From Miscanthus floridulus (taxonomy: Eukaryota > Streptophyta > Magnoliopsida > Poales > Poaceae), in assembly GCF_019320115.1 (NCBI RefSeq), contig NC_089584.1, forward strand, positions 78,001,260 to 78,065,259: a stretch of 64,000 bases of DNA, written 5' to 3'. The translations under genes were made by a program, and so were the position numbers. Shown in pieces: positions 1 to 64,000 of the stretch. Numbering within the stretch: position 1 is the first letter of the stretch; each line of letters opens with the position of its first letter. The notes below the pieces were generated by a model. It saw nothing but the letters and a program-made list of their open reading frames with translations, was not told the origin of the DNA and did not search any database.

Positions 1-346
1 TCAACCCGTAGAGAGCACTTCATCCTTGCACAGATCAAGGGGGAGCTACACCCTTGCGCGGGTGCTCCAACAAGGACTAGTGGGGAGTGGCGACTCTCCG
101 ATACCTCGGCAAAACATTACCACATTCTTTCCTCTCCATTTACTTTGAGCATTTACTTTGTGCAATTCAATTCATGTCTTTACATTCTTAGAATTGCCAT
201 GCTAGAGTAGGATTGGAACTTAGGTTGCAAGTCTTTTGTGGGGTAGAACAATTAGAAACACTTTCTAGGCACAAGGGGTTAATTGGGCTAACCATAGGAC
301 TTAGCCCAATTCAACCCCCCCCCTCTTGGGCATCTTGATCCTTTCA
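1..346 (-). mobile_element. Copia-type LTR, left part outside window
   Basis: Read on the minus strand, this begins at 346 with TGAAAGGATCAAGATGCCC, followed by a G-rich tract and a GAATTGGGC motif. That is the usual beginning of long copia (SIRE/Maximus-type) LTRs in grasses. The sequence runs off the left edge, so its other end, its internal region and its target duplication cannot be checked. The 5 bases right of the end are ACGGC. It interrupts the first ORF of gypsy element B at 346/347, so it is younger than B. Confidence 0.6.
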
Positions 347-792
347 ACGGCCATCAAAGCACTCATTTCCACATTGTCGCTCTAAACACATTCTCCACAG
401 CCTTGAACCAAGGCCTGGCCAGCTTCTTGAGTCCAATCAGCATATGTAGGAGCCACTCGGGGAATGGATGTAGCTGGTCCACCCACCAATTCATCTTCGA
501 AACTTTGTGCTATGTCCATAAGCACATCTAGAGTAGCAACTTGCATGGCTTCCCATGGGCTTTGCCCATTAGTCTCGGTGCTCCACCCATGCCACAACGG
601 TCTCATGGGGTTCAGTGGCACCACCAAGGTCACATTGTACCATGGCATAGCTCCAAATGGCACTGTCTGCACCCACGTGTAATAGGGCGCCTCCGGGTAC
701 CCAACTGAGCTTAGCACCCTCCAGAGCAAGGTAGGCGTACCAAACTAGTCCAAAAAGGTGCTGATACAAGGAGGAAACACAGGCGTGGCCAT
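347..792 (-). pseudogene. Accessory ORF0 of gypsy element B, dsRBD-like
   Basis: The ATG at 792 lies directly behind a pyrimidine tract ending in CAG, a good 3' splice site. The frame runs leftwards, with a TAG at codon 16 (745-747) and another TAG at 382-384, and is cut by the copia LTR at 346. It lies about 775 nt from B's LTR end, the same place where element A has its histone-tail ORF, but the protein is unrelated. The residues read as strand (YYTWVQTVP), strand (WYNVTLVVP), strand (LWHGWSTET), then a small-residue helix (SPWEAMQVATLDVLMDI). This is the order of a double-stranded-RNA-binding domain. The domain call is inference from pattern only; no catalytic motif is visible. It could equally be an uncharacterised grass transposon protein. 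Confidence 0.45.
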
Positions 793-1566
793 CTGTATCA
801 AAAGGGATGCAACCCTCATGAGAGGATTATTTTTCAAGGTAGGCATAAGTTATAAGGGAGGGAGTACTGCAATATGAATGACATGAGTGAATATGATGCA
901 TGCTCGTTCCGTACGTCCTCACAAACCTAAGAAAAGTTAAGTTCTAGCGGAATATACGGTGGCATATGCATGTTCTCTTGAATAGCGGTAACTAGTCGAT
1001 CTACACGGTGCGTTGTTAGTGTACCTACAGAAAATTTCATTGCAGCCCAACCTAACAAGATATAATGCTAACAATGAAAATAGTAAACTAAGATACTCTC
1101 CATATATACAACCCTGGATATATATACTTTGGTATCCAAACAACCCGACAAATATACCCACAATTAAGTACCTTCATATGTACATATATGCAACATGTAA
1201 ATATTCCAGTAACCACAACTAACTCTCTCCTAGACCGATAGTTGGACGGTCATGCTCTCACAACCCACACTTACCTTGGCGTAGAGGCAATTGATCCATA
1301 CATTACCATTCAAGCGAATGACACCCATGCAATAGCACGCCGCATGGACGATGAAATAGAAACAATCACTTTCCCCCCAAGTTAGTAATTATATATAAAA
1401 GTCCTTATGTGGGCTACAAGGGATGTGATCACCAGCATACTATAAAATTTCAGATTTGGAAACACCTATATATAACTATAAGTTGGAAAACCATTTTCAC
1501 AACAAAAGTTTTTGTTTTTAAATACCCTATGACATGTTTAGTGTTGAATCTAGCTCTGATGCCAAC
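793..1566 (-). other. 5' leader of element B with splice donor and PBS
   Basis: Untranslated leader between B's LTR and its ORF0. The primer-binding site is at 1553-1564 (minus TGGCATCAGAGC, close to the initiator-Met tRNA type). A consensus 5' splice site, AAG|GTAAGT, has its first intron base at 1274. The predicted intron is 1274-793 (482 nt). The bases around the donor (CTACGC before; GTGAGAGCATGACCGTCC after) recur in the leader of element A around 7545, so the donor is shared between the two families. Confidence 0.6.
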
Positions 1567-2738
1567 TGTCATAGAACCGTCTAATTTATAAGAGCACGAG
1601 TACAAAAACGATCACCGAAACAATCAAATTCTCGCACTTGAGCCCATATAAACCCGGTAGTCAACTGAAACCATGAAGGATTTCAAACCAACTTGCATAC
1701 AACCAAGATCACAGTAATTCAACATAACACATCACACGTTACAACATTTCACAAACAGTTTGTAGATAGATTACAACACATCAGAGTCATAGTTATTACA
1801 ACCAAGTCTTGTAAAGTAGCGGAAGCAAATAGTTTAACTCACACACATGAGTTCAAATACAAGTGCCGGCTTGCCGATCACACCCCACAAAAGCATTTGG
1901 ATAAGATAAACAGAGATCATGCCCGTGATCTAGTCTTCATCACCCACCGGGTGGAGACAATACTTACAGAAGCCCTAATAAAGAAGGTCATCTGCAACAA
2001 GAGGGAATAAACCCAGAGTACAAGAATGTACTCAGCTAGACTTATCCATCAGAAACCAAAACAATTGACACCAAGGATCATGCATAGCTTAATTTAGTGG
2101 ATCTAGCTGACACTTTCTTTTTGCGAAAAAGCATAAGTAGTAATGATCAACTCTTAACTTGAGCTAGCAGTGACTTTTAGCCATTAACCTATCATCTATA
2201 TTGGCACTTGTACTAAGCAATCACTTGATTAAGATGCAAACATTATTAACCATAGTAGGTATAAACTGTGGCAACATTATCATCATTCTCCATTTAACCA
2301 TATTGTTAAATTAAGTGAATCTACGTTGCCGCTGCTCAGTCAAGTTCTCACTATCTAGGAGAGACGATGATTTGAATCGATTCCTATCCAGTTGGAGGGG
2401 TATTCCTAACACAAACCCTACTTCCCCTGTCATGGTCGCAAACAAGTCACCTTTGGTATAATTCAGGAGTCACGGGTACGATCAGTGCCGCAAAACCAGA
2501 GAACCACTCTGCCATGAGTGTTCGGTGACTTAACCCGCCCTTGGGCTTACGCCAATAGTTCTCCGCACATCCTTACTGCCATCCAGATTGCGACCAACTA
2601 TTTGTGACCCTAGCCTGAATCAAGCTACTAGGCTTTGCGGTCAGAATGACTTATCCGGCTAGCTAAGTGTTAAGCTACGTTCAACATGACATGAGGATGT
2701 ACAGCGTATCAGTCCTTAAACGACACAGACGGAGTCAC
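1567..2738 (-). repeat. Element B 5' LTR, distal part
   Basis: On the minus strand this is the last quarter of an LTR ending ...GACA at 1567, followed by a primer-binding site. It is clearly related to 6100-7283 of element A in inverse orientation: both share the GCTGAGTAC / TGTACTC motif region and the CGGTGATCGTTTTTGTAC-type end. The other part of the same LTR lies at 17824-21342. Element A is inserted between them, and joining the halves at GTCAC restores a continuous LTR. Confidence 0.8.
2734..2738. repeat. Target site duplication GTCAC, left of element A
   Basis: GTCAC directly precedes the TGTAACACCC start of A's 5' LTR. The same five bases follow the CA end of its 3' LTR at 17819-17823. 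This fixes both element borders and shows a single intact insertion. Confidence 0.95.
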
Positions 2739-5700
2739 TGTAACACCCTAGGTGTTTGGCTTCTACTAATTGCATGTCATTTCATAAACATGTGCATTAT
2801 CCATGTCATCATGCCATTATCATTGAAACATTTCATTGCAACATTGGGTAAATTGCTTGTTTTGATTGTTTCATCACATGTGATCAATTGAAATGGTATA
2901 ACAATTTTGTAAAATGGTTGATCATGGTCTATTACACCTTAACTACACTTAGGTTACTTGTTTGGACATTGTTCATGTAGATCAAAATGACCAAAATGCC
3001 CTTGATTGCATGTTTGACTTGAATTGACCCTAGGAGTGTCATAGTTTGACTATTTAAAAAGTCCAACTTGGAAGCTTTGCATGGCTGTACACTCTTTACA
3101 AAAGTTGTAGCTAATTTAGCAAGGAACAAAAGTTGTTTTATGGTCAACTCATGAAAAGGTCTAGAACATGGTCAAACATGGCCCACAAGTCAGAAGTACA
3201 TGCTGATTTCATATTCAGCAAATTTTTCTAAGTCCTAAAGTGTAGTACAGTTTCGTGTACACATGTTTGGAGCCATGTATCTCCCTAACCGAGCCAAACC
3301 AGCTTGAGCTCCAGTGGAAAGAGTTGTAGTTAACGTGTAGATGAGCAACTTTGTTAACTATGGCATGGTCTAGATCACCACGGATTAGGAGTTGATGATC
3401 GTCGAATATGTGCTGTCAGTCATCGTCGATAAACACTGAATCGCGTTTGTTTTCAGAAAACGGTCAGTCGCCGTGGCCGACCGGCTCAGAGGCTCGACGT
3501 CGCATGTCCGCCACTCATCGCCGGACTCCTGCTCGCGCTGGCCATGCGCCGGGCGCATCCTGGCGTCGCAGCCACGCCTTGAAGCCACCTCGCGCCTGTC
3601 CGAACGCACTCGCCTTTCCCATTTCGCATTCCTCGCCTTCCACCGTGCGCTGCAAGAGAGCACCGCCGTCCGCCATTGCTCCGCCTTGGCCCCGCTCGCT
3701 CACCACCGCGAAAGCGCATCACCCTGTTCATCAGCAGCTGCGCCGTGACCTACTCCAACTCCTCCACCTCACAGCTACGTCATTTAGGCTTGGGTAAGGT
3801 CGCTGTGACCTTTCTGACACCGCTGCGCCATGGCCGCACCGGTGACCTCACTGTGGTCAGCACGGCACCGTTCCCATCCTCCATTCTTAGCTCGCGTTTA
3901 GCATTCTTCATCACGAGTAGCTGCTTGGGTGTAAATGCCATCACCAGTGCCGGTCCAGCCGCACCGGGACACGGCCGAGCGCCGCCGTGCGCCATGGCCG
4001 ATTCGCCGTGCGCCGCGGCCGGAGCGCTTAGGGACCACTAGAGCTTCGGCTTGGTAGGGAAATCAACGCGTGGGGGCTAGGGAAGCACGCCGGTGCTATT
4101 CGTTTCGCCGGGAGGGTTCGCCGTCGGCGAGTTCCCTCGTCGCCGCGCCGGCGGAACCGTCTCCCCTGTCTTCGTCTCGCTGACGGGTGGGGTCAGCTGA
4201 CGCTCGGGCCCCGCACGTCAGTCGCCAAGCTCAGGCGGGATCCGGCTTGGGCTGAGCCGCGTCTTGGGCCGCGCCAGCGTTGTTCGCGGGCCGCTGTTCC
4301 TTCGGGCCGGCCCAACTGTGGCTGAGTTTTGTTTCCTTATTTATTTTGTTTTATTATTTCACAGATTTGTATTGATATTCAAAAATTTGTATTTCTTAGT
4401 ATATAGATCCAAATGCCATGGTTCTAATTTTGTTGAGTTCCTAGTATTGTCTAGTATTTAACAAAAATAGTATATGAGCACATGTTTTAGAAAAATAGGG
4501 TGAATTAAATAGGAGTTTGAAATGTGTTTTTAGAAGCACGCAAACTTGTTTGAATTTTATCTTGAGTTTCTGTGGCCCAAAAATTATGAAATTTTGTGGA
4601 TCCTCTATTTTGGTTTAGTAGAGTCTCTGGTTAAAATTTTAGAGCTAGTGCATGTGTAGTTTTTAAGTTATAGAATTTCCTTTTATTAATGGGTGGATCT
4701 TGTGTGAATTTTCATAATTTTTCTATAGATCCAGTAAAGGTAAAATTTGGTGGGTACTATTCTTATGCTAGAATGATGCTAGGAAAAATGTGAAATCTAT
4801 TTCTTGACACTTTTCATTAGGATTTCTTAATTATGCCATTTTAAGCCAGTATGCCTTATCATTTTTGTGTAGACTGTTATACTTACTCAATGGCTTTGAA
4901 ATTTTTATGATGGTCTATGTGCAGCATGAGATAGCTACTGTAATTTTTGTAGATTTTTATAAATAGTTTTACTATATATTGCTTTAATCACCTAATTAAC
5001 TAGATAAATTAGAAAAGGGTATTAAATAATTTATCTAGAAGTTGACACTATACTTTCTGATGTTTATTAGGTATGCAAAACAAGTTGGTAAACTTGGTTT
5101 GATCAAAGTATGCTTTTGCACAATCATTAAATAATTAAGTTAGTAACCCCGTCATTCTGGACAGATTCTAGGTTTGCTGGAAATTGATTTAGTTAACATA
5201 AGAATCATGCTTTGATGTTTACAAATGTTTTGTAGAGAATTTCATAAGCTTTCCAGAATGTCCTCATGCAAGTCATTTGGAATTGTAGAACTTTAGTTGT
5301 GATTTAATTAAGGGACTACTTGTATGCATATGAAACTTAAATGTTAAATTATGTATACCTTTATTATTTCTAAGTTGTGGTAATGTTCCTAGGTGTTAGG
5401 CCTTTAACTGAAGATGAGCATCTTTATCTTAGGTTATGCAAGTTAGGTAAGTTGATCTTGTCTTTAAGTTAAGTAGATACATGCTTAAAGTGATTTGAAT
5501 AGAGCCAATTACTCGGTAAACGAGTGTCCAGTGATACTTTCGTAAACACTCACTGTGATTCATTCATCATGAGCATCATGTCATTCCTTATGCATCCATG
5601 ATATTTATATTTTGCATCGGCATGCAATAGGTGTACTGGAAGGAGTAACCCTGCTGGAATTCGAGGAACTGAGCGAGCAGCAGCAGCCGACACCGGAGAT

Positions 5701-7283
5701 TCAGGAGGAGCAGCCTTCAGGAGAAGTGCCAGACGAGGTCGCCGTTGAGTGCTCGGATCACCGTCCTTGCAACTTTGTGAAAGGCAAGCCCCGGAGCATA
5801 TTAAGCCTCCTAATTTCCGAAATGCAGTACAGTATTATTGTTACATATATATATTGTTGCATTAAGTTTAGGTGTTGGATGCAAACACTTGCTGCATTGG
5901 TTACCCAATTCCTTGTCCAGATATTGTTACCCTAAATCCTATGTAGCTCAGGCTCGAGTAGTGCTTAGCCCTGCTTAAACGCGGTAGAAGTCGGGTGATT
6001 TCCTGTCACCTGTGAGATATAGGAATATATATGTGGCACGGTTGGCTATATTTGCTATCGTGGAAAAGAACCAGTCTTAATTTGAAATGAAGACCGGACG
6101 GAGGCTTGCCGGTTTGCAGTGACTCCGTCTGCGTCGCTTAAGGACTGATTCTTGGAGCCTTTCCTGTTCATGTTGAACGCATGCCTCTCTCTTAGTTGGC
6201 TAGGTCTAGAGACCGACCGCGAAGCCGAGTAGCTCAACTCAGGCCGAGAGTCGATAAGTATAAAGTACGCCTCGGAAGGGAGCCGTAGGCGTGAGTCCAA
6301 GGGCAGGTGATTTAAAAGTCCTGATCGTCCTGGCAGAAGGGTAATCCCTAAGAGCGCTGGCGCTGATCGAACCCGCGAATTTGGTTCCTGAGTTGTACCA
6401 AAGGTAACCCACGGCTACCCTTGCTAAGTATGCCAGGGTGAGAGTTAGGAATACCCCCTCAGCTGAGTTGTAATTCGATTCGAATCGCCGTCTCTCCCGG
6501 TTAGTGAGAACTTGACGGGCTTATCTCCAATGTAGATACACTTAATAACATAATGGTTCGGAAATGATGATATGATGATGACAGCCTTATTATACCTGCT
6601 ATGGTTAATATTGTTTGCTCCTAATAAGTGAGTGCTCTAGTACAGGTGCTAATCTAGTGGACAGGTAAATAATGATAAGCTTGATGCTAATTTTAAATTG
6701 GTTACTATAATCTTAAGCTCTTTTATGCAACTGTGTCAAGCTAGCCCACCTGAAAAGCCTTGCATGATCCTTGGTGTCTTTATTTCTGTTTTTGTCGGAT
6801 AAGTCTAGCTGAGTACCTTCTTGTACTCAGGGTTTATCTCCCACCTGTTGCAGATGACCAGTTCTACTTTGGTTGCTACAAGTACTGCCTTCTCCCAGCA
6901 GGGATGAAGACTGGACCGTTGGGCGCGGTCTCTACTAGTTCTCGTACCTGATAATGCTTTTGTGGGACATGACTCAGACTTGGCAATGTATTTGAAAACC
7001 TTGATGTTTTGTACTAAACTATGTTGCTTCCGCACACTCAAACTTGGTTTGTAATATTCTAATTCAACTCTGATGGATGTAATCCGAATGCTACTTGTGA
7101 AATGTTGTAACAGATGATGTGTTGTGTTGAATCATTACGATCTTGGTTTGTATATCGAGAGTTGGTTGAAATCCTTCGTGATTTCTGGACTACCGGGATT
7201 ATGGGAGCTTAAGTATAGGAATTTGATCGCTTCGGTGATTGTTTTTGTACTTATGTTCTTATGATTTTGTCGGTTCTGTTACA
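2739..7283 (+). repeat. Element A 5' LTR
   Basis: Starts TGTAACACCCTAGG and ends TCTGTTACA before the primer site. It is 4545 bp, long for a plant gypsy LTR. The base composition is uneven: 3470-4330 is very GC-rich, with several overlapping ORFs of low credibility, while 4330-5600 is AT-rich. The 156 bp around 4075-4235 are missing from the 3' LTR. A conserved small ORF lies at 5612-5935. Confidence 0.95.
5612..5935 (+). other. Conserved small ORF inside the LTR (5' copy)
   Basis: A reading frame of about 107 codons within the LTR. Its first 65 codons (GVTLLEF, an acidic Gln/Glu-rich stretch, then DHRP, KGKP, SILSL) recur in the LTR of the different element B at 18078-18326 with an in-frame 12-nt length difference. 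In A the frame lacks an ATG (it opens at TTG), and the conserved part starts right after ATGCAATAG, which could be a 3' splice site. It may therefore be an exon rather than a free ORF. I do not recognise the peptide. It may have no function. Confidence 0.35.
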
Positions 7284-7285
7284 GC

Positions 7286-7297
7286 TGGCATCAGAGC
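7286..7297 (+). other. Primer-binding site of element A
   Basis: TGGCATCAGAGC starts two bases after the LTR end. It matches the common initiator-Met tRNA primer site TGGTATCAGAGC with one mismatch, as in element B. Confidence 0.85.
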
Positions 7298-7544
7298 AAG
7301 ATTTGACACTAAACACATCATTTGTGTATTTAAAACAAAAGTATTTGTGAAAATCCTAAATTAAATACTAAGTATTGCCAGTGGTCATATCCCTTATGCC
7401 CAAATAAGGACTCTTAGGTGGCTTATTAAAGTACTAACTTGGGGGTTCCTGCTTGTTTCTGTTTCGTCGTCCATACGGCGTGCTATTGTATGGATGCCAT
7501 CCGCTTGGGTGGTAATGTATGGATCAAAATACCTCTACGCTCTG

Positions 7545-8037
7545 GTAAGTGTGAGTTGTGAGAGCATGACCGTCCAACCGTCGGTCTAGGGGAGAGTAGT
7601 TGTGGTTGCTCGCATACTTACATGTTTAATCATGTATCTATGAGAGTACTTAATTATGGGTATCTCTAACGGGTAGCTGTGATACTAGAGTATATGCATC
7701 AGGGAATGTATGTATGAAAGTATTTAGTTTACTGCTTGTTTTCTATGCTTTTTGGGAAATTATTGGGCTGAAATGAAATTTTCTACAGGTACACTAACAA
7801 CATATCGTTATAGATCGACTAGCTACCGTCTACGAGAGAACGTATGTATGCCACCGTATATTTTGCTAGCCTTTAAATTTTCTAGGTTTGTGAGGACGTA
7901 CGGATCGTGCATGCATCATGTTCAAGCATACATGGCATTTCTTGCATTACTCCCTCCTTTAAAAGTGATTGTCCCGACTAATTAAATCTCGTATCCCTTA
8001 AATGATTCTCCCCTTATGTTGTAACTTTTTGCTATAG
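7545..8037 (+). other. Predicted leader intron upstream of ORF0
   Basis: A consensus 5' splice site CTG|GTAAGT stands at 7544/7545, and a pyrimidine-rich 3' splice site, TTTTTGCTATAG, ends at 8037, directly before the ORF0 ATG. The predicted intron is 493 nt. The same donor could join 9032/9033, whose tract CCTTTTGCAG directly precedes the gag ATG (intron of 1488 nt, removing ORF0). The donor is conserved in element B. No transcript evidence is available here. Confidence 0.55.
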
Positions 8038-8619
8038 ATGGCGCGCACGAAACGCACTGCTCGCAAGTCCGCTGGAGGTAGGGCGCCTCGTCACCGTTTA
8101 GCTCCTCGTGAGCCCCGCCCTGAGCCTACTGAGGTGGAAAGGCTGAGGGTAGAGCTGGCTCAGGTGACTGCTGAAAGGACTGCAGTTCAGCAGCGTTTGG
8201 AGCAAGTCACGCAGGAACGGGATCAAGAGAACCTGGAGGTTCAGAGGTTGACAGTTGCTCACCGCAACTGTGAGCATATGTTGGTTCACATGCTGAACCA
8301 ACGGAATGAAGCCTGGCACGAGGAGAATGTGTTGAGAGCAAGGCAGATTGAGCTAGAGCAGCAGTTGGCGACTGCAGAAGAGTACAATGACAATCTCCAT
8401 GAGGAGGTTCACCTACTGCACAATCAACTTCACCCTATCCTGCCACCTGATGAGGATGAGATGGGTTCTGGTGTCATCATGGCTGAAGGTGATGATGACA
8501 TGGAAGTCAATGGACCTAAGGACGCTCCACCTGATGAGGAGGAAGATGAGGAGTTAGAGCCTCCTAGTGATGAAGATGGAGGAGAGATCCTCGACACTGA
8601 CTCCGAGGATGATGCGTAG
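8038..8619 (+). CDS. ORF0: histone H3-tail mimic, coiled coil, acidic tail
   Basis: An intact 193-codon ORF between the leader and gag. After the initiator Met it reads ARTKRTARKSAGGRAPR, aligning without gaps to the H3 tail and matching about 17 of the first 26 positions. R2, T3, K4, T6, R8, K9, S10, G12, G13 and R17 are kept; H3 positions K14, K18, K23 and K27 are R, H, R and P. Residues 32 to about 135 form a Leu/Gln/Glu-rich coiled coil. Residues 138-193 are strongly acidic (DEEEDEELEPPSDEDGG). There is no histone fold, so it is not a histone gene. Inference: a substrate or bait for H3K4/H3K9 readers or writers, with a multimerising stem and a chaperone-like acidic end. It has no nonsense codon although gag-pol next door has six. 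The ATG follows a 3' splice site. I do not know a name for it. Confidence 0.85.
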   Translation: MARTKRTARKSAGGRAPRHRLAPREPRPEPTEVERLRVELAQVTAERTAVQQRLEQVTQERDQENLEVQRLTVAHRNCEHMLVHMLNQRNEAWHEENVLRARQIELEQQLATAEEYNDNLHEEVHLLHNQLHPILPPDEDEMGSGVIMAEGDDDMEVNGPKDAPPDEEEDEELEPPSDEDGGEILDTDSEDDA

Positions 8620-9032
8620 TTTAGCTTACTACTGAGCTAATGCGCTAGATCTAGTCTTTTGTTGATCCTCATGCATGAACGAGTAACTTTGTAGCAAGTT
8701 AATCGTTGGGATGTAATATCGAACCCTATGTTACCTTTGATGTAAGTTGGAACCACTATGGCTTGGATGTAACCTATCAAATGTATTATGCTCCACGTAT
8801 GTGAGCATTTGATGAATTTCGCCTTTGCGGTCTATGGATCTCGTTGTTGGTTAAGTTCATCGCATTTATATGTCAATTGATGCGCTTGATGAGTTGGGTG
8901 ATTGTGATGAATGATTGTGCCTCTATTGATTATTAAATGCATTCCCTCTAATGGACTCAGTTTGGCATAATTATACAGTTCATCTACAAAAATTTCCACA
9001 TCGTCAGTGCTCATTGGCTATACCTTTTGCAG
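8620..9032 (+). other. Spacer between ORF0 and gag, with splice acceptor
   Basis: 413 nt without a credible ORF. It ends in a pyrimidine-rich tract and CAG at 9032, directly before the gag ATG. This would allow gag-pol to be made from an RNA in which ORF0 is spliced out. Nothing else is recognised in it. Confidence 0.5.
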
Positions 9033-12000
9033 ATGGCTCATAACCTTCGTCGCGGTCGTGGCATGGGAAATGAGGAACAACCACCTCCACCACCACCCAC
9101 ACCAGCTGAGCTAATGCAGATAGTTGTGGAAAGTCAGCGCATGCTAGCTGAGGCTATGCGCCAGATGGCTAACCGTGAGGATCGGCATGTCCGCCAGGGA
9201 CCTGAGCCGAACCAGTATAGCAGCTTTAAGGACTTCATGGACACAAAGCCTCCTATCTTTTGTGAGGCAGAAGAACCCTTACAAGCGGATGAATGGTTGA
9301 GCACGATAGAGCAAAGATTTGGATTGCTCCGTTTGACTGAAGGCATGAAGGCTACGTATGCAGGACACCAGCTCCAAGGCCCTGTAGGCATCTGGTGGAC
9401 CCATCACAGGACCACCTTCCCTGCTAACGTTGAGATCATTTGGAACCAGTTCCAGGCAGCCTTCAGGGGACACTTTATCCCTCCTGGTCTCATGGCCATT
9501 AAGCATACTGAGTTTATGAAGCTCACCCAAGGCAATAAGAGTCTCAATGAGTACCTCTAGGCATTCAACAACCTGGCAAGATATGCTCCTGAGTTCGTCG
9601 ATACTGACGCCAAGAGAATAGCTAGCTTCAAGAGGGGACTTTCCCCAAAACTGATGAAGTCAATGGGCAACTGCAAGTGTGTCACCTTCAATGAGTTTAT
9701 CAGTGACACTCTGACTCAGGAGAACAATGACAAGATATATGCTGCTTCCAAGAACCATAAAAGGAACTTTGAGGCTGGTGCTTCCCAGTCCAAGGCTCCA
9801 ATGGTATCTAAGGCCCCGTACCGTCCACCCAATGCTAATGTCCGGTATCGCCCACCTCAGAAGAAGAACCAAGCTAAAACCAGTTTCCGCAAGGGGTATA
9901 CGATTTCCTTGCCGAAGAATACATCTGGGCAGAGTAGCTCCAATGTTCCACCAGCAAACAGGCCGTACTGGAACTGTAACCAGCCTGGTCATTGGGCAAA
10001 TAGATGTCCCCATCCTCCCAAGAATGCTCAAGGAAACGTCCGTCAGGGGCGTGTTTACTATACTACAGTGGAGGAAATTCCTGCTGGTGAAGTGGTCACC
10101 GCTGGTAAGTTCCTTGTTAATGATCACCCTGCAGTTGTGCTCTTTGATTCTAGTGCTTCGCATTCCTTTGTGAGTTCTACTTTTGCATCTAAGCATCAGA
10201 TGAATGTGATTACAATTGTCAAGGGGGGTTATTGTATTAGTGCTGCTGGGAATAATATCATGACTAACCAAGTAGTTAAAGATGTAAAGATTGAGATCGG
10301 GGATCGAGAGTTCCTTGTGGATCTTGTAGTTCTACTGGGGGTAGGAATCGATGTAATCCTAGGAATGAAGTGGATGAGCGGGAATGGAGTGTTGATCGAT
10401 ACATCAACCCGTGTGGTTATGTTGAGGGATCCTGTGGATAAGAAAGGTTTTCTAGTACAGTTACCTCGTGATATTGCTATCCACAGTACAGCCAATGCTA
10501 CCTTAGCCAAAGCCATTAAGGATCTACCGGTTGTCTGTGAGTTTCTAGATGTCTTTCCTGATGACTTGCCTGGATTACCTCCGGACCGTGATGTAGAATT
10601 CAAGATAGAACTCATTCCGGGTACGGCTCCCATTTCTCGAAGGCCCTATAGAATGCCACCTAATGAGTTGGCTGAGCTGAAGAGTCAGTTGAATGAGCTA
10701 TTGAAGAAAGGGTTGATTCGGCCTAGTTCTTCTCCTTGGGGTTGTCCGGCTATATTTGTGAAGAAGAAGGACGAGTCTCTACGCATGTGCGTGGATTATC
10801 GTCCCCTAAACGCTGTTACTATCAAGAACAAATACCCTCTTCCTCGCATCGATATTCTGTTTGATCAGCTCTCCAAGGCTAAGGTATTCTCCAAGATCGA
10901 TTTGAGGTCTGGCTACCATCAGATCAAAATTCGTCCAGAAGATATACCTAAGATAGCTTTCTCTACTCGTTATGGCTTGTTCGAATACCTCGTCATGTCA
11001 TTCAGGTTGACAAATGCTCCGGCACACTTTATGTACCTGATGAATTCTGTATTCATGCCGGAATTGGACAAATTTGTCGTCGTGTTCATTGATGATATCC
11101 TGGTATATTCTCAGAATGAAGAAGAGCATGCTGGACACCTGAGAATTGTTTTAACTCGGTTATGTGATAACCAGCTTTATGCCAAGTTCAGCAAGTGCAA
11201 GTTCTGGTTGAACAAGATACCTTTTCTTGGTCATGTATTATCTGGTGATGGAATTTCGGTTGACCCTACTAAGGTGCAAGAAGTCCTGGAGTGGAAGGCA
11301 CCTACTATGGTCATAGAAGTCCGAAGTTTTCTAGGTCTGGCTGGCTATTATCGTCGCTTTATCCTGGATTTCTCAAAGGTCGCCAAGCCCATGACTCGGC
11401 TACTGCAAAAGGATGAGAAGTTTGTGTGGACTCCAAAGTGTGAAGAGGCTTTCCACACTTTGTGGACCTTACTAACCTCTGCTCCTGTATTGGCACAACC
11501 TGACATTGAGAAGCCTTTTGATGTCTACTGTGGCGCATGTGGCACTGGTTTGGGGTGTGTTCTTATGTAGGAGAGTCGAGTAATTGCTTATGCTTCACGC
11601 CAGCTCCGAAAGCATGAAGTCAACTATCCTACCCATGACTTAGAGCTAGCCGCAGTTGTTCATGCCCTAAAGATCTAGAGACATTACTTGCTTGGTAATG
11701 TGTGCAACATCTATACTGACCATAAGAGTCTCAAGTACATCTTTACGCAGCCTGAGTTGAACATGCATCAACGACGATGGTTAGAATTGATCAAAGACTA
11801 CAACCTTCAAGTGCACTATCACCCTGGTAAGGCAAATGTGATTGCTGATGCCCTAAGCAGAAAGGCCCATTGCAATTCCTTAGTTAGTGAAGACTTTCAT
11901 CTGGCACACCTCCTTCATCCTGTAGTACTCCACAATATCACTGTGGATTGTTCTCTTAGAAGTCAAATTATCGAGCTCCAGAAGACGGATGTGGGTGTAT

Positions 12001-13442
12001 TTCACATCAAGCAGAAAATGAAAGAGAAAGAGACCAAGCACTTTAAAGTCGATGACAAGGGAATTCTCTGGTTTAATGATAGGCTTGTGGTACCCAAAGA
12101 TAAAGAACTTAGAAATCAAATTATAGATGAAGCCCATTCTTCAAAATTGTCCATCCATCCTGGTAGCAGTAAAATGTATCAAGATCTCAAGCTGTATTAT
12201 TGGTGGACCAAGATGAAGAAAGAAATCACAGCTTATGTGGCAAGGTGTGATAACTATTGCAGAGTCAAGGCTATTCACATAAGGCCCGGACTATTGCAGC
12301 CACTATCTATTCCTGGCTGGAAGTGGGAAGAAATTAGCATGGATTTTATTGTTGGATTACCCACTACCAAAAAGGGTTGTGATTCCATCTGGGTTATCGT
12401 AGATCGTCTAACTAAATCTGCTCACTTTATTCCGGTCAAGTCTACCTATCACCCTCACAATTATGCTGAGATTTATTTTCAACAAGTGGTACGTCTCCAT
12501 GGTGTACCCAAATCCATTGTTTCGGATAGAGGACCTCAGTTCATGGCTCGCTTTTGGGAGTGCTTACATCAGAATCTTGGCACTCATCCAATCCGTAGTT
12601 CTGCCTATCATCCGCAAACATCGGGACAGACTGAGCGTGTTAATCAAATTCTTGAAGACATGCTTAGAGCTTGTCTTATCTCTTGCAAAGGCTCTTGGGA
12701 AGACTGGTTACCTCTCGCTGAATTCTCTTATAACAACAGTTATCAAGAAAGTATCAAAATGGCTCCTTTTGAAGCTCTTTATGGCCGCAAGTGTAGAACT
12801 CCTTTGAACTAGGTGGAACCCGGAGAAAGAAGATTCTATGGTATTGATTTTGTAAAAGAAGCCGAAGAGCAAGTCCGAACTATACAGAAGAATATGACTG
12901 CCGCACAGGCTAGACAAAAGAGCTATGCTGACAAGAGAAGAAAACCTATTGAGTTTGAAGTAGGTGATCATGTTTATTTGAAGGTATCCCCTATGAAAGG
13001 AGTCAAGCGTTTTGAAATTAAAAGGAAACTTGAGCCTCGATATGTTGGACCCTACCGCATTATCGAGAAAAGTGGAAGAGTAGCATATAAGCTCGATCTA
13101 CCACGAGAGATGGGAGCTATATTCCCGGTATTCCATGTGTCCTAGCTTAAGAAGTGTCTTCGTATTCCTGAGGAGAGAATAGCAACAAGGAAAGTCAACT
13201 TGAAATCTGATCTTTCTTATGAAGAAAAGCCCGTGCAAGTCCTGGATACTCAAGAAAGAGTGACTCGTACATGAGTAGTTAAATTATACAAGGTAGTTTG
13301 GAGTAATCATAGTGAACGGGATGCAACCTGGGAGCGGGAAGATTATTTAAAGGAAAATCATCCAACTTTCTATACTAAATGGTACGCTTTCCAAATCTCG
13401 GGACAAGATTTTTCTAAGGGGGGGAGGGCTATAACACCCTAG
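9033..13442 (+). pseudogene. Element A gag-pol polyprotein, six nonsense codons
   Basis: One frame of 1470 codons encodes gag, zinc knuckle, protease, RT, RNase H, integrase and a chromodomain-like end (13225-13382). Stops are TAG 9558, 11568, 11676, 12810, 13143 and TGA 13272. RT keeps VDYRPLN and FIDDIL. The integrase acidic triad is present (MDFIVG, SDRGPQF, GQTERVN), but the second Cys of its zinc finger is displaced. Further lesions are visible: the knuckle's first Cys is Tyr (YWNC), the protease DSG is DSS (near 10147), and the RNase H Asp after DVYC is Gly. The frame runs through the polypurine tract and stops inside the 3' LTR at 13440-13442. The ATG at 9033 is preferred over the upstream TTG because it sits at a splice acceptor. 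Confidence 0.92.
13416..13429 (+). other. Polypurine tract of element A
   Basis: A purine run (AAGGGGGGGAGGG then C) ends directly before the 3' LTR at 13430. It is the plus-strand primer for reverse transcription. It overlaps the last codons of the gag-pol frame. Confidence 0.9.
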
Positions 13443-16400
13443 GTGTTTGGCTTCTACTAATTGCATGTCATTTCATAAACATGTGCATTATCCATGTCAT
13501 CATGCCATTATCATTGAAACATTTCATTGCAACATTGGGTAAATTGCTTGTTTTGATTGTTTCATCACATGTGATCAATTGAAATGGTATAACAATTTTG
13601 TAAAATGGTTGATCATGGTCTATTACACCTTAACTACACTTAGGTTACTTGTTTGGACATTGTTCATGTAGATCAAAATGACCAAAATGCCCTTGATTGC
13701 ATGTTTGACTTGAATTGACCCTAGGAGTGTCATAGTTTGACTATTTAAAAAGTCCAACTTGGAAGCTTTGCATGGCTGTACACTCTTTACAAAAGTTGTA
13801 GCTAATTTAGCAAGGAACAAAAGTTGTTTTATGGTCAACTCATGAAAAGGTCTAGAACATGGTCAAACATGGCCCACAAGTCAGAAGTACATGCTGATTT
13901 CATATTCAGCAAATTTTTCTAAGTCCTAAAGTGTAGTACAGTTTCGTGTACACATGTTTGGAGCCATGTATCTCCCTAACCGAGCCAAACCAGCTTGAGC
14001 TCCAGTGGAAAGAGTTGTAGTTAACGTGTAGATGAGCAACTTTGTTAACTACGGCATGGTCTAGATCACCACGGATTAGGAGTTGATGATCGTCGAATAT
14101 GTGCTGTCAGTCATCGTCGATAAACACTGAATCGCGTTTGTTTTCAGAAAACGGTCAGTCGCCGTGGCCGACCGGCTCAGAGGCTCGACGTCGCATGTCC
14201 GCCACTCATCGCCGGACTCCTGCTCGCGCTGGCCACGCGCCGGGCGCATCCTGGCGTCGCAGCCGCGCCTTGAAGCCACCTCGCGCCTGTCCGAACGCAC
14301 TCGCCTTTCCCATTTCGCATTCCTCGCCTTCCACCGTGCGCTGCAAGAGAGCGCCGCCGTCCGCCATTGCTCCGCCTTCGCCCCGCTCGCTCACCACCAC
14401 GAAAGCGCGTCGCCCTGTTCGTCAGCAGCTGCGTCGTGACCTACTCCACCTCCTCCACCTCATAGCTGCGTCATTTAGGCTTGGGTAAGGTCGCTGTGAC
14501 CTTTCTGACACCGCTGCGCCATGGCCGCACCGGTGACCTCACCGTGGTCAGCATGGCACCGTTCCCATCCTCCATTCTTAGCTCGCGTTTAGCATTCTTC
14601 ATCACGAGTAGCTGCTTGGGTGTAAATGCCATCACCAGTGCTGGTCCAGCCGCACCGGGACACGGCCGAGCGCCGCCGTGCGCCATGGCCGATTCGCCGT
14701 GCGCCGCGGTCGGAGCGCTTAGGGACCACTAGAGCTTTGGCTTGGTAGGGAAATCAACACGTGGGGGCTGGGGATCCGGCTTGGGCTGAGCCGCGTCTTG
14801 GGCCGCGCCAGCGTTGTTCGCGGGCCGCTGTTCCTTCGGGCCGGCCCAACTGTGGCTGAGTTTTGTTTCCTTATTTATTTTGTTTTATTATTTCATAGAT
14901 TTGTATTGATATTCAAAAATTTGTATTTCTTAGTATATAGATCCAAATGCCATGGTTCTAATTTTGTTGAGTTCCTAGTATTGTCTAGTATTTAACAAAA
15001 ATAGTATATGAGCACATGTTTTAGAAAAATAGGGTGAATTAAATAGGAGTTTGAAATGTGTTTTTAGAAGCATGCAAACTTGTTTGAATTTTATCTTGAG
15101 TTTCTGTGGCCCAAAAATTATGAAATTTTGTGGATCCTCTATTTTGGTTTAGTAGAGTCTCTGGTTAAAATTTTAGAGCTAGTGCATGTGTAGTTTTTAA
15201 GTTATAGAATTTCCTTTTATTAATGGGTGGATCTTGTGTGAATTTTCATAATTTTTCTATAGATCCAGTAAAGGTAAAATTTGGTGGGTACTATTCTTAT
15301 GCTAGAATGATGCTAGGAAAAATGTGAAATCTGTTGCTTGACACTTTTCATTAGGATTTCTTAATTATGCCATTTTAAGCCAGTATGCCTTATCATTTTT
15401 GTGTAGACTGTTATACTTACTCAATGGCTTTGAAATTTCTATGATGGTCTATGTGCAGCATGAGATAGCTACTGTAATTTTTGTAGATTTTTATAAATAG
15501 TTTTACTATATATTGCTTTAATCACCTAATTAACTAGATAAATTAGAAAAGGGTATTAAATAATTTATCTAGAAGTTGACACTATACTTTCTGATGTTTA
15601 TTAGGTATGCAAAACAAGTTGGTAAACTTGGTTTGATCAAAGTATGCTTTTGCACAATCATTAAATAATTAAGTTAGTAACCCCGTCATTCTGGACAGAT
15701 TCTAGGTTTGTTGGAAATTGATTTAGTTAACATAAGAATCATGCTTTGATGTTTACAAATGTTTTGTAGAGAATTTCATAAGCTTTCCAGAATGTCCTCA
15801 TGCAAGTCATTTGGAATTGTAGAACTTTAGTTGTGATTTAATTAAGGGACTACTTGTATGCATATGAAACTTAAATGTTAAATTATGTATACCTTTATTA
15901 TTTCTAAGTTGTGGTAATGTTCCTAGGTGTTAGGCCTTTAACTGAAGATGAGCATCTTTATCTTAGGTTATGCAAGTTAGGTAAGTTGATCTTGTCTTTA
16001 AGTTAAGTAGATACATGCTTAAAGTGATTTGAATAGAGCCAATTACTCGGTAAACGAGTGTCCAGTGATACTTTCGTAAACACTCACTGTGATTCATTCA
16101 TCATGAGCATCATGTCATTCCTTATGCATCCATGATATTTATATTTTGCATCGGCATGCAATAGGTGTACCGGAAGGAGTAACCCTGCTGGAATTCGAGG
16201 AACTGAGCGAGCAGCAGCAGCCGACACCGGAGATTCAGGAGGAGCAGCCTTCAGGAGAAGTGCTAGACGAGGTCGCCGTTGAGTGCCCGGATCACCGTCC
16301 TTGCAACTTTGTGAAAGGCAAGCCCCGGAGCATATTAAGCCTCCTAATTTCCAAAATGCAGTACAGTATTATTGTTACATATATATATTGTTGCATTAAG

Positions 16401-17818
16401 TTTAGGTGTTGGATGCAAACACTTGCTGCATTGGTTACCCAATTCCTTGTCCAGATATTGTTACCCTAAATCCTATGTAGCTCAGGCTCGAGTAGTGCTT
16501 AGCCCTGCTTAAACGCGGTAGAAGTCGGGTGATTTCCTGTCACCTACGAGATATAGGAATATACATGTGGCACGGTTGGCTATATTTGCTATCGTGGAAA
16601 AGAACCAGTCTTAATTTGAAATGAAGACCGGACGGAGGCTTGCCGGTTTGCAGTGACTCCGTCTGCGTCGCTTAAGGACTGATTCTTGGAGCCTTTCCTG
16701 TTCATGTTGAACGCATGCCTCTCTCTTAGTTGGCCGGGTCTGGAGACCGACCACGAAGCCGAGTAGCTCAACTCAGGCCGGGAGTCGATAAGTATAAAGT
16801 ATGCCTTGGAAGGGAGCCGTAGGCGTGAGTCCAAGGGCAGGTGATTTAAAAGTCCTGATCGTCCTGGTAGAAGGGTAATCCCTAAGAGCGCTGGCGCTGA
16901 TCGAACCCGCGAATTTGGTTCCTGAGTTGTACCAAAGGTAACCCACGGCTACCCTTGCTAAGTATGCCAGGGTGAGAGTTAGGAATACCCCCTCAGCTGA
17001 GTTGTAATTCGATTCGAATCGCCGTCTCTCCCGGTTAGTGAGAACTTGACGGGCTTATCTCCAATGTAGATACACTTAATAACATAATGGTTCGGAAATG
17101 ATGATATGATGATGACAGCCTTATTATACCTGCTATGGTTAATATTGTTTGCTCCTAATAAGTGAGTGCTCTAGTACAGGTGCTAATCTAGTGGACAGGT
17201 AAATAATGATAAGCTTGATGCTAATTTTAAATTGGTTACTATAATCTTAAGCTCTTTTATGCAACTGTGTCAAGCTAGCCCACCTGAAAAGCCTTGCATG
17301 ATCCTTGGTGTCTTTATTTCTGTTTTTGTCGGATAAGTCTAGCTGAGTACCTTCTCGTACTCAGGGTTTATCTCCCACCTGTTGCAGATGACCAGTTCTA
17401 CTTTGGTTGCTGCAAGTACTACCTTCTCCCAGCTAGGGATGAAGACTAGACCGTTGGGCGCGGTCTCTACTAGTTCTCGTACCTGATAATGCTTTTGTGG
17501 GACATGACTCAAACTTGGCAATGTATTTGAAAACCTTGATGTTTTATACTAAACTATGTTGCTTCCGCACACTCAAACTTGGTTTGTAATATTCTAATTC
17601 AACTCTGATGGATGTAATCCGAATGCTACTTGTGAAATGTTGTAACAGATGATGTGTTGTGTTGAATCATTACGATCTTGGTTTGTATGTCGAGAGTTGG
17701 TTGAAATCCTTCGTGATTTCTGGACTACCGAGATTATGGGAGCTTAAGTACAGGAATTTGATCGCTTCGGTGATTGTTTTTGTACTTACGTTCTTATGAT
17801 TTGGTCGGTTCTGTTACA
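13430..17818 (+). repeat. Element A 3' LTR
   Basis: 4389 bp, nearly identical to 2739-7283. It starts TATAACACCC instead of TGTAACACCC, a G-to-A change in the terminal TG, and lacks 156 bp present in the 5' LTR around 4075-4235. It ends TCTGTTACA before GTCAC. Confidence 0.95.
16146..16469 (+). other. Conserved small ORF inside the LTR (3' copy)
   Basis: Same frame as 5612-5935 with a few substitutions (Leu to Pro, Pro to Leu, Ser to Pro, Glu to Lys) and no stop. See the 5' copy for the conserved core shared with element B. Confidence 0.3.
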
Positions 17819-17823
17819 GTCAC
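17819..17823. repeat. Target site duplication GTCAC, right of element A
   Basis: Exact copy of 2734-2738. Downstream, the inverse LTR of element B resumes without a gap. Confidence 0.95.
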
Positions 17824-20800
17824 TATGTCCAAACCTACACAAAACTCCACCCGGTCTTAATTCATTATTAATATGGTTCTTTTTCACGATAGCAAATATA
17901 GCCAACCGTGACCCACCTCATCTTAAAGCTCGCAGGTGACAGGAAATCACCCGACTTCTACCGCACTAAGCATGGCTAAGCATTTAACCTGTTCCTAAAC
18001 TTAATTAGGATTCAAGTGCGATATCTGGATAAGGATAGATATATAATGCAATAATTGGTTCCAACCAATTCCTATACTTAATGCATCAACAACAATAAAG
18101 GATACTCAAGATATTTGTAGAAACATGGGAGACTTAGAATACTCTGGGGCTTGCCTTTTAGAAAAGATGATGGGCGGTGGTCAGGGCACTCGAGCAACTC
18201 CTCCTCAGCGGCTGCTTCGTTGATTACCTGAACCTCAGGCTCCTCCTCCAGGCTCACTTCCTTGAACTCCAGAAGCGTCACTCCCTCCGGCACACCTATT
18301 GCATGTATGCGCAAAATAAATATCATGGATGCACATGAACGAAGTTAGGGACGCTCGGGGAATGCACATGCTTACTGTAGTCCGCATATTCTATCTTAAG
18401 CTCTACTCAAATCACTTTAACTTACCAAGTTTATACAACCTAATGTATAATTGCTCATCTTCAGTTAAGGACCTAGTACCTGCACCTAAGCATGTTCTCA
18501 AGTTAGGATAGCACCTAAACAATCAACAAGAATATTGCGACAAAGCATACACACAAACATTCAGATTTCAGCAAAACATGGACTATACAGCGGTACAGTA
18601 AACTAATCATAACTAGAGATCTACAAATCAAAATAACAAGCAACAAGACAATTTGGAAAGCCTATGAAATTTCCTACAATTCATTTCCAGACCTCTGGCA
18701 TGGTTCCAACCTTTACCAGGTCGAATTTACATAACCACATAATCAGGTTCAAACAAGACAGAGAGCAAGCAAAACTGTGATTCAACTTTGAACGACTGTA
18801 ACTCCTAAACTACTAGGCCAAATGCCACCAAATTTTAACAGAAGCTAGATACATAAGTTATCTACAACTTTTGTATTCACCATTTTCTCAGAAAACCAAA
18901 TTATCATGGTGAACTTTGCAAAGTTCCCAGAACTATCCAGAAAGACATAATGCAAGAAAATAATTATTAACTTATGTGGCAAACAGATAAATGGACAAAA
19001 CCAACTTTACTAACTCATCACACATATCAGAATAACACCAGAAAGTAAAGTGTTCACCACCAATTCATTCCTTTTAACGCCTTTCTTAATTTATTTAATT
19101 ATTTAAGAGGAATAATAAACATATATGAAAACTATACCATTTAATCTGCAAAAATTATAGTAGGTACTACAGGCTCCAAGTAGGCCACTGTAAAAGTTTC
19201 ACATCATTTGAACAAGTATAACATCCTACATGAAAATGACTAGGCATAAAGGCTTAAAATAACATAAATAGGAAACCCTAGTGAAAATTGTCAAGAAATA
19301 GATTTTATATTTTTCTTAGCATCCTTGAGGTACTAGGACAACCTCCAATAAATTTCATGGTCATTGGATTCATAGATTAATTATTAAAATTCACACAAGG
19401 ATCATCTAATAATAAAAGGAAAATCTATAACTCAAAAACCATTCATGCACTGACTCTAAAATGTTTACCGGAGCTTCTACTCATCAAGAAGAGATCACCA
19501 TCCCAATTTCATAATTTTTGGAGCAAAGGAACTCTAGATATGAATTAAACAATTTTGCATCCATTTAAAAACACATTTTAAGTTTCAATTTAATTCTTCT
19601 AGAAACTCTACAACAAGTGCTAATATTATATTTTTCCTAAATACTACACTTCACCAAGATCCTAACAAAATTGGAACCACCCAATTTGGATCTACAAAAC
19701 TAGAGATATAAATTTTACAAAACAGTATTCAAATCTGAAATATTTGAACTATCTTTCTAAGTCTAAGTCACTAACAACCAGGGCCCGCTTGTCAGCGAAA
19801 CAAAAATAGAGCACGGCGCGGGACGGGGCTAGCTCGCCGACGGTGGCTTCTTCGGTGACAAGGAGGGTACCTCCGTGTTCACCTTGACCTCTCGCACCGA
19901 TTGACCTCCTAAACCTAAACCCTACCGACCTTTAGGTGCGTCGGCCATGGCGCATGGCGGCGCTCCGACGAACCCCGGCGCTAGATGCCCAGACAAGGCG
20001 CGCATCAGCTTCCTGGGACCACGGTGGACCTTCCTATGCTACTGCTACCAGCTGCGGTGAAATGGTTGAGCATGGCCACGTGAGGTCACCGGCAGCGGCC
20101 ATGGCGCGGCGGTGCTCGGCCGTGTTCCGGCTTGGCTGGACCGGCATTGTTGGTAGCATCATCACCGGAGCATCTACACATGATGTGGAATACGAGACGA
20201 GAGCTAGGGAAGGAGGAGAGGTCCTGTGCTGTGCTAGCCACGATGGACCGCGAGCGCGGTGGCGCTCCGGTGAGCTTTCGTCGGGGCAGAGTCAGCAATG
20301 CGGCTCACCTAAGGCTTAGCTGGCTCAGCGAGAACATCACCGAGGTCCATGAGGTGCTAGCGGAGCTGTGGTTGGAATGTCATTGGCTATGGTGCAGCGG
20401 TGAGCTCGCACGAGCTTAGCAGAGCCAATAGTGATGGCGGTGGTCTGTTGCGGCTGTTGCGGATGCAAAGGGAGGAGCAGGAAATGGAAATGGAACGCTG
20501 GGGAAAAACATGGGCGGACGCTGGGGGCTATGATGGCGCACAGCAGCCCGATGTGGCCTAAGCGGTTAGGATGCCGATGACGATCGGCGCCACATGGCAC
20601 TGAAACTTTGAAACTAGGCAGGTACTATAGCTTCGATTCAGTTAAGACATCAGGGCCTGATAGCACAAGTTGATGATGATAAAACTCCTAATCCATTGAT
20701 CATTAGCGAAAACAATCTAAACCAAAGTTGTACACCTACATACCAGCTACAATTTCTATTAAAGGATCATGACCTAATTCTCATTGGTTAAGGAGTAAAA

Positions 20801-21342
20801 TCATCTCCAATGTCGAGCCAATGAAACTGAAATTTAGTTTTTGACTTTGAAAATTTCTGAGTCTCCAAATAGACCTCAAAATTGACTTGTGGGCCCTTTT
20901 TGAGCATGTTCTACATATTTTCATGAGATGGTCATAAAATAACTTTTGTTCCTTATATAATTTGCTACAACTTTGCTTTAGGTTGCTCAGACATGCAAAT
21001 ACTCTAAGCTATACTTTTTAAATAGTCAAACAAAAGAGCTCTAGGGGTCAACACAAGTCAAACCATTACTTGGAAGCATAATTAGACAATATGGTCAACA
21101 TGAACATTGTTCCTAATGACATTCTAAGTGTAGCTAAGTTGTTTAAGAGGATAATTAGCCACACCACACATTGATCACACAAAAATTAAGCATCACTTGT
21201 GTTGAAACAAGGAAGAACAAGTGAGATGTTACTTTTGTTTCAAAGCCATGTTTCAACAATCCAAACTCATGAATGGATGAATGATGCTCATGTTTATGAA
21301 ATGCCAGTGCAAATGTGGAAGCCAAACACCTAGGGTGTTACA
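17824..21342 (-). repeat. Element B 5' LTR, proximal part
   Basis: On the minus strand this starts at 21342 with TGTAACACCCTAGGTG, the same terminus as element A, and continues to the A insertion site. It is related to A's LTR in its first few hundred bases, in the conserved ORF region (18078-18326) and around 17870-17970, but diverged elsewhere, so B is a sister family. 19800-20480 is GC-rich, mirroring A. The five bases right of the terminus are GCAGT (21343-21347), the expected place of B's target duplication; the partner is outside the window. Confidence 0.85.
18078..18326 (-). other. Conserved small ORF inside LTR of element B
   Basis: An 82-codon frame opening with an ATG at 18326 and containing HAIGVPEGVTLLEF, an acidic stretch, ECPDHRP, KGKP and SILSLP. 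It corresponds to 5612-5935 and 16146-16469 in A with a 4-codon in-frame length difference, although the surrounding LTR sequence has diverged more. Function unknown. Confidence 0.4.
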
Positions 21343-21549
21343 GCAGTCAACAGAAGAAAATCCCCAATGTGGTGAGGAACCAAGACATAATGCTAACGCA
21401 GTTCCTGAGCCACAAGAGGAAGTCTTGGAGAAAACAAATCGTGGAGAAAATACCATAGTAATGGCTGTACAGTAGTAATTACTGAGCCATAATGGAGAAG
21501 TCGGTGAATATTCAGTGAGCCATATCACATTGTGGAGATAAATGGGCGA

Positions 21550-21807
21550 TATGGGCCATGGTCGCGTGAAAGCCTAGGTAACGACCCAGCTTGCTGTTGC
21601 GGAGAATTCGGAGAGGCGCCAATCATGGGAGCAGTTTCCCAAAAACCCTCAAATGTGAAAGGGTGGGGGAGTGCTTTATAACTACGCCACCGCACCCTGC
21701 GCTCCCACCTTTACCACTTTGCCATTTCATCTTCCTCCTCAGCCCTCGCATTTCTAGATTCACATCCACACGCGCTTCTGCCGCTAGTCTCCATCTAGAT
21801 CCGAGAG
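21550..21807 (+). promoter_or_regulatory. Putative promoter and 5' UTR of the antisense gene in C
   Basis: A TATA-like motif, GCTTTATAAC (TTTATA at 21675-21680), lies in a GC-rich stretch about 130 nt upstream of the antisense ATG at 21808. No ORF is credible here. The assignment rests on position and motif only. Confidence 0.35.
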
Positions 21808-22852
21808 ATGGCACCTAAGAGGGGAGCTATGAACCCAAAGAAGGCGAGCATTAGAGCTAGCCATGATGAAGAGTGGGTGCCGTCGTGCATGGGGGAGGTA
21901 GAGCTCAACAGATTGGTAGAGGCGGGCGTTCTTCCTAACCACGTCACCGTCGGATGGCGGCTAGCCAGCGGTGAGCCCTTCCCAATGCCTCATATTGATG
22001 AAGTAGTGGTGTTTAAGAATTATTTCTGGAGTGGATTGGGATTTCCTATTCATCCTTTTCTGAGGGATTTGTTGGAGTTCTGGGTGATTAGTCTGTGCAA
22101 TCTCCATCCAAACACCATCTTGCACATCTCAATCTTTATCCACTTCTATGAAGCATATCTGGGGATTCTTCCATATTTCAACCTCTTCAAACACCTATTC
22201 TGGTTGAAGAAGAAAGGCGGCGACGGTTCCAAGGTGGTCGGCGGCATATATCTACAACTCTAGGATGGGATGGTGAGCGAGTACATAACTGTACCGCTGA
22301 ATACTTCACTGAAGGGATGGAACAATAGGTGGTTCTACATGAAGTAGAGCCACATTGCAATCCGCTGCGACATCGACCACATCCTAGAGAGCCAAAAGAA
22401 CTGGTTGGAGAAGCCAAGCAGTGCTGACATGGAGCAAGTGAGGGAGCTCCTTGGCTTAATAAAGGGCATGAAGACCAACGGTGGACTAGTGGCGGCAAGC
22501 TTCATAGTGTGCCGTATCTAGCCCTATAAGGAGAGGGCCCATGTAGCCTTTGATTTCAAGGGGGAGACTGATGGTACCCAAGAGAGGATAGAGATGCTAT
22601 CGAGGGATGTTGTGCAGGAGCGGGCCATAGAGCTATTCGCTCCACTTGCCTCGTTCAATTTGCCAAGGTAGACGAGAACCTTTAACTACCAGAATCTACC
22701 CCCTTAGGTAAATATCTCAATTGTGTGTTCCTGATGCTTTTTATCTTTTGTCGTTGCTGAGTAGTGGACTGATTCACTTATGCAAAGATCTATTCGTAGG
22801 AAAGAGTGGTGTACTTCTAGGGTGTGCCGAGGGGTGATTGGCCGTAGGCAGT

Positions 22853-25224
22853 TGAAGGGTCGAGATGGTGACTAGAGGGGGGGTGAATAGTCTTTTCTAA
22901 AACTTAATCACGTCGGCTAACCAATACAAGTGCAGAATTAAAACTATCGGTCTAGCCAAGATTATACCCCACTATATATGTTCACTAGCACCTTGCAAAG
23001 ATAACAATTATGCAACAAAGGTGCCGGGCTAGTTAGAGCTCTCCTAAACAATTCTAGGAGCAAGGTTACACAAACCTATGCCACTAGTACTTTAAGCAAC
23101 AAGGGAGCTCCTACACATGCTAGTAAGCAAAAGCACAAAGCTAACGATGCTCACTAGCAATGCTCAATAACAAGGCAATCAATGCCTAATTAGAGAGCAC
23201 AAATACTTAGCTACACAAACTAAGCAATGTGACTAACAAGGTTACTAAAACCAAATTAGCCACGCAAGGGAGCTACTTCTATGCTACACAAGCAAGAAGG
23301 TAATTAGCAAGCTACACAAGCTATCTAATTACAAGAGCAACTACACAAGCTTAATATGTATAAAAGTAATGGCAAGCTTGTATAATGGGGATGCAAACCA
23401 ACGGGAAGAACAAGGTTGACACGATGTTTTTTCTCTCGAGGTTCACGTGTTTGCCAACATGCTAGTCCCCGTTGTGTCGACCGCTCACTTGGTGGTTCGG
23501 CGGCTAATTAGCATCACCCGCTAAGCCCGCACGTTGGGCGCCGCAAGAACCTACCCCTTGAGTAAGGGTAGCTCAATGACATGCTTTACTAGAGTTGCTC
23601 TTCGTGGCTCCCGCGGGGTAAGCACAATGCCCCTCACAAGCACTTCTTCGGAGCGCCGCACAAGCTTCTTGCACGCTTTGACGAAGACCACCACCAAGCT
23701 GTCTAGGAGGTGGCAACCTCCAAGAGTAACAAGCACCACTGGCTTGCAACTCGATCACCTAGTGCCACTCGATGCAACCTCACGATGCAATCGCACTAGA
23801 ATCGCTCACTCACACAATCGAATGATCGCTATCAAGTATATGTGTGATGGAGGGCTCCTAAGCACTCTCAAGCATGGACACAAAGTCCCCCAAGGTGCTC
23901 CACACCAACCATGGCCGAAGGCCACTTCTATTTATAGCCCCAAGGGCTAAACTAGCCATTACCCCTTCACTGGGCAAAAATTGGGCCGACCGGACGCTCC
24001 GGTCGTGTTGACCGGACGCTGGACCTCAGCGTCCGGTCGCCCACAGACGGCCATGTGTCCTGGTTCCAATAGTCACTTAACTTGACTAGACGTAGCAGCT
24101 TTCAACTGACCGGACGCTGAACCCCCAGCGTTCAGTCATTTCCAGTAAGGTACCGACCTCAACTGGATGCGTCCGGTCACACTTGATCGGACGCAGCCAG
24201 TGTCCGGTCACACTCTAGCTTCTGCGCCATCGTACGTTAGCCTGACCGGATGTAGCCTGCCAGCATCTGGTGCATTCAGATCTAGCATCCGGTCAGTTGA
24301 CCGACGCCAGCATCTTCACGATCAACTCGTTTTCACTTCTAACTTCTTCACCCTTGCTCCAATGTGCTAACCACCAAGAATTTGCATCCAGCGCAATAGA
24401 AAATAGGCATTCCATTTTCCCGAAATCGCTGACCCAAACCCATCTCACCCCTACAAACACCACCTCCTTTGTAAATGTGTCAACACCACCAAGTGTACAC
24501 CACCATGTGTATGTGTGTTAGCTTTTCACAATCATTTCCCAAAGGATGTTAGCCACTCAACTTGCCATGCCACTCGATCCTAGCGACGATGCAAAGTTAG
24601 ATCACTCGAGTGGCACTAGATGACCGATATGCAAACAAGTTTGCCCCTCTTGATAGTATGGCCATCTATCCTAAACCCGGTCATAAACTTCTCTACACAC
24701 CTATGACCGGTGAAATGAAATGCCCTAGGTTATACCTTTGCCTTGCGTATTCCATTTCATCTCCTCCAACGTCGATGCAACACATGCACCAACACAATCA
24801 ACAATGATATGATCCACTTCATATCATCATGTGATCATTTTGGTTCATCGATCTTGACTTCACTTACTCTTCACCGTTGCCATCGTCCATCAGCGCCAAG
24901 TCTTGCTCAAGCTACACCACCATGTGGTCCATCACTCCAAAGCCTTCAACTTGCCCTTCACGCTTGCAACCGGTCCATCAAGCCAAGTCTTGTCTTGATC
25001 TTCTCCACCTTGATCACATGACTCAATGTCATGTCTCATGTGCATTTAAGCTCCTTCATCATCACATGTGTGAGCTTTGCAACATCTCCAAGCCATTTTC
25101 ACCTTCATGGCATATGTTGCTCACACACATGTACTTGTGGACTAATCACATGTGTATCTCACATAAACACAATTAGTCCACCTAAGTTGTCACTCAATTA
25201 CCAAAACCAAATAAGGACCTTTCA
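22853..25224 (-). mobile_element. Copia solo LTR with GCAGT target duplication
   Basis: Bounded by TGAAGGGTC at 22853 and GGACCTTTCA ending at 25224, flanked by GCAGT at 22848-22852 and 25225-25229. On the minus strand it begins TGAAAGGTCCTTATTTGG, the usual copia LTR start. No internal gag or pol is present, so it is a solo LTR of 2372 bp. Around 23990-24310 it holds several copies of a GACCGGACGC / GCGTCCGGTC motif. Short frames inside it are not credible genes. Confidence 0.88.
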
Positions 25225-25562
25225 GCAGTAGATGCTCAGCCATTGACATAGCCTGAGGGAGACGTTGGCATCTCATCAGAGAGTTCATCCCTGGTGTCGG
25301 AGAAAGTCTAGGGGAAAAGGGCAGCGGCAGATGAGCTAGCCTAGAAGAAGAGAAAGACAGCAGGTGCCGCTCCCCTCAAGCCAAGCGACATCTCACTTGG
25401 TGGTGACCAGACCACTCGAACGTGGAGTACTATGATGTCCACGTGGTCAGATGATGATTAAGTTCTAGTGGCTCCTCCACCAAGCACAAAGGCACCTCCA
25501 TGTAGCACGCGTGTGGAGGAGCAATCAAAGGGAGGGGAGGAAGTCCCCCAATAGCAGGTGAT

Positions 25563-25682
25563 GGGAGTCCCTGAGTAGCAAGCAAAGGGAGTCCCCGAGT
25601 AGCAGGCAAGGGGAGTTTTGGAGCGGTGGGCGGAGGGAGTCCCTGAGCCACAGGCGAGGGGAGTCCTAGAGCAGCGAGCAGA
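25563..25682 (+). repeat. 24-bp minisatellite, five units, coding
   Basis: Five 24-bp units starting GGGAGT (25563, 25587, 25611, 25635, 25659), in frame with the antisense gene, encode an 8-residue repeat of the type GVPEQQAK. Two units carry TAG where others read CAG or similar. Confidence 0.8.
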
Positions 25683-27505
25683 GGAGAGGCCAATGGCGGA
25701 GACCGCGAGACCTCCACCCCAAGACGCAGGAATCAACCCCAAGGCCACGGCTAGGGGCTCGAGTAGGCAGTGTCGGTTTAGAAAAATCTACCAGAAAGCC
25801 GCTACGTAAGTACCCTTGTCTTGGAGTTATTTGGTTATCACATCCTTATCCTTTTTTGGCGACTAACAACCTGATCTGATGCAGCACGAGGCGTGCAAAG
25901 GATCTGACCCCACCTGTCCAGACTAACGAATAGCCGGGGGCTAGTCTCGAGGCAAAGGCAATGCCAGTGACTCCTGTCCCAAAGTCCCTAGGTGCTTGGC
26001 ATTCAGTGAAAGAGTGAGCCACCACTACTGATGGACTTGGTGGTGGTGAGAGGTTGGCATCGACGGTGGATGGATCGGTGACAGTGCCTGAGGCAACAAC
26101 GGAAGTCGTCAGGTCTTTGGGAGTGGAGGCTAGAGTCACTGATGCCGCGCCAGGGGCTAGAGTGGAGAAAACTATAGTGCCTAAGGAGCAGATGGCGCTC
26201 CCCGAGACATCAATAGGTGTTGTTGGACACGCTGTCTAGCCATGGAGCCCCTCGGTGGTGCCTCTAGCTACGGTGGAGGAGGACATGGTGGAAGAGATCG
26301 AACGTGAGGAATCTCGACCCCAAGCTGTCCGAATCCTCCACAAACGTGGCGATGAGGTGGTGGTTGTTGAGGAGGAGGACACCACCTAGGAGCTCAGGAG
26401 GCTGGAATCTTTCCTGTCTGTAGTGATGAAGCAGATCAAGGTTAGTACTATATCTATAATGTTCATCTTTGACGTTGGAGATTGTTCTTCTTCATAATCT
26501 TGGCATTTTTGCAGGGGATAACTTGGACTACTGAGCAGCGGCGCCAGCTGATAAAGAGGATGAAGCCCCTCACTGATGAGAATGAAAAACTCAAAGAGGT
26601 GATGAAGCTGATGGAGGGAAACATCTAGAGGGCCCAGCATGAGCGAGACCTTGCTCAGTCCAATGCGTGGGACCTAGAGTAATAGAAGGGCATCCTATCT
26701 GTGCAACTAGCGACCATGTCTGAGTAGTTGCATGGCAAGTTTGAGCAGCTGGCCACTATCTCTAAGCAGCTATCGAGTGCTTCTGAGCAGCTGGAGCGGT
26801 AGTCCGAGTAGCTCAGGAATGTATCCAAGCAGAAAGCAGGTATGGTGTATTAATGAATGTGCTTTGTACTGTTGAACAACCATATTTTTGGTGATGACTA
26901 TTGTGCTTGTAGAGCAAGATGTAGAGCTCAGACAGCTACACCAAGCCATCGAGCAACTCCAAGAGGAGAAGACAAAGGAGTCAGGGCAAGCAGACAAACT
27001 AGCTAAGGAGCTAAATGGTGAGTACTTCCTGGTCAAAGTTACTGTTGAAGTAGTTTTTTACTTGATGGAACCTTGTAATGCTTGTAGACTACCAACAGAG
27101 GGTCAAGGCATAGTTTGATGTGCTGGTGCAGGAGGTCAGGATCCAAAGGGACAAGTTCGATGCCGTAGTCGCTGGAGTCAAATCGGTGCTCAACTACGTT
27201 GACCTAGAGGTGGCTCCTCAGCCCGACGGTAGGCCCCACATTCGGACACCATCATCGAGAGGTGCAAGGTGGTGTGGGAGAACTTCAACTATGACGCCAT
27301 TATTACCACCGTTACTCATGCCCTTGCGGTCATCTGGTCCCACTACCTAGCCGTTGACCTTTAGGCGATAGGAGTTGGATTCACTGGAGGGATGGGTGAG
27401 GCAGAGCACTAGCAGCTAGAGGATGAGGTGGAGGACGCAGTGAAGAAGCTGGCTAGTGACATCGACCTATTTGGTGAGACGAGCGGCGATGGAAAAGCTC
27501 GGTGA

Positions 27506-28385
27506 TCTGCTCGGAGAGTATGCTGTAATAACTGAATAGAGTAGTTAAAAATGCGCAAGGGCGCAGACATACATTTATGTGTATGTATAAATGTTGTAAA
27601 GTAACGAGTGCATTTTTTATGCAGTTTGCTAGTAGCGCGGTGAAAAAATCATAGTACTGTTAACCCTAACGCAATTATATATAGTATAAGTAGCATCCAA
27701 GCAGTTAGTTCGTTACTGAACTCTTTGGCCTTAGCTAGCCCATAGTCCATAACATTGAGCATGGAGCCCATGCATGTGTAGGAGGAACAAGCATGACCAA
27801 GGAATCACAGCTGACCACCCATAACATAGAGCGTGGAGCCCATAGCACGTGTAGGGAGAGATTAGAGACTGGGTCTTCTCCATAGAGAACAGAGCAGAAC
27901 GTATGCTGCTCGGCGGTTGGCAAATTAGCTTGGAGATATACATAGTATAATTGTGTCTGAGCAGTTAGTTCTTCACTGAGCTCTCAGCCTTGGCTAGCCC
28001 ATAGTCCATAACGTCGAGCATGGAGCCCATGCACGTGTAGGAGGAACAGGCATGACCAAGGAATCGGAGCCGACCACCCATAATATAGAGTGTGGAGCTC
28101 ATAGCATGTGTAGGCAGACATCGGAGACTAGGTCTTCTCCATAGAGCATAGAATAGAATGTGTGTTGCTCAGTGGTTGGAGAAACATTTTAGAGATATGG
28201 AGAAACACGGCGGAGTATTTATGGCGATCACATGTTGGAGATACGGAGAAACGTGGCGGGGCATTTATGGCGATCCTGTATTGGAGTTCGTTAAGGAGTA
28301 GCTTAGAGCTCAGTGATCGTAAGTGGAGATTAAATCATAATGGAGAAATATTGGAGATAAATCATGGCAACCAAAACTTTATTCA
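27506..28385. repeat. Spacer of element C with tandem duplications
   Basis: No gene. It contains a diverged 260-bp tandem duplication (27701-27960 and 27961-28188), each unit with GCAGTTAGTTC, CATAGTCCATAAC and GGTCTTCTCCATAGAG. A shorter 46-bp duplication follows (28192-28237 and 28238-28283: GAGATAYGGAGAAAC...TTTATGGCGATC). Confidence 0.75.
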
Positions 28386-31300
28386 TCATGGAGTGGAGAA
28401 TACATATAAGGTGCTTGATGTGCCATGAGTTGGGGATATCGATTCTGTCCAAGTCACATAGCCAATAAGACCCTGGTCGGGTAACCTCTTTGATGACATA
28501 GGGCCCTTCCTAGGGGGAGGAGAGCTTGTGCATCCCTTTGGTTTTTTGTTTTCTACGGAGGATGAGGTCACCGATAGCAAATGAACGACCTTTGATATTG
28601 TGGTTGTAGTATCTCCGCAAGCCTTCTAGATATTTGGTTGTGCGGACGCAGGTGATCAGGTGTTCCTCCTTAGCCCTGTCAATGTCCTCTATTCGAACAG
28701 CAGCAACTTGCTCTTCATCATGATTTTCCACCCTAGGTGCTCGAAAGGCAACGTACGCTGGTAGTATGGCTTCTGAGCCATAGACCAAGAAATATAGAGA
28801 CACATTAGTGCTGTGACTAGCTTGAGTACGCAGCACCTAGACCACAGCTGGTAGCTCTTTGAGCCATCTACCTGGATGCTTTTCTTCTTTTTGATATAGC
28901 CTCTTTTTGAGGGCATCAAGGATCATGCCGTTCGCCCGTTCGACCTAGCCATTGACTCTAGGATGGACAACGGAGATGTATTTGATGGAGATGCATCGAT
29001 CTTCATAGAAGTTCCAAAAATGATGGCCAGTAAACGTAGTTTTGAGGTCGGTGATAATGCTGTTTGGGAGACCAAATCTGTGGATGATATCTTCGAAGAG
29101 CTCGACTGCTTTCTTTGCAGTAGCTGAGACGAGTGGTTTATACTCGATCCACTTGGAGAACTTGTCAATGGTGATGTATACATACTAAAAACCACCTGGT
29201 GCTGGCTAGAAAGGTCCTATCATATCCAGTCCCCAGCATGCAAAGGGCTAGGAAGCTAGGATGGTCTGCAGTTCCTGTGCCGGCACGTGTATTTGCTTAG
29301 TGAAAAATTGGCATCCTTCACAACATCGGACGAGGTCTTCTGCATCAAAGATGGTTGTGGGCTAGTAAAAACTAGCTCAAAAAGCTTTGCCAACTAGATT
29401 TCTCGAGGCTGCATGGTTGCCGCAGGAACCAGAGCGAATTTCTAGAAGTAATCTCACTCCCTCTTCTTGGGTGATGCATTTTTGCAGTATACCTTCCTTG
29501 GCACTTTTCCTCATCAAGTTGCCATCCACCAGCACGTAATGCTTGCTTTGATATATTAGGCATTCGGTTTCAGTCTTGTCAACCGGTACTTTAGCACTGG
29601 TGAGGTACTTGATGAACTATTCCCACCAATTAGCGGCCAGCGAAGGTACTATAAGTACCAGCTGCTTAGCAGGCGGAACTTCCTTATCTTCCTTAATGGA
29701 TGATGCCAAAAGATCTTGAATGAAGACCCCTGACAAAAACATGGCATGAGAGGAGCCCAACTTGGATAGGTGGCCGGCAAGCTGATTTGATCTCGTACCA
29801 CGTGGTGGTACTCAATACCATAGAATTTCCCTTCAAGCTTCCTGATTTTGGCGCAATATGCATCCATCTTATCATTGGAGTAGGACCAGTCTTTGTTGAG
29901 CTAGTTGATGACCAGCGTGGAGTCCCCATACACCATGAGGCATTTGATGCTGAGCTCAATGGCTATATGGAGTCCGTGGAGACACGCTTTGTATTCAGCG
30001 GCATTGTTGGAGGCCAGAAAATGTATCCGGAGAACGTATTAGACCTTATCCTTCCTCGGTGTAATGAACAGAATGCCTACACCAGCATTGTTGATGTTTG
30101 AGGGTGCCGTCGAAGTACATCACCCAGTGCTCAAGGCAAGTGGCGGTGATGGTCTCTTGGATCTCGGTTCACTCAGCGATGAAATCAACAAACGCCTGAG
30201 ACTTGATGGTAGGCCTACTTCTAAATTCGATGGAGTAAGTGTCGAGCTCGATAGCCCACTTGATGATGTGGCCGTTGGCCTCTTTGTTGCAGAGAATGTC
30301 CCCTAGAGGGAACTCGGTGACCATGGCAATCTTATAATACTCATAGTAGTGGTGGAGCTTGCGCGACGTAATTAGAATGGCATATAGTAGCTTTTGGACC
30401 TAAGGATAATGAGTTTTGGGCTCATTAAGGACCACACTGATGAAGTAGACTGGATGTTGCACCTTATAGGCATGACTAGCCTCCTCGCGTTCGACGACAA
30501 TAGTTGTGCTAACGATGCAAGAAGTGGCGGCGATGTAGATCAGGAGAGTTTCGTCTGGCCATGGCACCGTCATGATCAGAGGCCTTGTTAGGAACAACTT
30601 GAGCTACTCAAAAGCTGTGTCTGCCTCCTCTGACCAAGAAAACGCTCAGAGGCCTTGAAGAGTTTGAAGAACGGTAGTCCCTTTTCACCGAGGCGCGATA
30701 TAAAGTGGCTTCAAGTAGCCATGCAGCCTATAAGCTTCTGTATATCCTTGACGCATGTTGGCCATTTCATGTTGGTGATGGCGGAGACCTTGTCGGGGTT
30801 GGGTTCAATGCCATGTGCGCTGATGATGTAGCCTAGAAGTATACCGGATGGAACTCCAAAAATGCACTTTAAAGGGTTCAGCTTTCATCGGTACCTTTTC
30901 AGGTTGGTGAACATTTCCTCAAGGTCAGCGATAAGATTGTCGGTGGTCTTAGACTTGACGACAACATCATTGATGTAAGCTTCGATGTTGTGGCTGATCT
31001 ATTGATCGAGGCACATCTAGATGGCCCTTTGATAGGTCGCCCCAGTGTTCTTGAGTCCAAAGGACATGGTGGTGTAGCAGTACACACCAAAGGGCGTGAT
31101 GAATGAAGTCTTGATCTGGTCTTCTTCCTTGAGGTAGATCTGGTGATAGCCAGAGTAACAGTCGAGGAAGGAGAGCAGTTCATAGCTGGCGGTGGAGTCT
31201 ACAACCTCATCTATCTAAGGCAAACCAAAGGGGTCTTTAGGGCAGTGTTTGTTAAGATTAGTGTAATCAACATACATTCTCCATTCTTTATTCTTTTTTT

Positions 31301-32450
31301 GAACGAGAACAGGATTTGCTAACCACTTAGGATGATACACTTCTTTTATGAATCCGGCAGCTAGGAGCCATTTTATTTCTACCCTAATAGCCTTCTTCTT
31401 GTCTAGCGCTAATCATTAGAGTTTCTACTTGATTGGTTTGGCGATCGGCGAGACATTCAAGGAGTGCTCAATCTTCTCCTATGGTACCCCTAGTATGTCT
31501 ATAGGTTTCCAAGCAAACACGTTGGCATTGGCACGTAGAAAGGAGATGAGCGTGCTTTCCTATTTGGGGTCGAGGTCAGCCCCAATCTTCATGGTTTGGA
31601 GGGGTCGTCGAGGCCGAGGCTGACCTCCTTGGTTTCCTTGGACTTGGTAGAGGCACGAGGAGGCTCCAGCGATGGGATCTCCAGGTCATCGACGAGCACC
31701 GTCTTTGCGTCAGTGACCACACTGGCCATCTGGATGGAGAGGTTGGTGGCTTCGGCGAGGGTGAGACTCTTTGTCTCACAGGCATAGACGATGGAGAGGT
31801 TGGCCCGCAAGGCCAGGACTCCTACAGGCGAATGCATCTTCAGCACCAGATAAGCATAGTGTGGTATAGCCATGAACTTGGCCAGAGCTGGCCGACCAAG
31901 TATGGTGTAATAGGCGGTGTTGAAGTCGGCGACATAGAAGTTGATGTGCTCGACACGGTAGTTGCTTGTCATGCCGAACTGTACTGGTAGGGTGATCTCT
32001 CCAAGTGGTTTGGATGCCCTGCTAGGTACCACACCCTAGGAGTCTAAGGGTGTGAGATATGTTATCCCGTGGCCCAACTCCTTTAGGGCTCTGGTGAAGA
32101 GGAGATTCAGAGCGCTCCCATCGTCGATGAGAACTTTTTCTGAAAAACACTTTCTGGATGGTTGCACCGAGGACAAGGGGGAAACGCCCTGTGTAGGAGA
32201 TGTTCGCCCATTGGTCGGCCCTGCTGAAGGTGATGGGGACCTCAAACCAAGGGCGATAGCTAGGGTTGGCGGTGGTGTCTTCCATAGTGACGGCGAGCAC
32301 CCGCCGGGCAGTGAGCTTCCATTCTCTTCTGCTCTCGGTGGAGGCAAGGCCCCCAAAGATGGTGGCAACCACCTTGTCATGATCTTGGAAGGCATTGTTA
32401 TTGCCCCTAGGTGGTCAGTGGCCTCCGGTTCTATCATTGGTGTCATCGTT
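28386..32450 (-). pseudogene. Element C pol: protease, RT, RNase H, integrase remnants
   Basis: Reading right to left: a protease-like KVLIDDGSALNLLF near 32110; a linker frame 31589-32032 with YTILGRPALAKFMA; RT at 30780-31260 with SFLDCYSGYHQI, TMSFGLKN and AYINDVVVKS (the usual DD box reads ND); RNase H at 29650-30020 with NAAEYKACLHGL and MVYGDSTLVIN; integrase down to 28510-28836, whose C-terminal part has FLVYGSEAILPA, EGLRRYYNHNIKGRSF and LILRRK. Many in-frame TAG/TGA codons and frameshifts are present. Typical of Tat-lineage gypsy pol. Not functional. Confidence 0.8.
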
Positions 32451-32459
32451 CGGCTTCTT

Positions 32460-34300
32460 GTCCTAGAACTCCTTAGCCAAGCCGAGGCCGTCCTTCATCT
32501 TGTGCTTGATGTTCTTATGGAGAGGGCATGGGCCATCGAGGATCTTCTTGTACTACTCATCATAGTTGCACTTGGTGCGAGGTTCATTAATGGCGGCATC
32601 GATGTGGTCTGGCCGGCGGTGGTGATTTTGACCGGACTTAGATTGTTCTGGCCGATCACGACCGCTGTCCCAATGGTAACTTCGGTCATCGTAGTAGCGG
32701 TCATTGTGGTGTCAGTCTTCAGGGCGGTTGTCCCTATGGTGAGTTGGGTGACGAGTGCCTTGGCTTCCTTGACATCAGCGTACTGGTTGGTAGTCATGAT
32801 CATCTCGCCAATCCCTATGGGCGGCTTGTGGTTGAACTTGGAGCAAAGCTCACGGTGATGGAGTCCTCGGATGAAGGCAATGATGACCTCAGCTTCCATA
32901 ATGTTGGGAATAGAATTCCTCATCTCAGAAAAGCATCGGATGTAGCTACGGAGGAGCTTGGATGGCTTCTAGTAGATGTGGTTCAGATCATGCTTAGTGC
33001 CCGGTCGAGTACACATAGCCATCTAGTAGTCGGTGAAAACTTTTTTTAGCTCTTCTTAGGATCTGATATAGTCCAGGGCAAGGCTTATGAACTAGTTCAT
33101 GGCAGTTGGCATGAGCATGATGGGAAGATAGTTAGCCATGACACTAGTGTCTCCTCCAGCGGTGCAAACAGCAGTGGCGTAAGCCTATAGCCACTGTGTT
33201 GGGTTCATCCTTCCCTCGTAGGGCTAGACCCAAATGATTTTAAAACAGGGCCACTGAAGTGTTTGAAGCGCCCTCATGAATGCTGGGGGCCCTTTGGGGT
33301 TGTTGGCACCATCATTTGCATTGTTGCCAGCATTGAGCAGCTTGAGAGCTGAGTCCGGGTTACCATACTCCTAGCAACGGCGTACTTCTTCTTCATGGCG
33401 ATCGAAGCGGCGTTCATCGATACATCGTTGCACATCTCAGAGATTGTTGAGGTGCACTCGAACATCCTGGTTGACCTCCTGGTTGTGTTGGCAGTGATGT
33501 TTAGCGTAGTTGCCCCTAGCTCTGCCCTAGAGAGGTTGCCTATCATCATGGTGCTGGTCGGTGAAGCGACTTGGGCGGCGATCGGATCTTGGCATGGCTA
33601 ATCGGTGAATCGAGGTTGTGGAGTATGAAGTTCTCTGATCCTAGAGGATCTCATTGACCTGACAGTGCACCGCTTTAAGCATGGCAGCGACCTTGGCGAC
33701 TTCTGGTGTCTGTGGGAGCCAGGTGAGCTCATTGGCGGCCATGGCCAAGTTGGTGCTTGGGGTCTTGTAGACATCATGGCCATCAACACAAACAAACTCG
33801 TCATCGAGATTGTGTTGAAGTGGCCTTCCTTGTGAGTCAAGATGAGCCTCGGCCATCGCAAGGGCAACCTTGTTTGCTCGACGCTGCGCACGATTGATGT
33901 TCCGGTTCTCATGAGCGGCATGTTCCTCCTCGGTTTCACCATTTTGAGGGGGGCTATCGACGCTGACGTTGAAGATTGCTCTACCACGAAAAGGAGGGAA
34001 AGGAAGTAGTTTGGTGGTGGTTTTAGCGATGGTCTCTGTAGAGCCCTAGGACTCAGAGTCCGGATTCTCCTCTAGGATGGTTTGGAGGGATGCTCCAAGG
34101 CGTCGGCTGATGTGTAGCATGTTGACGGCCGTCGACAGCTGGTCAGTGATCTGGTCAGCGAGAGGATGGACATCTCCAACCTGGTTGGCAAATTTGCCCC
34201 TTAGGGCATCTTGGTAAGTGGCAGCAATGTTGATGAACCTAAAGGGTAGGACCGTAAGCCCTGGAGTTTCCCGAGCAGCCTCCAATAGATCTAGATCAGA
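32460..34300 (-). pseudogene. Element C gag remnant
   Basis: Minus-strand frames 34046-34285, 33641-33856 and 32495-32923 read like a gypsy gag: an N-terminal region (TVLPFRFINIAATYQDALRG), then a capsid-like segment with VIIAFIRGLHHRELCSKFNHKPP and EMIMTTNQYADVKEAK. They lie between the primer site and the protease, as expected. Broken by stops and frameshifts. Confidence 0.65.
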
Positions 34301-34673
34301 GGGTGGTTGGCGCTGAACCAGAGTGTCTAGAGCTGATTTGGCAATGGAGAGGCAATCAGTGAGCTTTTGACTAACCTAATCAATGGATGTGATCAGATCA
34401 TCGTTGTTGATCTGCCTCTTCTAGTAGAGAGGAAGTGGGCAGCGAGTTGTTGATGAAGGTGGCCTCGGAGGCAATTCCAAGATTAGATCTACAGTCGTAG
34501 GTGTTGGGGTGATCGGCACAGAATCAATCTGCACTAGCTCAAAGAGCTATCTGACTCCATCAGCATTGATGATCCATGAGATCGATCCGACCATGAAGAT
34601 CTGGCTGGGCTATGGGAGGGACAAAGAGCCTATGAAACATACCATCTTGTTCGATATAGAAATAACACGCACA

Positions 34674-34691
34674 CCCCTACCTGGTACGCCA
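34674..34691 (-). other. Primer-binding region of element C
   Basis: On the minus strand TGGCGTACCAGGTAGGGG follows the LTR end. It is a slightly changed form of TGGCGCGCCAGGTAGGGG, found at 46109-46126 next to the LTR of element E. The primer tRNA is not assigned. Confidence 0.65.
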
Positions 34692-35166
34692 ACTATCGAT
34701 AGAATATCGTTGGCAATCCTTTGAGGGGTATCCCATGAAGGTAGATTGATTGGTAGAGAGGCGTGTAATCAAGAACAAGAAGGCAACAGAGACACACGAG
34801 TTAGACAGGTTTAGGCTATCAGTATGATGTAATACCCCACTCCTGTGGTCTATTGGTTTGTATTAGCTATCATATGATATTGTGTGATTTTGGAGGGGGT
34901 CCCTTCCTGCCTTATATAGTCTGGAGGGTAGGGTTACAAGTCAGTTAGATCTAAGAGATAACTGAAAAGTAATAACAGATTATATGAATCATGAGATCAT
35001 ACGTATCCTAACAGATCTCGTAGTATCTTTAGGATATCTTCCTAGTGTCTTGCAGGAGGCGCCGAGCAGAGTCGTGCCCCACAAGGCTTTGTCTTGTGGG
35101 CTAGGCCGCCCCTAGGGGCACAACCCATGTGGTTTGCCATGGGTATCCGGGGTCATACCCCCCACA
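34692..35166 (-). repeat. Element C 5' LTR
   Basis: On the minus strand it begins TGTGGGGGGTATGACCCCGG at 35166 and runs to the primer region near 34692. Only one copy is present in the window, so the inner border is approximate. The bases right of the LTR are ATGGG. Confidence 0.7.
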
Positions 35167-35994
35167 ATGGGGTCTCATGATTCAAGCGCTTACCTAAACC
35201 CACAGGTCTTGGATTGCTAAAGCACGCGCACTAAGTACAACTTCTAGTTTCTCCTTGTACTTGTAGATGGCTTTGGAAAGAAGCCTTAAGTTCGAGGGAG
35301 TCGTTGCCATCCCATGGTGTCCCCTTCATGCTTTTCAAAGCATGATAGTGGTGACCTGAGGCCTTGTTCTCGCCCCATTCTTTCTTCCCTATGCACCCCT
35401 ACCTATAGGGCTGCGGTGTTACTACGATATTTCTCACCGCTTTCCATCCCACACCTATAGCATGTGCCTCCGGGGGCCTCGACAGTGCTACCTTGCACAA
35501 CAGTGTTGTGGTCTAGTGCATCTCAAGCGGCTCGACCACTTTGGTACTACTCGAAGTTGGGCAAAAAGAATGACCCTTTCTGTATGTTCCCTTGGTGCCC
35601 GTGGTGAGCCCCTAGGCCACGAGGGTAGGGTCATGGTTTTTGGTTTGATGTGAGAAAGCATTTTCTCGACCTCTTCATTCGTGGTTACTGAGGTTTTCTG
35701 CGATTGTGCATTGGCTCATAGGTCTTGGACCTTCTGTCTCTTCACGCATGACCGAGCCATGATCATGCTTTGGGTTTAACATTGCTGCATCACCCTAGGC
35801 CTCTTGCTTCGTTGATCTCTCCCAGAGAGGTTAGTGGACCCCTGATAGGTTTATGAGCCTCTGGAGCAGGCCTTGGGTTAGAGACCTAGGTCATAGGGCA
35901 GAGTTGGTCAGGGGCTTGGCCCTGACCTTTTTTGGGGTCATGGGGACCCAACTCTATTTTTGCTAGTGCCCTTATCGACTCCGATGTAAGGTCC
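35167..35994. other. Unclassified repeat-like sequence without genes
   Basis: 828 bp with no credible ORF. G/C-rich motifs (GGGGTC, CCCCGAG-like) resemble the stretch 39942-42791, so both may be one older non-autonomous element split by D. I see no LTR or TIR terminus inside it. Confidence 0.35.
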
Positions 35995-36567
35995 TAATAT
36001 GGCTAGAGGGGGGTGAATAGCCTATTTAAAAGTCTACAAACCAACTACAGCAATTTGATTAGTATGACAAATAGCAAAATGCAAACTTGCTCTAGCTCTA
36101 CAAGGGTTGCAAGCCACCTATCCAACAATTCTAGTTACTATGATCACTAGACACACAATTTGCTAAGTCACTACTCACTAAGAGCCCTCACACTTGCTAC
36201 ACTAAAGAGCTCCACTAGATGAACTTAAACTACAAAGCAAGCTCTCAATTCTAGCTACACTAAAGAGCTTGCTACAACTAGTTTGCGAGAATATAAATGA
36301 GTGAGTAGGGTGATTATACCACCACATAAAGGAGTGAACCAATCATAAGATGAATATCAATTCAATCATCGGGAGAACACCAAAGGGCAAGAGACAACCA
36401 ATTTTTCTCCCAAGGTTCATGTGTTTGCCAGCATGCTAATCCTTGTTGTGTTGACCAACACTTGGTGGTTCGGCGGCTAAGAGGTGTTGCATAAACCTCG
36501 TCCACACAATTGGACACCGCAATAACCTACCCACAAGTGAGGTCAATGACATGAGCAATCCACTAGA
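35995..36567 (-). repeat. Element D 3' LTR, terminal 573 bp only
   Basis: Starts TGTAAGGTCCTAATATGG and parallels 38289-38880 closely, then stops matching after AGAGTTACC, where gag sequence begins. This is a deletion junction. Confidence 0.85.
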
Positions 36568-38228
36568 GTTACCTCCTTCTTGAGGGTCTCATTTTCCACC
36601 ATTAGTGAGGCATCACAAGTGAAACCATCACTCAAAGGTGAAGTTGAAGTAGAAGTGCTACAAGAAGGGTTAGTGGGAGCAACAATAATAGGCTTATAAA
36701 AAGATTCATCAATAATATCACATGTTAGTCCCACATCACAAGACACAATCACTTGCTCCTTCTTGACTTGCTTGATGACAGAGGAGTGAGCCTTTTCAAG
36801 CTTAGAGTGAGCTTTGCCAAGCTTCTCATGGGCTTCTATTTACCTCTCATGAGTGGCATTGAGCTCATCAAAGGATTGCTCAAGAAATTTGACTTTCTTG
36901 CATAATTCTTTGCACTCCTTTCTCTATATCTCAAAGCAAGTGTGCACTTGCTCACACATGTCCATGAGCTCCTCCTTAGTGTACTCCTCATCATCATCAT
37001 TAACACTCCTACAAGCATCACTTTCACATTCATCATCATCACTCACATCATATTTTACCTTGGTAGGCTTTACCATGAGGCATGTCAATGAAGTGTCAAA
37101 GATAGAGGGCTTGTTGTTGATGGCGATGCTTGCTAGTGCTTTCTTGATAGATTTCTTGCCATCATCACTAGAGCCATCACTATCTAAAGAACCATCACTA
37201 TCCCAAGTGACCACATAGCCTCCACCCTTCTTCTTCTTTTGGAAGGTCATCTTCTTCTCCTTCTTTTCCTTCTTGTTCTTCTTGTGCTTCTTCTTCTCAT
37301 CCTCATCATTGTCACTATTGTAGGGACAATCCGCTACAACATGATCGGGGCTCTTGCAATTGTAGCATCTTCTCATATATTCTTTGCTCTTAGTGTGATC
37401 TCTTCTCTTTTTTGCACCATAGCCCTTCTTCTTCATAAATTTTCCCATCTTGCGCACAAAGAGAGCCATAGCTTCATCATCAATGTCACTAAGATCATCA
37501 TCATCATTTGATTCTTTTTTGGACTTGCCCTGGTTCTTGGATGATGAGCAAGCCTTGAATGCTACACTCTTCTTCTTCTTGTCTTTATCTTCCTTCATGT
37601 CATCCTTGTCAACCCCCTCCCTTTCCACATGGTATATCTCTTATGTCATGACATCACCTAGTACTTGGTTAGGGGTAATCTCCTTCAATCCTCCTCTTAT
37701 GATAAGTAATCTCAACATCTCAAATCTTGGAGGCAGGCACATCAAGAACCGATGAGAGACATCATCATCATTGATCTTCTCTCCCAATGCCTTCAAATCA
37801 TTGACAATCACTTGCAATCGATGGAACATCTCTGGAATGCTCTCATCTTCCTTGATCTTGAAGCTTGTCAACTTGTCCTTGAGAATATACAACTTGGCAC
37901 TCTTCACCGCCGGTGTGCCCTCATATGTTTCCTCCAATCTCTTCCACACCTCATTAGCTCTATCACAATCCTTGATTTGCTCAAACACCATGGAATCAAT
38001 GGCATTGTATATGGTGTTGAGAGCCATTGTATTGCATTGCTTGTTGGTCTTGTCTTGGTTGGTGAGATTGTTGGGATCAATGATAGCATAGTCACTCTCG
38101 GTCACATCCCATACTTGATCATTTATTGAACTAAGATACATCTTCATCTTTCTCTTCCAATAATCATAACATGTGCCATCAAAGAACGGTGGTTTGCCCC
38201 CCACATGGTTGAACATAACTTGAGCCAT
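36568..38228 (-). pseudogene. Element D copia gag, truncated
   Basis: The ATG at 38228 opens a frame with MAQVMFNHVGGKPPFFDGT, a capsid-type block (YDYWKRKMKMYL, VWKRLEETYEG, LTSFKIKEDESIPEMFHRL) and a zinc knuckle CYNCKSPDHVVADC near 37350, followed by a lysine-rich and acidic region. A TAA at 37641-37643 and a TAG at 36924 break it; both can be explained by a C-to-T change. The frame ends at the deletion junction after ENETLKKEV. It packages element RNA in intact relatives. No protease or RT remains. Confidence 0.85.
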
Positions 38229-38288
38229 AATTTGATACCGAGGTTGTTAAGCCTTCAATCAAACGGTGACCATGGCTCCAATACCACT

Positions 38289-39941
38289 TGTAAGGTCCTA
38301 ATATGGCTAGAGGGGGGTGAATAGCCTATTTAAAAATCTACAAACCAACTAGAGCAATTTGATTAGTATGACAAATAGCGAAATGCAAACTTGCTCTAGC
38401 TCTACAAGGGTTGCAAGCCACCTATCCAACAATTCTAGTTACTATGATCACTAGACACACAATTTGCTAAGTCACTACTTACTAAGAGCTCTCACACTTG
38501 CTACACTAAAGAGCTCCACTAGATGAACTTAAACTATAAAGCAAGCTCTCAATTCTAGCTACACTAAAGAGCTTGCTACAACTAGTTTGCGAGAATGTAA
38601 ATGAGTGAGTAGGGTGATTATATTGCTACGTAAAGGAGTGAACCAATCACAAGATGAATACCAATTCAATCATTAGGAGAACAGCAAAGGGCAAGAGACA
38701 ACTAATTTTTCTCCCAAGGTTCACGTGCATGCCGGCACGCTAATCCCCGTTGTGTCGATCAACACTTGGTGGTTCGGTGGCTAAGAGGTATTCATGAACC
38801 TCATCCACACAATTGGACACCGCAATAACCTACCCACAAGTGAGGTAACTCAATGACACGAGCAATCCACTAGAGTTACCTTTTGGCACTCCACCATGGG
38901 AAGGCACAAGACCCCTCACAATCACCGGGAGATGGCCACGAAACAATCACCAACTCGTGCCAATCCTCCTCCTACTGCTCCAAGCCATCTAGGTGGTGCA
39001 ACCACCAAGAGTAATAAGCTGAATCTGGCAAGCGAAACATGAACACCATGTGCCTCTAGATGCAATCACTCAAGCAATGCACTTGGATTCTCTTCCAATC
39101 TCACAAAGATGAAGAATCAATGATGGAGATAAGTGGGAGGGACTTTGGCTAAGCTCATAAGCTTGCTATGTCAATGCAAATGGCCAAGAGAGTGAGCTAG
39201 AGCCAGCCACACGCCTTAAATAGAGCATGTTGGTCCTTAGTCCTCTGAAATTCGGGCTGATCGAACACAGCTGGTCAGATTGACCAGACTGCTGGACCCT
39301 TGCGTCCGGTCGCCTGATGATCACCACATGTCATTAGCTTCAAATGTTGAATGCCTCGATCTCAATGGACTAGTCTGCTTTGCGCCATGCTAGGAACCCT
39401 GAGTCCGGTCACTTTGAACTCAGCGTCCGATCATTGTTTGACTAGTGAAAAAACACCTCCTTCAATTCACCAACTTCTCCACCCTTGCTCAAATATGCCA
39501 ACCACCAAGTGTATCACCTTATGCATGTGTGTTTAGCATATTTTCACAAACATTTTCAAGGGTGTTAGCTTTCCACTAGATCCTAAATGCATATGCAATG
39601 AGTTAGAGTATCTAGTGGTACTTTGATAACCGCATTTCGATACGAGTTTCACCCCTCTTAATAGTACAATTATCGATCCTAAATGTGATCAAACTCACTA
39701 AGTGTCTCAATCACTAAACCGAAAAGCTTCTATCAATTTCACCTTTGCCTTGAGCTTTTTGTTTTTCTCTTTCTTCTTTTCCAAGTCTAAGCACTTGATC
39801 ATCACCATGGCATCACCATCATTATGATATTCACCATTGCTTCACCACTTGGAATAATGCTACCTATCTCATGATCACTTAGATGAACTAGGTTAGCACT
39901 TAGGGTTTCATCAATTCACCAAAACCAAACTAGAGCTTTCA
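38289..39941 (-). repeat. Element D 5' LTR
   Basis: 1653 bp. On the minus strand it starts TGAAAGCTCTAGTTTGG at 39941 and ends CCTTACA at 38289, followed by the primer site. It carries GACCGGACGC-like motifs around 39290-39430, as in the solo LTR at 22853-25224. Confidence 0.85.
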
Positions 39942-42791
39942 CCCTGGGAGGTCGTGTTGCCTCATTATAGGTGGGTTTGGTTTCACCCCACGTGGGGAGA
40001 GTCATGTCCACCGTAACCACATGGTCGGAGCAATGCACCTTGTCGGGGTCTATGGATAATTTGAGTGGGACCTGATATCCTCCCCAATCGACGTAGAGTT
40101 CAGTTGTGCCTCACGTGAGACGTCCCATAAATCATCAGCCGTCAATCCTATTGGTCCCCAACCACCTCCATAGTGGCCAAAGGGCAAGATGCCTCCCCCC
40201 AGAGGGGGTCAACCTAGGAGACTTCAAAGCGGACGATTCAAACATAGGGAGAGATGGTCATGTGATTTTGTACCGCCCCTATCCCTTTTTGTGGCCTCGA
40301 GCCCTTCTAAGGGTTGACCCAAGAGAAGGTTTACTAAGCACGACATGGGGTCATGGATGTAGAGGGTGGCTCAGTGTGTGAACCTAGGGGGTTGTCGACC
40401 TCCCCTAGCCATGTTCCGTCTTGGTGGTGCCCTCTTGTAAATGGTTACAAGGCTTACTCGGGATATGTTGCCATGCTGGCGCCCATTGCTCAATCTTTCG
40501 CTCGGCCGCCTCCACCTCTCTTGTGCTACTAGAAGGTGGTTAGTAAATGGCGGAGTGTACGCATGCATTTGATGTACCTCCTATGGCCGTTGTTGGGTCT
40601 TGTGTCATCTAGGAAATTGAACCGCCATGTCTTCTGCCTTTTGATTGCGAGTGTGTCTTGGGGTTTGTGCCCGTCTTGAATGTCAACGACTGTCTTCTCC
40701 GCCTTTGTCTTTGTGTTGTCTATTTAAGTCAAGGGAGAAGAGGGGAGTGCGCCTCATCCCCACTTCTTCCCCATCTTCTGAGTTTTCCCTGACATCCAAT
40801 CCTAGTGAGAGAACGGTTGTCTCCATTGGGCGTCATGGTTTGTGGTCCATCCCGGTGGCTATGCCACTGCTAGGAGGGACCTTCGGAGATCAGGCTCCAC
40901 CACACCTTGCCGGCATTCGTCCTCCATGGGTGTTAGAGGAAGTTCTACAAAGATGGGGAGGAATGATGCCATGGGAGGCTTAGGCCGCTGGGCTCCCCCA
41001 TGGCTAGCGGGCACACGGCTCCTAGCTCTAGGTCTGGGAGCATTCGAGCATCAACTCGGTGGCCCTCTCACTGGCTCATCACCAGGCACTCCTCCCCTGC
41101 TCTACTAGAAGCGGTGTTGGGGTGGTTTCTGGTGGGCTCCTCTTCCTCAGATGTTAGAGGAAGCCCCATGAGGCGGTCGTCCCTGAGGCTTCTTTTGATA
41201 GTCCTCTCCTGTTCACGGTGCAACTCTGAAGGTTAGAGACACCTTGTACTAGTTTCTCCACTTCATGAGATGTCCATTGTAAGAAGGGGGATCTGATGAT
41301 TATTGTAACCTTAGGTCCATCTAGTCCTATAACGTGCTGGACTAGATGTTTTTGTTTGCGGCTTTAGAAGCCGATGATCCTAATGTTTAGGACAATGTTT
41401 TAATCAGCAAACACGTAAGCCCCCGAGACAGTGATATATGTGTTGCCCTTTTCTAATTTCCCCTTTGTCATTGCTAATGTCAGTTGTTTGACCGACTTGT
41501 CTCGATGATACCTAGCATGATGGGTTTTTTGCCTAAGCTATTTAATCTCCTATTGTCGACCTTCGCAAATCATTTTGTTTGGCTAGGCTTGTTGTTGAGC
41601 GATTATCGCGTTGTGAGGGTTCATGCCCGCGTGCCACGATGTGCTCCACCGCAATCGATAGGGGTGGCATGCTTGTCGCTCCCAGCTAGGCCTCCCTCTG
41701 GGGGAGCGGTTGCAGCAGACCCGGGTGGAATGGCCCTGATAAGCCGTTCGAGTGTGCGCCGAGGCACACGGTGTTCTCAAGCGGGTTGTGCTTCTTGGGG
41801 CCTCGGGGAGTTTTTGATGGTCTCGTTTGGCTAGATGATGCACCTCCCATGGTCCTTTGGGCAAGCATGAGTGCTCCATAGGAGAGTCACTTTTTGTTGA
41901 CTCGATCCTCATCGAGCTCGTCATGCGGGATTTGCTCTCACCGAGGTCGTTCACTCGGTCTTCTTCTCTTGAAAGTGTGGGATTGGCTGCGAATGATTGT
42001 TTGCTTCTAGCTCGAGCGGGTCGACTTACTCGAGCGTCATGCGTGCTAAGGGCTGCTTAGTTGTCATGGAGCTTACTGCTCCTACATGCGGTGTTGCTGG
42101 CATGTGATCCCATCTCATCATGTTGCCGACTATGTTCATCTTGTTCATGTTGGAATGTGCTCCTTCTCCATCAGCCTTGCGAGCGCGGGTGCATGTTTTG
42201 GCTTAGGGGCTGGCCCATAGAGCTAAACATTATGTGGCCCAATGCTACAGTCAAGGCACCGGGATTAGGTTGCCAATCCGGTTTGATGCAAGGGAAAAAA
42301 GCAAGTAGAGGGCGTCGGCTTTGATTTTCCCTGTTCCACCCACTCAGGCAGAGCGGTGCTTTGTTTCCTTTTGCTCCCTATCCGCGTGAGTGCCTGACTT
42401 CACCCTAGAGCTGGTCCGGGAGGCTTGGTCTAAGAGGCATATCATTGCAGTAAGGAGTTTGGGAAATAGTTCGCCGTTCCGTCCTACCATGGGTACACAT
42501 GGAGAAGCTCAAAGCAGGTCCCTCGTTCTACAATAGATGGTGCTTGGGGTCTTTGCACCTAGAGTGCGGTTGGCATATTCGCTTGTCATTACGCTAGTTC
42601 TTTTACTTACTTTCCATTTGAATTGAATGTGCCTCATCCCCCTAAGGTCTGTGCCTATGAATGCTAATCTTAGCCTAAGGGCTGGCCTATGGGGCTAAAA
42701 TGTGTGTGATCCGTTGGATCGATAGGATGATGGAGGATGATCGCAGATCCGGCATGATGCGAGAAGAAAGCGAGAGAACGACATGAGCCCA
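39942..42791. other. Unclassified, gene-poor repeat region
   Basis: 2.85 kb of moderately GC-rich sequence. A stretch around 40690-41240 has a TATTTAAG motif followed by several overlapping plus-strand frames up to 112 codons, all without recognisable domains. It may be the inside of a large non-autonomous gypsy-type element continuing at 44586-46947 (element E), but I cannot prove continuity. Confidence 0.35.
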
Positions 42792-44251
42792 TGAAAGGTC
42801 TTAATGGCTAGAGGGGGGTGAATAGCCTATTAAAAATTTCTACAACAACACTAAAGCAAGTGATTAGTTAATAAGATGGCAAAGTGAATTTTACGCTAGC
42901 ACTAGACTTGGGGTTGCAAGCCACCTACCCAATTCTAATTTCTATGATCTCTAGTATGCCATACAAGAGCTATGTCGCTAAATTACACCTAGGTGAACAA
43001 AGCTAGCTCGATAACTACAACTAAAGAGATACACAAGCTACAAGAACTACACAAGGTGAATACAAAGTAATGAGAGAGAAGAGTAGAAGTGATATACCAC
43101 CATGGCGAGTGATCGATTGATGAATATCAATGAATACCGAGGAGATAATCAAGACACAATGATTTTTCCTCTAAGGTTCACTTGCTTGCCTAGCAGCTAG
43201 TCCCCATTGTGGTGATTCACTCACTTGGTGGTTCACTGCGCTAATAGAAATCACATGCCTAACCCGCAATCGGATGCCGCACAACCAACACAAGATAAGG
43301 ATCCACAAGCCACGCGCAATCCACTAGAGTTGCCTTTGGCGCTCCACCGGGGAAGGCACAAGAACCCCTCACAATCATAATGATCAGAGTCAGAGACAAT
43401 CACCTTCCTCTGCTCGATGATCCACCAATCACCGGGCTATCTAGGTGTCAGGCAAACACCAAGAGTAATAACAACTCCACTAGCCCAAAATGCCCAACTA
43501 GTGCCACAAGATGCTAGAATACTAAGCAATGCACTAGAGGCTCTCCAATCTCACTCAAGATGATGAAATCAAGTGTGCAAGTGAGTGGAGTGGTGTGCTC
43601 AGCTTTCAAAGGCTTGTATGTAGCTGTTAGAAGTGCCAAGAGAGTGGCCAAGGCTGGCCATTAGCGCTATTTATAAGCCCACAAGCAAATAGAGTTGTTA
43701 CTCCATTGGAGCAGCTTTCTACGAGGGCACCGGACACGACAGGTCCCTGGCAAATGTGCTAACACTCCAAGTGTTTCACCATCATGTGCAAGTGTGTTAG
43801 CATTTTCACAATCATTTTTCAAAGGTTAAACACTTCTCATCGATTGTGCACTAGGCCTAAAATGCATGTGTATATTTTTCAACACCTAGTGGCACTAGAT
43901 GATCGAGTTGTCGGATAAGAGCTTCCCTCTTAATAGTATGACCATCTATCCTAAATGTGATCACACTCTCTATAGTGTCTCAATCACCGAAAACAAAATG
44001 GCCCTATAGATATCACCTTTGCCTTGAGCCTATTTTATTTTTCTCTTTCTTCTTTTCTAAGTCCCGAAGCTTGATCATCATCACATGTCCACACCACCAA
44101 CATGGACTTCATTTCATGTGGCCATATCCATCCATGAGTGCCACCTAGCTCCTCCACTTGGATTGGACCATCCTATCTAGTCACATACTTAGATGCAAGG
44201 ATTAGTCCAAATAGGTTTCATCAATTAGCCAAAACCAAACTAGGGCTTTCA
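42792..44251 (-). repeat. Copia 3' LTR (minus strand)
   Basis: Bounded by TGAAAGGTCTTAATGGC and GGGCTTTCA. On the minus strand it starts TGAAAGCCCTAGTTTGG at 44251. It is 1460 bp. Next to it, 44252-44585 reads as the end of the internal region, with a polypurine-like AAAAAAGGGAGAT directly before the LTR, so this is a 3' LTR rather than a solo LTR. Confidence 0.75.
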
Positions 44252-44585
44252 ATCTCCCTTTTTTGTAATTGATGACAACCTCCACAAAGATATGAAATAA
44301 ATTCAAATTTGAATCCATGTTGCTTGCCCAAGCATTTTTACCATGTGTAAAGGATTTGGACAAGTTTCATGAACCCCCATTGGTAGCTTTTGCTCCCCCT
44401 ACATATGTGCTAAGAGTTTGGATTGAAAGCTTGCACATATGCATAGATTTGAGTTGTGGGAGAGTAATGTCTACCAAATAATGCTAAGGTATAAGAGATG
44501 GACCTTGGAAGCTGTGATACCAATCGAAGTGCACCAAATATATCATCCTTAGCACCATTGGTAACTAGACATCCACAAAAACTAT
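44252..44585 (-). mobile_element. Remnant of copia internal 3' end
   Basis: Non-coding DNA leading into the 3' LTR on the minus strand, with a purine-rich tract at the LTR border. It breaks off near 44585, where unrelated sequence starts; the rest of the element is gone. Confidence 0.5.
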
Positions 44586-46126
44586 AATACCCCGTGAGAT
44601 CAATATTAGAAGCAAGGGTCTAGTTAAAATAAACTCAAGTCTAGATGCGGATTGGTTGTCGTAACTCGGGGCACGTTGAGCCCTTAGCATCTATTCATGG
44701 TAGAGTTGCTACTTGAGATGCTACGAGCCCCCAAGCACTTGCATGCGCTAGAGCTATCGTTGTCCCTTGGCTGCAAGCCAAAGAGGTCGCTTCTCCACCA
44801 CTTGGAGCGGTCGTAGCTGGCGAGGATCGACCCCTTGGGCAGCCTTGGGCCATTCCTTTCCCGCTCAATATCCTCGATGGGCCCATGAGTCCCCAAGGAT
44901 GGCCTCTTCATGTCTGGCTTGCTGTAGCTTCTGACCGAGAGAGTTTGTGCATTCCTGAGCTCGAGACCTTCTGGTGTGATGACATTGTAGCCGTCGCATC
45001 TCCACCTCTAGGTGTGGTTTCCACTTTTGATGGGGAGCCATCGTGACCTGTCATTGTGGGAGCTAGCTTTCAGTGCATCATGGTTTGATCTGCTCATTGC
45101 GGTGCACGGTGTGCTTGGGGCCCTCGCTTCCTCGGGTGCACGTGCATCTGAACGATGGATGATAATTTGCAGAAACATGTCGTGTGACTTCTTCATTACG
45201 TAGGATCAGATCCAGGCTCCGGCCCTAGCCTTGTGTGGTGTGGCGCTAGCTGGCTTCCCGATCACCTGTGATGCCGTTGTACAGCGGTGGTTGATTCTGC
45301 TGCTCGTGCGTGCCCTGGCTCGTCGCCTCCCATTGACAGCGGAGGCATTGTCTAGGGCATGGTTCTGTCATAGGGTCCAGTTCTACCACGCGGCGAGTCT
45401 GGACAAGGTATGAGTGGATGATGGGTGTTGCCTCATCAGTTTGGGCAATCTCGTGGTTCCCTAAAAGGATGTGGCCACCGCGGGCCATTCCTTGTTTGAG
45501 ATCGTCGTGAGCCAAGGCCGCCTAGCTTCCTAGGTGGAAGTCTCAACTATGGCCAGTAATGAGAGAGGGCACTGGGACCCTCATGTGGGTGCACTTTGGG
45601 ATGTAGCCCTCAAGGGTAGTTTCGAGAGTGTGTCCACCGTGGACTGTGGGATCCAGACCTATGAGACGGAGGTTCGAGTTACAACTAAGGTCAGACGTAG
45701 GTGTTGGCCCTTCGGTGCGATTAACCGCGTGGTTCCCCAAAAGGATGTGTCCAGTTGAGACAATTCCCTGGGCGAGTTTGTTGTGAGCCGTGGTCCTTTG
45801 GTTTCCCAAATGGGAGGCCTGGCCATCATCGACGGTGGGCGAGGGTACTGGTGCCTCTAGGTAGGCAAACTCTAGGATGCTACCACCGGAGGTAGTTTTG
45901 AGAGTGTGTCCGCTGCGAGCTACGTGTCCTAGATCTCCATGGCAGAGGTTTGGGTCATACCACGGGTGGACGTGGGTGCTGGCCCTTTGATGCTGACGAA
46001 CTCGTAGTTTTTGCGGCGGATGTGGCCACCATGGGCCATTCCACCAGCGAGTAAACCAACAGTGCGAGGAGCCATCACTTCCTTCATCAATTGAGAGTGC
46101 GCGATTGTCCCCTACCTGGCGCGCCA
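44586..46126 (-). mobile_element. Element E internal remnant with 276-bp tandem repeats
   Basis: Lies left of a primer region (46109-46126, minus TGGCGCGCCAGGTAGGGG) and LTR, so it is the start of a minus-strand gypsy-type internal region. No gag is recognisable. From about 45200 to 46060 there are about three diverged units with a period near 276 bp (landmarks GGTTCC...AAGGATGTG at 45455 and 45731, and a diverged copy near 46005). A 194-codon minus frame (45543-46127) spans them without any known domain. This looks like a large non-autonomous retrotransposon derivative. Confidence 0.5.
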
Positions 46127-46947
46127 ACTATCGGTGTTTTGTAAACTAGACTAGTAAACTTATACGATTACCTCGCTACTCTACGAAGACGATGGTAGCA
46201 TCCAATAGACATAAAGATTTATATTGGTTTAGGCCGGAGCCCTACGTCTAGTCTCAGAAATGATTGAGTGTGTGTTCCTCGCTTGAATGCTCTAAAGTTC
46301 TTACAATGGGGGGTGCAAGAATGGAGGAATGTCCTATGCTAGGCGAAGGGCTGCCCAAAGAGAAGCTCTAGGAGCCCTACAACAATGGTGAAAGAATGGA
46401 ATGGTAGAGGATGTCTGTTGTCCCCTAGATGGGTGCCCTAGCTGTCCTTATATAGAGTCAGGGCCAGAGCTTGTACAAAAAGGAGGTTCTCCCGATCAAA
46501 GTGTCAAGAGCCTGAGGGAGGGCCTAGCTAACTTGGCTTGCAAGCTATGCCATCTCCTGCTGCACGTCAGGTCATGGCTATCATCATGGTCTTCTAGCCA
46601 CGTTGAGGCAGGATGCGACATGGCGCTACTGTGTCGGCTGTGGCAGCACTGTAGCCTCGACGATGGTTCGTCAATCATCCTGTGCAACGTGGCATCCATC
46701 ATGGCCTTTGTCATCGTCTCCTAGTTCTCAGGGGTGTCGTACCCAAAGTAGATAACCGCCCTGGGTCATCGTTCGCCTTGTGGCTTTACGGGACTGAGAG
46801 CCACAACCCTGATCGTTAGGGTCGAGGTACTCTGCTGGCCTGGATGGCCTTTTCATCGAGTCCCTTGTTGTGGATCCCATCCCATAGTGGGTGGGATTGT
46901 ACAAGCGTTTAGTCGATCCGTATTTAGACGGTGGGTGTCGTACCCCA
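46127..46947 (-). repeat. Element E LTR
   Basis: About 820 bp between the primer region and the CACTA end. It shares the primer sequence type with element C. Its first bases abut the CACTA terminus at 46946, so the outer border is approximate. One copy only. Confidence 0.45.
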
Positions 46948-47190
46948 CTACTACAGGAATCTTAACCGTGGTGAGCAAAATGCCTTAACCAAGGTAGGCA
47001 AGCCAACCGCCATGGATGAAAGGTCATGGTTAATCGTCGCCTTAACCAAGGCGGTTGGCCCAACAACCTCGGTTAATTGATTAACCGAGGCGGTCTTTAT
47101 AATCCAACCGCCTCGATTAACGCATACGAACCGAGGCGGTTTCATTAACATGCCTGCCTCAGTTAATGGATTTAAAAAAATAAAGAAAAC
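46946..47190 (+). mobile_element. CACTA transposon left terminus
   Basis: CACTACTACAGGAATC, followed by many subterminal copies in both orientations of AACCGAGGCGGTT-like motifs (46965-47165). This is the typical build of a CACTA (En/Spm-like) end, where the repeats bind the transposase. Confidence 0.75.
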
Positions 47191-48380
47191 TCGATGAGCC
47201 TGGCGAGCCCATCCATGAGGCCCACTAAGCCCATCGATGCCCCACGGCCCTTGCTCATCAGATCTGCTGGCACCGAGAAGCGCCGCTGGGGCCACGCCCT
47301 CGCCCATCGACGCACCGCGCTGCCACTCACCCTATCTGCTGGCGTCGAGAAGAGCTACTGGGGTCACGCCCTCATGAGCCACCGCTGGGGTCGAGCCCCT
47401 GCTCGCTGTGACGTCGTGAGCCAACGCTGAGGCCGAGCCGTCACCACCGCCGGGACTAGTCCCCCGCTCGTTGCGCCCATGTGAACTGCTGCATGGGTCA
47501 GGACTCCGCTCGCCGCGCCCTCGTGAGCCACCGCTAGGGCCTAGCCGCCGCCACTGGGGCCAGGCCCCCGCTCGCCGCATCCTCGCAAGCGACTATAGGG
47601 GCTGACTGCCACTGCCGGTTGGAGATGGAGGGCACCGCTGGAGGTTGAGGGCACCACCTCGCTGGAGGTGGATGGGGCCGACCAGAGGTTGAGGACGCCG
47701 CCCCGCTGGAGGTGGATAGGGCCGGCCAGAGGTTGACGATGCCACCGCGCTGGAGGTGTTTGGGTCCAGCCGGATGTGGAGGGCCGGCCGGAGGTAGGGT
47801 GGAAGGCCGGCCGGAGTGGAAGGAGAAGCGTCGCCGTCGGGGTCACGCGAGAGGGAGAGCAAGCGCGGCGTAGACAAGGAGGGCAGTGTGCGAGAGAGAG
47901 TGTGTGTGTGGCGTACGTGAGAGAGAGGGGGAAGGAGATATTTCTTGTCTATGAAGAGGTACAAATGAAATGAACGGTCAAGATCAGACGCGCCTAGCCA
48001 CGCTCGACCTTCCCCCATCCCTCCTAGGGATCATGACGAGGAGAGGTCGTGCTTCTTGCGAGCACTATGTGCTAAGGCGGGTGCAAGAGGTCGGGGATGA
48101 CCTTAGCCTTGGCGCCTTTCCTGCTCTGCTTGGCTTTCGCTGGGCCTCGGTTGTTCGGACCTTTGTTAGCCATTGTGTTGTGGGCTGCGCGGCCTGCTAA
48201 CTAATCGGTGCCTTGAGACACCCTAGGGTTACAACCCCGACACCAAGTGTCGAGCAAGTGCGCAGCGGCGGCGGGGATGAGCGAGAAAAGAATGGGTTGT
48301 GGCAGCGTGAGATGAAAATTTGGGGTTGTCAAAGTTTTCATGTGCTAGGGTTTCATCTGACTGGTGGGCTCTTTAGGCGT
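47191..48380. other. GC-rich interior between CACTA ends, no clear gene
   Basis: GC-rich with a low-complexity stretch 47600-47830 (repeats of GGTTGAGG, CCGCTGGAGGTGGATGG, GGCCGGCCGG) and several overlapping frames on both strands. None has a recognisable domain. It may be captured and decayed gene sequence; I cannot identify a source. Confidence 0.35.
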
Positions 48381-48628
48381 GAAATAGGCCAGCTGAGCAC
48401 ACACAAGCCCAATATATATATAGCGACGGATTGTTGGATCCAAATATCAGGCTTTAGCGACCGATCCTCCAAAGATAAAGCAAAAAAAATAGCGACCGAC
48501 GTTCGGTTGGAGAAACGAGAAATACCGACCGACCATCTGTTATAAATTTTTAGCGACCGACTGTCTATTGATGTTTTGGTACTTGTAGCGACTCACCTCC
48601 GATGCTATTTCTGGGTTGTGGTGTAGTG
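48381..48628 (-). mobile_element. CACTA transposon right terminus, different family
   Basis: On the minus strand it starts CACTACACCACAACCC at 48628. Subterminal TAGCGACCGA-type repeats lie between 48420 and 48600. Neither the terminal sequence nor the subterminal motif matches the left end at 46946. Flanking triplets (CCC or ACC left, CAA right) also differ. Confidence 0.7.
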
Positions 48629-48879
48629 CAAAGTTGCCGACTTGTAGCAGAAAGATTGCCACTCATGTGCTTTCACGCGTCCTGGCTTCTAAGCGGGAAG
48701 AGGTGTTGGTGATGAAGCGGATGGGCTACCTCGACAGGCAGACGAGGCCTTTGACGGCGTCCAAGGACGCCTACGACAGTATCTTCGTCGACCAGTTCAA
48801 CCCCTTGCATGCTGAGGCAATGCGACAGCTCTTTTCTAACCCACAAGGAGAGTGTCTCCGCAGATGGCTTACATAGTAT
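48629..48879 (+). pseudogene. Gene fragment, unknown protein
   Basis: An open frame with KREEVLVMKRMGYLDRQTR, DAYDSIFVDQFNPLH and EAMRQLFSN ends at TAG (48874-48876). The coding character is good. Similar short helical segments are common in grass hypothetical and transposon-associated proteins; I do not recognise a family. The 5' side is cut by the CACTA end, so it is a fragment. Confidence 0.4.
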
Positions 48880-49669
48880 GTTTAGCGAGTAATAGTCAAC
48901 TATCTCCTTAGGCTAGGGAGAGCAGGACCGATTGTATAACACTAACACCCCCACACTAGTGTGCCATGTTCGTGGCGTGTCGTTGTAACTGTCACTATTT
49001 TTCGATCTTAATACAAAGATACATAAACCCTTTACGTATTCGAGAAAAAATTATAAGTCGTTCGACTTTTTGAGATACGTTGTGATGCAATGAAGTTGAC
49101 CCGACGAATCTGATGATAATCTTGGCTGGATCAGCCCCTGCGCCTGCGGTCAGATGCATACGTACAGCATCCGATATAAATAATGAAGAGTTATGTTGAT
49201 GTACCCATAATATATATATTTGGCGAAGATTTTATTACAGATTCAGAAGGATTTTTGAAGCATGAACTACCGTTTCCTTCTTTTGATTTCTAATGACACC
49301 TTAGTTTATAGATTGTAGTTGTTAACCTGCTCTGCGAATGCCATTTAGAAACGTGTCCTTTCTTCTTCTCAGCCGATCTAGTAAGTCATAACAACAACTA
49401 GTACGGAAGACAGAACATCAACAAATATAATAAGAAGTTTAAAAAAAACATAATAAGACTATATGACATAGGCTAGCATCACCTTCTTCTTCTTTGCATT
49501 TTAGAATAATAATAATCATTATTTAAAAAGTTGTAGTCTATCGCTTTCTGCTTTCGATTCCATTTTCGAACGACCAGGGAACACAGGAATATTTTTTTCA
49601 TGAGTGGCATGGAAATGTTGCAGAATTCTTGCATTACACTCGGCTCATGTGATCTGCATAAATATTACT
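48880..49669. other. AT-rich intergenic DNA
   Basis: No credible ORF or RNA gene. The first 150 bp may be the 3' flank of the fragment at 48629-48879. Confidence 0.5.
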
Positions 49670-49705
49670 CCATTCGCTCCAAATCATAAGTTATTTTAAT
49701 TTTCT
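49670..49705. repeat. Partial Stowaway-type MITE end
   Basis: TACTCCATTCGCTCC followed by AAATCATAAGTTATTTT resembles one half of the element at 52044-52181. No partner end was found. Confidence 0.45.
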
Positions 49706-51342
49706 TATAAGGTCAAAGCATCTCAGGATGGCACGGGACGATGAGATTGGGGCACGTTGGAGGGCCGGGACAGCAGCGGGGGCGCGATTCAGCACCATGC
49801 AAGGGAAAACAACCGAAATACCGGATGAAGGCCTGAAGCGCGGGGCGGGGTCGTCCTGAGAATAAGGTCTTGGTGGCCTGGTTTGAGAACCCTCTCATTT
49901 TGAAGAGCCAAGTAGAGGAACTATCCTATTTTTAATTTTTACTCCAACTCTAGAAAACGAGTTTGAGCCTTTGAGGATCCAAGTAGAGTCTCAGTGGCTC
50001 TTTCGCGTATGGCTGGTCATTCAAGATAGGCTTATCCTCTATATCGGCGCTCCGGCTTCTCTTTGTTCATGTGCACTTTTAGTAGCTAGCGCGCAGGTAG
50101 TGCGCTCTGCGTTACACTGGCCGTGCAAACCGGCACAGCTTTTGACCTCCATGATGTCTGCACTCATGCATCGCACTATGTGCTGATCACTCAGAAGCAT
50201 GCTCATTGGACCGGACGTGATGGAAGGAACATTTATGCGGCCAATCAAATTAGCAGACTGCCGGACGGATGGACCATGGATGTCGTGATCAAAACAAGGA
50301 TCTTGGCCAGCCAAATTTACCGCGCGCGGCGGCGGCTGCACTTTGCGTCTTTGCCACTTCCCGTCCCGATTATGAGATTATATCCCATCGCCCCATCGCT
50401 CTTGCTCTTGCTCATCATTCGAGCCTAGAAAAGAGAAGATATACGCACCGCAGCGCATCCAGATTCAGCCGGCAGACGTACACCACACCAGGTTCACTCC
50501 GATCCCGCGTGCCCTGCCCCGCGAGCACGCCGGTCGTGCCGTGCAGCGTGCATGCATGGCGACCGAATCGACCTGACGTCCTGCCCGTAACGCAGGCGCG
50601 CGGCAGCACCACCATGCGATGCGACGGTATATAGTGGCGGACAGGGCACCGCCGCAAAGCCAAAGCGTCTCCCTTCTCTTTTTATCCCTTTTTCGTTTCC
50701 TGTCCAGATCGCCGACTAGAAATATCTCCCGACGCGAGCTATCCGTCCGTCCGGATGGGTGGGCGCGGCCCCGTTCCAGGCTTCCAGCCGGCGACCAGTG
50801 GATCGGAGTGGAGCGCGACTGCTGCGTTGCGTCCGCGCGCCCGCGATATGATGGAGCATGCAGGCAGCAGCACACTGCACACCGGGCGACCCGACGGCGC
50901 GACGACCTACGAGTGGAGGACGGGAGGCGGGCACGCGAGGGTCCAGAGGAGTGCATGTGACCATGCACTGCCTCTCCACTGGCCAGTCATCAGCTCAGCT
51001 GATCCCCACTACTCCCAGCAAGGAACCGGGGCCATCTGCCGACTTGGGTTGGCAGGTTCCTTTGCATCAAAAGCGACCGGCACTTGCGGTGACTGTGCCG
51101 CTTTGGGAGGCACGCGCAGATCGGCTGCTCCGGACCCGGACTGATGATGAAACCGAAGGTTTCTGGCTCGGCGGCCGGGACTAGCTAGCCAGCTAGGGTC
51201 TTGACTCTTGAGATACAATCATACAAGGCGTGACTCATGACGCCATTGGTGGAAACGTTACAGCCTGGACTTCTTCTTTTGCGTTAACAACTGTACTCTA
51301 AACGGCCTTAGTTTACCTCTCAGGCCGTATGGTATAGACTAC
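49706..51342. other. Intergenic region, GC-rich part without assigned gene
   Basis: Between 50400 and 51190 the DNA is GC-rich and has overlapping frames on both strands (up to 167 codons), but none shows a domain, a convincing splice pattern or consistent codon use. A TATA-like GGTATATAGTGG lies near 50627. I assign no gene. Confidence 0.4.
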
Positions 51343-51398
51343 TACTCCCTCTGTCCTAAATCTCCCAGGAACTGAAGCTTTCAGGGACAGAGGGAGTA
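51343..51398. repeat. Short Stowaway/mariner-type MITE remnant
   Basis: A 56-bp palindromic piece: TA-CTCCCTCTGTCC at the left and GGACAGAGGGAG-TA at the right, with TA at both ends as expected for this superfamily. The interior is mostly lost. Confidence 0.7.
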
Positions 51399-52043
51399 AT
51401 ACACACGGATTATTTTCTCATACACAGTCAGCTAGTCCTGTCTGTCTCTCCAAGAAACGGCCACGATGGGCGTTTTCTTGCGGACATCTACAGAGCATGT
51501 CTATGCTTTTTTTTGCATGTTGGCAACCGACAGGGATTAGAGAAATGGTTGCCCATTTCGTCCCCAATGCAATGTCTCTCGTAGTAAAGTTTTGGACATA
51601 AAATTCCCCCTTCCCTAGGGTTAGGCAAACAACATTTGGTACTTGTCGTATGCTGACTTGGACAACTAAATCCATATTAGTGCATGATATGACTCACTAA
51701 CGTGAAAAAATTGCATGTGCTAGTGGCCTGCTTTTGTAAATATGTAGCTTGCATGGAGAGAGAGACATTATAGCAAGGTTTGCTTTTATAAGAAATATAT
51801 TGATATATAGATTATAGATGTAGTCATTCTTCATCTAAAAGCATAAATGCAGTCATTGCTATGCTATGTACTCAATCTAGTCATAATAATTGGGATAGCT
51901 TTGGTCCCTACTTTTTATTATAATATATTTGCAAAATATATGATATAATGATAAAAACTATATTTCATATAGAGCTACATGTACAATTTTCCACTATCCA
52001 AAGTTCCAAACTCAACACAAAGACATACTAATACGTGCTTACG

Positions 52044-52181
52044 TACTCCATCTGTTCAAAATTATAAGATGTTTTATTTTTTTTAGATACATTGATTTTA
52101 TATATCTAGATATAGTGTTTGTATAGCAAAAGTTATACCTAGAAAAGTTAAAACGTCTTATAATTTAGAATGAAAGGAGTA
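52044..52181. repeat. Stowaway-type MITE
   Basis: 138 bp with terminal inverted repeats TACTCCATCTGTTCAAAATT and, at the right, TTTAGAATGAAAGGAGTA. The AAACGTCTTATAATT inner repeat mirrors ATTATAAGATGTTTT. TA dinucleotides stand at both ends. No coding capacity. Confidence 0.75.
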
Positions 52182-52425
52182 AGAAAAGTTAGGAATGATC
52201 CAGTGCAGAGTGTAGACAACCAAATTAGGAGTAGTTGCACAGGTGTTTCACTAGGTTTGCAGATTATCCAAGCAAACGGTTCCATTAGTCAACCTTTTAA
52301 TGATCTTGACCATTGTCATGCTCTGTTGAACTAATGGTCCTATACCAATGAACAAAATGAAAAAATAAAAATAAAAGGAGGGGGGGGGGGTGTCAATTTA
52401 CAGTTGAATTTGTGGGGAAAACTAA

Positions 52426-52755
52426 GGGGGTGCTCGGTTACTCCTCCTAAACTTTTCGTTGTCCCATCGGATGTTTGACACATGCATGGAGTATTAAATA
52501 TAGACTAATTACGAAACTAATTGCATAGTTTGCGACTAATTTGCGAGATGAATCTTTTAAGCCTAATTAGTCCATAATTTGACAATGTGGTGCTACAGTA
52601 AACTATTTGCTAATGACGGATTAGTTAGGCTTAATAAATTCGTCTCGTGGAGTAATGATGAATTCTATAATTTATTTTTTTATTAGTATCCGAACACCAC
52701 ATGTGACACCCTCATGTGACACCTCCTAATTTAGTTAGCGGATCCAAACACCCCC
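52426..52755. repeat. MITE with GGGGGTG termini
   Basis: About 330 bp between GGGGGTGCTCGG and CCAAACACCCCC. Its core (GCGACTAATTTGCGAGATGAA, with TTTAAGCCTAATTAG and TGCTACAGTAA) recurs in inverse orientation at 60521-60832. This family is very common in grasses; I leave the superfamily open. Confidence 0.65.
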
Positions 52756-53247
52756 TTGAGTTTTTTTCTCGCCTAAACTGGTGCCGATTAGGCAAGTTTC
52801 CGAGCTGCTGCTTGTACCTTTTGTCTCACCTCAGACATGATTGGCAACTTAAACCTGTCTTTCTCAACCACCTCTTTCCCACGTTGGCCAGGGCTACCAA
52901 ATATCAAATCCAACACGAATGTGACACTTTCCCTGGAACTGGGAGCAGTAACCTCCTGAACATCAAATCTTTATTCTCATCATCCATCAACCCCACTATT
53001 GATACATAAGAACATCATCATCCACTGACCACTGCAACAACTCGATCTCGATCAGTAGTATCTCCCAAACATATACATATATTCGTATCCAACAACCTAA
53101 TTCGAATCCATGTCTCGTGCAGAAAAACACGAAAAAAAGAGAAGAAGAAGATGATGAGGTGAAATTTAAACGAGCAGAGCGTGTACTATTTGCAGTTGCT
53201 TGCATGCCAAAGGCCAAATGGGCGCAACTGGCATGGTTTCCCGCCAT
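52756..53247. other. 3' flank of the ABCG gene
   Basis: No credible gene. Probably holds the 3' UTR of the minus-strand transporter gene. Confidence 0.45.
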
Positions 53248-55106
53248 TCACCTCCTCGTGCGGTGGCACCTGATGCAGAGGAAGACGAAGCAGAGCAGCC
53301 TGTAGCCGACCACGAAACCGATCATGACGCCCAGGTTGGTCCACCGCATGCCCTCCCGCATCCCCTGCTGCCGCAGAAGCCCCGCGCCGTCGAGCACGCA
53401 GAGCGCCCCCGCGCCGCCGCCGGCCGAGGCGAGGCACTCCCTGCCGCCGCGCGCGCCGCCGTACTCGTTCACCACCAGGGCCTCGAACGGGTACTTGAAC
53501 AGGCTGGCGTAGTGCATGAACACCCAGTAGCGCGGGATGTTCGTGCTGGCCACGAAGTAGCCGGAGAAGAGGAAGAAGCAGCCGATGAGCCCCGAGACGA
53601 TGGAGTTCCCCACGATGTAGTTGGGCGCCACCGCGCTGAGGCAGGCGACGAAGGAGTTGGCGGTGAGCATGACGAGCCAGACAACGAGCGCGAAGTAGGC
53701 GAAGGCGGCGGGCTCGCGCGCCAGGCCCACGAGCCAGTACACGGGCGCCGCGTAGAGCAGCGCCGCGGCGAGCAGGAACGGCAGGAAGACGGCGGCGTTG
53801 GAGGCGACGTAGGAGGACACGCGGTAGGCGCCGCGGGAGGTCTCCCGCTCCAGGATGCGGCGCTCGTGGAGGAACACGGGCAGCGCCTCGGTGGTGGAGG
53901 AGAGCAGGTAGGTGAGGTTGAAGGCGAAGAAGCCGAGGCGGGACTGCAGGTCGGTGGTGCCCAGGAAGACGCTGCCGAGGAACGCGCCGGCCAGCACCGA
54001 CTGCGCCATCCGCGCCGCGAACAGCTGCGGCGTCCGCAGCACCGTCTTGGCGAACCGCCCCGCCAGGATGCGCACCTCCGACGCGGGCGAGTTGGCGTAC
54101 CCCGTTTGCCGCGCGGATGCGGGCACCGGGTTCGCCGAAGCGGCGGCGGCGGTGATCGTGGTGACCGCAGTGGCTGCTACTGCGACGTCGGGCTTGAGGG
54201 AGTCGATGGTCTCCATGGCGTACTCGAGGACGTTGACGTGGGCGGGGATGGCGTGGCCCGTGGCGATGAGGCGTGACTGGAGGAAGTCGAGGGAGCCGTG
54301 GTGTCGGACGGCGCCGTCGGCGAGGAGCACGACGCGGTCGATGAGCTCGAGGATGCGGAACCCGGGCTGGTGGATGGTGAGCACGACGGTCTTGTCGTGC
54401 TTGGCGGCCATGTCCCTGAGCATCTTGACAATGTGGAGCGCGGACCCCGAGTCGAGCCCCGACGTGGGCTCGTCCAGCAGCAGCACGGCCGGGTCGTGCA
54501 CGAGGTCCATCCCGATGGACACCCGCCTGCGCTCGCCGCCGGACACGTCGGCGACCCTGGACGCGGCGACGTGGTCCAGCCCGAGCTCCGCCATGAGCTC
54601 CCGCGCCCGGTCCTCCGCCGCGCCGGACGACGACGGCCCCCCGCCGCCGCCGCCGCCGCCGCGCAGCCTCAGGCGCAGGCGCGCGCTGTACACGAGCGAC
54701 TCCTCGACGGTGAGCGCCTGGGAACAGCGCGTCGTCCTGCGGCACGTACCCCGACACGCGGCGGAACCTGGCGGCGTCCATGGGCAGCCCGTTCACCAGC
54801 ACCTCCCCGCCCGCCGCCCTTGCTGGGTCCGCTGACCCGGCCAGCACCGACAGCAGCGTCGTCTTGCCCGCGCCGCTCGGCCCCACGATCGCCACCAGCT
54901 CCCCCGGCGGCGCTTCGCACGTGACGCCGCGCAGCAGCAGCCTCTGGTCCTCCTCCTTCCCCCCGGCCCCGGCGGCGGACGCGGACCACGGGATGAAGCG
55001 CGCCCCGCGCGGCGGGAGCACGTACGACAGCGCCCTGGTCTCGATGCGGTACCGCTGCCTCCGGCGCGCCGCCGCCGCCCTGCGACATCACCGTCGTCGC
55101 CTCCAT
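53248..55106 (-). pseudogene. ABCG (WBC) half-size transporter, two 1-nt frameshifts
   Basis: A single-exon gene read from the ATG at 55106 to the TGA at 53248; it would give about 618 residues, normal for a half-size ABCG, if two extra bases were absent. The ATP-binding domain has Walker A GPSGAGKTTLL, Q-loop YVPQDD, signature VSGGERRRVSIG, Walker B VLLLDEPTSGLDS and H-loop TIHQP. Then comes a six-helix membrane domain with FLFSGYFVASTNIPRYW. The family dimerises and exports lipids or hormones at the plasma membrane; the intronless form suggests the ABCG4/5/8/10/23-like group (inference). Shifts lie in a GGC run (55060-55083) and after ALFP (54716-54723). They may be real or sequencing errors, since the rest is clean. 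Confidence 0.88.
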
Positions 55107-56102
55107 CGGAGACGGCCGCGGCGCCGAAAGGTATAAAGGGCGCACGCACAGGCGGTGGTGGTACGTGGTCGGGGAGAAGGTGCTCGGCTCGGCTGGGCTG
55201 GGCTCGCAGGGGAGAGGAGAGGAGGGTGAGTGAGGTGAGGAGGGTTGAGCTACCGGCACCAACCTCGCTCGCTCGCTCGCTCGCTTGTGCGCGGGCTCGG
55301 GTGCGCGCACGCTCTTAACACCGGGCGGGGCGGTGCGACGGTGTCGGGTCGGGGGTGGGCTCTGGTCGCTGGGTGCCACTGCCACCGCACGGGCCGTTGT
55401 TTGGGGTTGCGTGTGTCCCGGGTGGACGTGCCGGTTTGCATTGGGCCGGGGCCAAAATGAACGAAACGACCATGCTTGTGGGATGGGTGTACCGGGACGC
55501 TTCAACTCGCGTGCGTTTTAATTTGTGATTTTTTTTGTTGTTGTTGTCATGGATCAAAAACTCATTCATATTTGAAAAACCGCGCGAACTGACCCGTGCC
55601 TGACCGTGCTCGTCGTCCAAGGCGACTAGGCGAGGCCACCCGGTGCGGTGGACCGGACCCGGCGGATCCACAGGTGACCTAACGCGCAGCAGTAACCTGT
55701 AGACCGTGCCTGTTTTTCCTAGGGCGGTTGGTGCGTTCTTGGGTTCCCTTGCGAGGCAGGCAGAGCAACCATTCATCACGCGGTCATCAGTAACGGTGAC
55801 AGCAGCAGGCAGCAGGCAGCAGGCAGCAGGCTATCTGGCTATGGAAGGGAAGAGAATCGAGAGGAGAAGCCAGCGAGCCGAGCAAGGAGGATCGCACGCA
55901 GGTGAAGTGAGGTGTGCGGTGAAGACGCGCGTTTCTGATGACCTGCACTTTGACCAGGCCGCCTCGTGGCGCCCGGTTGGTTGGGGTTGGCCTCACTGCT
56001 CACTAGTCACTACCCATGGGCCGTGGCATGGTCTAGCCTGCCGTACGAGTTCAGAGCCGAACTCACCGAAAGGACGCGGAGATGTGGAGCACAGATTTCT
56101 TG
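55107..56102. other. Upstream region of the ABCG gene, simple repeats
   Basis: GC-rich promoter side of the minus-strand transporter. It contains a CTCG tetranucleotide run (about 55263-55285) and a GCAGGCA run (about 55798-55831). Frames here are shadows of base composition. Confidence 0.5.
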
Positions 56103-56105
56103 TTA
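56103..56105. repeat. TTA target duplication, left of PIF/Harbinger element
   Basis: TTA directly before the terminal inverted repeat; the partner is at 60046-60048. Three-base T-A-rich duplications are the mark of PIF/Harbinger. Confidence 0.85.
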
Positions 56106-57171
56106 GAACCTGTTTGGCAGGGCTCTCCGAGCTGCTCCGGCTCCGGCTCTTGCCGAAGCCCTGCCAAACATGGATGAGAAAACCAGCTCCGCTGTCGAAG
56201 CCGCAAGGGAGCCAGAGCATTTCTTGTACTGCGCGGACGGAGCCTCAAAACCGAGCTTCTCCCGGCTCCTCGTCCATCCGCGGGTGAAAAGATATGGAGC
56301 CCCAAAACCGAGCGCGTGGCAGCGGTGCCGCTAGGGTTCCGATGAACCAGCTGCGGCGTCCGGCGGCCAGCGGGCGGAGCACACACACGAGTGGATCTGG
56401 CGGCCCTGGTGCTCCAGCAGCCGACGCGAGGATGGCCGCGGCCCGGACCGGCGGATCGGAAAGCGCCGCCACCGGCGCTCCTCCAGCTGGCGCGACGGCC
56501 GCGTTGTGGCCTGGCGGACCAGCAGGCGCCGCCACCAGCCTAGCCGCTGCCGGGAACGCCTCCATGTCGGGCGGCCTAGGCGATGGGTTCCCGGACTGGT
56601 TCGATGGCACGGCGTCCGCCGCGCTAGGCTCGGATTGGCTGTCGTCTGAGATTGTGCCACCCATGCCGAAGAGGAAAGTGCTCCGGTCCCAATGCAGACC
56701 ACGCCGTCAACACGCCGAAGGGGAGGTGGGCGCACTGGGAGGAGAACAAGGCCGTCGGTTCAAACAAGCACTCCTGCTGTCGACACTGAGGCTAGGTGAG
56801 ATATGCTTCAGTTGCATAACTGTGATTTTGTTCATGCAATGAATTGTCCTGTGAGATATGCTTCTAGTTTACACCTCCGATGTTGCATTGGTGTTTCGTC
56901 GCAGATTAACAAGACTCTAGTTTCTAGCTCTACAGATGTGTGTGGTTGTTTTATCTTCGATCGGTGGATCATTTCGGTTGTTTATCATCTGTGTTGCAGC
57001 TGTTGACTCAGCAGTTAGTAGCTCGCTTAAAAATGATCTGTTAGGATTTGTGATGCTGGATTATCATGCTATGATGGAAGGAAATATATTATTGTCATGC
57101 ATTCCCATGTATGTACTGTCCTATTTTGATTGGATAGTTCTTTGCTAACCTTGTAAAGTTCTTTGCTCAGC

Positions 57172-58159
57172 ATGGCTGACTGGACGGATGAAAATGTTAG
57201 GATAGTTTGTGAGCTTTTTGCCGAACAAGTGGAGATTGGAAATCGTTCAAGTACTCATTTGAACAAAGCTGGTTTCACAAATGTGATCCAAAAGTTCAAA
57301 CAGAGGACAGGAATTCTGTACACAAGAAAGCAGTTTAAAAATAAATGGGACAAATTGAAAGTTGAGTATGGTATTTGGAAGCAATTGGTTGATAGGCAGA
57401 CTGGTATTGGATGGGATGAAAGTGGCAAGAATATTGACATGCCTGAGGAATGGTGGAAGAAGATGGCAAATGTAAGTTCAAATAAATTTGCATGTACTTC
57501 CATTGTAGGCTATATATTTTGAAACCTCTATATTTTGCGTTTCCATTGTAATTGAAACCAGTATATTTGTGGTGTTTCCATTGCAGGCTGTCAAGGGATC
57601 AGGACGTTTTTGATATAAAGGCCTTCAAAATGAGGACAACCTGAGCATAATGTTTGAAGACCTTCGTAACACGGGTGACGACCATTGGGGTCCCTCTAGC
57701 GGTGTAGCACCATCACAGGCTATACCTTTGGATGATGATGATGAAAATGAGGGCGAGAATGAAGATGACAGTGACCCTGATGAAGTAACACCAAGTGCCA
57801 GACCCAAAAGAGGTAAATCTCAAGGTAATGCAAAGGGGAAGAAAACAAAGACTAGTGGTGGCCAGTGGTTTCAGGAACAAATGGGCAAACTTGTTGAGAT
57901 GAATGAAAGAACAACCGCATCTTGTGAGTCTATTGCTAGGGGAGAGGACAAATCTGGTTCAACCATCCAGGAGGTCATGGCATTAGTGAAGGGTTGCAGT
58001 GCTAAGCCAGGTTCAAATGAGCATTTTATTGCCACTGTAGTCTTCACCAAGAAGGCTGAACGGGAGATGTTTATGACATTAGACACTCCAGAGGAAAGAT
58101 TTGATTGGTTGCAGAAAAAGCATGAGTGGATGACTAGAAATGATGTGTCCAATAAGTAG
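57172..58159 (+). pseudogene. Harbinger ORF1, Myb/SANT-like protein
   Basis: The ATG at 57172 follows CTTTGCTCAG, a likely 3' splice site. Exon 57172-57471 encodes MADWTDENVRIVCELFAEQV, a trihelix/Myb-like DNA-binding domain (W at residue 3, KQFKNKWDKLK, then EEWW). An intron lies at 57472-57586 (GTAAGT to TTGCAG). The next exon has a TGA at 57611-57613 where the frame otherwise continues (YKGLQNEDNLSIMFEDLRNT), explained by one C-to-T change. An acidic, then basic stretch follows (DDDENEGENEDDSD; RPKRGKSQG). In active elements this protein binds the termini and helps the transposase enter the nucleus. Confidence 0.85.
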
Positions 58160-58389
58160 ATCTTGTTTAGCCCCAACCTTGTATTCTTTATGTGAGACTT
58201 TAATTTATTGTTCTTGTTTGAGACATATTTTATTTGGCTGTGTTGTATGAGACCATTTATTTGGCTGTGTGTATGAGATCATTTATTTGCTGCTGTTATT
58301 ATAATAAAAATTGTGGTCCTCTCTCTATTTATTGGTACTTATTGAAGTGTGTTTGTGTGGTAAACAGATCTGAAACTGCAGATAATGAT

Positions 58390-59711
58390 ATGGATGACAG
58401 TGGGAGTGATGAGGATGATGATGACTGCAAAATAAAGGCTTTGAGAGTGTTGCAGTCTGCTCAAAACAATATTTTTCTGTACTGTACTTCTTCTCAGCAA
58501 GTATTATTTGACATACCTTCATAAGAATGAGCCGAGAATAGCTGGACAGACTGGATATGCTAAGGTACTGGAAATTTTGCAAACTCCAAATGGGAGCCAT
58601 AAGATGTTTAGAATGCAAACTGCAGTATTTTACAGCTTGCATGAATTGTTGGTGAGTACTTATGGTCTGAAATCAACCATTCATATGAACTCTATTGAAG
58701 CACTTGCTATGTTTCTTATGGCATGTGGCCATGGATGGTCCAATGGTGCTACACAGTATGTCTTCAACCATTCTGGAGAGACAATTAGTAGAAAATTTAA
58801 AGACGTATTGCACTGTATGGTGGCAATGTGTGAGGACTACATAAGGCCAATAGATCCTAACTTCTCTACAACACACCCTATGATTTCTAATGATAGAAGA
58901 AAGATGCCATTTTTTAAAGATTGCATTGGTGCACTAGATGGTACCCATATTTCCGCAACACCACCTTCACATGATGCTATTAGATACTTTGGTAGAAGTG
59001 GCAAAGCAACACAAAATGTTCTTGCTGTGGTTGATTTTGACCTACGGTTCACCTATGCCTCTATTGGACAACCTGGGTCCATGCATGACACAAGTGTGCT
59101 CTTTCATGCTTTAACCAAGGATCAAGACAAATTTCCTCACCCCCCTCAAGGTATGAATGCCTAGGATGCTATTGACAAATTTGACACAACCTGTTGTATG
59201 GTAATATATTAATATGTCTTCTTTTTCACTTGTGTGCTTAGGCAAATATTATCATGTTGATGCTGGATACCCAAATCGCCTTGGTTACTTGTCACCATAC
59301 AAGGGGAAAAGGTACCATATTCCGGATTGGAGGAGGGGTCCTGCTCCAAGTGGCCAGCAAGAGCTCTTCAACCATTTGCATTCAAGCATTCGCAATGCGG
59401 TAGAACGTACATTCGCTGTGTGGAAAATGAAGTGGAGAATCCTTATCAAGATGCCGAGTTACCCAATGGAAAAGCAAAAGATGATTGTTGCGGCAACCAT
59501 GTGTCTACACAACTACATTCGTGAGACCAATGTGGTAGATAGAGATTTCCATAAATGTGATCGAAATCTAGACTACATACCAACCATACCTTCTAGATAC
59601 GCAACACATTCAAATCCATCAGATACATCAACTACTGCATCCAATGATCGAAACATGGATAGATTCCAGGATGACATTGCAAGAGCAATTTTCCTTTCTA
59701 GATCATTATGA
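58390..59711 (+). CDS. Harbinger transposase (DDE, HARBI1-like)
   Basis: The DDE_Tnp_4 core is intact: GALDGTHI holds the first Asp, HVDAGYPN the second, NAVERTFAVWK the Glu. An intron at 59151-59241 (CAAG|GTATGA to TGTGCTTAG) joins exons ending PPQG and starting KYYHVDAG. It ends at TGA 59709-59711 after FLSRSL. The upstream part, from MDDSGSDEDDDD at 58390, is in a frame one base off the frame holding YLTYLHKNEPRIAG near 58500, so there is either a frameshift near 58490 or an unrecognised intron (TTCTCAG lies there). Cut-and-paste transposition of this element and related MITEs is the family role. Confidence 0.85.
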
Positions 59712-60045
59712 TCATGTAGTTTGATGATATTTCAATATCATTCCTACTTTTGTAAACGTTATTGTAGTCTAACGAACACTATTAGTAGGTAACTATTTTA
59801 CATGTTATCCTTGTTAATTTTGGTCAGTCGTTTGACAAAGTGACATCAAGGATCATATGTACAACCAAGTTAAAGCAAGGGCAATATGGACATTCACCCT
59901 CTTCCATCCATTCTACAAAAACAGAAGGAGCCGTTTTGCCAAACGTTTTCCAAAACGGCTTCAGCTCCTCCAGAGAAGCTGCTCCTTCAGAGGAGCTAGA
60001 GCCGGAGCCATTTTCAGAGGAGCCAGAGCCCTGCCAAACAGACCC

Positions 60046-60520
60046 TTAGTTTCCACACCATGCATCTTGTTGGAGGAACAGACATATACGAAAGCTAGTT
60101 TTCGACCTATCTGAACAACACCGAGACCTGAGACTGTCTTAGCTAAGTCTCATCCAACTTGAGTTTAACCTTACCAACTACCGAAATTAACCGGACGCAT
60201 TTTTAGCATGAATTGTTACTCAATCCAAACCGCTTCGCTGTGATGAGACCAGCTGAGCCAGGGCACTACGCTAGTGTCAGGCTCATGCATGTGACATCAA
60301 AAAGTAGTTGTGCTTTTTCTTCTTCGGGAGAAGAGAATAGAGACCAAAGCAGTCTCTCGATCGAGTGGCTTGGCCACTTCACCCTGCGGTGCATGATGGT
60401 CGATGGTCAAACACCAAACCTCCCCTGCTGCCGTGCAGGTGCAGTGCAGACCGCGGATCCTGGCCAACCTACAGCATGAAGAATCTCTTTTGCTCCAGTG
60501 AGAGATCGGAGATCCTATAG
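60046..60520. other. Intergenic DNA
   Basis: TTA duplication at 60046-60048, then no recognisable gene or repeat. Confidence 0.5.
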
Positions 60521-60832
60521 CCTGTTTAAATCTAGGTGCAAAGTTTGAGGTGTAATACGAGGGTGTCGCATGGGGTGTTCAGATACTAATAAAAAATAAA
60601 TTACAGTCCGTAAAATGAATTTATTAAGCCTAATTAATCCGTTATTAGCACATGCGTTACTGTAGCACGTATTGTCAAACCATGAGCTAATTAGGCTTAA
60701 AAGATTCGTCTCATAAATTAGTCGCAAACTGTGGAATTAGTTAATTTTTTGTTTATATTTAAAACTTTATACATATGTCTAAACATTCGATGAGATAGAG
60801 AGTAAACTTTAGGGGAGAAACTAAACAAGGCC
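60521..60832. repeat. MITE, same family as 52426-52755, inverted
   Basis: Its reverse complement carries the core of the first copy (GCGACTAATTT, GACGAATCTTTTAAGCC, TGCTACAGTAA). Termini CCTGTTTAAA and AAACAAGGCC are roughly inverse. ATAG stands on both flanks. Confidence 0.65.
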
Positions 60833-61718
60833 ATAGTCATAGTCACAGCAGAATCTCAGGCTCAGCAAGTACACAGCAAACCCGGGCAAGGGGCTGCTAA
60901 CAACTGCCAGTCTGAAAGCAACTGGCTCAGAAGCGTGAGCTTTTGGAGGGCGAGCAAGAGTGCAGGACCGATCGAAACGAGAAGGATGCAGTGCACGTCG
61001 CCGCAAGCAACTACTGCGTCTTGTTAAAACGCATGGTGGTTTGCCGACTGTCTGTTCCAGCGAGCCACTGCGTGTGTGTGTGTCCCTCCACATTTTCACC
61101 TTCAACTGCAAGGCAAAGAGGGTCGCCGGCCGTTCCTGCCAACCTACACCCATGCATGTTTAAAATGCGCGGCGGGTGTGTGCGTTAGCTGGATCCTTGG
61201 ATGATTGATCCATCGTGGCTCAGGCAAGTTAAGCTATACGGCCTCTTGTGTGCTGCCGCGCATGCTCAGACTTGCAGGCAATCTCTCGTGCAGCTGGAGC
61301 TTCAAATGCAGGTGCAGGTGCAGATGCAGATGCAGAGTGGAGTATATAGATAAATGTATGCATAATAATGTGAGCAGGTGACTGTGCTATCGTGCACCGG
61401 GTTTCGTCGTAAACGGCTCTGCCGGGGTTTCATTTCTTCCAAGAAAAGAAACTCGCGGTTACGTTTCTTGGGCCTCTCAGGCATGGATGGCGAGTTTAAT
61501 TTATCTGACGTTTTAATCGCCTGCGGTTGCACTCACAGCTCATGGGAGCAAGCAAAGATCAATCAGGCCGGCCATGGTTAAACTTGGTTTGCTTATTTGG
61601 ACGTTGCGCAACGATATGGAAGATCGGTTGATAAGGTGGTTCTAAGCTCCAAAGGCTGGTTTAAGCATGATGATTGGTGTTAGAAAAAACACCGCGCCTG
61701 TTTTTGGTGGACACACTC
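60833..61718. other. Intergenic DNA with a short GCAGRT repeat
   Basis: No credible gene. A GCAGGT/GCAGAT run lies at about 61309-61336. Confidence 0.45.
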
Positions 61719-61721
61719 TTA

Positions 61722-62530
61722 GGCTCTGTTTGGCATGTCGGTAATATTTTGGACCTGTAATTAGTTTACAAGTGTAAATTCTTGTGCACAACAAAACCCC
61801 TTGGATACGGGTGTATCTTTTCTCTCCTGGGTTTGCTGTTTGGGTGAAGAGTATCCGCTAACTTGCCGTGCTTGAACGTTGAACATCCTCAGCGGGCGAG
61901 ATGAGGCCGTTGTCGTCGGCGTCGAAGACCATGAAGGCGTAGTGCAGGTCCTTCTCGACGGCGGCGGCGTCGGTGGATGCAGACTCCATGAGCACGGCGA
62001 ACGAACTCGGGCAGGCTGATGTAGCCGTCGCCGTCCGCGTCAGCCTCCTCCATCATGGCATCATGCGGGACACCTCGTCATCGGCGGCGACGTGGCAGAC
62101 GCTCTTGAAGTGCGTCGCGAGCTTGGACCGTGAGATATGGCCGTCGCCGTTGGCATCCAACTTGCGGAAGACGTGCTCCGTCTCGTCCCCACCGGCCGCC
62201 GCCGACCTCCTTGCGAACGGGGACAGGGACGGGGGAGGGCGATCTGGATCTGCCTCCAGGAATTGCGTCTGGATCTGCCGGCCGCCGCCGGCGGTGGCTC
62301 GGGCGAGTTGATGTGTCGAGAGGAGTCGAGGCGTCGGGCGAGTTGAGCCCGATGTTTCTCCTAAAATTTTCCAGACCTCCATAGGAAACAATTTTTTTCC
62401 AACCGCTTTGGTCCAATACAGGAGTAATTTAGTGGGCTCACCATCCATCCAAACAACATTTCGAAGCATGGTCTGTAAAAAATTATGGGCCTGTAATTTA
62501 CACCGGTTTTGGTTACATCCAAACAAGCCC
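61722..62530. mobile_element. Small PIF/Harbinger-like element carrying a gene fragment
   Basis: Flanked by TTA at 61719-61721 and 62531-62533. Termini GGCTCTGTTTGG and CCAAACAAGCCC are imperfect inverse repeats, continued by CTGTAATT and AATTACAGG-type motifs inside. It is 809 bp with a decayed calmodulin-like sequence and no transposase. The border call is less certain than for 56106-60045. Confidence 0.5.
61868..62300 (-). pseudogene. Calmodulin-like (EF-hand) gene fragment
   Basis: Minus-strand reading gives EF-hand loops DANGDGHIS (near 62140), DADGDGYIS (near 62010) and DADDNGLIS (near 61905), with typical helices (HVFRKLDANG; LHYAFMVFDADD). The frame is broken between loops 1 and 2 by an 8-nt direct duplication (ATGATGCC before ATGATGG, near 62050-62060) and again by a TTCG duplication near 62005. 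It stops after the third loop, without the fourth hand. No start codon is clear. It is thus a dead fragment of a calcium sensor or polcalcin-like gene. It lies inside the small element 61722-62530. Confidence 0.8.
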
Positions 62531-62533
62531 TTA

Positions 62534-62937
62534 GACGGTGACTAGACATTGGGGAGGCACGCTTCACCACGCCCGAATTGGGCAATAATCGTGCTGTCTA
62601 ACCATGAAAATAAGTAACAAAGCTCTGTAGCTTCTTGCACAGATATACAAATACAATTACGTGATGTTATTATATTTTCATGAAGAAGTAAAGCAGCGCA
62701 AAGTAACTTTACTACTTTACAAATGATGCGATTTGTAATAGGTGAACTTTGAAAACCGGCCTCCTCTGCATACGTCCTGTATGTTGGTGTGGGAGGCATT
62801 CATTTGTGTAACAATTTGGAAGGGAAGTAAAATCGAAAAATAATATAGGAAACGTTTTAACTTCCATGATGTAGTAAATAACAATATTAATTTCCATAAT
62901 TTGCATACTGCAGAACCAAATGCACGTAGTCTCCAGG
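62534..62937. other. Upstream region of the peptide gene
   Basis: About 400 bp, AT-rich, with no recognised gene or repeat. It leads to the TATA box at 62938. Confidence 0.45.
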
Positions 62938-62944
62938 TATAAAT
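62938..62944 (+). promoter_or_regulatory. TATA box of the defensin-like gene
   Basis: TATAAAT stands 97 nt upstream of the ATG at 63041, giving a likely transcription start near 62970. Confidence 0.6.
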
Positions 62945-63040
62945 TGCCGTAGGCATCCAAAGACGAATTGTAACATCATCGATCGAGATCGAAATATTTT
63001 CTTCTAGCTCGTAAAGAAATTCTTATACAGATCGAGGGTC

Positions 63041-63415
63041 ATGGTGCGTACGGGTGCAGTAGTTGTGCTCGCTGTGCTCGCCTTTCTTGTTGCGTCGGCA
63101 GGTAATTTGACGATGACGAGGACACGTTTTATTCTCTCAGCAACTGCAGTAATGCCATCGTTTGTCTGTTTTGTTTAGAACTAATAGCTAACGGATGCAT
63201 GCTTTGTGTTCTTGTCCATGTGATATTTGCGTCTTGCCGTAGCCTCGTCCAATCCTATGTGCTGCAAAGACTATCTTTCATGGGGCTCGCAGAACCAGAT
63301 CAACGGGTGCTCTTCGGATCAGAACAGTGACTGCAACTCGTGGTGCGAGACCTCCTGCCGCGGCGGCGAGTGCAAGTTCCGCAGTGGCCACCACAAGTGC
63401 CACTGTTACTGCTGA
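63041..63415 (+). CDS. Secreted cysteine-rich (defensin-like) peptide, two exons
   Basis: Exon 1 (63041-63101) encodes a signal peptide, MVRTGAVVVLAVLAFLVASA. An intron (63102-63242) runs from GTAATT to GCCGTAG. Exon 2 (63243-63415, stop TGA) encodes a mature peptide of about 55 residues with ten Cys: CC near the start, a CETSC (C-x3-C) helix motif, GGEC, and CHCYC at the end. The C-x3-C / G-x-C / C-x-C pattern is the CS-alpha-beta signature of plant defensin-like peptides. The intron after the signal peptide is also typical. Total 77 residues. The usual eight-Cys defensin would have two fewer Cys. Role (antimicrobial or signalling) is not decidable from sequence. A polyadenylation-type AATAAA lies at 63623. 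Confidence 0.8.
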
Positions 63416-63622
63416 TCTCGGTTTCGTTGTTGGGTTATATTATACATAGATTCGCAAAGATCTATGGCAGTATAAGTACCGGTACTATCTATTTGAGATA
63501 GCTGCCGTGAGTTTTTTCTTTGGCATTAATTTGTTCGATCATGCACTGATCATCAGGCCGAATAAGATTATAGCACGGTTAATTTAGAGTGAGTTGGAAT
63601 TGCTCGTCTGTTTCTTTTGTCA

Positions 63623-63628
63623 AATAAA
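63623..63628 (+). terminator. Polyadenylation signal-like AATAAA
   Basis: AATAAA about 210 nt after the stop codon of the peptide gene, in AT-rich DNA. Confidence 0.45.
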
Positions 63629-63943
63629 GATATAATTATGACTTTTGAACAATTCTTGAACTTGTACCCCTTTAGATGACTCTAGTGATTTTGCCTGCGC
63701 CCATGCGCACGTCCTTGTAAATCATTTATTCATTCATGTGTACGGTAAAAGTTGGATTAAAAATGCAAAATCATTGCAAGGAGAACAACACGATAGAAAC
63801 CTAGATGATTGTTGATTCAAGAAAAAGATCAGCGGACAGGGATAAGGTATTTCGCCAATGGGGAAAAAAGCACACAAAAAAACTTGATCATATTATGATC
63901 CAAATATATCTAGATTCCAATCATTGTGTTGCATCACGTAAGG

Positions 63944-64000
63944 ATTACAGCAGGGACGAAGCCAGAGGTGGGGCTAGGGGGCTTCAGCCCCCCTACCCAT
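63944..64000. mobile_element. Transposon-like terminus at window edge
   Basis: CAGCAGGGACGAAGCCAGAG followed by the palindrome-like GGGGGCTTCAGCCCCC. GGGACGAAGCCAG-type ends are frequent in grass DNA transposons. The superfamily cannot be told because the element leaves the window. Confidence 0.3.

What the first reader, a model, noticed from the sequence alone, without database searches (positions are those of the whole stretch)
8038..8619. Retrotransposon ORF that opens with a copy of the histone H3 tail
Seen: directly after the start Met the protein reads ARTKRTARKSAGGRAPR, aligned without gaps to H3, with about 17 of 26 positions identical. K4, K9, R2, R8, R17, T3 and S10 remain; K14, K18, K23 and K27 are R, H, R, P. 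Known: H3K4 and H3K9 are methylated and read by PHD and chromo-type domains, and many readers need the free N-terminal Ala, which this placement would provide after Met removal. Inference: the protein is a methylatable but poorly acetylatable H3 decoy, multimerised by its coiled coil, with a histone-chaperone-like acidic tail. It could bind or saturate host silencing enzymes (KYP/SUVH, CMT3, K4 readers) or guide the element to chromatin. I cannot tell whether it has been described.
Basis: partly seen in the sequence, partly recalled or inferred. Interest (0 to 1): 0.95.

Follow-up and report, generated by a model that had tools for sequence, protein, structure and literature searches.

The report
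Retrotransposon protein starting like histone H3
A common jumping gene in a grass genome makes a small extra protein whose first two dozen amino acids resemble the tail of histone H3, which suggests, but does not prove, that it acts on the chromatin machinery that silences such elements.

Summary
ORF0 (8038-8619) opens with an ungapped H3 tail: 15/18, 17/24, 18/27 identities counting Met; no shuffle of 10^6 reaches it; the PDB hits shown are H3-family chains (E 2.9e-4; family profile 6.6e-6). It is not confined to this copy: 39 of 40 copies ranked by leader DNA carry it. In 62 intact copies K4 and K9 are kept, 14 is R and 18 is H. ORF0 lies between leader and gag of a young, high-copy Ty3/gypsy element. 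It has a disordered tail, one 100-residue helix and an acidic end. A conserved donor (7545) and acceptors touching the ORF0 and gag ATGs imply spliced mRNAs. ORF0 as a whole is under purifying selection; for the tail alone the evidence is mixed. The match stops near the end of the first coding exon of host intron-bearing H3 genes; capture is unproven. Best reading: a spliced, multivalent H3-tail mimic that keeps K9 but lacks K18, so it could occupy H3K9 writers and readers without activating CMT3. No binding was tested.

The parts
2734..2738 (.). Target-site duplication GTCAC, left
   Evidence: Read from flanks printed; same 5 bases at 17819-17823
2739..7283 (+). 5' LTR, TGTAACACCC...TTCTGTTACA
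   Evidence: blastn within the window, 98.4-98.9% identity to the 3' LTR, 53 mismatches in 4395 columns; ends read
7286..7297 (+). Primer-binding-site-like TGGCATCAGAGC (initiator-Met tRNA type; motif recalled)
   Evidence: Sequence
7545..7550 (+). 5' splice-donor-like GTAAGT in the leader
   Evidence: GTAAGT kept in 60 of 61 readable copies (62 examined, window included); AAG|GTAAGT at the aligned place of the diverged neighbour element
8035..8037 (+). 3' splice-acceptor-like YAG touching the ORF0 ATG (TAG here, CAG in most copies)
   Evidence: YAG in 73 of 73 copies (70 CAG, 3 TAG) and in 40 of 40 leader-ranked copies (the two sets overlap)
8038..8109 (+). H3-tail-like residues 1-24 of ORF0
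8038..8619 (+). ORF0 / 5' additional ORF, 193 aa
   Evidence: homologues
8131..8430 (+). Single long helix (residues 32-131), presumed coiled coil
   Evidence: AlphaFold2 model; no PDB fold match
8431..8616 (+). Disordered acidic C-terminal tail
   Evidence: sequence
9030..9032 (+). 3' splice-acceptor-like CAG touching the gag ATG
   Evidence: present in all 21 of 30 loci in which the script located the gag ATG (the other 9 were not oriented and not looked at)
9033..9557 (+). gag, first open stretch (frame broken further on)
   Evidence: Pfam Retrotrans_gag 4.5e-11; six stops in the gag frame between 9033 and 13427
9654..11567 (+). Protease, reverse transcriptase, start of RNase H
   Evidence: Pfam RVP_2 5.3e-31, RVT_1 6.9e-30, RT_RNaseH_2 9.7e-12
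11688..12809 (+). RNase H end and integrase
   Evidence: Pfam Integrase_H2C2 6.9e-17; rve 1.6e-06 and RT_RNaseH 3.3e-05, both below their cut-offs
13275..13424 (+). Chromodomain-like end of pol
   Evidence: Pfam Chromo E 0.0016, 18.8 bits, below the 25.1 cut-off
13430..17818 (+). 3' LTR
17819..17823 (.). Target-site duplication GTCAC, right
385..792 (-). Remnant of a different ORF0 in the same slot of the neighbouring related element
   Evidence: Leader 77.6% identical to 7371-7964, then an unrelated frame after ...ACAG|ATG

Best explanation
ORF0 is the accessory (5' additional ORF) protein of a young, abundant Ty3/gypsy element of the Tekay/Retrosat2 kind, and it works as a histone H3 tail mimic. 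Shown here: the tail match, its presence across the family, the helix-plus-acidic-end model, the conserved donor and acceptors, and purifying selection on the ORF as a whole. Inferred: alternative splicing from the leader donor (7545) to the acceptor touching the ORF0 ATG yields a protein starting exactly M-A-R-T-K; Met removal exposes Ala1; the long helix multimerises the tail; the multivalent tail is bound, and perhaps methylated at K9, by host proteins that read or write H3 1-17 (KYP/SUVH4-6, CMT3/ZMET2, SHH1, ADCP1-like readers). Because position 18 is never K (H in most) and 22 mostly P, a K9-methylated ORF0 would be expected to occupy CMT3 without the H3K18 contact that activates it, weakening the H3K9me2-CHG methylation loop that silences the element. 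Confidence refers to 'H3-tail mimic that engages host H3-tail-binding proteins'. I put the specific CMT3 antagonism at about 0.2.
For: Tail match far above chance, placed directly at the N-terminus. 36 of 142 fetched homologues carry the tail motif at the N-terminus, and a pattern scan found none of the 142 that extends 25 or more residues upstream of the helix without it. K4 and K9 are 62/62 in intact genome copies and 39/39 in leader-ranked copies that cover the tail, of 40. P0073, a tail-bearing homologue, has only 75-80% matches among the 150 scored in this genome, so the tail probably also occurs in a lineage from elsewhere. Non-basic H3 residues (A1 33/33, A7 32/33, S10 32/33, G13 33/33, P16 32/33, L20 33/33) are kept along with basic ones, more than a plain basic signal needs. 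ORF0 shared-variant pN/pS 0.15, like gag at 0.13; outside CpG transitions the tail has 2 of 121 N against 7 of 54 S (ratio 0.13, p 0.004). Splice-site architecture conserved. PMC9256654 (passages): the K9me2 peptide 1-32 activates ZMET2/CMT3, the 1-17 peptide does not appreciably, K18 sits in an acidic pocket, R17, L20, T22 make contacts. PMC6318295 (passages): ADCP1 contacts R2, K4 and K9me2. PMC7617993 (passages): SHH1 reads K4me0/K9me, ZMP reads K4me0.
Against: No binding, methylation, expression or silencing data. The tail-specific selection signal comes from copies ranked by ORF0 similarity, which biases against amino-acid changes; in leader-ranked copies the tail is unresolved (5/121 N, 2/54 S), and shared non-CpG variants of the whole ORF give 0.55, p 0.19. 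Counting CpG changes too, the tail is less constrained than linker plus helix (shared pN/pS 0.40 vs 0.15, 62 copies), and among 33 relatives it is the least conserved segment (mean 0.872 vs 0.911-0.951 elsewhere). H3-matched sites do not differ from the helix in having any non-deamination change (5/16 vs 45/99, p 0.42); only changes shared by two or more sequences differ (0/16 vs 20/99, one-sided p 0.037). Lysine codons are immune to C-to-T sense changes. In 24 of 33 relatives an in-frame upstream ATG would extend the protein and bury Ala1 unless the RNA is spliced. All splicing is inferred from DNA.
Confidence: 0.5

Rival explanations
1. The tail is a basic nuclear-import signal. H3's own tail carries an import signal (recalled); a copy of it would bring ORF0, and perhaps Gag or RNA bound to its helix, into the nucleus without any reader being bound.
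For: Strongly basic, disordered N-terminus; PMC11728184 (passages) reports predicted nuclear localisation for 5' additional ORFs of other Tekay elements although it found no amino-acid similarity between the sunflower one and those of grasses; losing acetylatable lysines would not harm an import signal.
Against: An import signal needs neither the exact N-terminus nor the H3 register; non-basic H3 residues are kept as well.
Confidence: 0.25
2. The tail tethers the element to chromatin or to its own integrase: the H3-like K9 is a ligand for the integrase chromodomain or a local guide for the integration complex.
For: A chromodomain-like end of pol lies in the same element (weak); H3 tails are chromodomain ligands.
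Against: Chromo hit is below its cut-off and the frame is broken by a stop just before it; group II chromodomains of plant elements lack the aromatic cage (PMC12786077, passage).
Confidence: 0.1
3. The tail is a neutral relic of a captured H3 exon, and the functional part of ORF0 is the helix and acidic end.
For: Similarity stops near where the first coding exon of intron-bearing host H3 genes stops; in leader-ranked copies linker plus helix is constrained (ratio 0.32, p 8e-6) and the tail is not resolved; tail 0.40 against 0.15 when CpG changes are counted.
Against: Kept in relatives whose helix identity falls to 69% pairwise; non-CpG ratio 0.13 in the larger, ranked sample.
Confidence: 0.1
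4. The H3 likeness is convergent: a basic nucleic-acid-binding or RNA-chaperone tail that came to resemble H3.
For: Codon-level agreement with host H3 genes is not clearly beyond chance (P 0.04-0.23).
Against: 15/18 identity anchored at Met, 0 of 10^6 shuffles; position 14 arginine is AGG, one step from the lysine AAG found in 12 of 13 host H3 exons read, while the other arginines of residues 2-24 are CGN.
Confidence: 0.05

Closest known systems
ORF0 of Retrosat2, RIRE3, RIRE8, FRetro3 and the maize/sorghum homologues (PMC3485330, passages read)
   Same: Extra ORF between the leader and gag-pol of long-LTR Ty3/gypsy elements of grasses; similar LTR start (TGTCACACCC there, TGTAACACCC here); ORF0 evolves faster than the gag-pol ORF and has no established function.
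   Different: The word 'histone' does not occur in its main text, and it predicts enzyme-type functions from structure models. I could not align its ORF0 sequences, which were not at hand.
Tekay 5' additional ORFs of sunflower, maize and sorghum (PMC11728184, passages read)
   Same: Same slot, disordered stretches plus long helix, predicted nuclear.
   Different: Maize and sorghum proteins are described as weakly DRBM-like, sunflower as without similarity; 'histone' does not occur in the main text.
Histone mimics in other proteins (ATF7IP-MPP8, PMC6172828, listing only; influenza NS1, SARS-CoV-2 ORF8, G9a, recalled)
   Same: H3-like motif used to engage chromatin proteins.
   Different: As recalled, those are short motifs away from the N-terminus; here about 22 residues sit at the N-terminus in H3 register on a helical carrier, in a transposable element.
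Anti-silencing accessory proteins of mobile elements (VANDAL-encoded, mentioned in PMC11728184; orchid AlkB-type demethylase ORF, PMC12786077 passage and PMC9289625 listing)
   Same: Additional ORF proposed or shown to counter host control.
   Different: Act by sequence-specific protection or RNA demethylation, not by copying a histone tail.

Membership tests
Ty3/gypsy LTR retrotransposon | Domain order protease-RT-RNase H-integrase between LTRs, target-site duplication | tested here: met
   Pfam hits in order (integrase core below its cut-off, zinc-binding part above); LTRs 98.4-98.9% identical; GTCAC on both sides
Chromovirus, Tekay/Del lineage | Chromodomain at the integrase C-terminus | tested here: inconclusive
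   Chromo E 0.0016, below Pfam cut-off, frame broken
Chromovirus, Tekay/Del lineage | Position in an RT phylogeny | not tested
   No named reference RTs at hand
Retrosat2/RIRE3/RIRE8 ORF0 group | Extra ORF between leader and gag in a long-LTR element | tested here: met
Retrosat2/RIRE3/RIRE8 ORF0 group | Sequence homology to their ORF0 proteins | not tested
Histone H3 | Histone fold after the tail | tested here: not met
   Similarity ends at residues 22-27; one 100-residue helix, no PDB fold match
Histone mimic | Histone-tail sequence in a non-histone protein, beyond chance | tested here: met
Histone mimic | Bound or modified by histone readers or writers | not testable with these tools
   Needs biochemistry
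DRBM-like 5' additional ORF | Alpha-beta DRBM fold | tested here: not met
   ORF0 model has no strands; for the neighbour's ORF0 remnant the model is too poor to tell (mean pLDDT 51.9)

The most novel reading that the evidence does not exclude
A retrotransposon took the first coding exon of a host replacement-H3 gene, joined it to a multimerising helix, and selection replaced K14, K18 and K23 while keeping A1 to K9. The protein is thus a K9-methylatable, non-activating ligand that competes with chromatin for KYP, CMT3/ZMET2 and SHH1 and so breaks the H3K9me2-CHG methylation loop in trans. It is made only when the element's leader is spliced to the ORF0 acceptor instead of the gag acceptor.
Probability: 0.17. 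Interest if true: 0.95.

Novelty: new variant of a known kind. Interest (0 to 1): 0.84.

Why it matters
Accessory ORFs of plant LTR retrotransposons are widespread and mostly without known function. A family-wide H3 tail, with K9 kept and K18 lost, turns 'what does ORF0 do' into a defined binding experiment. If the mimicry is real, it would be a transposon protein acting directly on the H3K9-DNA methylation loop that silences transposons. It would also give a natural H3 variant tail that separates CMT3 binding from CMT3 activation.

Tried and rejected
Looked for relatives in phage records, viral contigs and prokaryote genomes: none confirmed, as expected for a plant element. Foldseek of the ORF0 model against PDB: no match. 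Pfam on ORF0: only two weak hits below cut-off. The idea that some homologues are more H3-like and therefore ancestral (T11 and Q19) was dropped: both states can arise by C-to-T/G-to-A decay from A and R. DNA descent from host H3 genes: 47 of 69 nt and 9 of 16 shared-residue codons identical to the nearest intron-bearing H3 exon, with a 15-nt exact run, but P = 0.04, 0.20 or 0.23 depending on the codon null, so capture stays a hypothesis. The neighbour's ORF0 remnant has no Pfam hit and no useful PDB match, and its model is poor; a genome search with it did not complete. Genome searches with other diverged homologues (P0062, P0018) did not complete. The one further extra-ORF paper that I asked for by DOI is not held, and older RIRE3/RIRE8 papers (recalled) were not found. 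So the claim that the H3 likeness is undescribed rests on titles and abstract starts of the papers listed (each shows only the top of its hits) and on 'histone' not occurring in the main texts of PMC3485330, PMC11728184 and PMC7264820.

Full report
What was checked. ORF0 runs from 8038 to 8619 on the + strand. Its first residues align to histone H3 from the initiator Met without a gap: 15 of 18, 17 of 24 and 18 of 27 identical counting Met, or 17 of 26 for residues 2-27. Shuffling those residues a million times never reached 17 (best 13), and of 346 Met starts tested in the window no other exceeds 7 matches over residues 2-24, against 16 here. A search of solved-structure sequences gave 140 matches at E up to 10; the 60 shown are H3-family chains, best E 2.9e-4; the family profile gives 6.6e-6.

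The element. The ORF sits in an LTR retrotransposon with both LTRs, at 2739-7283 and 13430-17818, with 53 mismatches in 4395 aligned columns, about 0.47 million years at a recalled rate of 1.3e-8. The same five flanking bases GTCAC lie on both sides, and gag, protease, RT, RNase H and integrase domains follow in Ty3/gypsy order. A chromodomain-like end scores below Pfam's cut-off. The gag frame carries six stops between 9033 and 13427, while ORF0 is open. The element lies in a genome of 2.68 Gb whose contigs C1-C19 are 85-231 Mb long; size and number fit Miscanthus, which is recalled and not tested.

The family. A search of proteins from public genomes and metagenomes gave 221 homologues at E of 0.01 or less among 377 candidates, 120 listed. 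Of 142 proteins fetched over three searches, 36 carry the tail motif at the N-terminus; a pattern scan found none that extends 25 or more residues upstream of the helix without it; most of the others start downstream of the tail. In 33 relatives chosen because they reach the N-terminus, Ala1 is 33/33, K4 32/33, K9 32/33, position 14 R 33/33, position 18 H 31/33 and otherwise R or D. In the window's own genome the first look found 12,075 candidates; only the best 150 were scored, and all 150 align from residue 1. Of 80 fetched loci, 62 were open and distinct, 11 broken and 7 duplicates. In the 62, K4 and K9 are 62/62, position 14 is R and 18 is H in 62/62, Ala1 in 61. Because those copies were ranked by protein similarity, I also took the 40 copies ranked by leader DNA (40 scored of 2769 candidates): 39 cover the tail, with K4, K9, R14 and H18 in 39/39 and Ala1 in 37; 25 have no in-frame stop in a projection that ignores indels. 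The fortieth (L094) loses ORF0 right after its start.

Selection. Most tail changes are C-to-T or G-to-A decay: at H3-matched sites, 42 of 47 differing cells in the 33 relatives are of that type. Counting variants in genome copies, ORF0 shared-variant pN/pS was 0.15 (28 N, 54 S; 47 copies) and that of the gag start in 44 of the same loci 0.13 (56 N, 125 S). With 62 copies and all changes counted it was 0.20 for ORF0, 0.40 for the tail and 0.15 for linker plus helix. Relative to the window copy and outside CpG transitions, the 62 copies give tail 0.13 (2/121 N, 7/54 S; p 0.004), linker plus helix 0.13 (23/658, 52/187) and acidic end 0.40 (36/413, 19/87). Against this, the leader-ranked set gives, outside CpG, 0.45 for the whole ORF (57/1192, 35/328, p 2e-4), 0.32 for linker plus helix (p 8e-6), but about 1.0 for the acidic end and 1.1 for the tail (5/121, 2/54), with too few changes to tell; its shared variants alone give 0.55, p 0.19. 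Without correction for decay the tail is the least conserved segment in the relatives (0.872). So ORF0 is a selected protein, and tail constraint is likely but not settled. K4 and K9 invariance is partly a codon effect, since AAA and AAG cannot be changed in sense by C-to-T decay.

Splice-site architecture. ORF0 and gag both start directly after a pyrimidine-rich YAG, as does the different ORF0 of the neighbouring element; 26 of 2796 ATGs in the window meet that rule (the rule was set after seeing the sites). YAG is kept before ORF0 in 73 of 73 copies and 40 of 40 leader-ranked copies (the sets overlap), and before gag in the 21 of 30 loci where it was located. A strong donor, GTAAGT at 7545, is kept in 60 of 61 readable copies and at the aligned place of the neighbour, whose leader is only 77.6% identical. 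Splicing 7545-8037 would remove 18 of the 23 ATGs between 7285 and ORF0, and in the 24 of 33 relatives with an in-frame upstream Met it would be needed to expose Ala1. This is inferred from DNA; no RNA was examined.

Build. AlphaFold2 with 34 sequences gives a disordered tail, one helix from 32 to 131 at high confidence, and a disordered acidic end; no PDB fold match. There is no histone fold, so it is not a histone. Multimerisation by the helix is inferred.

Origin. The genome holds intronless H3 genes and intron-bearing ones; in seven rows the first matching piece ends at residue 25 or 26 of the query, while two other split matches break at 30 and 32. In the seven fetched, codon 24 (AAG) is followed by GT, and in three a TGCAG touches the ATG. 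The ORF0 match ends at about the same place. The nearest such exon shares 47 of 69 bases after ATG, 9 of 16 codons for shared residues and a 15-base exact run, but synonymous-codon nulls give P 0.04, 0.20 and 0.23. Exon capture is therefore suggested, not shown.

How it may work. CMT3/ZMET2 needs H3K9me2 together with H3K18: the 1-32 peptide activates and the 1-17 peptide does not appreciably; K18 enters an acidic pocket, and R17, L20 and T22 make contacts (PMC9256654, passages). The window's ORF0 keeps 11 of residues 1-13 (all but 5 and 11), R17 and L20, but has H at 18 and P at 22. SHH1 reads K4me0/K9me, and KYP takes the unmodified K9 as substrate (PMC7617993, passages). A multivalent ORF0 could thus occupy these proteins without activating CMT3. 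Rivals are a plain import signal, a tether to integrase or chromatin, a neutral relic, and convergence.

Compared with what is known. ORF0 and 5' additional ORFs of Retrosat2/RIRE3/RIRE8/Tekay elements are a known kind without established function (PMC3485330, PMC11728184, passages). 'Histone' does not occur in their main texts, nor in that of PMC7264820, and among the papers listed by the searches I saw no H3-tail mimic in a transposable element; those lists show only top hits, and key older papers are not held. I therefore call it a new variant of a known kind.

The neighbour. The element appears to sit inside the LTR of a related element on the other strand (self-matches on both sides of it). 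That neighbour's leader continues into a different ORF0. The slot between leader and gag thus holds at least two unrelated frames in related elements, each behind the same kind of acceptor.

Noticed in passing
385-1564, minus strand: A related element with a 77.6% identical leader carries a different, broken ORF0 (begins M-A-T-P-V-F-P-P) in the same slot, behind the same type of acceptor: the ORF0 slot may be exchangeable.
   Followed up: partly
7545, 8035-8037, 9030-9032: Conserved splice donor and two acceptors touching the ORF0 and gag ATGs suggest a retrovirus-like choice between two spliced mRNAs.
   Followed up: partly
2739-17818 within about 1565-21343: The element seems nested inside the reversed LTR of the related neighbour (self-alignments on both sides).
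   Followed up: partly
53186-55021, minus strand: Long frames resembling an ABC-type transporter gene (by eye from the ORF list).
   Followed up: no
58508-59711, plus strand: Frames resembling a Harbinger-type transposase (by eye).
   Followed up: no
30636-31505, minus strand: A diverged reverse-transcriptase stretch, 27% identical to this element's pol.
   Followed up: no
L113-L118, L125: Host intron-bearing H3 genes: codon 24 is followed by GT, and in three of seven a TGCAG touches the ATG.
   Followed up: partly
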